From Roseibium sp. TrichSKD4 (GTDB lineage Bacteria; Pseudomonadota; Alphaproteobacteria; Rhizobiales; Stappiaceae): a DNA stretch of 38,593 nt. The notes under the pieces were generated by a model that had not been told where the DNA came from, made no database searches, and was given only the letters and a program-made list of their open reading frames with translations. The position numbers and the translations under genes are program-made. Shown piece after piece: positions 1 through 38,593 of this stretch (the stretch's first letter is position 1; the number at the start of each line of letters is the position of its first letter). Location of the stretch: positions 41,318 to 79,910 of the forward strand of contig NZ_GL476319.1 of the NCBI RefSeq assembly GCF_000148725.1. The letters run 5' to 3'.

Positions 1-236
1 CCAACCTGATTGATCTCATATGGCTTTAGACCGGTCAGGGAAATGTCGCCAAACATGACCCGGCCTGTATCGGGGGCAAGACGGCCAATCATGCAGTTCA
101 AAAAGGTCGATTTGCCTGCCCCATTTGGCCCGATGATGGCGTGAACAGTGCCGTCTTCGACGGCAAAGTTCACATTGTTGAGTGCTTTCAGGCCGCCGAA
201 CGACTTGTTCACACCCTCGACTGTCAAAATATTCAT
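1..236 (-). CDS. ABC transporter ATP-binding protein, LivG/UrtD type (partial)
   Basis: This is the N-terminal 78 residues of an ABC ATPase; the rest lies beyond the window edge. It starts at ATG 236 and shows a Walker A P-loop, GPNGAGKST, at residues 36-44, followed by the conserved phenylalanine-leucine and the DTG region typical of LivG-type ATPases. It lies 11 bases after the LivM-like permease on the same strand, so it is the nucleotide-binding subunit of the same importer. It would act on the cytoplasmic face, coupling ATP hydrolysis to uptake. The signature motif and Walker B are outside the window. Family assignment is firm; the substrate (branched-chain amino acids, amides or urea) cannot be told from this fragment. 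Confidence 0.9.
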   Translation of the reverse strand, partial: MNILTVEGVNKSFGGLKALNNVNFAVEDGTVHAIIGPNGAGKSTFLNCMIGRLAPDTGRVMFGDISLTGLKPYEINQV

Positions 237-247
237 GGGTGCTGTCC

Positions 248-1450
248 TTATTCCGCCGGAGCCGGAGCTGCAGTGCCGTTCGGCCCCTGTTCAGCTTTCT
301 TGCGAGAGAACAATTTTCCGATCCTGCTGATGCCCTCCATGATGCCTCCTGGCAGGAATATCACGATCAGCATGAACATGATGCCCAGCGTCAGGTGCCA
401 GCCTTTCCCGATGAACGGATGGATGATGAAGACAAGGAAGTCAGCGACGGCATCCGGTAAAGCGGAGAACCACTGATACAGAATGTTGTCGTTGATCTTG
501 GAGAAGATGTTCTCACAGTATTTGATGAAGCCTGCACCAAGCACTGGACCAATCAAGGTGCCCGCACCGCCGAGAATGGTCATCAGAACCACTTCGCCAG
601 AGGCCGTCCACTGCATGCGCTCCGCACCTGCAAGTGGGTCCATGGCTACCATCAGCCCGCCTGCAAGACCTGCATACATGCCGGAGATGACGAAGGCTGC
701 CAGCGTGTAGGGCCTGCTGTTCAGACCGGTGAAGTTCATCCGGTTCTGATTGGATTTCACCGCACGCAGCATCATGCCAAAAGGGGACCGGAAAATCCGG
801 ACAGAGACGTAGAAGGCGGCGATCATCACCACGGCACACAGATAGTACCCCGCGTTAAATGTGAAGAGCCAATTTCCAAGCACCAATTCATAACTGTCGC
901 GCATGGCGAGACCGAAGAAGTTGGCTGCCGGAATGGAGCCGCCCACTTGGCTCACGCCAAGCACGCGTGGATCATCCAGATTAAGCTGCAAACCGGTTTC
1001 ACCGTTGGTTATCGGTGTCAGAACCGAATAGGCCAGCGAGAAGGACATCTGGGCGAAGGCGAGCGTCAGGATCGAGAAGTAGATGCCTGATCGACGCAGG
1101 GAGATGTAGCCGACGAGCAGCGAGAAAAGGCCTGCGAAGATGACTGACATGATGATCGCCGGAACCACGTTCATGGTCAGGAGTTTCATCATCCAAACGC
1201 CAGCGTAGGAACCAACACCCAGAAAAGCGGCGTGGCCAAAGCTGAGGTATCCCGTCAAGCCGAAGAGGATGTTGAAGCCGATGGCAAAGATCCCGAAAAT
1301 CAGGAAGCGTTGCATCAGATCCGGATAGCCAGCGTTGAACTGCGCCAGTTCAGACCCATCCGGGAACGGGTTCAACAGGAAGGGAGCAAAAACGACCAGA
1401 GCAACCACAAGCAGGAAGGTGGACGTATCTTTTTTATCAAGTCCTAGCAT
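248..1450 (-). CDS. Branched-chain amino acid/amide ABC transporter permease, LivM/UrtC family
   Basis: A 400-residue, strongly hydrophobic protein with about nine or ten membrane spans. The family-defining stretch near residues 50-80 ([19 protein letters not shown]) is typical of LivM/UrtC permeases of the HAAT family, and a conserved [15 protein letters not shown] segment lies in the C-terminal half. It forms the inner-membrane channel with the LivH-like protein encoded just upstream; the two genes are separated by only 3 bases, indicating one transcript and translational coupling. The C-terminal tail after the last span is basic and then alanine/proline rich. The family is certain; the substrate is not. 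Confidence 0.93.
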
Positions 1451-1453
1451 GGG

Positions 1454-2485
1454 TCAGCTCTCCATCACGCCCTTGCGGCCCATCAGGCCCCGAGGACGGG
1501 TCAACAGAATGATGATTGCGACGAGATAGATCACGATCTGGTTGATGCCGGGGAACAGGGCGACGACCTGTGCCATGGAAGCAAAGCTCTCCAGAATACC
1601 GAGCACAAAACCGGCCAGAACTGCGCCCGGGAGAGATCCCATACCGCCGACAACCACGACCACGAAGCTGAGGACGAGGAAGTCCATGCCCATATGGTAG
1701 TTTGGTGAGTTGATCGGGGCATACATGACCCCTGCCAATCCGGCCACCACGGCTGCCAGTGCAAACATGATGGTGAAGCGGCGGTCGATATCAATGCCGA
1801 GCAACCCGACCGTCTGCCGGTCCGCCATGCCGGCGCGCACGACCATGCCGAAGGTCGTGAATTGAAGGAAGGCAAAGACACCGCCGATGATGGCCGCCGA
1901 GAAGAGGAAATAGACAATCCGCCAGTATGGATAAATGATCACGTTCGGATCAAATCCAAGCATTGCCCCAAAGTCAAAGCTGCCAGCAAATGCGGCCGGT
2001 GCAGGCGTCGGGATCGGGTTCGCGCCATAGAAATACTTGATAATTTCCTGAAGAACGATCGCCAGACCGAAAGTGACCAGAATCTGATCTGCATGCGGAC
2101 GTTTGTAGAAGTGCTTGATCAGGCCCCGCTCCATCATGAGACCGACAAGTGCCATGATGGGAATGGAAAACAGGATCGCCAGAGGCACCGACCAGTCAAT
2201 GATCGCAGCGCCCATTTCCGGACCGAACCAGGATTCCACGTACGGCGTTTTGACCTTGAGCGGGTTGCCCAGAAAGTCGAGTCGCTCCGGGTCAATTGTC
2301 TCAAAGCTCAGGGTCAAGATGCGCTGCAAGGTGACGGCGCAGAATGCACCGATCATGAACAAGGCCCCGTGGGCAAAGTTCACAACACCGAGCGTCCCGA
2401 AGATCAGTGTAAGGCCCAGAGCGATCAGCGCATAAGCTGACCCCTTATCCAGACCGTTCAGAATTTGAAGAAATATTGCGTCCAT
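1454..2485 (-). CDS. Branched-chain amino acid/amide ABC transporter permease, LivH/UrtB family
   Basis: A 343-residue inner-membrane permease. The N-terminal region, with NGLDKGSAYALIALGLTLIF followed by GVVNFAHGALFMIGA, is the hallmark of LivH/UrtB permeases, and the VVVVGGMGSLPGAVLAGFVLG segment in the C-terminal half is the conserved cytoplasmic coupling loop region. It pairs with the LivM-like protein downstream to form the translocation pore. It follows the substrate-binding protein gene after a 105-base spacer that holds a stem-loop. It is longer than the minimal LivH because of an extended loop after the second span (around residues 65-95). Confidence 0.93.
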   Translation of the reverse strand: MDAIFLQILNGLDKGSAYALIALGLTLIFGTLGVVNFAHGALFMIGAFCAVTLQRILTLSFETIDPERLDFLGNPLKVKTPYVESWFGPEMGAAIIDWSVPLAILFSIPIMALVGLMMERGLIKHFYKRPHADQILVTFGLAIVLQEIIKYFYGANPIPTPAPAAFAGSFDFGAMLGFDPNVIIYPYWRIVYFLFSAAIIGGVFAFLQFTTFGMVVRAGMADRQTVGLLGIDIDRRFTIMFALAAVVAGLAGVMYAPINSPNYHMGMDFLVLSFVVVVVGGMGSLPGAVLAGFVLGILESFASMAQVVALFPGINQIVIYLVAIIILLTRPRGLMGRKGVMES

Positions 2486-2551
2486 AGCTCTCAGCTCGGA
2501 TCAAGGGCGCATGCGGGCTGTCCCGTTGCGCTATGTGTCCAGAAATTGGGA

Positions 2552-2577
2552 GCAGGACGGCCGAATGACCGCCCTGC
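2552..2577 (-). terminator. Intercistronic stem-loop between binding-protein and permease genes
   Basis: In the minus-strand RNA, GCAGGGCGG pairs with CCGUCCUGC (9 bp including one G-U wobble) around an 8-base loop. The wobble is a perfect pair only on the minus strand, which supports function in this transcript. No strong U-run follows. It is better seen as an attenuator or mRNA-stabilising hairpin that keeps binding-protein transcript more abundant than permease transcript, a common arrangement in ABC importer operons. Confidence 0.6.
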
Positions 2578-2590
2578 CCTTTGGAGCCTA

Positions 2591-3946
2591 TCAGGCGCCG
2601 GAGTTACAGGAGCCGAGCGCACCGCCCGCAAACTGTGGGTGATCCGGAGCGTAGGTGACCTGCTCGACCGGTGTAACCTCAACGATCTCGAGAAGGTCAA
2701 ACTCGGATGTCGGGTTCTCTTTACCCTTCACGACCAGAACATCCTTGAAGCACTGGTGGTCTTCCGCACGGTAGAGCGTCTTTCCGTTGCCCAAACCGTC
2801 GAACTCGAAGCCTTCGAGAGCTTCAACAACGCCGCATGGGTTGAAGGTGCCCGCACGCTCACATGCATCTGCATAGAGCAGCGTTTGAACGTAAGTGGTG
2901 TGCGCAGCCTGGCTTGGCGGGAAGCCGTATTTCTGACCGAACGACTGGACGAATGCCTTCGAGCCTTCGTCGGTCAGCGACCAGTGCCAGTTTGTGGAGC
3001 CGAAGATGCCCTTAACGTTGGCGCCTGCACCCTTCGCCATCAGACGGGAGTACAGCGGAACGATGATCTCGAAGTTTTTGCCGTTAACGAGCTTGTCGCG
3101 AAGACCGAACTGAACAGCGTTGGTGAGCGAGTTCACCATGTTGCCGCCATAGTGGTTCAAGACGAGAACGTCTGCATCGGACTGGAGAACCGGCGTGATG
3201 TAAGACGAGAAATCCGTCGCAGCGAGCGGTGTCTTCACGGTTTCAACGGTGTTCCAGCCGAGTGCTTCGGTTGATTCACGAACAGCCTGCTCTGTCGTGT
3301 AACCCCAGTTATAGTCTGCGGTCAGGTGGTAGGCGTTCCGATCTGCGCCGTAAGCGTTCTTCAACACTGGAGCCAGTGCAGCACCGGACATGTAGGAGTT
3401 GAAGAAGTGACGGAAGCCGTTCGCTTTTTTGTCCTTACCAGTGGTGTCGTTGGAGTGGGTCAGACCCGCCATGAAGATGACGCCTGCTTCCTGGCAGAGC
3501 GCTTGCACGGCCACAGCCACACCGGAAGATGAACCGCCGGTGATCATGATCGCGCCGTCTTTCTCGATCATAGACTTTGCGGATGCACGTGCTGCGTCAG
3601 ACTTTGTCTGCGTATCACCTGTCACATACTCGACTTTTTTGCCGAGAATACCGGAGCCTTTCAGCGCCTTGGAGGAGAACGTGTTCAGCATGCCGCCGTC
3701 ACCTTCACCGTTCAGGTGCTCGACAGCCAGCTGGTAAGCGCGTAGCTCGTCTGCGCCCTCGTCAGCATATGGACCAGTTTGCGGAACGTTGAAGCCAAGG
3801 GTCACTGTGGAGCCGGTCGGCTCGTTCACGTATCCTGCCGCCCAAGCACGGCTAGTGAAGATGGTTGGAGCAGCAAGCAATGCACCGCCAGCGGCACCTG
3901 CACGCAAAATGGAACGGCGGCTCAGCGGTTTACGAATAAGGGTCAT
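2591..3946 (-). CDS. ABC transporter substrate-binding protein, LivJ/LivK-like, Tat-exported
   Basis: A 451-residue periplasmic binding protein of the Periplasmic_6/HAAT class. The start at ATG 3946 is chosen because GGGAGG lies 5-6 bases upstream; a longer reading frame adds 36 implausible residues. The N-terminus has a twin-arginine signal (SRRSILRAGAAGG, hydrophobic stretch, then ASRAWA-like cleavage region ending near residue 31). The mature protein begins with a typical LGFNVPQTGPYADEG segment that contacts ligand. First gene of the importer operon, so it probably determines specificity. Homology suggests amino acids, amides or urea; the sequence does not decide among them. Confidence 0.92.
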   Translation of the reverse strand: MTLIRKPLSRRSILRAGAAGGALLAAPTIFTSRAWAAGYVNEPTGSTVTLGFNVPQTGPYADEGADELRAYQLAVEHLNGEGDGGMLNTFSSKALKGSGILGKKVEYVTGDTQTKSDAARASAKSMIEKDGAIMITGGSSSGVAVAVQALCQEAGVIFMAGLTHSNDTTGKDKKANGFRHFFNSYMSGAALAPVLKNAYGADRNAYHLTADYNWGYTTEQAVRESTEALGWNTVETVKTPLAATDFSSYITPVLQSDADVLVLNHYGGNMVNSLTNAVQFGLRDKLVNGKNFEIIVPLYSRLMAKGAGANVKGIFGSTNWHWSLTDEGSKAFVQSFGQKYGFPPSQAAHTTYVQTLLYADACERAGTFNPCGVVEALEGFEFDGLGNGKTLYRAEDHQCFKDVLVVKGKENPTSEFDLLEIVEVTPVEQVTYAPDHPQFAGGALGSCNSGA

Positions 3947-4524
3947 ACTTTCCTCCCAGAAAGGCCCGAGTGTCCATAAGTTCAGCTCATCGGCTGATGT
4001 GGTTTGCCTTCGGAATACTGGCTGCCCGGCCTCCTCACCGGTTTTTGCAACCATGACTCCGCAAGCTATTTGGACACTAGGAACAACAGTTCCCGAGGGG
4101 CAATACGACTAATGACTCGCCCCCTTCACCACCCAGCGTTGTGGGTTATCGTATTTTTGTTTCGCCGATTAATTAAATTTGGTAATTTTGTGCATTGCAC
4201 ACTGTAATATATTTGAGGTTTATTGCCGTTAAATAAATTTACATGCTGTCATGCACAATCGAAATGCCAGCGATACTAAAAACAGAGATATACAAAAGTC
4301 GATAGCCGAAAGTTTAATGGGTTTTCTGCTTATTTTTACTCCCATTGACGCCCAAGCACCACTTTTGGGTGTGCAGAATTTTGCGATCCACGTTTACTGC
4401 AGATCACCTACTGATGGGTTTAATGGCTGTACATGAGTCTAGAACCGCTGGCTTTGCGGCTTGCACTTGAAGGCAAAAGCGCCAAGTTAGGAACAATTGT
4501 ATTCATGCAAGCCAAGATGAGATC
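3947..4524. promoter_or_regulatory. Divergent intergenic region (578 bases)
   Basis: This AT-rich interval separates the importer operon (leftward) from the M3 peptidase gene (rightward) and must contain promoters for both. Around 4160-4230 it is especially AT rich. A 61-codon reading frame at 4251-4436 has no convincing ribosome binding site or family signature and is not called as a gene. The one clear feature is the palindrome listed separately at 4189-4201. Confidence 0.6.
4189..4201. promoter_or_regulatory. Perfect palindrome, candidate operator upstream of the importer operon
   Basis: TGTGCA-T-TGCACA is a perfect 13-base inverted repeat about 240 bases upstream of the binding-protein start, inside the most AT-rich part of the divergent region. 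Its size and symmetry fit a dimeric regulator site, but no regulator gene is adjacent and the cognate family is unknown. Confidence 0.35.
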
Positions 4525-6570
4525 ATGTCGCAAAACCCGCTTCTTTCTGATTGGAAAACTCCGTTCCAGGTCCCCCCTTTCAATGACATAAACGGTGACC
4601 ATTTCCGGGAGGCCTTTGATCAAGCCTTTGATGAGGCAAAATCGGAAGTCAGCGAGATCGCTTCACAAGACGCTCAGCCGGATTTTGCCAACACAATTGA
4701 GGCGCTTGAGAGTTCGGGAAAGCTGCTGACCCGCGTTGCGCGGACATTCTATAATCTGACCGGCTCCCACACGAACGCGACTTTGCAAGAAATTGAACGG
4801 GAAGTCGCCCCCAAGCTGGCGAAGCATCAATCGGATATGCTGTTGAACCCGGCCCTGTTTCAGCGGGTGGCAAATCTGTGGGATCAGCAGGCAAGCCTCT
4901 CCCTTTCAGAAGAACAAGCAAAAGTTCTTGAGCGCTACCACACCATGTTTCAGCGCGCAGGCGCAGGCTTGAACGAAGCTGACAAGAACCGGATGGCGGA
5001 CATTTCGCAACAACTCGCCAGCCTTGGAACCGCCTTTTCGCAAAATATCCTCAAGGACGAATCTGATTATCAATTGGTTTTGGAAACAGATGAGGACAAG
5101 GCCGGTCTGCCAGACTTCCTCCTGGCAGCAGCGGCCTCAGCAGCAGAGTCCAGAGGACATGCGGGCAAACATGTCATCACCCTTTCCCGTTCCCTGATTG
5201 AGCCATTCCTGCAGTTCTCAGCCAACCGCGCCCTCCGCGAAGAAGCGTTTCGGGCCTGGGCATCACGCGGCGAAAACGGCGGTGACACTGATAACCGCGA
5301 AATCATCACCGAAACACTGCAGCTGCGCGCAGAACGCGCCAAACTCCTCGGATTTGAGAGTTTTGCGCATTTCAAACTCGACGACACGATGGCAAAGAAG
5401 CCTGAGGCCGTGAACGACCTTTTGATGAAGGTTTGGGAACCAGCCCTGGCAAGAGCCGTCGAAGAGGAAGCCGACCTTGCAGCTTACGCCCAACACCAAG
5501 GGGCCAACATCAAGATCGAGCCGTGGGACTGGCGCTATTATTCAGAGAAAGTCCGCAAGGAAAAACACGATCTCGATGAGGCCGAATTAAAACCCTATTT
5601 GCAGCTGGACAAGATCATCGAAGCCGCTTTTGACACAGCCTCGCGTCTGTTCGGAATCTCCTTCAAGGAACGCAAGGATGTTCCCGTCTACCATCCTGAT
5701 GTTCGTGTCTTTGAGGTGTTTGGTCGAGATAGCAACCACATTGGTTTGTTTCTGGGTGACTATTTCGCTCGTCCGTCGAAACGGTCCGGCGCCTGGATGA
5801 GCGCGTTCCGGAGTCAGGAAAAGCTCTCAGGTGATGTTACGCCGATTATCGTGAATGTGATGAATTTCGCCAAAGGTGCGGACGGGGAAGCTTCGCTCCT
5901 CACCTTCGATGACGCGCGCACACTTTTTCACGAGTTCGGACACGGCCTTCACGGGCTTCTGTCCAGCGTAACCTACCCGATGATTTCCGGCACCAGTGTT
6001 GCGCGAGACTTTGTTGAATTGCCCTCACAGCTTTATGAGCATTGGCTCTCCAAGCCCGAAGTTCTGTCGAAATATGCGGTTAACTACAAAACCGGTGAGC
6101 CGATGCCGAAAGCGTTGCTGGACAAACTGTTGGCGGCGGAGAACTTCAATCAAGGTTTTGCAACAGTGGAATACACGTCCTCAGCACTCGTTGATTTGAA
6201 GCTTCACCTGATGACTGATCTGGACGGTTTTGACCCGGTCGCATTTGAAAAGCAGACGCTTGAACAGATTTCCATGCCTTCCGCGATCATCATGCGCCAC
6301 CGCACTCCGCATTTTGCGCATGTGTTTTCCGGCGACGGGTATTCTTCCGGCTACTACAGCTACATGTGGTCAGAAGTCATGGATGCTGATGCTTTTGGTG
6401 CCTTCGAAGAAGCCGGAGACATCTTTGATCCGCAAACTGCACACCGCCTTTATGAATACATCTACTCCGCTGGTGGGCGTCCCGATCCGGAAGAAGCCTA
6501 CAAGGCATTTCGAGGGCGGGCACCGAAGATTGACGCCTTGCTTGAACAGCGCGGACTTGCGGCGGCGTGA
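4525..6570 (+). CDS. dcp: M3 family metallopeptidase (peptidyl-dipeptidase Dcp / oligopeptidase A type)
   Basis: A 681-residue zinc peptidase of the thimet oligopeptidase family, the usual length for bacterial Dcp/OpdA. The catalytic motif HEFGH is at residues 469-473 and the third zinc ligand is Glu498 in DFVELPSQ. A segment reading DYFARPSKRSGAWMS near residue 415 and a C-terminal SGYYSYMWSEVMDAD block are typical of the Dcp branch. No signal peptide is visible, so it should be cytoplasmic, trimming short peptides released by larger proteases or imported from outside. The neighbouring importer raises the possibility of a nutritional link, but the genes are divergent. The choice between Dcp and OpdA rests on these motifs only. 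Confidence 0.93.
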   Translation: MSQNPLLSDWKTPFQVPPFNDINGDHFREAFDQAFDEAKSEVSEIASQDAQPDFANTIEALESSGKLLTRVARTFYNLTGSHTNATLQEIEREVAPKLAKHQSDMLLNPALFQRVANLWDQQASLSLSEEQAKVLERYHTMFQRAGAGLNEADKNRMADISQQLASLGTAFSQNILKDESDYQLVLETDEDKAGLPDFLLAAAASAAESRGHAGKHVITLSRSLIEPFLQFSANRALREEAFRAWASRGENGGDTDNREIITETLQLRAERAKLLGFESFAHFKLDDTMAKKPEAVNDLLMKVWEPALARAVEEEADLAAYAQHQGANIKIEPWDWRYYSEKVRKEKHDLDEAELKPYLQLDKIIEAAFDTASRLFGISFKERKDVPVYHPDVRVFEVFGRDSNHIGLFLGDYFARPSKRSGAWMSAFRSQEKLSGDVTPIIVNVMNFAKGADGEASLLTFDDARTLFHEFGHGLHGLLSSVTYPMISGTSVARDFVELPSQLYEHWLSKPEVLSKYAVNYKTGEPMPKALLDKLLAAENFNQGFATVEYTSSALVDLKLHLMTDLDGFDPVAFEKQTLEQISMPSAIIMRHRTPHFAHVFSGDGYSSGYYSYMWSEVMDADAFGAFEEAGDIFDPQTAHRLYEYIYSAGGRPDPEEAYKAFRGRAPKIDALLEQRGLAAA

Positions 6571-6588
6571 TCCGTTGTTCCAAGATCA

Positions 6589-6611
6589 GTCAGGGCGGCA
6601 TCTGCCCTGAC
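6589..6611 (+). terminator. Stem-loop after the M3 peptidase gene
   Basis: GTCAGGGC pairs perfectly with GCCCTGAC (8 bp) around a 7-base loop, 18 bases after the stop codon, followed by the pyrimidine-rich run CCTTTCTCC. It is a plausible but weak intrinsic terminator; read-through into the DUF423 gene 34 bases further on is possible. Confidence 0.6.
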
Positions 6612-6645
6612 CTTTCTCCAAATCTGAAACGGTGGAAACGCTGAC

Positions 6646-7044
6646 ATGCAACGCAGCCTGTTCCCAAAGGATCTGCCAACATCCAAATCGACACGGATCG
6701 CCATAATCCTTGGTGGTGTGTGTGGAGCTTCCGGCGTTGCCCTCATGGCCCGTTCCGCCCACGCAGATACTACGGGTCTAATGCGAACAGCGGCTGAGAT
6801 GTTGCTGTTTCATGCGCCTGCATTTTTGGGGCTTGCCGCTTTGGCACAGATCAAACGCATCTCGCTTCTTCCGATAGCCCTAGCCTTGCTCGCAATCGGC
6901 CTTGCGCTGTTTTGTGGGGATCTGCTTGTCCGCGCTCAATTCGAACAGCGACTTTTCCCGATGGCCGCCCCATCCGGCGGCGTTCTGATTATCCTGGGCT
7001 GGATTGCCGTTGCCTTAAGTGCCCTTCTTATCAGGTCACGTTAG
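6646..7044 (+). CDS. DUF423 family small membrane protein
   Basis: A 132-residue protein with a short basic N-terminus and four predicted membrane spans (about residues 20-38, 50-68, 72-90 and 105-128). The C-terminal FPMAAPSGGVLIILGWIAVAL block matches the conserved PxGG...LGW pattern of DUF423 (YgdD-like) proteins. The function of this family is unknown; location is the inner membrane. It lies on the same strand as the M3 peptidase gene but is separated by a stem-loop, so cotranscription is uncertain. Confidence 0.8.
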   Translation: MQRSLFPKDLPTSKSTRIAIILGGVCGASGVALMARSAHADTTGLMRTAAEMLLFHAPAFLGLAALAQIKRISLLPIALALLAIGLALFCGDLLVRAQFEQRLFPMAAPSGGVLIILGWIAVALSALLIRSR

Positions 7045-7066
7045 CCTTCAATCAATGGCGCAACAA

Positions 7067-7090
7067 AAAACCCGCCAAACAGCGGGTTTT
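7067..7090. terminator. Bidirectional intrinsic terminator between convergent genes
   Basis: AAAACCCGC pairs perfectly with GCGGGTTTT around a 6-base loop. A-rich and T-rich flanks on either side give a U-run in both directions, fitting the convergent DUF423 (plus) and NDUFA12 (minus) genes that end on either side. Confidence 0.88.
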
Positions 7091-7120
7091 CACAACTTGC
7101 GAAATTTTTGCAAGCGAGCC

Positions 7121-7513
7121 CTACTGGCCCGGCGTCCATGCCTTATAGTCGCCGGTGACTTCAGGACGCTCTTCAGGGGTCAAGATGGAGCCAGACGGAC
7201 GATAGGCTGAAGCCGTCCCGGTCAGGTTCTCTTGATGCGGCTTTTGCCAAGATTTCGCGCGGTAGTCTTCATCAACGGGCGCCACATCAACACGGTGATG
7301 CATCCAGCCATGCCAACCCGGAGGGATAGAAGACGCCTCCGCCAGATCCTTATAGATGACCCAACGCTTTTTGCCCTCACGCTCGCGATAATACTTGTTG
7401 CCGAATTCGTCTTCGCCAACAAACTCGCCTTTACGCCATGTGAAAAAGCGGGTGCCAACGGTCTGGCCGTTCCACCACGTGAAGATTTCCAAAAGCGCGC
7501 TCTTGATACCCAT
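7121..7513 (-). CDS. NADH:ubiquinone oxidoreductase NDUFA12-family subunit
   Basis: A 130-residue homologue of the mitochondrial complex I accessory subunit NDUFA12 (B17.2), found in alphaproteobacteria outside the nuo operon. The start at ATG 7513 is chosen because the family begins here (MGIKSALLEIFTWWNGQT) and CGAGGA precedes it; the upstream extension is not conserved in character. The FVGEDEFGNKYYRER segment and the RRWVIY/PPGWHGWMHH segment are family hallmarks. It would bind the peripheral arm of complex I on the cytoplasmic side and help assembly or stability. This gene is one of the better taxonomic indicators in the window. Confidence 0.95.
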   Translation of the reverse strand: MGIKSALLEIFTWWNGQTVGTRFFTWRKGEFVGEDEFGNKYYREREGKKRWVIYKDLAEASSIPPGWHGWMHHRVDVAPVDEDYRAKSWQKPHQENLTGTASAYRPSGSILTPEERPEVTGDYKAWTPGQ

Positions 7514-7657
7514 GGCGTCCTCGTTACCCCAGAATCCTCGCGACGAACCTGTCGTCCAAGTTTTCGCAAGTGGATTTAGACATTTGCCGGGAATATGACG
7601 CTCCAACCGTGTGCTGTCCAGAGTGCCGCCCCGCTTCTGACTGGAAACTTTGAAGAT

Positions 7658-8395
7658 TCAGCCGGTTTTTCGAACATTTGCAAAGCCATTCGATTTTTTG
7701 AGGCGCTTTTTCGGCGCAACCTTGCCAACCCGCCCAAGCTCTCTCGCCCGTGCCTGCGCGACTTCCTGCTCAACTTCGCTGATAACTTTCCTCTCTGCTT
7801 CTTGGTCAAGTTTCTGATCGAAGAACCGTTCGAGGACGCTTTGCATCTCGCGGAAACGGCGCTGGCCTTGCTGGTGCAGAATGCGCGCCTGCTCGATACT
7901 CTGCACATCGCGCGCCTCCTCGCTGAAGTCGCCTGCCTCCCCATTGATGTTGTAAAAGCCGGATCGCTCGAGAATCAAAGGGCGGTTATCTTGTAGAAGC
8001 CACTTGATTCGATCATGAATTACGCTTGGAGAAATTGGTTTGACCATCACCATATGCGCGCCTGAGCGAAGGGCTTTGTTCACCAAGGCTCGTGTGCCCC
8101 AAGCTGTGATGAAAACGATTGGAATGAAGCACAACGGCTCCATGTGCTTGTGCCGGACGATTCGGAGCAGCTGGTAACCGGACATGGGCTGCATACGCCA
8201 ATCTGTGAAGATGACGTTGGGCGGCTCAGACAGAATCGGCTCAAGAGCAAGCTCGACGGTTTCGAAAACACGCACACGAGCGACCCTTAAACTGTACAGA
8301 ACGGCACGAATGATGGTCTGCATCGGCTTGCTGTCTTCCACGACAACAACATCCAGCTGTTCAATATCTAACCCATACGCCGCATGATGGACCAT
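7658..8395 (-). CDS. Single-domain response regulator with C-terminal extension
   Basis: A 245-residue protein with a CheY-like receiver at about residues 14-130: acidic pair Glu20-Asp21, phosphoacceptor Asp65 (FTDWRM), Thr97 and Lys119-Pro120 are all present, so it should be phosphorylatable. The remaining ~115 residues are charged and helical, ending in a very basic tail, with no recognisable DNA-binding or enzymatic domain. No histidine kinase is adjacent, so its partner is an orphan. Start at ATG 8395 is the only one upstream of the first beta strand. Output mechanism is unknown. Confidence 0.88.
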   Translation of the reverse strand: MVHHAAYGLDIEQLDVVVVEDSKPMQTIIRAVLYSLRVARVRVFETVELALEPILSEPPNVIFTDWRMQPMSGYQLLRIVRHKHMEPLCFIPIVFITAWGTRALVNKALRSGAHMVMVKPISPSVIHDRIKWLLQDNRPLILERSGFYNINGEAGDFSEEARDVQSIEQARILHQQGQRRFREMQSVLERFFDQKLDQEAERKVISEVEQEVAQARARELGRVGKVAPKKRLKKSNGFANVRKTG

Positions 8396-9388
8396 GCTGT
8401 GGTGTACTCCGTACTAAACCCCTCTGCAGGTGACCATCTCACCCCCCCCTTAAACTGCCCTTAAGGAATGTGCTGTGGCTTTCCGATAATTTTTAATAAT
8501 TTCAGTCATTTATGTTAGTTTAATTACGCACAAATCACATGACTTCTGAATATTCGACTGCGTTTTCTCCGCAGGAATCGGCCTGTATGGTTTGGACTCG
8601 TTTCAATCTGGGTTCAACGAAATGCAGTCGAGCGCATCCCAACCAAAGGGCCCTTTTCAGAATCAGTGTCAGAATACCCAAGGAGAATCAGCGTGTAGGA
8701 TTCATTCCCGGATTGGCGGGTTTGGGACCCACAAATTGTGCGCATTTTGCCGCACGCCAAAATGTTTTTTCCAGCCACTTGACTTCGATAAACCACGCAA
8801 CTCGCAGCGTATTTGACGTTGCATTTAATACCGCAATAATTCGACCCGACTTTTTCGTCCAATTCGACTTATGATTGGCGTATGAAGTAAAAGTCGCGAG
8901 TTTCCGCGGTTTCTGGTGACCTTTGACTAGGCCTGAAAAGCCACTCTCCCCACAATCCACACACACCCACTATATTTAGCGCTTGCCCACAAGCGATACA
9001 CAACAGGTTGTCATTGGACGCTTGACGGTAAGAATTCATTTACTTTAGTTTCGGTATCGTCAGCGGCGTGGATAGCAGGGGTGAGTAAGCTCTCGTTCCC
9101 GTCAGTTTCAGTAGCTAGTACACGGATATCCCACTTGCCGGAAAGTGTTTTCGGCGGGCGCGGATTTTGTGTGCCGAGTGTTGAGGCACGCCTCTGTAAA
9201 ACCTGTTTATAGACACAATATATAGTAGTCAGTCAGTCACCTGGCGCTATATAGGCTGAAAACAACAGAGCAGCACTCTTCGGCGCGTCTCTACGCGCCA
9301 GCAGGCCAGATGAGCTGCTCAGGCACTTAAAATGTGGCACTTGGCGGTTGGTCTTGTCACCAATCGGGGTTTTAAAAGGGGAAATGGA
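8396..9388. promoter_or_regulatory. Long non-coding interval upstream of nrdJ (993 bases)
   Basis: No convincing gene is present. Reading frames of about 110 codons near 8539-8874 have unlikely composition and no ribosome binding site. The interval should hold the response-regulator promoter on the left and the nrdJ promoter and leader on the right. Candidate NrdR boxes are listed separately. No B12-riboswitch core could be recognised. Confidence 0.55.
9213..9259. promoter_or_regulatory. Candidate tandem NrdR boxes upstream of nrdJ
   Basis: ACACAATATATAGTAG at 9213-9228 closely fits the NrdR-box pattern (acaCwATATATwGtgt). A second, half-conserved copy, GCGCTATATA, begins 31 bases later at 9244. 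A pair of boxes about three helical turns apart is the known arrangement for this ribonucleotide-reductase repressor. They lie about 130-175 bases upstream of the nrdJ start. A third, weaker CACTATATTTAG occurs at 8968-8979. The nrdR gene itself is not in the window. Confidence 0.5.
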
Positions 9389-12300
9389 ATGCGGATCGAA
9401 CGGCGCTACACCAAAGAGGGACAAACACCCTACGCAGACGTCGAATTCCGAACGGCTACGAGTGAGATCCGGAACCCGGACGGGTCTGTTGTGTTCAAAC
9501 TGGACGACATTCAAGTTCCGGCCCAATTCTCCCAAGTCGCTTCCGACATTCTCGCCCAAAAGTATTTCCGCAAGGCTGGTGTTCCCGCGAAGCTGAAGCC
9601 GGTTGAAGAAAACACCGTGCCGTCTTGGTTATGGCGCCACGAGGCTGACGAAAAAGCACTGAAGAAACTCCCCGAAGATCAGCGCTACGGTTCAGAGATT
9701 GATGGCCGCCAGGTTTTTGATCGTTTGGCTGGCACTTGGACCTATTGGGGCTGGAAAGGCGGCTACTTTGACAGTGAGGCCGATGCGCGCGCGTTCTACG
9801 ACGAACTGCGCTACATGCTCGCCACCCAGAAAGTTGCTCCGAATTCCCCGCAATGGTTCAACACCGGTCTGCACTGGGCATATGGCATCGATGGTCCGAG
9901 CCAAGGCCACTATTACGTCGATTATGAAACCGGCAAGCTGACCAAGTCCGCCACCGCCTATGAACATCCGCAGCCCCATGCCTGCTTCATCCAGTCCGTT
10001 GAAGATGATCTGGTAAACGAGAACGGCATCATGGACCTTTGGGTCCGTGAAGCGCGCCTCTTCAAATACGGCTCAGGCACAGGCTCCAACTTCTCGCGCG
10101 TTCGTGGTGAAGGCGAAAAGCTCTCTGGCGGCGGCAAATCCTCCGGATTGATGAGCTTTCTTAAGATTGGCGACCGGGCAGCAGGTGCCATCAAGTCCGG
10201 CGGCACCACGCGCCGCGCAGCGAAAATGGTCGTTGTCGATGTCGATCACCCGGATGTTGAGGAATACATCAATTGGAAGGTGAAAGAAGAGCAGAAAGTC
10301 GCTGCCCTCGTCACCGGCTCCAAAATCTGCCAGAAGCACCTTAGCGCTATCATGAAGGCTTGCGTCAATTGCGAAGCCGACAATGGGGATTGCTTTGACC
10401 CGGCCAAGAACCCGGCCCTGAAGCGCGAAATCCGCGCAGCGAAAAAGATGATGGTGCCGGAAAACTACATCCAGCGCGTCATTCAGTTCGCCCGTCAGGG
10501 GTTCACGAAGATTGAATTCCCGACTTACAACACGGATTGGGATTCCGAGGCTTACCTCACCGTTTCCGGCCAGAACTCCAACAACTCGGTTCGCGTGACC
10601 GACGGGTTCCTGAAAGCCGTGATGACAGATGGGGACTGGGATCTGACAGCGCGCCGCTCAGGCGATGCGATCAAGACCATCAAGGCCAAGGAACTGTGGG
10701 AGCAGATTGGGTATGCTGCTTGGGCATCCGCGGATCCCGGCCTCCAGTACCATACAACCATCAACGACTGGCACACTTGTCCGGCATCCGGCGAAATTCG
10801 CGCGTCCAATCCATGCTCTGAGTACATGTTCCTGGACGACACAGCGTGTAACCTTGCATCCCTGAACCTCATGCAGTTCCGCAACGAAGATCGATCCTTC
10901 GATGTGGAAAGCTACGAACACGCAGTTCGCCTGTGGACCATGGTCCTTGAAGTTTCTGTCTTGATGGCGCAGTTCCCGTCCAAGGAAATTGCAGAGCTTT
11001 CTTACCGCTACCGCACCACCGGTCTAGGCTATGCCAATATCGGCGGCCTGCTGATGACGTCCGGCATTCCTTATGACAGCACAGAAGGCCGCGCCATCTG
11101 TGGAGCGCTGACAGCCATCATGACCGGTGTTGCCTTTGCCACATCTGCTGAAATGGCAGGCGAACTCGGCCCCTTCCCGGGCTACAAGGACAATGCCAAG
11201 CACATGCTGCGTGTCATGCGCAACCACCGCCGCGCAGCGTTTGGCGAAGCATCCGGCTATGAGAAACTGTCCACGGATCCGGTGCCACTTGACCATGCCT
11301 CCTGTGCAGACAAGCGGCTAGTAGAGCGGGCAAAGGCTGCTTGGGACAAGGCTCTGGAGCTTGGAGAAAAGCACGGCTACCGCAACGCTCAAACCACCGT
11401 CATCGCACCGACCGGCACAATCGGTCTGGTCATGGACTGTGATACGACTGGAATTGAACCGGACTTTGCTCTGGTGAAGTTCAAGAAGCTGGCTGGTGGC
11501 GGCTACTTCAAGATCATCAACCGCGCCGTGCCAGAAGCGCTTTCTGTACTGGGCTATTCTGAGAGTCAGATTGCCGAAATCGAGGCTTATGCAGTCGGCC
11601 ACGGGTCTCTCGATCAGGCTCCAGCCATCAACCCGGGTGCTTTGAAGGCCAAAGGCTTTACAGATGAAAGCCTTGCGAAGTTAAAAGGCTCCCTCGGGTC
11701 TGCCTTCGACATCAAGTTTGTCTTCAATCGCTGGACGCTTGGCGATGACCAAATGACAGCTCTTGGTGTTTCCGAAGAGCAGCTCAACGATCCCGAGTTT
11801 GAGCTTCTCTCCTTCCTCGGCTTCTCCAAGGCCGACATTGAGGCTGCTAACACCCATGTGTGCGGTGCCATGACACTGGAAGGCGCGCCTTTCCTGAAGG
11901 AAGAACACTACCCGGTCTTTGACTGTGCCAACCCGTGCGGACGGATCGGCAAGCGCTTCCTGTCGGTTGAAAGCCACATTCGCATGATGGCCGCCGCTCA
12001 GCCGTTCATCTCCGGCGCGATCTCCAAAACGATCAACATGCCGAACGATGCAACGGTCGAAGACTGCATGGAAGCCTACATGCTGTCCTGGAAACTCGCG
12101 CTGAAAGCCAACGCTCTTTATCGCGACGGCTCCAAACTCAGCCAGCCGCTCAATGCCCAGCTTCTGGCAGATGAAGATGAGGACGAGGAAGATGCGGTTG
12201 AGGCATTGGCCGCCAAACCTCAAGCAGCCCGTGCCGAAGTCGTTGCAGAACGCATTGTTGAGCGGATTGTTGAACGCGCTGTTCGCTCTCAGGAAAAACT

Positions 12301-13072
12301 TCCGGGCCGCCGCAAGGGGTACACCCAGAAGGCAAAGATCGGCGGTCACACCATCTTCCTGCGCACTGGCGAATATGATGATGGCCGGCTTGGCGAGATC
12401 TTCCTCGACATGAACAAGGAAGGCTCTGCCCTGCGTGCCTTCATCAACAACTTCGCGATCTCTGTCTCCCTTGGCCTTCAGTATGGTGTGCCGTTGGAAG
12501 AATATGTCGATGCGTTCACCTTCACGAAGTTCGAACCAGCCGGCATGGTCATGGGGAACGATGCGATCAAGAATGCGACTTCCATTCTCGATTACGTCTT
12601 CCGCGAACTGGCTGTTTCCTATCTCGGCCGCCACGATCTGGCGCATGTATCACCGGAGGTCTTCGGCGCTCCTGCAACAGGGCTCTCTGGCGGTGAAGGT
12701 GAAACGAAAGACAGCGGCGTTGTTTCCCACGGCCTCGTACGGGGTCAAACAGAGCGCTTTCGTCTGGTGAACCAGTCCGAAGGGCCGGTTGGGTCCTCAA
12801 CGACAACCGTCACTGCACATGTGGGCAGCTCGCCTGCAGCTCAAACATCGGCTGTTGCGACCGCCTTTGCCCGCGGAGCTGAAGCGGTGAGCGCCGTTGA
12901 AGTCACAAGCGCCCCTGCCCCACAAGCAGCGACCGCAGCCCAGCAGATCGCACAAGCCCGGATGAAAGGCTATGAAGGAGAAAGCTGTGCAGAATGCGGC
13001 AACTTCACCATGGTCCGCAACGGCACCTGCCTCAAATGCGACACCTGCGGCAGCACCAGCGGCTGCAGCTGA
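9389..13072 (+). CDS. nrdJ: Adenosylcobalamin-dependent (class II) ribonucleoside-diphosphate reductase
   Basis: A 1227-residue vitamin-B12-dependent ribonucleotide reductase of the long alphaproteobacterial form. It reduces ribonucleotides to deoxyribonucleotides using a thiyl radical generated from adenosylcobalamin, without oxygen. The start at ATG 9389 follows AAAGGGG; a frame opening at 9332 lacks such a site. NPCSE at residues 474-478 carries the radical cysteine (476) and glutamate; the phosphate-binding APTGTIG loop is at 673-679. An acidic linker precedes the C-terminal part, which ends in a cysteine-rich zinc-ribbon-like tail (CAECGN...CLKCDTCG). The 3' end, highly constrained at protein level, abuts the Tn7-like insertion. 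Confidence 0.97.
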
Positions 13073-13083
13073 CCAAAGTGAGC

Positions 13084-13088
13084 CACTC
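13084..13088. repeat. Target-site duplication, left copy (CACTC)
   Basis: CACTC here is repeated exactly at 35757-35761, immediately outside the other terminus. Five bases is the standard duplication length of Tn7-family transposition. Confidence 0.88.
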
Positions 13089-13113
13089 TGAAGAGGCTAC
13101 TTAGGTTTGTCTC
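13089..13113 (+). repeat. Left terminal inverted repeat of the Tn7-like element
   Basis: The 25 bases starting TGAAGAGGCTACTTAG match the reverse complement of 35732-35756 at 20 of 25 positions, with mismatches at positions 3, 5, 10, 17 and 24. The shared core is GGC-n-ACTTAG-n-TTTGTC. Confidence 0.88.
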
Positions 13114-13156
13114 GAAGGCGACTTTTGTGTCTCCAGAGCGACCTAAGGATTGTCTC
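13095..13156 (+). repeat. Left-end array of three candidate TnsB binding sites
   Basis: Three head-to-tail units of about 20 bases each begin GGC/GCGAC and end TGTCTC: 13095-13113, 13117-13133 and 13138-13156. The TGTCTC hexamers recur at 13108, 13128 and 13151, spaced about two helical turns apart. Identification as TnsB sites is by position, repetition and presence of the same motif at the other end. Confidence 0.75.
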
Positions 13157-13177
13157 TGACAGTTGAAAAGAAGAAAT

Positions 13178-13197
13178 TCGGGCGCCTCGGCGCCCGA
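13178..13197. terminator. GC-rich hairpin inside the left end
   Basis: TCGGGCGCC and GGCGCCCGA are perfectly complementary; a CTCG loop leaves an 8-bp stem. It has only a short TT after it. It lies inside the transposon, 105 bases from the nrdJ stop, and could end nrdJ transcription now that the native terminator has been displaced. Confidence 0.5.
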
Positions 13198-13356
13198 TTG
13201 CATGAAACAGGTACGAATTGATACCTGATAAAAGTGCGACAGGCGCCGTCGCGCCAATGGTTGCCAGATTTGGGTCGGCCCATGTCCTCCCAGTCCCGAG
13301 TCGCATAGGATGGCCAATTCACGCCAATAAACGGCTCAAACGGCCGACAACAAGAA

Positions 13357-13387
13357 AACCCGCCCATCGGAGACGATTGGGCGGGTT
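13357..13387 (-). terminator. Terminator of the CHAT gene, near-copy of the displaced chromosomal terminator
   Basis: AACCCGCCCA pairs with TGGGCGGGTT (10 bp) plus an inner TCG/CGA. On the minus strand it is followed by TTTTCTTG, fitting intrinsic termination of the CHAT gene ending at 13401. The 31-base core differs by a single base from the terminator at 35877-35907 outside the other end of the element. The rest of 13198-13356 shows no gene or strong motif. Confidence 0.8.
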
Positions 13388-13400
13388 ACTTCATTCCAGT

Positions 13401-15527
13401 TCAAGTAAGCAATACAGGGCAACCCCAGTTTACAATACTGGTCAGGTCCTCTCCTGATCGACGCAATCGATCAAGCATGTCATCACATCCCAGATATCGG
13501 TCCTCTAAAAAGGTGTTTAATTGCTGGGGATCGGCAAGCATTTGAGCAGCTTCGAGGGCCGCCTGTTCCGGTAGGGCATCCTCCAATCGGGCGGCAAGCG
13601 CAGCACCGAACGCAAGACCGGTGGTCCAATGTACAGGCCAAAGATGGCCCACAACAGCTTGATGGCCTGAGACGAGGCTCTGCGCCAACCCAATTCGCGA
13701 AAGACCACCGCGCATCTGAGCAGACGCTCCGCTACAGCTGTTAAGAACTAATAGACGCCTTCCATCGGTCGGGATCCTCCAACCACGGATCTCCTCAAGA
13801 TTGATTAATGTCTCATCTGGCATATGCAGCCCACTGCCTCCGACAGCAAACGGATCGTGAGTGCCGTGCGAGATTACCCAGACTACATCTGCCTCATCAT
13901 TTTCATAAAATCGCCGCAGGTCATCACGAGTGGGATTCGCTGATCCATGCAGATCGACTCCCCACCCCGAGCGTTCGGCCACATGACGGATCGCGTCAAT
14001 TTCAAACCTCTCGTGCAACGGGCCTCCAGCCCAAACCGCAATTCGTCGGATTGGCCGTGATGGAAATGCAGACTGGAAACTAATCTCCAAAGGTGCAGCC
14101 ACATTCGCATACCTTGCAAGCATCGCCTGCAAAGGCTCAGGGCCACTCGGGAAGATCAGAACGGACCTTGGTGCCCAATCCGCCGGGAGGCGCTCCCTAA
14201 GCTCCTCGAAACGATAATGTGCCGCCATTGCTTCTTCTAAGCGAGGTCCTGCGGAGGCATCAATAACATCGAAGCGAATGTCCTCGTATCTATCTGGTGA
14301 ATGGTCACCATCGCCCCCACGAAAGTATGATCCTAGAGCCGTACTAGCGGCACGCTGCAAGTCGTCATAGGTGGCCGTGTCCCCCGTTCCGGTTAACCAA
14401 CTACCGCCAGGCCAAAGATAAGCAGCTCCCCCATTGTGGGTTGGAACCAAAACCAATAGTTCCGCTTCGGATGGCTCTACATTATTCGCTCGATACCAAG
14501 CACCAAGTACAACTATGACATCATCAATTTCGCCCCAGTTTACGAGAGCAAAAATCAATGGGTTAAGAACTACGGCCCGCAGCTCTAGCACTTCCAGGTC
14601 AGATTCACCGGACCGCAGATTTGCGAGGTATGAAGCTCGAAGCCTCGATATTTCTTCCAAAACTTCTGCTCGACGAGATCGCCAATCTTCTACCCCCTCA
14701 ATTGCAACCGCTAGAGCTTGGAGACGTTCATGTTCGACCATCACCGAGCCCCATTCGGATAGTGCTCGCGCAGCCCACTCCTGTGGCGTCCCTTCAACAA
14801 AGCGGTTTGCCTGGGTGGTAAAAACCATCGCAATGTCAAGCTTATTCCGAAGCGACTGCGTCCGCGCGGCAGTATCGACCAGATCGGCCGCCCAGTTCAC
14901 GCTAGCTGGCCAATCAATGTATGCCGCCCAAATAACCATCTGGGACATAGCTTCAACTGGTCCGCGCTCCGCCGGATTTTGTCTTTGAATGCTAGAAACG
15001 ACTCTCCAACATGCGGGAGCCACGTCGGCCGTGAGTTCATCCAGGCCACCAAATCGGTAGGCTACATAGAAACAGGCCCCTGCGAATTCCGATACATCCT
15101 GCAAATAGCGATTGAACAAGTTTCGCGGAGCGTGCGGAAAATTTAGAAAGGTGTAAGTGTTATTGTTGACACGCTGATTTCGATCATGCGTTGGAGAAAC
15201 GGCGGTCCAGATCCAATCGTAGCACGGCCCCAACTGTCCGGCTGCCCTTGTGGCATAGACTGCCGGCATACAGGTGACAAAACGTGCACAATCGATAGCG
15301 TCGGTTTCTACTGCTGTGCCTGCTAAAGTACGGGCATTGTGCAGGTCAGCGACCAATGCATCTGTCCAGGCCCAAAAATCCGGCAAATACTCCATACGCG
15401 CAACTTGAAGAGTCCAGAGCGCTTCCAACAAGTCGATATCGGGGTTTGACCACGAGAAAGGCTCCTCCCAATTGAGAGTGTCTTGATCGAGCATAAACGT
15501 CTGAAGGAAAGCATTTTCCAGCGTCAT
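13401..15527 (-). CDS. CHAT-domain (caspase-like) protease
   Basis: A 708-residue protein. The C-terminal ~250 residues form a CHAT domain of the caspase/separase clan: catalytic His554 in VVWVISHGTH and Cys598 in LLVLNSCSGA, followed by the conserved VVGHLWPVHW segment. The N-terminal ~450 residues are helical with many tryptophans and no recognised domain; they may act as a sensor or repeat scaffold. CHAT proteins serve as suicide or signalling proteases in several bacterial immune systems, usually triggered by partner proteins, but here no partner gene is in the same transcript. It is the first cargo gene next to the left end and is transcribed toward nrdJ. Immune role is inference from domain and island context. 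Confidence 0.85.
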   Translation of the reverse strand: MTLENAFLQTFMLDQDTLNWEEPFSWSNPDIDLLEALWTLQVARMEYLPDFWAWTDALVADLHNARTLAGTAVETDAIDCARFVTCMPAVYATRAAGQLGPCYDWIWTAVSPTHDRNQRVNNNTYTFLNFPHAPRNLFNRYLQDVSEFAGACFYVAYRFGGLDELTADVAPACWRVVSSIQRQNPAERGPVEAMSQMVIWAAYIDWPASVNWAADLVDTAARTQSLRNKLDIAMVFTTQANRFVEGTPQEWAARALSEWGSVMVEHERLQALAVAIEGVEDWRSRRAEVLEEISRLRASYLANLRSGESDLEVLELRAVVLNPLIFALVNWGEIDDVIVVLGAWYRANNVEPSEAELLVLVPTHNGGAAYLWPGGSWLTGTGDTATYDDLQRAASTALGSYFRGGDGDHSPDRYEDIRFDVIDASAGPRLEEAMAAHYRFEELRERLPADWAPRSVLIFPSGPEPLQAMLARYANVAAPLEISFQSAFPSRPIRRIAVWAGGPLHERFEIDAIRHVAERSGWGVDLHGSANPTRDDLRRFYENDEADVVWVISHGTHDPFAVGGSGLHMPDETLINLEEIRGWRIPTDGRRLLVLNSCSGASAQMRGGLSRIGLAQSLVSGHQAVVGHLWPVHWTTGLAFGAALAARLEDALPEQAALEAAQMLADPQQLNTFLEDRYLGCDDMLDRLRRSGEDLTSIVNWGCPVLLT

Positions 15528-15759
15528 TATTGTGAACCTATTCGGATGAAAAATGGTGGGTAGAGCAGTGCTCCAAGTCGCATACGGTGGCTATTTGAAA
15601 CCGTTCGGGATCAGCAGGTTTGTCGACAACTAAGATTGGTTTACTGTAGACCGATGTTATTCTTCACCGCCCCCCGATGAAATGATCGCAAACGTCCACG
15701 TCGGAGTCTTTTAGCTTGACGCTTACGCAAGAAAAATCGTTGGAAATCCCAGCATAGTT
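15528..15759. promoter_or_regulatory. Intergenic region upstream of the CHAT gene
   Basis: 232 bases between two genes transcribed leftward. It should carry the CHAT promoter, and it also follows the DUF2779 gene, but no convincing hairpin, operator or short gene was recognised. Confidence 0.4.
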
Positions 15760-17184
15760 TCAATCTCCCTTCACCAGCCCCTCAACGAACTGAAAGATCC
15801 GGACCATCGCAAGTGTATCGAGCTTGCAGTACTCCAAGAGGGCCCGTCGCAATCGCGCCTGCTTTTCCCGGTCGGTTTCGTTGATCATCTTGTTCCAGCC
15901 ATCCATTGCGGCTGTCCCGTCGCCAATCTCCATTCCCTCGTAGCTGAGATCAGGCACCACGACGGGAAGAACCTTCTTGATGGATGTCGATCCGTTGAAA
16001 CGGATATCGACGTATCCCGTTTTGAAGACATCCATAAGGTCAACGGTTCGCTCCACAAGGCCAAGAAGGAAATCCCGATTTTCGGGGAATGCGTTTGCCA
16101 TTTCGTTGTTTCGAGCGTTCTCGAACGTCTTGTTCCAGGTGATGATGGATCCGTTCGCACCGATGGCACCTTCTAGGGCTTTCACCAGATGACGCGGGAG
16201 TTCCGGCCGATCAGCCAGATATTCGATATGATCGAGCCGACCATCTTCGTGTAGGATATGGAGCGAAAACTGAAACGGTAACTGCTGTTGCGGCCCAGTT
16301 CCATTAACGATTGGGATTGCGGAAAGGTATGTTTCATAATCCAGAAAATAGAGCGGATAGGCCAGAACACCGATGAAGTTCTTAATGTCGGCGATGTCTA
16401 TGAATGGGTTCTCGACGTTGCTTGCCCGGACAATCGGCTGTTGAAGGCGTGAAACCTCTTCGAGTTCGATCTGCTCCAGTCCAAACCGTCCCTCTGCGAC
16501 AAATTTCTCGAGCTTCCTGCCAAACAACCGAGGTAGCGAGTAAATTGAGTATTCTGGAATGCCCGGATTGAAGTAGTCGAAACTGTCGCAGTGATGAGAA
16601 CGACTGAGGTTCAAGCAGTTACACGAGCGCTCATCAATAGCCGCTTCATTGAGGAGTGAAAGCGCCTCAGTTATTTCCTGCTCTGTTTCGTCCAACAAGC
16701 CTTTCACCCGAACGGTTTCATCGGCAAAGACGAGGAGCTCCCCAGGATCGATCTCGCCATCACGGGTGTAATCCTTGTTCAAGTGAACGATGAAGATGTT
16801 CCGGATGCCGCGCCCTGCCCGTGTAGCTGCGATCGTCTGAAACGCGGCATCCTTCAGCTGATTATGCGGATTCCCATCCTTCACACTGGTAGAGGACTTG
16901 ATCTCGAAGATATCGATCGTCCCATCCTCGTTTTCCCGAAGCATGTCGACACGGGCATGGAGGCCCTCATTCGTCTCGAATACATCCTGGAACGAACAGG
17001 AAGCGGCATCGGGCCACCCCTGCACCAACTGGCGAACATATCCCTCGACCTGGTAGCCTTCTTCGGCCAATTTCTGGGCAAAATCGGAAAACTCGCCCTC
17101 TGGATAAACCTCCGGCTTGTGCTGTTTCAGCCAGAGCGATTTTGGGCAATTCAGATACTGGATAAAATCAGTTTTCGATAACAT
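15760..17184 (-). CDS. DUF2779 protein: Cas4/RecB-like nuclease fused to DEDD-like exonuclease domain
   Basis: A 474-residue protein; ATG 17184 is chosen because the typical DUF2779 N-terminus (MLSKTDFIQYLNCPKSLWL) starts there and AAGGG precedes it. Residues 1-200 look like a Cas4/RecB PD-(D/E)XK domain: Asp80, Glu94-x-Lys96 and Gln109, with Cys13 plus Cys188, Cys190 and Cys199 placed like the Fe-S cysteines of Cas4/AddB. Residues 275-470 look like an RNase H-fold exonuclease: FLDYET (Asp282, Glu284), an ITWNKTFEN block at 348-356, and Asp456 in YCKLDTLAM. The protein may therefore carry two nuclease centres. Its biological role is not established; it is divergent from the type I restriction operon and may cooperate with it. 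Confidence 0.8.
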   Translation of the reverse strand: MLSKTDFIQYLNCPKSLWLKQHKPEVYPEGEFSDFAQKLAEEGYQVEGYVRQLVQGWPDAASCSFQDVFETNEGLHARVDMLRENEDGTIDIFEIKSSTSVKDGNPHNQLKDAAFQTIAATRAGRGIRNIFIVHLNKDYTRDGEIDPGELLVFADETVRVKGLLDETEQEITEALSLLNEAAIDERSCNCLNLSRSHHCDSFDYFNPGIPEYSIYSLPRLFGRKLEKFVAEGRFGLEQIELEEVSRLQQPIVRASNVENPFIDIADIKNFIGVLAYPLYFLDYETYLSAIPIVNGTGPQQQLPFQFSLHILHEDGRLDHIEYLADRPELPRHLVKALEGAIGANGSIITWNKTFENARNNEMANAFPENRDFLLGLVERTVDLMDVFKTGYVDIRFNGSTSIKKVLPVVVPDLSYEGMEIGDGTAAMDGWNKMINETDREKQARLRRALLEYCKLDTLAMVRIFQFVEGLVKGD

Positions 17185-17441
17185 GTCACTACCCTTAAGA
17201 CTCAAGGTACAAAGGCGATAAACAACCAAGGAGGATTGGCCGAACCAACATGCCATTCGATCACAACAAAGATCCTGCACACCCCTTTCGAACCGGAACC
17301 TTTTCAGCCTCCTCCAGGGCAACCTGAAACAACTTGGCAGGCAGATTACTCGCTTTGCCAACGCAACCAAAGTTTGCAATAACAATGCGACACCAATCGC
17401 AGACTCTGGCAGGGAAATATCTTTGGGAAGACAACGACATA
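17185..17441. promoter_or_regulatory. Divergent promoter region between the DUF2779 gene and hsdM
   Basis: 257 bases separate the divergently transcribed genes and should carry both promoters. No clear palindrome or regulator-like C-protein gene was seen, so control of the restriction operon is not evident. Confidence 0.45.
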
Positions 17442-19610
17442 ATGATTTCTGATCACCTGACTGACATCGAGCAATTCGACGCTGAACTCTGGACGATAGC
17501 CGACAATCTGCGAGCCAATTCCGGCCTCGCTTCGAACGAGTATTTCATGCCCATCATGGGCCTTTTGTTCCTTCGTCAGGCCACCAACCGCTACTACGAA
17601 GCACTCGCCGCCATCGAGGCGGAGAAGGCAAACGGGAAGATGCCGGATCGCCCGCTCCGGGACGTAGACTTCACTCGTCGCCGGGCCATGATGCTGCCGG
17701 AAGCCGCCCGCTATGATGTGATCCTCGACCAGCCGAAAGATGGCAGCCTCGGCGAAGCTCTGACTGCCGCTATGGAAGCCGTTGAAGAGCACTTTCCACC
17801 GTTGGCCGGACAGCTCCCCAAGGACTACGAGCGGTTCGATGACGAACTACTGGAAAGCATGATGCGCAAGTTCGACACCGAGGCTCTGCGCAAGGCATCT
17901 GGCGACGTTTTCGGCCGCATCTACGAGTACTTCCTGGCAGAGTTTTCCAAACAGGGTGCCCACGATAACGGCGAGTTCTTCACACCGCCCTCTATTGTCC
18001 AGACGATCGTCAACGTGATCGAGCCGGACCACGGTATCATCTTTGATCCGGCCTGCGGCTCAGGCGGGATGTTCGTCCAATCAAGCCACTTCATCGAGCA
18101 TGAAGGCAAGGACACGATGAAGCGCGTCACTTTCTACGGCCACGAAAAGAACGAGACGACCGCCAAACTGGCGCAGATCAACCTCGCTGTACATGGCCTT
18201 CAGGGTTCCATCCAGGCAGGAAACGAAGCCATAACCTACTACAAGGATCCGCATGAGCTGATCCAGCATGACAAGAATGCAGATCGGGTGATTGGTAAGT
18301 GTGACTTTGTCATGGCCAATCCGCCCTTCAATGTGGACGAAGTCGACGCTGAGAAGGTGAAGAACGACCCGCGCCTCCCCTTCGGTCTACCTGGGGTGAA
18401 CAAGGCGAAGAAGGTCTCTAACGCCAACTTCCTTTGGATGTCCTACTTCTACAATTATCTGAAGGATACCGGGCGGGCTGGTGTGGTCATGTCATCTCAG
18501 GCGTCCAGTGCGGGCCGCGATGAGGCGAAGGTCCGGCAGAAGCTCGTGGAGACGGGCGCCGTCGATGTCATGATCGATATCCGCGGCAACTTCTTCTACA
18601 CGCGGACGGTTCCCTGTCAGCTCTGGTTCTTTGATCGGGCAAAGGAAGCAGATGAGGCGCGCAAGGACCACGTCCTGATGCTCGATGCGCGGAACATCTA
18701 TAGGAAAGTGTCCCGGGCCATTTATGACTTCAGCCCTGAGCAGCAGAAAAACATTGCCGCGATTGTGTGGCTGTATCGGGGTCAGTCCGATCGCTTCTTG
18801 GAACTGGTGGAAGCCTACCTGGCCGAGGCGATCGCAAAAGGTCAGGCAACCACGGAGCCCTTCACTGCGTTCGAAGACAGGCTGGCCAAACTGATCAATT
18901 TGATGGCGCCCTTTGCGACGGAGGCGCGCGATCCCGATCCACTGTCTGAAACCTGGACCGAATTGGCAGCCACCCAGGCAACGCTGAAGCAAGACATTGC
19001 AGCATACGGGGTCGAAGTCGTTGCCCGGGCGAAGGAGTGGGAAAGCAGCGCAAATGGCAGGAGCCGGGATAATGCGACACTTCACGCGGCACGGGAAGGC
19101 CTCCATGCGATAGCTGACCAATGCCGTGATCTGACCAAACAGATCGACCTGGCGGCGAAGCTTGCAGGCCGTGTTGCTGATGTGGCGATGCAGGAGCTGG
19201 AGGCGCGTGACTCCGATCTCTGGAACAATACCGAGATCAACAAGGCCAAGCGTGCGCTCAATGGCACGAACAAGGACAACGATCACGGTGCAAGGGGCGA
19301 CGTGGTCGAGGCGCTGCGTCAGGCGCGGTATTTCGTCAAACAGGCCGACTGGCTCCAAGAACGTTTCCCCGATGCGATGCTGTGTGATGTCGAGGGGCTA
19401 GTAAAGCTGGTCAACCGTAGGGAGATCGAAACCCATGACTGGAGCCTGACACCGGGGCGTTATGTCGGTGTGGCGCCTGAAGAGGTTGACGAAGATTTCG
19501 ACTTCGAGGAGGCGCTGCGCTCGATCCACATCGACCTCAAGGGCCTTAACGAGGAGGCGACGGATCTGGCGGCACGGATAACCCGGAACTTCGAGGAGTT
19601 GGGGGTATGA
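17442..19610 (+). CDS. hsdM: Type I restriction-modification system DNA methyltransferase (M) subunit
   Basis: A 722-residue N6-adenine methyltransferase. ATG 17442 is chosen because the HsdM N-terminal domain begins there (ISDHLTDIEQFDAELW). The AdoMet-binding motif I, FDPACGSGG, is at residues 201-209 and the catalytic NPPF at 293-296; a KVSNANFLWMSYFYNYL block follows. With HsdS it forms the modification complex that marks host DNA and prevents self-cleavage. It is longer than the ~500-residue EcoKI-type subunit: residues ~470-720 form an extra helical, charged region of unknown role. Its stop overlaps the hsdS start by 4 bases (ATGA), so translation is coupled. Confidence 0.95.
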   Translation: MISDHLTDIEQFDAELWTIADNLRANSGLASNEYFMPIMGLLFLRQATNRYYEALAAIEAEKANGKMPDRPLRDVDFTRRRAMMLPEAARYDVILDQPKDGSLGEALTAAMEAVEEHFPPLAGQLPKDYERFDDELLESMMRKFDTEALRKASGDVFGRIYEYFLAEFSKQGAHDNGEFFTPPSIVQTIVNVIEPDHGIIFDPACGSGGMFVQSSHFIEHEGKDTMKRVTFYGHEKNETTAKLAQINLAVHGLQGSIQAGNEAITYYKDPHELIQHDKNADRVIGKCDFVMANPPFNVDEVDAEKVKNDPRLPFGLPGVNKAKKVSNANFLWMSYFYNYLKDTGRAGVVMSSQASSAGRDEAKVRQKLVETGAVDVMIDIRGNFFYTRTVPCQLWFFDRAKEADEARKDHVLMLDARNIYRKVSRAIYDFSPEQQKNIAAIVWLYRGQSDRFLELVEAYLAEAIAKGQATTEPFTAFEDRLAKLINLMAPFATEARDPDPLSETWTELAATQATLKQDIAAYGVEVVARAKEWESSANGRSRDNATLHAAREGLHAIADQCRDLTKQIDLAAKLAGRVADVAMQELEARDSDLWNNTEINKAKRALNGTNKDNDHGARGDVVEALRQARYFVKQADWLQERFPDAMLCDVEGLVKLVNRREIETHDWSLTPGRYVGVAPEEVDEDFDFEEALRSIHIDLKGLNEEATDLAARITRNFEELGV

Positions 19611-20680
19611 CTTCCTATCTCGGGTCAAAACATTGGGCGCCAGCCGTCTTGCAAGACTTAGTGTTCTTGCAAAGAGGATTTGATATTACCAAGGCACAGC
19701 AGAAAAAAGGCGAAGTTCCCGTTTTCTCGTCCTCTGGGCTCAGCAGCTGGCACAATGAGGCTAAAGTCCAGGGACCGGGAATTATTATCGGTCGCAAGGG
19801 AACACTGGGCAGCGTTCACTATTCTGACGGCGATTACTGGCCCCATGACACAACACTATGGAGCAAATCTCTCAACGGAAACAATCCCCGTTTCGTCTAC
19901 TTCGCGCTAAAGTGTTTGGGCTTAGAGCGGTTCAATGTGGGTGGGGCCAACCCGACGCTAAACCGAAATCACATTCATGGGCTTCCGATACATCTGCCAG
20001 AACGAGACGCGCAAGACCGGATCGTCTCCATCCTCTCCACTTACGACGACCTGATCGAAAACAACCGACGGCGGATTGCGCTGTTGGAGGAAGCGGCGCG
20101 GCTGCTTTACCGCGAGTGGTTCGTCCACCTCCGCTTCCCCGGCCATGAACACATTCCGATCACCGATGGCCTCCCGGAGGGATGGGAAAGACGGACATTC
20201 GGTAAAGTAGCCGAATTGAAGTATGGCAAGGCCCTGAAAAAGGAAAACCGTGTCGAGGGACCGTTTCCAGTCTATGGTTCCAGCGGTATTGTCGGCACAC
20301 ACCAAAAGGCCTTAGTCGAAGGACCAACGATCATAATTGGGCGCAAGGGTAACGTTGGGAGCGTTTTCTGGTCACCTGCCGATTTCTGGCCGATCGATAC
20401 GGTTTACTTCATCCCAAAAGATCAGGCGGACTTCTGGCTCTACCTCGCGCTGCCATCAGCAGGTTTCCAGAATACGGACGCGGGAGTGCCCGGCTTGAAC
20501 CGCGATTTCGCCTATAGCCGAAAGCTTGTTCAGCCTAAAGAGAGGCTCCGTCGGCATTTCAACGAAGCTGTCGAGCCGATGTTCGCACAACGCGCGAGGC
20601 TGGAGGCATACAACGAAAAACTCTCACAAGCCCGGGACCTTCTCCTGCCGCGCCTGATGAACGGGGAGATCACAGTGTGA
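19607..20680 (+). CDS. hsdS: Type I restriction-modification specificity (S) subunit
   Basis: A 357-residue protein with the usual two-repeat layout: target recognition domain 1 (about 1-135), conserved coiled-coil spacer (140-185, with RIVSILSTYDDLIENNRRRI and YREWFVHLRFPGHE), target recognition domain 2 (about 190-315) and a second helix ending LLLPRLMNGEI. Both recognition domains share a GPxIIIGRKGxxGSV segment. It would dictate a bipartite DNA target for both methylation and restriction; the target cannot be predicted here. It is somewhat short for an S subunit. The ATG overlaps hsdM and the stop overlaps the next gene, each by 4 bases. Confidence 0.94.
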   Translation: MTSYLGSKHWAPAVLQDLVFLQRGFDITKAQQKKGEVPVFSSSGLSSWHNEAKVQGPGIIIGRKGTLGSVHYSDGDYWPHDTTLWSKSLNGNNPRFVYFALKCLGLERFNVGGANPTLNRNHIHGLPIHLPERDAQDRIVSILSTYDDLIENNRRRIALLEEAARLLYREWFVHLRFPGHEHIPITDGLPEGWERRTFGKVAELKYGKALKKENRVEGPFPVYGSSGIVGTHQKALVEGPTIIIGRKGNVGSVFWSPADFWPIDTVYFIPKDQADFWLYLALPSAGFQNTDAGVPGLNRDFAYSRKLVQPKERLRRHFNEAVEPMFAQRARLEAYNEKLSQARDLLLPRLMNGEITV

Positions 20681-21522
20681 TTGTAAACGATGAAACCATT
20701 CCCGAATACCTGCGTGCCGAACTGGAAAGTGAGACCGCAAGTTTAAAATCAACGAAATTTAGCTTGCCGGAGATCAGCAACCGTGATCGTGCTCTGTTCC
20801 TGATTGGCGAACCCGACCTGGAAGCCCAACTGATCGCGATCAAAGGCATGTTGAGGCGGCATGCCGAAACAGAGCAACTCGTCTCAAAGAAAATCAAAGA
20901 GCTTGATGCCCGGACCCGCGCCTACGCCGGGGCCAGCGATGAATACCAGCAACACCTGGAAGATCAGTGGGTCGACGCAATACACTGGTCGGTTTTCCAG
21001 GATGCCGCACATAGCATGTCAGCTGTTGGCATGTTGGCGCCCTTTGTTGAGTCTCTGTTCGTGTCCGTGTTCCGTGGACTGCGCAGGCAGCTTCATGAAG
21101 ATACCGCCAACGATCCACGCACCGCAGCCACCCAAGACCAATACTGGAACCCGCAGATTGTGTACCGTAAGGACGGCCAAAAGGATGATGTCGTCGCTGG
21201 GATCAATCAGCTCGCGATATCGACGGGTCTCCACAACTACCTTCCCGGGGAATACCAGAAGACGCTTTCGGCTCTTTTCGGCTATCGTAACAATATGTTC
21301 CACAACGGGTTCGAATGGCCGCCAGAAACACGTCAGAGATTTGCCCAACGTATCGCAAGCGGAGAATGGCCAAGGAGTTGGTTCTCACAGGCCACCCGTA
21401 ATGACGAACCATGGATCTTTTACATGAGCGATGAATCCATTGCTCATTGCCTAAAAATGATTGACCAAGTACTTGACGGTGTGGGTGAATATATTACTCA
21501 ACCAAAAGGCGATTTAACTTGA
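20677..21522 (+). CDS. Unknown protein with HEPN-like RX4H motif, embedded in hsd operon
   Basis: A 281-residue protein starting at GTG 20677, overlapping the hsdS stop (GTGA), so it is tightly coupled to the restriction operon. I do not recognise a named family. It is predicted to be mainly helical and soluble, and contains YRNNMFHNG (Arg204-x4-His209) in an alpha-helical C-terminal half, which fits the RX4-6H catalytic signature of HEPN ribonucleases. Type I loci can host such RNases (PrrC-type anticodon nucleases are HEPN proteins encoded beside hsd genes), but no PrrC/RloC ATPase domain is present here. The proposal of an RNase back-up is an inference from one short motif and the gene position. 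Confidence 0.75.
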   Translation: MIVNDETIPEYLRAELESETASLKSTKFSLPEISNRDRALFLIGEPDLEAQLIAIKGMLRRHAETEQLVSKKIKELDARTRAYAGASDEYQQHLEDQWVDAIHWSVFQDAAHSMSAVGMLAPFVESLFVSVFRGLRRQLHEDTANDPRTAATQDQYWNPQIVYRKDGQKDDVVAGINQLAISTGLHNYLPGEYQKTLSALFGYRNNMFHNGFEWPPETRQRFAQRIASGEWPRSWFSQATRNDEPWIFYMSDESIAHCLKMIDQVLDGVGEYITQPKGDLT

Positions 21523-21547
21523 ACTGATTTCGTCGAAGAGGGATTGC

Positions 21548-24500
21548 ATGGCCGTCACAGGCATCAACAGTGAAGACCGTCTGGTTCAGAAAACCTTCGC
21601 CGACCACCTTGAACAGGCACTCAACTGGGAAAGCATTTACGCTTTCAACAAGGAGACTTTCGGTGCCGGCGGCACCCTGGGGCGAAAGGACACCAGGGAA
21701 GCGATTCTGACGCGCGACCTGCGAGAAGCCCTGATCCGCCTAAACCCGGACCTACCGAACAAGGCCATCGACCATGCCATACGGGAGCTGACCGTCTATG
21801 ATGTCAGTCGTTCTCTGGTTCAGCACAATCGCGACTTTTACCGCCTCATTCGCGGCGGCGTTCAAGTCACCTATAAGGACAAAAACGGCAGACAGAAATC
21901 CGCTCGCGCCAGGGTCATTGATTTCGATAATGCTCCCGGTTCGAACCGCTTTCTCGCGGTGCGCGAACTGAAACTGACCGGAATCCGGACCCCTAATTAC
22001 AATCGCAGGGCGGATCTGGTCTGCTTCATCAACGGCCTGCCTATCGTATTTATCGAGTTGAAGGCGGTTTATAGGAATATCCGCGAGGGTTTTGACAACA
22101 ACCTCTGTGACTACATGGACGAGAATGTCATCGCCCATGCCTTTCATCACAACGCCTTTCTGATCGTCTCTAACGGCGATCGCGCCCGCTATGGCTCCAT
22201 CACCAGCACCTGGGAGCATTTCAACGAGTGGAAGCGGCTCGACGAGGATGACAAAGGCAGCGTGGACGCTGAGAAACTATTGAACGGCATGCTGGCCCAT
22301 GATCGCCTGCTCGATCTCCTCGAAAACTTCATTCTCTTTGACGCGAGCAAGGCCGGCACAACCCGAAAGGTCGTTGCACGAAACCATCAGGTGCTGGGCG
22401 TAAACCGTGCTGTTGCTTCCGTGGTACACCAGGAAGCAATCAAGGCAGACTTGCCCGACGGCCAGAGGCTCAAACACCGGGTGGTTGAGCTCCCTCTGGA
22501 GCGGAAAGCCCCAGCCAGGCGCAAGGCCAAAGCCGATGATGCAAAGTTGGTCGAAGCCAAGGCGGCTCTCCCATCCTTCGTTCCAGACGGCCCTGTCGAC
22601 CTCATCGAGCGGGCCCATCCCGATCTTGGACGGCTCGGTGTGTTCTGGCACACCCAAGGCAGCGGCAAGTCTTATTCCATGGCCTTCTTTTCGGAAAAGG
22701 TCCGTCGCAAGGTTCCTGGCAACTTTACGTTCCTCCTGATGACCGATCGGCAGGATCTCGACAGCCAGATTTACAAGACTTTCGTGGGCTGCGGGATTGC
22801 GGGAGAAGACACGCCCCGCGCATCCTCCGGCAATGAGCTGGAAAAGGTCCTGAGGGAAAACCATCAGTACGTTTTCAGCCTGATCCACAAGTTCAACAAG
22901 AACGTCAATCCAGAGGAGCCATACAGCAAACGCGATGACATCATAGTGGTTTCCGACGAAGCCCACCGGACGCAGGCAGGACGGCTCGCCCGGAACATGC
23001 GTCTGGCCCTGCCGAATGCCGCCTTCATCGGTTTCACCGGAACGCCGCTGTTCAAGCAGGACGAGATCACCAAGCGGATCTTTGGAAACTATGTGTCGCG
23101 CTACAACTTCAAGCGCTCCGAAGAGGATGGTGCGACAGTCAAGCTGGTCTATGAAAATCGAGGAGAGAAACTCGGTGTCGCCCGGACGGACCTGAACGAT
23201 CAGATCGCGGCGAAAATAGAAGAGGCGGAGCTGGATACGGATCAATCAGCCTTGCTCGACAAATTGTTGGGCAAGGACTACGAGATCATCACCGCCGATG
23301 AACGCCTGGATAAGATCGCTGCCGATTTCGTCGAGCATTACTCAACGCGCTGGGAGTCCGGAAAGGCCCTTTTCGTCTGCATCGACAAGATTACCTGTGC
23401 TCGAATGTTTCAGCGTATTATCCCCCGGTGGAAGACCAAGGCCACCGAGATCCGCAGGGCCGAACAGGCTAAACGCGCGGAGGCGAAGGCTGCAACAGAT
23501 CCGCAGATCCAGGTACAGCTGAACGATGAGGCGGTGGAGCTGAAGCGCCAGGCTGACTGGATGGATGAGACCATCATCGAGATCATCATCAGCGAAGCCC
23601 AAAATGAAGTTAAAGACTTCAAGAAATGGGGCTTCGACATCATCCCCCATCGAGAATTGATGAAACAGGGTTTCGAAACGGAAGGCGGTGATCGTGTCGA
23701 TGTTGAGAGCGCCTTCAAAAACCCCAAGCATCCGTTCCGGATAGCGATTGTATGCGCCATGTGGCTTACAGGGTTCGACGTGGAGAGCCTCACGACACTC
23801 TACCTCGACAAGCCCATGAAGGCGCACACGCTTATGCAGGCTATCGCCCGCGCAAACCGCGTATTTCCGGGTAAGGATTTCGGCCTGATCGTCGACTACA
23901 ACGGCATGCTGAAAAGCCTTCGGGAAGCCCTAGCTCAATACGCGCTGGGTGATGACGGGTCAGGCGAAGAAGAAATCGTCGCGCCGATCGAAGAAAGGGT
24001 GCAGGCACTGATAGAAGCGTTGGAAGCGACCGAGGCCCATTTGAAGGGCCTTGGCTTCGATCCATCGACCTTGACTGGATCGACGGGGTTCGCCCGGATC
24101 CGGGGCATCAGGGATGCCGTGGACGCAGTTTACACAACGGATGAAACCAAACGGCGATTTGAAGTGATGGCCCGCCAGGTGTTCACGCGCTTCAAGGCCC
24201 TTCTCATGGAACCGACGGCCTTTGCCTATGCCGAACGGCACGACAACATTGAAGCTATTTACAAGAAGCTGACCGAGCGGCGGGATACTGCCGATGTCAC
24301 GGAACTGCTGAAGGAATTGCATCGTATCGTCAATATCGCAATCCAGACGCAAGCCCCAGGGGGTGACCAGGCCGAGGGCCTGACGTTTGACCTCAGTAAG
24401 ATCGACATGGAGCGGCTGCGTGATGAATTCGCCAAGAAGGTTCATCACAAGGCAACCGCCATCCAGGACATACGAGACATCGTCGAAGCAAAGATCGCGC

Positions 24501-24979
24501 AGATGCTAGCCCGCAACTCCACTCGGATGGATTACCAGATCAAATACGAAGAGATCGTCGCCGCCTACAATGCCGACAAAGATCGCGTCAGTGTGGAAGA
24601 TACCTTCCGGCGCCTGACTGAACTCATGAATGAGCTTGACGAGGAACAAAAACGCGCCGTCGAAGAGGGGCTGGATGAAGACGAACTCGCCATGTTCGAT
24701 CTTCTGAAAAAGAACGACCTGACAAAAGCAGACCGCGAGAGGGTCAAACAAGCCAGTCGCGACCTCCTGACCGCGATCAAGGACCAATTGGCAAAACTCG
24801 ACCACTTCTGGGAAAAAGAGCAGACCAAGGCGGAAGTCAAGACGTTCATTCTCGACAATGTCTACATGAACTTGCCGACACCTCCGTTCTCAAACGAAGA
24901 CAAGGAAGCCTTGGCCGAGAGCGTCTATGCCCATGTCTGGCAGCAGGCCGTCAGTGGGGGCTTTGCGACTGCGGCGTGA
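21548..24979 (+). CDS. hsdR: Type I restriction-modification endonuclease/translocase (R) subunit
   Basis: A 1143-residue HsdR. The N-terminal PD-(D/E)XK nuclease has Asp156, Glu170 and Lys172 (RADLVCF...IELKA). The SF2 translocase follows, with Walker A GSGKS at residues 371-375 (HTQGSGKSYSM), DEAH at 470-473, GFTGTPL soon after, and the second RecA domain (ANRVFPGKDFGLIVDY near 770-785). The C-terminal third is helical and charged and would dock on HsdM/HsdS. It cleaves unmodified DNA at a distance after ATP-driven translocation. ATG 21548 follows AGAGGG and lies 25 bases after the HEPN-like gene, so the whole set is one operon and appears intact. Confidence 0.96.
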   Translation: MAVTGINSEDRLVQKTFADHLEQALNWESIYAFNKETFGAGGTLGRKDTREAILTRDLREALIRLNPDLPNKAIDHAIRELTVYDVSRSLVQHNRDFYRLIRGGVQVTYKDKNGRQKSARARVIDFDNAPGSNRFLAVRELKLTGIRTPNYNRRADLVCFINGLPIVFIELKAVYRNIREGFDNNLCDYMDENVIAHAFHHNAFLIVSNGDRARYGSITSTWEHFNEWKRLDEDDKGSVDAEKLLNGMLAHDRLLDLLENFILFDASKAGTTRKVVARNHQVLGVNRAVASVVHQEAIKADLPDGQRLKHRVVELPLERKAPARRKAKADDAKLVEAKAALPSFVPDGPVDLIERAHPDLGRLGVFWHTQGSGKSYSMAFFSEKVRRKVPGNFTFLLMTDRQDLDSQIYKTFVGCGIAGEDTPRASSGNELEKVLRENHQYVFSLIHKFNKNVNPEEPYSKRDDIIVVSDEAHRTQAGRLARNMRLALPNAAFIGFTGTPLFKQDEITKRIFGNYVSRYNFKRSEEDGATVKLVYENRGEKLGVARTDLNDQIAAKIEEAELDTDQSALLDKLLGKDYEIITADERLDKIAADFVEHYSTRWESGKALFVCIDKITCARMFQRIIPRWKTKATEIRRAEQAKRAEAKAATDPQIQVQLNDEAVELKRQADWMDETIIEIIISEAQNEVKDFKKWGFDIIPHRELMKQGFETEGGDRVDVESAFKNPKHPFRIAIVCAMWLTGFDVESLTTLYLDKPMKAHTLMQAIARANRVFPGKDFGLIVDYNGMLKSLREALAQYALGDDGSGEEEIVAPIEERVQALIEALEATEAHLKGLGFDPSTLTGSTGFARIRGIRDAVDAVYTTDETKRRFEVMARQVFTRFKALLMEPTAFAYAERHDNIEAIYKKLTERRDTADVTELLKELHRIVNIAIQTQAPGGDQAEGLTFDLSKIDMERLRDEFAKKVHHKATAIQDIRDIVEAKIAQMLARNSTRMDYQIKYEEIVAAYNADKDRVSVEDTFRRLTELMNELDEEQKRAVEEGLDEDELAMFDLLKKNDLTKADRERVKQASRDLLTAIKDQLAKLDHFWEKEQTKAEVKTFILDNVYMNLPTPPFSNEDKEALAESVYAHVWQQAVSGGFATAA

Positions 24980-25027
24980 AACCATTTATGACGTTTATGG
25001 TGTCTTCCAAGCCAGATCCTGGAGCGC

Positions 25028-25495
25028 CTAGGTCATCAAGTTTGAGTGCTGTGTAAAACGCGTTGTGATCCCCCAGGACTGCAATGCCCAAACCCCGTCA
25101 ACGCCTTCTTCGATGGAGAAATAGAAATCCTTCGGCAGCCCGAGCTCAAAGCTCCGCAGCATGTCCGAGAACTGTGCTCGTGTGACAGATATTGTCATGC
25201 TCAGCAGTCTCGCTCGATGTTCCTGCTGAAAGTACCCTGCACTACGTCTATCCTTCGCCAACTGCGTAGGCGCGATGATCATTACCGTAGCTGGCCACCG
25301 GAAGTCGTCACCGTCCTTCTTGATGGTGGCTGTAAGGATCATGTAGGAAAACTCCACCGTCTGTTTTGGCGGTCCATCCTGTACTTGCTGCCCGAATTGG
25401 ATGGAACTGATCCCAACGATCTCGCCTGTCCAGTCGCCCGGTTCGATAGCTCGCCGCGACTGTTGCTTGTTCTTCCTGACGGTTTTCTTTCCCAT
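25028..25495 (-). CDS. Uncharacterised cargo protein, divergent from PIN gene
   Basis: A 155-residue protein not assigned to a family. ATG 25495 is chosen, with GGAATA about 10 bases upstream; a TTG at 25513 in the same frame would add six residues. The N-terminus is strongly basic (GKKTVRKNKQQSRR). The middle alternates hydrophobic and polar residues in a beta-rich pattern (VEFSYMILTATIKKDGDDF, ATVMIIAP). It converges on hsdR with 48 bases between stops and is divergent from the PIN-domain gene, sharing a 108-base regulatory region with two palindromes. It could be a partner or regulator of the PIN protein, but nothing in the sequence proves this. Confidence 0.6.
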   Translation of the reverse strand: MGKKTVRKNKQQSRRAIEPGDWTGEIVGISSIQFGQQVQDGPPKQTVEFSYMILTATIKKDGDDFRWPATVMIIAPTQLAKDRRSAGYFQQEHRARLLSMTISVTRAQFSDMLRSFELGLPKDFYFSIEEGVDGVWALQSWGITTRFTQHSNLMT

Positions 25496-25511
25496 ACCAA
25501 TATTCCGAGCC

Positions 25512-25531
25512 AATTGTATTTTTTTACAATT
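25512..25531. promoter_or_regulatory. AT-rich inverted repeat, candidate operator
   Basis: AATTGTA and TACAATT flank a run of six T residues (7+6+7). It sits 17 bases upstream of the start of the leftward uncharacterised gene, where a promoter or operator would be expected. Confidence 0.45.
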
Positions 25532-25555
25532 TTATCGACCCCGTTAACCTTTTGT

Positions 25556-25569
25556 CCGGATTAATCCGG
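25556..25569. promoter_or_regulatory. Perfect 14-bp palindrome, candidate operator
   Basis: CCGGATTAATCCGG is a perfect palindrome 34 bases before the PIN gene start. Together with the AT-rich repeat at 25512-25531 it suggests a controlled divergent promoter, as in toxin-antitoxin modules. Confidence 0.45.
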
Positions 25570-25603
25570 AAAAACCGGTCCTGTCGAGTCGCAGGAGGCC
25601 GGA

Positions 25604-26125
25604 ATGAATATCAACAACGCACGCTATCTTCTTGATACATCTATAATAAGCGAATTCGCCAAGGACTCGTGCGAGCAGCACGCAGGCCTCCGAAATTGGT
25701 TAACTCGCGTTCCGGAACATACCCTGCACGTGCCGTATGGGGCCGCTCTGGAGATCCAGCGGGGCATCGTCCAACTGCGCCGGATAAATCCTTCAAAAGC
25801 CCATCACCTGGATCTCTGGTTCGATGATCTGCAATCGAAACTCCCGTTCATCCCAATGTCTCTCGAGGCTGCCCGGATACACGCCGAGATGACATCCGAA
25901 AGCGCATTGAAAAATCTCTGGATCAACGATCCACGGACCAAGATCCCCGGGCCCCGCCAGGCTCTGGCTATTGCGGCAACTGCGATAGCTTCAAGATCGT
26001 GTTTGGTTACCCGGAACACGTCGGACTACGAACAGATCGATCGCTATTTTTCCCTCCCCGGCCTGATCAATCCGATCGACCACGAACCATCCACATCACC
26101 CCATTCAGCAATCACCATCCACTGA
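25604..26125 (+). CDS. PIN-domain protein (VapC-like)
   Basis: A 173-residue protein with a PIN ribonuclease fold. Asp11 lies in the opening YLLDTSIISEF, Glu50 in ALEIQRG, and Asp141 in the C-terminal TRNTSDY. The third acidic position usually found as AD in ADALIAATA is replaced (RQALAIAATA, residues 118-126), so activity may be altered, though one missing acid is tolerated in some PIN proteins. ATG 25604 is preceded by GGAGG at 25589-25594. A classical VapC would be encoded just after a small antitoxin; none precedes it here, and the divergent gene is not a recognised antitoxin. It may be a solitary defence RNase or have an unusual partner. Confidence 0.75.
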   Translation: MNINNARYLLDTSIISEFAKDSCEQHAGLRNWLTRVPEHTLHVPYGAALEIQRGIVQLRRINPSKAHHLDLWFDDLQSKLPFIPMSLEAARIHAEMTSESALKNLWINDPRTKIPGPRQALAIAATAIASRSCLVTRNTSDYEQIDRYFSLPGLINPIDHEPSTSPHSAITIH

Positions 26126-26143
26126 CAAGAAAAGGAGAACGAA

Positions 26144-26335
26144 ATGACACGCCAGCACGCAATAAATTCGGTCGGGATAGCGGACATAGAAGAGCCGATA
26201 ATAGCCAGACATCACCGCTCTTTTTTCGACCCAGCAAGGCCGGGCGGCCCTGCTCCGACACTCAGGCTCAATCAGCCGACATTACGGAAAACCCATCGTC
26301 ATGACATTTCAACAACCTCAAACAGCAACTTGTAA
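26144..26335 (+). CDS. Possible small protein, unknown
   Basis: A 63-codon frame starting at ATG 26144 with a strong ribosome binding site (AAGGAG, about 8 bases upstream), 18 bases after the PIN gene stop. No family recognised; the sequence is hydrophilic with several His and Pro residues. The good initiation signal is the main support. Its end overlaps the next frame. Confidence 0.4.
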   Translation: MTRQHAINSVGIADIEEPIIARHHRSFFDPARPGGPAPTLRLNQPTLRKTHRHDISTTSNSNL

Positions 26336-26627
26336 TCTCGCCTTCAGCCCTGAAACCCTTACGGTCATTGCTCAAAACCTCAAAGCATTGCAGCCTAACG
26401 GTAAGAACGCTTGGCTGGAGCAGTCCGAATTTCCGCTTTTAAGGGACTGGAGCAAGACGCTTCTCCCCTTCCCCGCGATCATCGGTTCTGTTGACACCAA
26501 GTCAATTCTCGAACCCGCCTTTGCATTCTCCGAAGATCATTCGATGGCACTTCTTCCGGGCGGCTGGTTTCGGCTGGACGGCCACGTCGACATGCACCTT
26601 TCGTCAGATTGGCGAATACGCGGCTGA
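26301..26627 (+). CDS. Hypothetical protein upstream of the FtsH-like gene
   Basis: A 108-residue frame with protein-like composition (many Leu, Phe and Trp in amphipathic segments, for example LRDWSKTLLPFPAIIGSVD). No known family was recognised. It overlaps the preceding small frame by 35 bases and ends about 150 bases before the FtsH-like start. No strong ribosome binding site is visible, so translational coupling would be needed. It could be a short partner protein of the AAA+ protease. Confidence 0.45.
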   Translation: MTFQQPQTATCNLAFSPETLTVIAQNLKALQPNGKNAWLEQSEFPLLRDWSKTLLPFPAIIGSVDTKSILEPAFAFSEDHSMALLPGGWFRLDGHVDMHLSSDWRIRG

Positions 26628-26774
26628 AGCCCCAAGAACCTATTGCCGGGTTATGCCCGGTTCCCGGCTACGCTGATCATTGGCCCAAGACGGCTTCCAA
26701 TTCCCTGCATCAAAATTGTCATCGTGCGGAAACGATCCCGCGCGGACAGGATGCGTTTGTCTACGAGAATGCAA

Positions 26775-28718
26775 ATGAAACGTTCAACCCTGACACAAAA
26801 TGCCAAGAACTCCGTCGGCACTTTGGTCGCCCGAATGGCTGTCCGTAAAGCGCTGCGTCCATTTCCCGAACTCCGGCACCGCAGCGCTTACATTATCGGT
26901 GCCAAACTACCCAACGACACTGATACCGACACTTACGAAGATGCTTTGGCACAAGAGTTTCGGTGGGAAATCTCAGATGGCTGGACACGCAATGACTTGC
27001 CGAATTTTCACTACTTTATCGAAGAAGAAGCCACGACGAAATACAGGAGAAAAGCACCCTTCGAGGCGTATTCTCTAGCAAGAGATGTGGCAGAGCATCA
27101 GCGCTTGATCGGTGTTGATACGCCTGACCATCCAATGAGCGCAGCGTTCCGCAGTGTAGCGGAAGCAATCATCGAAATTCAGCCGGATACCAAGCACATC
27201 GTTGCTGCTGTCCTCCTGGCCCGAGGTTTCTCAATCACTGAGAAGCAGGCAGAGGAACTGCGTTCAGACAAGCTTGCCAATCTAACAACCGCCTTTCGAG
27301 GGGACCGGTCGCTGGCTAAGGCCCTCCAACTCCTTGAGGCTTTGAGAGAAGCTGAAGCGTCGGACACCACCATTGTCGAAGGTACGAGCAAAGTAGCGTC
27401 GCTTCAGAACATGGCTGGATACGGTGCAGCAAGGACTTGGGGACTTGAATTAGCTCGGGACCTTCGAGACTGGAAACGGAAAAAACTATCTTGGGGCGAC
27501 GTAGATCGCGGTGTTCTTCTCGTTGGCAAACCCGGGACAGGAAAAACTGTCTATGCGCGGGCGCTGGCAGAAACGTGCGGAGCTCATTTTGTTGAGTGTT
27601 CACTTTCGAAAATGCAGGGTCTTGGACATCTTGGGGACATGCTGAAGGGCATCGGACGTGCCTTCCAGGAGGCTCGAAATAACTCACCAGCAATCCTGTT
27701 CATCGACGAATTCGATGCCGTCGGAAATCGGGCCACCCTTTCATCACATGCGCCTGAATATGCCACCCAAGTCATTACCGGCCTCCTGCAATTGATGGAC
27801 GGCACGGAAAAACGTGACGGTGTAGTCGTTGTCGCTGCCTGCAACAGTTTGGAGACAATCGACCCTGCATTCCTGAGACCGGGACGGCTTGAGCGTGTCA
27901 TCGAAATCCCTTTGCCAGATCTCGATGCAAGGAAAGCAATCTTCAGGCAGCACTTCGGGGCTGAACTTCAGGATACCGTGTTGTCAGAAGTAGGTAGGCT
28001 CACCGACGGAATGTCAGGTGCAGATTTGGAGCAACTTGCTCGCGGCTGTCGCCGGCACTCTCGGCGCTCGGTGTCGGGGTTGAACGAACTTGATGTGCTG
28101 GAAACTCTCAATGACAAATTCAGGAAGGTTCCAGATGCCGAACTACAGCGATACGCCGTCCATGAAGCAGGCCATGTCGTTGCAGCTAATTTGATATACG
28201 GAGCCATTGCCGACGAAGTTTCGATCAGAACCCATTTTCCAGCAGACAATATCCGGTTTGTGAACAGCGGAGGGACAACAGTTCTTCCGATACGGATCAA
28301 ACTCTGCCAGATCAAGGACGACTATCTAAATGAGATTTCTCTGGCGTTTGCTGGGCATGCAGCCGAAAAACTTGTACTCGGATGCGCATCGGATGGTTCG
28401 GGGTTGGCAAGTGGTTCGGATCTTCAAAAAGCCACCGTACTTGCCGCCACATTGGTAGCGTCTTCAGGGCTCTCCGGCGCGCTGGCTTATCGGGCTGAAG
28501 CGACCGGCAAAGATATGTTGAAACTGGTAAGAAACGATCGTCATTTTAAAAGCGATTGCGACCGAATTTTGCATGACCAGATGGTTCGAATAGAAGCGCT
28601 TTTGGCGCAAAACCTCTCTTTACTGGAGCGTGTATCGACAAAACTGCTCAAGAAAAAGAACCTCACATCTCATGACCTCAAGAAGATACTAACGCCCGAC
28701 GAGAGAGATCGGACATGA
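26775..28718 (+). CDS. Soluble FtsH-like AAA+ zinc metalloprotease (M41-like)
   Basis: About 647 residues if ATG 26775 is used (GAGA 6 bases upstream); in-frame ATGs at 26751, 26769 and 26835 are alternatives. The N-terminal ~220 residues have no recognised domain and, unlike true FtsH, no membrane spans. The AAA+ module has Walker A GKPGTGKT (251-258), Walker B FIDEFD (Asp311-Glu312) and FLRPGRLER. A C-terminal M41-like domain carries HEAGH (463-467), with Asp549 in GSDLQKA as probable third zinc ligand, so both ATPase and protease look active. It probably unfolds and degrades specific proteins in the cytoplasm. As transposon cargo it may act in defence or in controlling neighbouring toxins; both are inference. 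Confidence 0.85.
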   Translation: MKRSTLTQNAKNSVGTLVARMAVRKALRPFPELRHRSAYIIGAKLPNDTDTDTYEDALAQEFRWEISDGWTRNDLPNFHYFIEEEATTKYRRKAPFEAYSLARDVAEHQRLIGVDTPDHPMSAAFRSVAEAIIEIQPDTKHIVAAVLLARGFSITEKQAEELRSDKLANLTTAFRGDRSLAKALQLLEALREAEASDTTIVEGTSKVASLQNMAGYGAARTWGLELARDLRDWKRKKLSWGDVDRGVLLVGKPGTGKTVYARALAETCGAHFVECSLSKMQGLGHLGDMLKGIGRAFQEARNNSPAILFIDEFDAVGNRATLSSHAPEYATQVITGLLQLMDGTEKRDGVVVVAACNSLETIDPAFLRPGRLERVIEIPLPDLDARKAIFRQHFGAELQDTVLSEVGRLTDGMSGADLEQLARGCRRHSRRSVSGLNELDVLETLNDKFRKVPDAELQRYAVHEAGHVVAANLIYGAIADEVSIRTHFPADNIRFVNSGGTTVLPIRIKLCQIKDDYLNEISLAFAGHAAEKLVLGCASDGSGLASGSDLQKATVLAATLVASSGLSGALAYRAEATGKDMLKLVRNDRHFKSDCDRILHDQMVRIEALLAQNLSLLERVSTKLLKKKNLTSHDLKKILTPDERDRT

Positions 28719-29092
28719 GGAATTCCAAGGGGGCAAAAAACAATTTGTCTAAAATGCCGCCGTTGCGTTTTTTGATGCGTTACCTTTGTTTTGCGATCAA
28801 TTCACAACCGGGCTCGATTTTTTCTCGTGTGACCGGCATAGTCCAGCGATCGCAGCTTGGCCGTCGCATCCCGCACGGTGTGGCTCGACTTCGGCTTCAA
28901 CCGCCCTCTTCAGGGGGCAAGAAAAGGAGGATGCCGACCATGACTATCATGCAGAAAAATGCGGCGCTCCGGGAAGCCAGTTTCTCTCTCTCCATAGCGC
29001 TGGCCTGAGCTAGACACTCCTCAACACGCGCATCAACGTCATTCTGACGCTGGTATCGCATTGTTGAACTGTCGAGCTCTTGTCGGCCACCA

Positions 29093-29112
29093 CCTGAACA
29101 ATCCCGTTCAGG
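29093..29112. promoter_or_regulatory. Perfect inverted repeat in the tns upstream region
   Basis: CCTGAAC and GTTCAGG flank a 6-base spacer. It is a candidate operator or small RNA hairpin about 260 bases upstream of the tns operon; no U-run follows. Confidence 0.35.
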
Positions 29113-29298
29113 CGGAACTGGAGATGGGAGACTGCGAACTACAGCCTTCACCCGCATCCTAATCAGCCAATTTTCCCATTCGCAAGAATGGAAATTGGTT
29201 GAACCAACACTGCGTAAGGACGCTCTTTGGATCGCCCTTCGCGCCCGAGATCTGCAGATAATACGTTTCCCGGACGTGTAAATCCCAGATCCAACTTT

Positions 29299-29340
29299 GC
29301 CTCCCAAGTCGTCACCGAGCTTCGGAACGACCTGGGAGGC
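29299..29340 (+). promoter_or_regulatory. Long stem-loop in the leader of the tns operon
   Basis: GCCTCCCA pairs with TGGGAGGC, then one mismatch, then GTCGT with ACGAC, and inside that CCGA with TCGG: 17 pairs over 42 bases. It ends 31 bases before the ATG at 29372 and is followed by ACTCAATG rather than a U-run, so a regulatory leader structure or protein-binding site fits better than a terminator. Confidence 0.55.
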
Positions 29341-29371
29341 ACTCAATGTTCAAACATCACAGGAGAAAGAA

Positions 29372-29536
29372 ATGAACAAAGCACGCCTTAAACTCGAACA
29401 TCTTTTGAACCGCCGAGCCGGCATTCAAGAAGACTATTCCATTCCGGAAACAACCACCTACATCACTGCATCTTCTCAATCGCGCCGCCGTGAAGCGAAT
29501 GTTGCTTCCGAGGAATGCGCGATACTGCGGATCTAA
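29372..29536 (+). CDS. Small ORF heading the tns operon, unknown
   Basis: A 54-residue frame starting at ATG 29372 with a strong AGGAG ribosome binding site 6-7 bases upstream (CACAGGAGAAAGAA). It overlaps the start of the TnsA-like gene by 22 bases, so it could act as a leader peptide for translational coupling or as a small regulatory protein. The N-terminal part is basic and helical (MNKARLKLEHLLNRRAG); no known family was recognised. Confidence 0.5.
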   Translation: MNKARLKLEHLLNRRAGIQEDYSIPETTTYITASSQSRRREANVASEECAILRI

Positions 29537-30255
29537 ACGCCTCCCCTAACCTAGCTCCTAAGACTTTCAAACCGCCGGTCCGATCGACCGGCACACGCAG
29601 ACCCCCTACGCGATCCGCTGGTTCAACGCGGTCACTCGCAGTCGCCCCAGAATTTAATCGTGAGATTACAGCCGAAAGCGAAGTCGAGCGCCCGGTCAGA
29701 AATATCCTTCTATCCCGCCCGGATTTAGAGGGATTACGAGATCAGTGGCCGAAGGTCTCTTACGTTGATTCAGATGGGTATCAGCGCTTCCATACATTCG
29801 ATTTCTGCGCCCTTTACACAAATGGGTATGCCGAGGCTCTCGCTGTCAGGCCCGCCGACCGAGTGAATTCTCGACCAGAAACTGGCGGTCCGACTCTCAC
29901 CGAAACTGTGGACCTAATCAACGCTCAAGGTTCACTTGACGGCTTCGCGCATTTTGCTGTGATCGTCACCGATCACGATTTCACACGCGGTGACGTTCAC
30001 AACGCAAGGTTCGTCCGTCGTGCGCGCCGTTTCCGGAACGAAGAACACGTCCAAGAGGTCTACAAACTGCTTTCCGGGGTCGGACCGCGTGTCATGTTCC
30101 ACACATTGGTCAAGGGTTCGAAGTACCCGGGGCTTTTGGAACTTGCTGTCTGGAACCTTATTGATGATGGAGTTCTAGTCCCTGAAATTGCCGGTCATGT
30201 ACTCGACCGGTCCTGGCTGCGTGTCATCTCCAAAGGTTCGGAGGCGGCACAATGA
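29515..30255 (+). CDS. tnsA: TnsA-like heteromeric transposase endonuclease subunit with substituted catalytic motif
   Basis: A 246-residue protein in the tnsA position directly before tnsB (ATGA overlap). After a low-complexity N-terminus it follows the TnsA N-terminal nuclease pattern: acidic ESEVER at 54-59, a strand-rich segment, Asp96 in FHTFDF, then residues 106-113 (AEALAVRP) where TnsA proteins normally have a Q/E-x-K-P motif. Here that position reads A110-V111-R112-P, lacking both the polar residue and the lysine. The following VTDHDF...NARFVRRARR block is also TnsA-like. TnsA cuts the 5' strands at the transposon ends; loss of the lysine predicts weak or no nuclease activity. The start lacks a well-spaced ribosome binding site and may depend on coupling. 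Confidence 0.75.
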   Translation: MRDTADLNASPNLAPKTFKPPVRSTGTRRPPTRSAGSTRSLAVAPEFNREITAESEVERPVRNILLSRPDLEGLRDQWPKVSYVDSDGYQRFHTFDFCALYTNGYAEALAVRPADRVNSRPETGGPTLTETVDLINAQGSLDGFAHFAVIVTDHDFTRGDVHNARFVRRARRFRNEEHVQEVYKLLSGVGPRVMFHTLVKGSKYPGLLELAVWNLIDDGVLVPEIAGHVLDRSWLRVISKGSEAAQ

Positions 30256-32510
30256 GCGAAACAATCGAAAATTCAGCCACATTCACGCCTCAGAGATATA
30301 GCCTGAGCGATCGCGACAGCTATTCCATTGAAGGGATCGAGTGTCGCCTGATTGCCTCTGATGACCACCAGCACGTTTTTAAGCAGCGTTCCGGTGCTTC
30401 TGAAATCAGACTGTTTGACCATGTACAATTTTCCGAGGCTCTGATGGATGGCTCCATCATGATCCATAAGAAAAAGACTCTTTCGCGGTCAGCTACGGAT
30501 TTCAGGCGTAGCAACACTAACTTGCGCGACCTGCCCGCGAAGGAAAAAGAACGGATCCTCTTTTACCGAGGGCTATGCAAATTTTTTGATGCAAAGCGTG
30601 TTGAATACGAACAAGGAATTTGCGCCCAAAAAGTCAACCTTGGAGCTACTTGTTTGGAATGGCTGCTTCCGCAGGCAAAGGATGAACTCAGATCGGTTTA
30701 CAATCAAAAGGGAAGAAGCGGCCAAGCTGAACAGCGTTTCAATCTGAACCTGCCAACCAGCCGTCACTTTGCTCGACTTTATCGAGCCTATCAAAGACAT
30801 GCTGGAAGCACCGAAGCCTTTGTTCATCAATACCGGAGTCCCAGCACTCGTGCGGGCCGAACCAATCCTGATGAATTACAAATCCGAAACCAATTCGTTT
30901 GTGGCTTTGCCTCCCCCAAACGCCCTTCAATGGCGCATCAACGTCGTGAATATGAACGACATATTCGTAAGGAGAACGCAAGGCGTCGAGAGTTAAGTCT
31001 CCCAAAACTTAAGCCGGTTTGTCGCAAGACGTTCGAACGGAACATCAGCGAGCTCGACCAATTCAATGTCACCGCGCAACGGCACGGTGAAAAGTATGCC
31101 TTAGCAAAGTACCGGTCGAGTGGGATCGGTTTCGATTACATTCAACCACTTGAGCGCGTCGAAATGGACGAATGGAAGCTGGATCTTATCGTGATCCTGA
31201 CTGACCTCGGTGTCTGGAGCACACTAGCTGAAGAAGAACGTGCGGCGGTCAAGCGAGCTCGGTTATGGGCAACAGTAGCTATTGATGTCGCGACCCGCTG
31301 CGTATTGGCGTTCAAAATTCACCTGAAGGATCCCTGCGGTGAGACGGCGCTTGAAACATTGGAGTTGGCACTGACGGACAAGTCAGAAATCGCCGATTTC
31401 ATCGGTGCCAGTTGTTCCTGGCCTTACCACGGAATGATCGAAACTCTCGTCACCGACAATGGAGCTGCGTTCACTTCGGAAATCTTCGAAACTGGTGCAT
31501 TGAGTTTGGGTATTGAATTGACACGCCCTAGAGCCGGTGATGCCCGGGCGCGTCCTCACATCGAGCGATCGTTTAAAACCTTCTCACAAACATTTTTAAA
31601 TGAATATAGCGGACGCACATTCTCAAACGTCCTGGAGAAGGGAGATCGCGATCCGAAAAAGGAAGCCACAATGTTCGCAGATACGATTGCTCGCGGTATC
31701 TTACGGCAAGCAATCGATATCTATCATCGTACGGGGCATGAAAATCTAGGCGGCGAATCTCCCAGAAACGCTTGGATGCGACTGACCCACAAGCACGCAG
31801 TAGAAGCGGCTCCAGATAGGGATGAGCTTCGCGCTTGTTTGGGCATTGATCAGGAAGGTGTCGTTGGCTCCGAGGGGATTCACTTTCTGGGTCTAAAATT
31901 TAACTCTGAATACCTCCAAACGCACCTTTTCGGGGAGACAGTCCCATATCGCGTCAGCCGGCTCGATATTTCAACGATTTCAGTCTGGAACGATAAACTC
32001 AATGAGTGGGTTGACGTGAAGGCAACAGTCGCGCCACCACCCGATATGAGCATCTACGAATGGACGATCATCGCGGGTCGTCATGAGGCGGAACATGGCG
32101 CAAATGTAGCACTTGATATTGCTGAAGCCGATAAGGCTGCCCAAGACGTTAAGCAGGACGCTCGAGTTGCTGAGCTCCGCGCCGGCATCAACCCGCTTCA
32201 TGATCGCGGTAAGGACCGTAAATGGCTGGAAAGGCTAAACAACCAGCGTTTCTCAAGCCTTAGGGTGATTGAAGGGGAAACTGCCCCAAAAAAGACGATC
32301 GATCTTTCTTCACCCAGGGGGAAAGAAGGCGAAACGTACGAACGCCCAGTGCATTGGGTGGAGGCTGACCCAGTCCAGCAGCCAATCCGATATCAAAGGC
32401 AAGAAGAAGAAGACGTTTCAATCGAGTCTGAAAAAAGTTCAGCCAATTTCGAAGATCCAGTCGCCGAAACGGGGTCTGACGACGATGCCAGCGACATTAG
32501 TTTTGAGTAG
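30252..32510 (+). CDS. tnsB: TnsB-family DDE transposase
   Basis: A 752-residue transposase of the Mu/Tn7/IS481-like rve superfamily. The catalytic triad is Asp306 (VEMDEW), Asp402 (LVTDNGAAF) and Glu438 (RPHIERSF), with exact DD35E spacing. N-terminal residues ~70-260 contain helical DNA-binding regions, with KRPSMAHQRREYERHI and ENARRRELSLPKL preceding the core, as in other TnsB proteins. The acidic C-terminal ~100 residues probably contact TnsC. It would bind the end repeats and join the 3' ends to target DNA. The start overlaps tnsA by 4 bases. No frame disruption was found, so it appears intact. Confidence 0.95.
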   Translation: MSETIENSATFTPQRYSLSDRDSYSIEGIECRLIASDDHQHVFKQRSGASEIRLFDHVQFSEALMDGSIMIHKKKTLSRSATDFRRSNTNLRDLPAKEKERILFYRGLCKFFDAKRVEYEQGICAQKVNLGATCLEWLLPQAKDELRSVYNQKGRSGQAEQRFNLNLPTSRHFARLYRAYQRHAGSTEAFVHQYRSPSTRAGRTNPDELQIRNQFVCGFASPKRPSMAHQRREYERHIRKENARRRELSLPKLKPVCRKTFERNISELDQFNVTAQRHGEKYALAKYRSSGIGFDYIQPLERVEMDEWKLDLIVILTDLGVWSTLAEEERAAVKRARLWATVAIDVATRCVLAFKIHLKDPCGETALETLELALTDKSEIADFIGASCSWPYHGMIETLVTDNGAAFTSEIFETGALSLGIELTRPRAGDARARPHIERSFKTFSQTFLNEYSGRTFSNVLEKGDRDPKKEATMFADTIARGILRQAIDIYHRTGHENLGGESPRNAWMRLTHKHAVEAAPDRDELRACLGIDQEGVVGSEGIHFLGLKFNSEYLQTHLFGETVPYRVSRLDISTISVWNDKLNEWVDVKATVAPPPDMSIYEWTIIAGRHEAEHGANVALDIAEADKAAQDVKQDARVAELRAGINPLHDRGKDRKWLERLNNQRFSSLRVIEGETAPKKTIDLSSPRGKEGETYERPVHWVEADPVQQPIRYQRQEEEDVSIESEKSSANFEDPVAETGSDDDASDISFE

Positions 32511-32520
32511 GAGAAGCAAT

Positions 32521-33633
32521 ATGGCCTCATCAGCTACCGACACCCGTTCATCGTCACAGGCGGAGAACCTAAATCGTGCGCTCGCGCATCTCAGAAACCA
32601 AATGTCACCAGAGTCGTTGGCGCGAGCCGATCGGATCGCAAAGATCAACTCCAGATATGTGGTGAGAAGCCAAGACAAAGAACTCGAGAAAGTGATTGAG
32701 GGAATGATCGAGGCTCAAGCTGCCTTCGGACAATCCGGGTATGCCGCCAGCGAGGCCCACAAACAGCGAGCGGTTTTCGTAATCGGCGAGTCTGGTTCGG
32801 GAAAATCGACGGCTGTTCGACGTATGTTTAGCCTTCAGCGCACCTTCCAGCCATATGTTGATGATTTTGGTCAAAGGATCATGCCGGCGGTCTCCTTGGA
32901 AGCACCGGAGCCCTTTACTATGAAGTTGCTCGCGAGAGACGGCCTTGAGGCCATTGGTTATCCAATCGAGCGCGATCGCCAAGAAAACCAGATGTGGGAT
33001 CTATTCCGCGATCAAATCAGGGAACGATGTGTATTTTGGCTCCATATCGATGAGATGCAGCACGCTATTCGCAGCACAAAAAGATCGGAAATTCAGAAAG
33101 CTGCGGATGTCGTCAAAAGCTTGCTTCAGATGTCCGACTGGCCATTAAATGCGATTTTTTCCGGCGTTCCCAGCCTTGCTCAGTTCCTACAGCATGAAGA
33201 TAGGCAGCTGAAAAACAGGGCTAAAGTCATTCGTTTTGAACCACTCCGTCCCGGTACCGACACCGTGAGACTGCGAAAGGTTATTGAAGGTGTGATCTGT
33301 ATTCACGCTGAAATGGAAGTCGAAGATGTCGTTTTGACCGAGCCGTTCGCAAACCGCGTCATGCATGCAACGAACTATGCGTTTGGAACCGCGATCCAGT
33401 TTGTCCGAGAAGTGATTTTCGAAATTCTTCGCGACGAGCGGGAAAAAGTTGAAGCTCGCGACTTCGTGCAGGCCTATTCAAACTTTACCGGATGCAAGCC
33501 AGACGCAAACATTTTCACTGCGAGCGACTGGAAGAACATTAATCCTGGAAACGCTCTCAAAGACTACCTTATTGCCGCTCAGAAGCATGAACAGGATGCT
33601 TGGCGTACAACACAGTATCGGAGCCGCAAATGA
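32521..33633 (+). CDS. tnsC: TnsC-family AAA+ transposition regulator
   Basis: A 370-residue AAA+ ATPase. ATG 32521 is chosen because GGAG lies 8-10 bases upstream and it follows the tnsB stop by 10 bases. Walker A GESGSGKST is at residues 89-97, Walker B WLHIDE at 174-178 (Asp177-Glu178), followed by a sensor-like IFSGVPSL and an arginine-rich stretch. TnsC-type ATPases form rings or filaments on target DNA and pass the target chosen by TniQ/TnsD to the transposase. Its stop overlaps the tniQ start by ATGA, so stoichiometry is probably coupled. Confidence 0.93.
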   Translation: MASSATDTRSSSQAENLNRALAHLRNQMSPESLARADRIAKINSRYVVRSQDKELEKVIEGMIEAQAAFGQSGYAASEAHKQRAVFVIGESGSGKSTAVRRMFSLQRTFQPYVDDFGQRIMPAVSLEAPEPFTMKLLARDGLEAIGYPIERDRQENQMWDLFRDQIRERCVFWLHIDEMQHAIRSTKRSEIQKAADVVKSLLQMSDWPLNAIFSGVPSLAQFLQHEDRQLKNRAKVIRFEPLRPGTDTVRLRKVIEGVICIHAEMEVEDVVLTEPFANRVMHATNYAFGTAIQFVREVIFEILRDEREKVEARDFVQAYSNFTGCKPDANIFTASDWKNINPGNALKDYLIAAQKHEQDAWRTTQYRSRK

Positions 33634-35480
33634 GCCTGCTCACTCGAACTATTGTTTCTCGGTCCGGCGAAACGCCACGCAGCGTGCTCTCTCGATTGGC
33701 GGCAGCGAATGGAATCCCAAGCGCCCGTGCATTTGCCAAAGACATGAAACTGGACTTGAAAGCCATTGAGAAAGCGGATTCGGCCAACCTCAAACGATTA
33801 TCGGAGTATTCCGGAGTGCCACTCAGTGCGCTTGAATCAAATTCGATCCGCACGACCAAAAATGGTGTGTTCCTGGGACGAGAATTGATCTCAAGGAAGG
33901 TTACCGCGAAAACATTATTTAGGATCTGCCCACACTGCCTTGTCGAAGATATGCTTAGAGGTCCTGAAAGAAAACCTGAAGCACGGGCTTGGCTCCGATC
34001 AATCTGGTCAGTGTCCCAAGTCCGCACCTGTCACGTCCACCAAAATCTTTTGGTGTCTCTCGATACCGGGATCGATCAGTCAATCCGAACTGATGTTGCC
34101 GCCATCATGAAATGTCGGAGTGATGAGGTACAAAGGCTGGCTACCGCAGGACGACCGCTCCCTCCCTCCCCACTTGAAAATTACACCGCCAAACGTCTGG
34201 CGGGCCAGGAAGACAATTCAGACCTTCTGGGCAAGCTGCCATTCTATTTGGCAGTTCGGCTCTGCGAAATGGTTGGGGCGACACTGACTGTTGGTCGCAA
34301 GTTCACCTGGAATGGTTTTCGGGAGGAACAGCGCGTCAGAGCTGGGGCAACGGGTTATGAGTTCATTTCCGAGGGCAAAGAGGCTTTCTTAAAGTTCTTG
34401 GAGCTTCATTATGCCGACTGGTCACGCATTAGGGCACTCGGCGCGAAAGGGCTTGCAGCCAGCTTCTTTTCTTGGCTTCAGGACGGCAGGAAGAACCCGG
34501 ACATGGAACCTCTCCGTGAGATGGTTCGTTCCCATGCGATCGGGCACTTGCCGCTTGGACCAGGAGATGAGTTTCTAGGGACCATCACTGAGCCAAGGAG
34601 GGTACATTCGGTCTACTCCGCACATAAGGATTTTGGCATCCATCCCAAGCGATTGAAAAAGCTCCTGCATCAGAACGGTCTCATTTCCGAAGAACAAACG
34701 ACACTCAGCGATCTGCGTATCCTATTCGGTGCCGAAGAAGCCCTTCCTCTTCTTCAGGACGCCGCTGAAGAAATGACAGGGAGCAACGCCCGGGACTATC
34801 TCGGCATGACGCGGACTCAATGGGAGCAAGTCCAGGCTGGAGGTTTCATCAAACCCTTGTTGGGCGATGGTGCCGGCACACGGCTGTCGCACTCAAAGGC
34901 ACGCCTCCAAAGGTTTCTCGAAAGCGTTCGGTATGAGAAAGGTTCCGGCGGAGAACTCGTCCCCCTTTCCCGTTGTATCAAACTGGCTTCCTGTGGCTAT
35001 GCAGATGTCATCCGCCTAATTCAGGAGGATCAGCTGGAGCGTGTTGCGGTCGATCCTGAGCAGGTTGGTTTCGCGGGTGTGCTCGTGGATGCCACAGAAG
35101 TCGCCGGTAAAGTTCCGAGAAAAGCGCTCCCGGGTATGACGGCAAGACAGGTTGCGGAAAGGCTTGGGTTCATTGTCGACACCGCCCATGCACTCATCAG
35201 AAACGGTGATCTACCGTCAACCCTCCATCAAGAATATGCCGACGGCCGTCGTGAGGCCCGACTTGTTCAGCCAAACGATGCGGACGCATTCGCAGATCAA
35301 CACATTTCCCTGAAGGAACTCTCGACGAAAATCGGCGCCGAGCACTGGCCCAGACGCGCCGGTAAGTTGATGGCGGATATGGGCGTAAAACCGGTATTCA
35401 CACTAGAGAGCCACCGAACTGTCATCTTCCGCCGGACCGAAGCTCTGTCTGCTCTAAGCCGGAGCGGACATGTAATCTGA
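33630..35480 (+). CDS. tniQ: TniQ/TnsD-like target-selection protein
   Basis: A 616-residue protein. ATG 33630 overlaps the tnsC stop by 4 bases. The N-terminal TniQ domain carries a zinc site: Cys100-x2-Cys103 (ICPHC) and Cys134-x2-His137 (CHVH), with the WLRSIWSVSQVRTCHVH block typical of TniQ. The protein is much longer than minimal TniQ (about 300-400) and comparable to or longer than TnsD; the C-terminal ~400 residues contain several helix-turn-helix-like segments (for example MTARQVAERLGFIVDTAHALIRNG near residue 500). That layout suggests sequence-specific binding of a fixed attachment site, here proposed to be the nrdJ 3' end. It is the only TniQ-type gene in the element. Confidence 0.92.
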   Translation: MSLLTRTIVSRSGETPRSVLSRLAAANGIPSARAFAKDMKLDLKAIEKADSANLKRLSEYSGVPLSALESNSIRTTKNGVFLGRELISRKVTAKTLFRICPHCLVEDMLRGPERKPEARAWLRSIWSVSQVRTCHVHQNLLVSLDTGIDQSIRTDVAAIMKCRSDEVQRLATAGRPLPPSPLENYTAKRLAGQEDNSDLLGKLPFYLAVRLCEMVGATLTVGRKFTWNGFREEQRVRAGATGYEFISEGKEAFLKFLELHYADWSRIRALGAKGLAASFFSWLQDGRKNPDMEPLREMVRSHAIGHLPLGPGDEFLGTITEPRRVHSVYSAHKDFGIHPKRLKKLLHQNGLISEEQTTLSDLRILFGAEEALPLLQDAAEEMTGSNARDYLGMTRTQWEQVQAGGFIKPLLGDGAGTRLSHSKARLQRFLESVRYEKGSGGELVPLSRCIKLASCGYADVIRLIQEDQLERVAVDPEQVGFAGVLVDATEVAGKVPRKALPGMTARQVAERLGFIVDTAHALIRNGDLPSTLHQEYADGRREARLVQPNDADAFADQHISLKELSTKIGAEHWPRRAGKLMADMGVKPVFTLESHRTVIFRRTEALSALSRSGHVI

Positions 35481-35566
35481 CACCCAATCATCATACCGAA
35501 CTGAGGTCACAAGAGTTCGACCAGATTCGAGCATGAAATTTACAATATCTCTGCCTTCTTATCCCA

Positions 35567-35585
35567 CCCCGCCACCGTGCGGGGT
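35567..35585 (+). terminator. Intrinsic terminator of the tns operon
   Basis: CCCCGC pairs with GCGGGG around CACCGT, extended by an A-T pair and followed by TTTTCTTTTG. It lies about 85 bases after the tniQ stop and ends the operon before the right end. Confidence 0.85.
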
Positions 35586-35622
35586 TTTCTTTTGTCTGCG
35601 ATCCGGAAGTAACTGATCTTCT

Positions 35623-35756
35623 GAGGACATAGCCTATGTCGCCCCAGAGACATGGCTTGTGTCGCCATAGAGACATTGATTTGACCATCAGAGTGAAAAG
35701 ATCAATAAATTCAATGACCCTTCGCAATTTAGGGACAAAACTAAGTCGCCTTTACA
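35623..35756 (-). repeat. Right-end candidate TnsB binding sites
   Basis: Read as reverse complement, GGCGACA...TGTC(C)TC units occur at 35623-35643 and 35647-35666, a degenerate unit at 35670-35686, and the terminal unit at 35732-35750, in the same orientation relative to the terminus as the left array. A spacer of about 45 bases separates the terminal site from the inner cluster, unlike the compact left end, so the two ends are asymmetric, as in Tn7. Confidence 0.75.
35732..35756 (-). repeat. Right terminal inverted repeat of the Tn7-like element
   Basis: In reverse complement it begins TGTAAAGGCGACTTAG and matches the left terminus at 20 of 25 positions. The outer TGT is the canonical Tn7-family tip. 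Confidence 0.88.
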
Positions 35757-35761
35757 CACTC
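35757..35761. repeat. Target-site duplication, right copy (CACTC)
   Basis: Exact repeat of 13084-13088 immediately outside the right terminus. Just beyond it, 35762-35773 is a 12-base palindrome (CTGACGCGTCAG) belonging to the original chromosome. Confidence 0.88.
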
Positions 35762-36055
35762 CTGACGCGTCAGCCATTCTCGCTCTGCGTCAGCACAAAT
35801 TGCTCAAACGGCGCTCGAAAACAGCTCAACCGCCAATCGACTGCTGAAATAGGCGGTTATGGCCAACGAAACAAAGAACCCGCCCATCGGAAACGATTGG
35901 GCGGGTTTTTCTCGCGCATTCGGACTAATATCTACGGTTAGACTTCAAAAAATCCGTTGGCGTCCGGAGTCGTTCAAAATTCCAAAACAGCAATTCCTGA
36001 AAGTAATCCTTTCAGAGGCGACATAGGTAACCGACGCTTCAAAGATACATGGGGA
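35762..36055. other. Original chromosome downstream of nrdJ
   Basis: 294 bases of flanking chromosome with no gene. If the transposon is removed this sequence follows the nrdJ stop by 16 bases. It contains the 12-base palindrome at the junction, the weak inverted repeat AACCGCC...GGCGGTT (35828-35858) and the strong terminator listed separately. Confidence 0.6.
35877..35910 (+). terminator. Probable native nrdJ terminator, displaced by the transposon
   Basis: AACCCGCCCA pairs with TGGGCGGGTT, with inner TCG/CGA, followed by TTTTT on the plus strand: a classic intrinsic terminator reading rightward. No rightward gene now ends nearby except tniQ, which has its own terminator inside the element, so it most likely served nrdJ before insertion. 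The core differs by one base from 13357-13387. Confidence 0.85.
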
Positions 36056-36432
36056 ATGAAATTGGACGTACTTTATTTCTACAAGGAACGCACCCGTTTC
36101 ATTCGACAGTTTTACGACACGGCTGCGACCCCATTTCAAACAACCATGAAGGCCATTGAGGGCGGATTGCCACCTTTTATAACCCACCTTTTAAAGACGA
36201 TGGCGAACCGGCTTATTTGGTTGAGTGGATGGAGGCTTCTGAGGCTCTTGAAGTGCTGGATCGGACATGTTTGTCGATGCTTTCGCCTTCGCTTCAGCTG
36301 TATTTCAGAACTTGGGAAAGAGAGCTCGGCGTAAAATGGGAGGAAGGCGAGCGAAGGGAGCTTTTCAAGAATGGCTTTCTCGAAGGCTACTTGACCTGCT
36401 TTGAGCAGGTTCTGTGCTCCGTCAGCGCTTAA
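36056..36432 (+). pseudogene. Unknown chromosomal protein gene, frameshifted
   Basis: The frame from ATG 36056 (MKLDVLYFYKERTRFIRQFY) runs well to about 36175, then continues sensibly only in another frame (YNPPFKDDGEPAYLVEWMEA...) to the stop at 36432. One missing T in the TTTT run near 36172 would explain it: adding a base restores about 126 continuous codons. The restored protein is helical and acidic, rich in Trp and Tyr; I do not recognise a family. The disruption is either a real mutation or a base-calling error. The stop codon directly abuts the IS3-family element, so the true C-terminus may also have been altered. Confidence 0.6.
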
Positions 36433-36763
36433 TGGACAAATTGGTTTGATTTCGTAAGGGGGTGATTTTGGCTCATCATTGCTAACTCAGGAGCAAATGA
36501 TGAGACGAAAGAAGGACCGAGTGACCGACGATGCGGATTGGATCGTAAAAGACATCAAACGCCAGACCCGCCGTCGGTTTTCCGCTGAAGAGAAGATCCG
36601 CATAGTGGTTTCTGGTCTTCGAGGCGAAGACAGCATTGCAGAACTTTGCCGCCAGGAAGGTATCGCCCAGAGCCAGTATTATTCCTGGTCCAAGGACTTC
36701 ATGGAAGCGGGCAAGAAACGGCTTGCTGGGGACGCAGCTCGTGAAGCCAGTTCTGATGAAGTA

Positions 36764-37928
36764 ATACCAAACGTCAGATGAAGTGACTCATATTTGGGCT
36801 TCCGGTTTTGTTGCGAATATGATTCCAGATGGCAAACGATGGGAGTTTGCCATGGGAGCCGCGATACCGCTTCGAGATGACTTTGACGGTTGTACCCTTC
36901 GCCGGTTGGCGAGGGTGTGCCGGGACGCCAAACAGACCCGTCGCCTTTTGTCATTGGCGGTGATCTATGATGGGGGGAGCCGTTCGGACGCAGCTCATAT
37001 TGGCGGAGTGACGCTCCAAATCATTCGCGATTGGGTGCTGCGTTTCAATGCTTCTGGTCCCAATGGTCTGAAGGATACGCCCAAGTCAGGTCGCCCCTCA
37101 AAACTTGACGAGCAGCAGCGTCGTGCGTTGATCGAGATTGTCGAACGAGGCCCGTATCCATCGGTGGATGCAGTGGTACGTTGGCGCTTGAAGGATCTCG
37201 CTGCGTGGATCCTGTCTGAATTTGGCATTGTCGTTGACGAGCGTACCGTATCGCGGGAGCTGAAGAATGCGGGTTATCGGCGTCTGACGGCCCGGCCGCA
37301 GCATCCGGCGCAAAACGAGTTTGCCGTCGAGGATTTTAAAAAAGCTTCCCAGCCGAACTGGCGGAAATCGGCAATCAGCTTGAAAGCGGCACCCCGATAG
37401 AGGTTTGGTTTCAGGACGAGGCGCGTGTGGGTCAAAAGACCAAGATCACAAGGCGATGGGCAAAACGCGGGACAAGGCCGCGGGCCCCCAAGGATCAGCG
37501 GACAAAGTCAGCATGGATATTTGGGGCCATCTGCCCGGAACGGGGTGTCGGTGCTGCGCTCGTCCTTCCCAAGTGCAACATCATGGCCATGCAAATGCAT
37601 CTTCAGGAAATCTCGTCGCAAGTCGCTCCGGGAGCCCACGCCGTTGTCATCCTTGACCAGGCTGGCTGGCACACATCTGGCAAACTCGACATTCCCAACA
37701 ACATTACCCTTCTCCCATTGCCACCGAGGTCTCCCGAATTGAACCCGGTCGAGAACCTATGGCAGTTCATCAGGGATAACTGGCTGTCAAACCGGGTCTT
37801 CAAATCCTACGAACAAATCATCGATATCTGTTGCCGCGCATGGAACAGGTTAATTGAACAACCATGGACCATCATGTCCATCGGAATGCGAGATTGGGCC
37901 CATCGGTTCTGAATTTTGACGGTTGGTA
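36764..37928 (+). mobile_element. IS630-family insertion sequence inside the IS3 orfA
   Basis: About 1,165 bp flanked by TA on both sides (36762-36763 and 37929-37930), the IS630/mariner target. Tips are inverted repeats: TACCAAACGTCA at 36765-36776 and, in reverse complement, TACCAACCGTCA at 37917-37928 (11 of 12). The exact left boundary may be off by one base. It encodes a complete transposase in two overlapping frames. Confidence 0.88.
36852..37912 (+). CDS. IS630-family transposase, probable programmed -1 frameshift
   Basis: The first frame starts at ATG 36852 and carries the helix-turn-helix region (GGVTLQIIRDWVLRFNASG) and basic linker typical of IS630. At AAAAAAG (37338-37344), aligned in phase as AAA-AAA-G, a -1 slip moves translation into the second frame, which reads SFPAELAEIGNQLESGTPIE and on to the stop at 37912. 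The catalytic residues are all in the second frame: first Asp in VWFQDEARVG, second in VVILDQAGWH, Glu in SPELNPVENLW. Without the slip, frame one stops at 37400 with no catalytic core. A programmed shift is known in this family, and no decay is seen, so the element is probably active. Confidence 0.88.
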
Positions 37929-38037
37929 TAAAGTCTCTTCGCAAAGAGACGAGGGACTTGAAGGAAGTGGTTGCAGAACAGGCTCTGGAACTTCGCCTTC
38001 TCAAAAAAAGCATGATCGGGGATGGGGTCGACGACGA

Positions 38038-38593
38038 ATGAGATATCCCGCCTCCGAGAAACTTGAAATCATTCGACTGGTGGAGCAGTCCCATCTTCCA
38101 GTCAGACAGACGCTGGATCGGCTGGGTATTCCAAGGTCAACCTTCTACGTCTGGTATGACAAATATCAAACCGGTGGCATAGATGCCTTGCAGGACACGG
38201 CCCCCATGCCTGCACGGGTCTGGAACCGGAACCCCGATGATATCCGCCAACAGGTCATTGATCTGGCCCTGGAAGAACCGGAACTCTCACCTCGGGAGCT
38301 GGCTGTCCAGTTTACGGACACAAAGCAGTACTTCGTGTCTGAGGCCAGTGTTTACCGGTTGCTGAAAGCCCATGACCTCATCACCAGTCCGGCCTTTATC
38401 GTGGTCAAGGCAGCTGACGAGTTCAAGAACAAGACCACAGCGCCCAATGAGCTGTGGCAGACAGACTTCACCTATCTGAAGGTTATTGGCTGGGGTTGGT
38501 TTTACCTGTCAACAATCCTTGATGATTACAGCCGCTATGTCATCGCGTGGAAGCTGTGTACGACGATGTTGGCCAGTGATGTCACGGATACGT
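38038..38593 (+). CDS. IS3-family transposase OrfB (partial, runs off window)
   Basis: Starts at ATG 38038, overlapping the orfA stop (ATGA), and is open to the window end for 185 codons. An N-terminal helix-turn-helix (LVEQSHLPVRQTLDRLGIP, then STFYVWYDKYQ) is followed by an HTH_21-like segment (SPRELAVQF...SEASVYRLLKAHDLI) and the start of the rve integrase core: first catalytic Asp in LWQTDFTYL and the LDDYSRYVIAW block. The remaining Asp and Glu lie outside. The sequence visible is intact. Confidence 0.92.
   Translation, partial: MRYPASEKLEIIRLVEQSHLPVRQTLDRLGIPRSTFYVWYDKYQTGGIDALQDTAPMPARVWNRNPDDIRQQVIDLALEEPELSPRELAVQFTDTKQYFVSEASVYRLLKAHDLITSPAFIVVKAADEFKNKTTAPNELWQTDFTYLKVIGWGWFYLSTILDDYSRYVIAWKLCTTMLASDVTDT

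Follow-up and report, generated by a model that had tools for sequence, protein, structure and literature searches.

A Tn7-like element sits directly behind nrdJ in Roseibium sp. TrichSKD4, which raises the question of whether the 3′ end of this gene is a site that such elements seek out or a place where one of them happened to land. We analyzed a window of 38,593 nucleotides (the whole stretch, positions 41,318 to 79,910 of contig NZ_GL476319.1) and consider it very likely that the element is a Tn7-like TnsABC-TniQ transposon homing to the nrdJ 3′ end. Roseibium belongs to the Stappiaceae, within the Hyphomicrobiales, and the host NrdJ is closest to the NrdJ proteins of Roseibium, Labrenzia, and Stappia. 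The gene and the boundaries of the element are as follows.

9332–13072, + strand: nrdJ, class II B12-dependent ribonucleotide reductase (Pfam, open reading frame), with its 3′ end as the attachment site
12998–13072, + strand: last 75 bp of nrdJ, encoding a cysteine-rich tail; putative TniQ recognition region, from conservation
13073–13083: 11-bp spacer from the nrdJ stop to the duplication
13084–13088: target-site duplication CACTC, nrdJ side
13089–35756: Tn7-like element, 22,668 bp (paired ends and duplication)
13089–13165, + strand: end toward nrdJ, by convention the right end; transposase-binding-like repeats are packed, at offsets 6, 20, and 40
35638–35756, − strand: far end, by convention the left end; repeats are gapped, at offsets 6, 82, and 105
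35757–35761: target-site duplication CACTC, far side

The product of nrdJ matches the Pfam families Ribonuc_red_lgC (E 7e-126), Ribonuc_red_2_N (E 6e-45), and TSCPD, and its TGA stop occupies 13070–13072. The element begins 16 nt beyond the stop, after the spacer and the 5-bp CACTC, and the 11 bases that the earlier note had counted between stop and duplication are correctly placed. The inverted ends are identical at 20 of 25 positions and terminate in TGT at the far end and TGA at the nrdJ-facing end; TGT/ACA termini are typical of Tn7-like elements, not universal (PMC11406308; here and below, this review, PMC2918618, and PMC10293859 are cited for parts of their text). The whole window was searched for inverted TG..CA ends separated by 3–60 kb, requiring an exact 5-bp duplication and agreement at 19 or more of 24 end positions; 13089/35756 was the sole qualifying pair, and five mononucleotide shuffles of the window yielded none. 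Inside each element end are two copies of the 14-bp motif GTCTCN4GCGAC, in opposite orientation. These four hits are all that the window contains, and a separate set of 100 shuffles gave a mean of 0.09, with four hits reached in none. The copies are predicted to form arrays of putative transposase-binding repeats at both ends.

The transposition genes form an operon in the order tnsA-tnsB-tnsC-tniQ, which lies at the element end away from nrdJ and is transcribed away from it, with tniQ last.

29515–30255, + strand: tnsA-like gene (homologues in the same operon position; 26% identity to an annotated TnsA)
30252–32510, + strand: tnsB, DDE transposase (PDB TnsB, E 1.6e-30)
32485–33633, + strand: tnsC, TnsC/TniB AAA+ ATPase, start codon uncertain (Pfam TniB, E 1.3e-12; PDB VchTnsC, E 0.0014)
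33600–35480, + strand: tniQ, 626 aa, sole target selector found (Pfam TniQ, E 1.6e-15)

The TnsA-like protein of the window did not itself match the Pfam TnsA family, and four of four tested homologues matched PF08722 below its cut-off. It carries an arginine at the position of the family's lysine, which is retained in 20 of 24 aligned proteins; the same arginine is present in L088, L134, and L140 (four of 24 with the window) and may alter the mode of excision. The closest PDB entry to TnsB is an I-F3-type TnsB. The earlier note had read a single long TniQ/TnsD-like protein from the element, and one tniQ is what was found; nothing else in the window was noticed as a target selector, TnsE having been outside the search. 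All 12 aligned relatives match Pfam TniQ as well. A PDB search with the window TniQ alone gave no match at E 0.1, and a 12-row TniQ profile reached TnsD at E 0.079 only. Residues 513–541 of TniQ match a helix-turn-helix weakly, below the cut-off of that family.

The cargo occupies the region between the nrdJ-facing end and tnsA.

13401–15527, − strand: CHAT-domain protein, BovA of PADLOC (Pfam CHAT, E 4.7e-14; PADLOC BovA, E 9e-186)
15760–17385, − strand: DUF2779 protein with a weak Cas4-like nuclease match
17334–19610, + strand: HsdM, type I restriction-modification methyltransferase
19607–20680, + strand: HsdS, type I specificity subunit
20677–21522, + strand: cargo protein without a family match
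21548–24979, + strand: HsdR, type I restriction subunit
25604–26125, + strand: PIN-domain-like protein, below the curated cut-off
26643–28718, + strand: AAA ATPase with an M41-like peptidase domain, IetA-like in PADLOC

Defense-like genes are abundant in this cargo (13401–28718), including the BovA-like CHAT protein, the type I restriction-modification system, and the IetA-like AAA protein with its M41-like domain. Among the ten cargo proteins no cas genes were recognized beyond the one weak Cas4-like match, no direct repeats of at least 20 bp within 120 bp of one another were present in the element, and Rfam gave no match in the window. A CRISPR-guided element was rejected on the repeats and the cargo, in which neither the CRISPR array nor the Cas effector of CRISPR-associated transposons (CASTs) was seen.

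In order to follow the element family beyond the window, 80 nrdJ loci were collected, and the TniQ family was present in 25 of 79 of their genomes. Twelve long TniQ proteins were aligned, and samples were searched around Labrenzia sp. THAF82 (G001) and Mesorhizobium sp. ES1-4 (G034). TniQ matches at E 1e-10 occurred in 28 of 397 genomes of the order. At E 1e-30 they occurred in two of 385 genomes of the class (G001 and G804 only), in 10 of 87 of the family of G001, and in 50 of 346 of the family of G034. Genomes whose sole TniQ was of the short kind were left out, and nrdJ was found in 39 of 40 and 40 of 43 of the TniQ-bearing genomes checked. A peptide-pattern scan with the single TniQ protein as query gave no match in genome or viral contigs, and the 12-row alignment gave none in viral contigs.

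Recurrence at nrdJ was assessed by comparing the nrdJ flank with the sequence behind the tniQ of the same genome, in search of a shared 5-bp duplication beside TG-starting inverted ends. A pair counted as positive if the duplication was perfect and 15 or more of 24 end positions matched; 5–85 nt after the stop were scanned, and one orientation was looked for. The test was anchored on the duplication because end similarity alone separated true and unrelated flanks poorly, with unrelated flanks scoring as high in 4 of 78 cases for the window and 6 of 77 for G001. Sixteen of 67 pairs were positive, corresponding to 16 of 55 genomes (window included), compared with one of 4087 mismatched genome pairs. 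At a score of at least 17, ten true pairs and no control pair were retained, and with the stop-to-element gap capped at 30 nt the result was 15 true pairs against 0 of 4087 controls. Eight of the positive pairs were on different contigs, seven shared a contig, and the remaining pair is that of the window itself; many assemblies in the sample are fragmented, and in the eight split pairs the duplication joins elements that the assemblies had broken up.

The stop-to-element distances in the 16 pairs were 12, 15, 15, 15, 16, 18, 18, 19, 20, 20, 20, 24, 24, 24, 25, and 41 nt, which places the first element base 12–25 nt past the nrdJ stop in 15 of 16 and at 41 nt in one (G977). The earlier note had proposed the nrdJ 3′ end as a Tn7-like attachment site, to be checked by whether elements with related TniQs end at one constant distance from it. 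The site does recur for this TniQ group, by duplication pairing as well as by contig linkage; the single fixed distance gives way to a narrow range. The weakest positives are G977 and five pairs at 15/24. Three near misses were kept outside the 16, namely G003 (duplication off by 2 nt, by eye), G1099 (14/24), and G848 (12/24). The other 51 of 67 pairs, including those of 11 of 19 contig-linked genomes, gave no perfect duplication with similar ends. G1021, a twelfth contig-linked genome, was unusable in the main test, and a separate attempt gave no pair; the nrdJ flanks of G062, G893, G1004, G1005, G1186, G1190, and G1216 were used as controls only, with their TniQ unpaired.

Contig linkage is independent of the end sequences. 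All 19 tniQ genes of the group that share a contig with nrdJ lie downstream of it on the same strand, 22–115 kb away. Seven of these are also among the 16 duplication-paired genomes, and linkage adds 12 further ones. In these linked cases insertion is in one orientation beside a conserved gene; as to the reverse orientation, no homologue of the window Tns or TniQ proteins was found within up to 10 kb behind nrdJ at the 80 loci. Ten same-contig tniQ cases were not linked to nrdJ. Three of them fall outside the group in the tree (G421, G926, and G1033), and the remaining seven either match weakly or in part or were not placed in the tree (G1004, G1173, G276, G284, G310, G392, and G447). The most serious exception is G1173, whose TniQ match is short but fairly strong (E 4e-108) and located 146 kb from nrdJ on the opposite strand. 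G072 is ambiguous, with tniQ outside the group and 95 kb downstream of nrdJ on the same strand.

In the TniQ tree, from which three short TniQs were dropped (G398, one of G209, and G1173), all 16 paired rows, along with 13 that were marked as linked, fall within 58 of the 67 rows, and none fall in the other nine. The 13 comprise the 12 contig-linked genomes and the near miss G1099, in which tniQ and nrdJ are on different contigs. We speak of a group rather than a proven clade because the tree is midpoint-rooted and its deep forks are weak. The window TniQ, at most 30–31% identical to the others and on a long branch, is placed with seven others at a support of 95/94. Three of these are paired at nrdJ (G1105, G922, and G1195), three are contig-linked (G1071, G909, and G456), and the seventh, G1136, has a G1195-like end behind nrdJ as judged by eye only. 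Adding three plasmid TniQs dissolved this supported placement. Relatives of the TniQ also occur on plasmids (48 records). L243, L244, and L245 have a related tniQ on large alphaproteobacterial plasmids, L244 together with annotated TnsA, transposase, and ATPase genes, and such plasmids may act as transfer vehicles.

Any single insertion might land anywhere, and a one-off, untargeted Tn7-like or Tn5053-like insertion could have fallen behind nrdJ by chance. With 16 paired genomes (window included), 12 further genomes contig-linked at nrdJ, and what is probably a second element at this site in the window, this reading is extremely unlikely, and chance insertion was rejected on the recurrence at nrdJ by both pairing and linkage. 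Nor does the element fit the Tn5053 family in its targeting: TniQ there is aimed at plasmid resolution sites, and here the nrdJ site recurs.

Targeting of nrdJ leads to the question of what is being read there. Across 137 distinct sequences, the final ~75 bp of nrdJ are highly conserved, in line with the conserved cysteine-rich coding end that had been pointed out from the window alone, and conservation drops to ~0 bits immediately past the stop. Within these 75 bp, codon positions 1 and 2 are mostly near 2 bits and position 3 is lower. The binding site of TnsD in Tn7 is the final 36 bp of the glmS frame, where variation is mostly at wobble positions, and insertion occurs ~20 bp past the glmS stop (PMC2918618). 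Because the wobble-type conservation ending at the stop resembles that of TnsD and glmS, we infer that nrdJ is read by TniQ itself, with the conserved end of the coding region as the sequence recognized. The long, TnsD-like TniQ would bind the conserved last codons, presumably via its C-terminal part, where the weak helix-turn-helix match is located. It would then recruit or position TnsC and subsequently TnsAB, which would insert the element in a fixed orientation, usually 12–25 bp past the stop, with a 5-bp duplication and no damage to nrdJ.

The nrdJ end could also be the site and yet be read by something other than TniQ alone, such as a structure at the nrdJ terminator, a guide RNA, or a partner protein comparable to TnsF at comM. 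Binding of TniQ to nrdJ is a prediction, and some Tn7-like elements do work with guide RNAs or with a partner, TnsF in the case of Tn6022 (PMC10293859, PMC11406308). Against such a reader, the TniQ is long, and a small TniQ is the hallmark of elements with additional selectors (PMC10293859); the lack of close direct repeats, of Rfam matches, and of cas genes beyond the weak Cas4-like match speaks against a guide RNA, and the nearly unconserved sequence past the stop speaks against a terminator cue. On balance we regard another reader as unlikely, and direct reading by TniQ is the reading we retain.

The direction in which the element faces its target is informative in comparison with Tn7. By convention, the right end is the one upstream of the transposition genes; in Tn7 it contains overlapping TnsB sites and the TnsD-read sequence lies outside it, and many Tn7-like elements tend to have their end with overlapping sites turned toward the attachment site (PMC11406308). 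Here, the nrdJ-facing end lies upstream of tnsABC-tniQ. With repeat motifs picked by eye, repeats were readable at both ends in five of the 16 elements, packed at the nrdJ-facing end and with a gap of ~70–90 bp at the far end; six elements showed only the terminal repeat at each end, and five went without a search. Repeat offsets at the nrdJ-facing end are 6, 20, and 40 in the window and 12 and 32–33 in G014, G020, G034, and G944. At the far end they are 6, 82, and 105 in the window, 12, 84–85, and 107–108 in G014, G020, and G034, and 12 and 108 in G944. The orientation of the element agrees with that of Tn7, and the position of the cargo differs. The earlier note had held that, unlike in Tn7, the cargo end faces the target; cargo does adjoin the nrdJ-facing end, but an orientation opposite to Tn7 does not follow, since that end is by convention the right one.

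The element shares with Tn7 the tnsB and tnsC genes, preceded here by the tnsA-like gene, and a long TniQ/TnsD, a 5-bp duplication, and a right end toward the target gene (PMC11406308), as well as insertion about 20 bp past the stop of a conserved gene in which variation at the coding end falls mostly on wobble positions (PMC2918618). Unlike Tn7, its target is nrdJ and not glmS, its cargo separates the nrdJ-facing end from tnsA, and its proteins are distant; it is not Tn7 proper, which inserts through TnsD behind glmS. TniQ-targeted sites are also used by CASTs, for example parE by the I-F3 element Tn7017 and tRNA genes by types I-B2 and I-D (PMC11406308, Table 1). The nrdJ element resembles these in TniQ-family homing to a conserved gene and in a TnsB that is nearest to the I-F3 type in the PDB, but no CRISPR-Cas system was seen, the target is nrdJ, and tnsA and tnsB are separate, in contrast to the fused TnsAB of I-B2 and I-D. 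Tn6022 inserts within comM using TniQ and a TnsF partner (PMC10293859). It is likewise Tn7-like with a fixed chromosomal gene target, whereas in our case nrdJ is left intact and no partner protein was seen.

A sub-clade of three TniQs (G1137, the second copy of G944, and G1197; support 100/100) is associated with purH. Its elements have nrdJ-type ends 38–39 nt past the purH stop. In G1137 (L216/L237–L239), duplication and ends pair at 16/24, in a 40-kb scan that also scored 15 at chance-looking places. In G944 (L199/L231–L233), a single contig carries both purH and tniQ, 24 kb from each other, and in G1197 (L217/L240) the end behind purH is on a contig other than that of tniQ; no duplication was found for these two purH elements. 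G944 holds two elements, one paired at nrdJ and one linked to purH. A comparison of purH and nrdJ TniQs hinted at residues ~240–360 and ~540–600 as the most group-specific, a signal too weak for a claim. We lean toward a broader picture in which a large group of single-TniQ Tn7-like elements in the Hyphomicrobiales homes, by protein only, to nucleotide-synthesis genes at their 3′ ends. The main target would be nrdJ, one sub-clade having been re-aimed at purH; each type would keep its own distance, and elements would stack at the site. If true, this would provide a natural series for working out the DNA-reading code of TniQ.

No report of nrdJ or purH as a Tn7-like attachment site was found in a search of the main texts of open-access papers. 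The main texts of PMC10293859 and PMC8649781 contain neither "ribonucleotide" nor "nrd", PMC11406308 lacks "ribonucleotide", and open literature naming both nrdJ and a transposon makes no mention of such a site in the portions of text available. The review names few chromosomal Tn7-like sites: glmS, parE, and tRNA genes, which are read by TniQ, comM, which requires a partner, and yhiN, for which the means is unknown (PMC11406308). nrdJ appears to be a new attachment site for a Tn7-like transposon, although an earlier listing in some table is possible. Together with the purH sister group, a site used by many diverged TniQs offers matched pairs of TniQ and target DNA, which serve for asking how TniQ reads DNA and switches target without a guide RNA. 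For transposons able to carry defense genes, the nrdJ end is a natural docking site. In Hyphomicrobiales it is in addition a boundary marker by which transposon cargo can be located, and its elements are candidate homing systems, guided by protein, for engineering the genomes of nrdJ-bearing bacteria.

The nrdJ site of the window has probably been used more than once.

35763–35832, + strand: probable start of a second, older Tn7-like element (local alignment, z 12.6–14.1)
13293–13387, + strand: probable relic of the end of another element type, with a hairpin terminator (local alignment; terminator repeat)

The sequence from 35762 onward resembles that directly behind nrdJ in G995, G1116, and G1170, and sequences past the nrdJ stop are otherwise unconserved among flanks. 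The tniQ of G1170 is contig-linked to nrdJ; no duplication was found in any of the three genomes, and their flanks are read as putative element ends from the alignment. Furthermore, 13293–13377, ~200 bp inside the element, resembles an end type that occurs right behind nrdJ in Labrenzia/Roseibium-type genomes (best seven G898, G003, G893, G896, G002, G869, and G437, z 24–50), and this type is confirmed as an element end by pairing in G898, G896, G002, and G437. The element was thus probably inserted directly beside an older one and probably carries a relic of a third. Two different element types, probably stacked at one nrdJ, bear on target immunity between types only. The hairpin terminator of the relic recurs at 35877–35907, just beyond the far end, with 97% identity.

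Several end types behind nrdJ, distinguished by eye, might suggest that the region is a general safe harbor for many kinds of element, which would make adjacency uninformative about this TniQ; a copy of the nrdJ 3′ end in G939, which Tn7-type insertion alone does not explain, can be cited in the same sense. In opposition to this, the TniQs are of one group, insertion is 12–25 nt past the stop in 15 of 16 with paired duplications, the linked elements are co-oriented, and the sister sub-clade sits at purH instead. We judge a general safe harbor to be very improbable and keep to homing by this TniQ group. The copy in G939 (L210, L164, L241, and L242) is 236 bp long, 99.6% identical, and located on the far side of an island, ~107 kb from the intact gene. 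To the right of the window element, an open reading frame at 37427–37912 matches the C-terminal half of IS630-family transposases.
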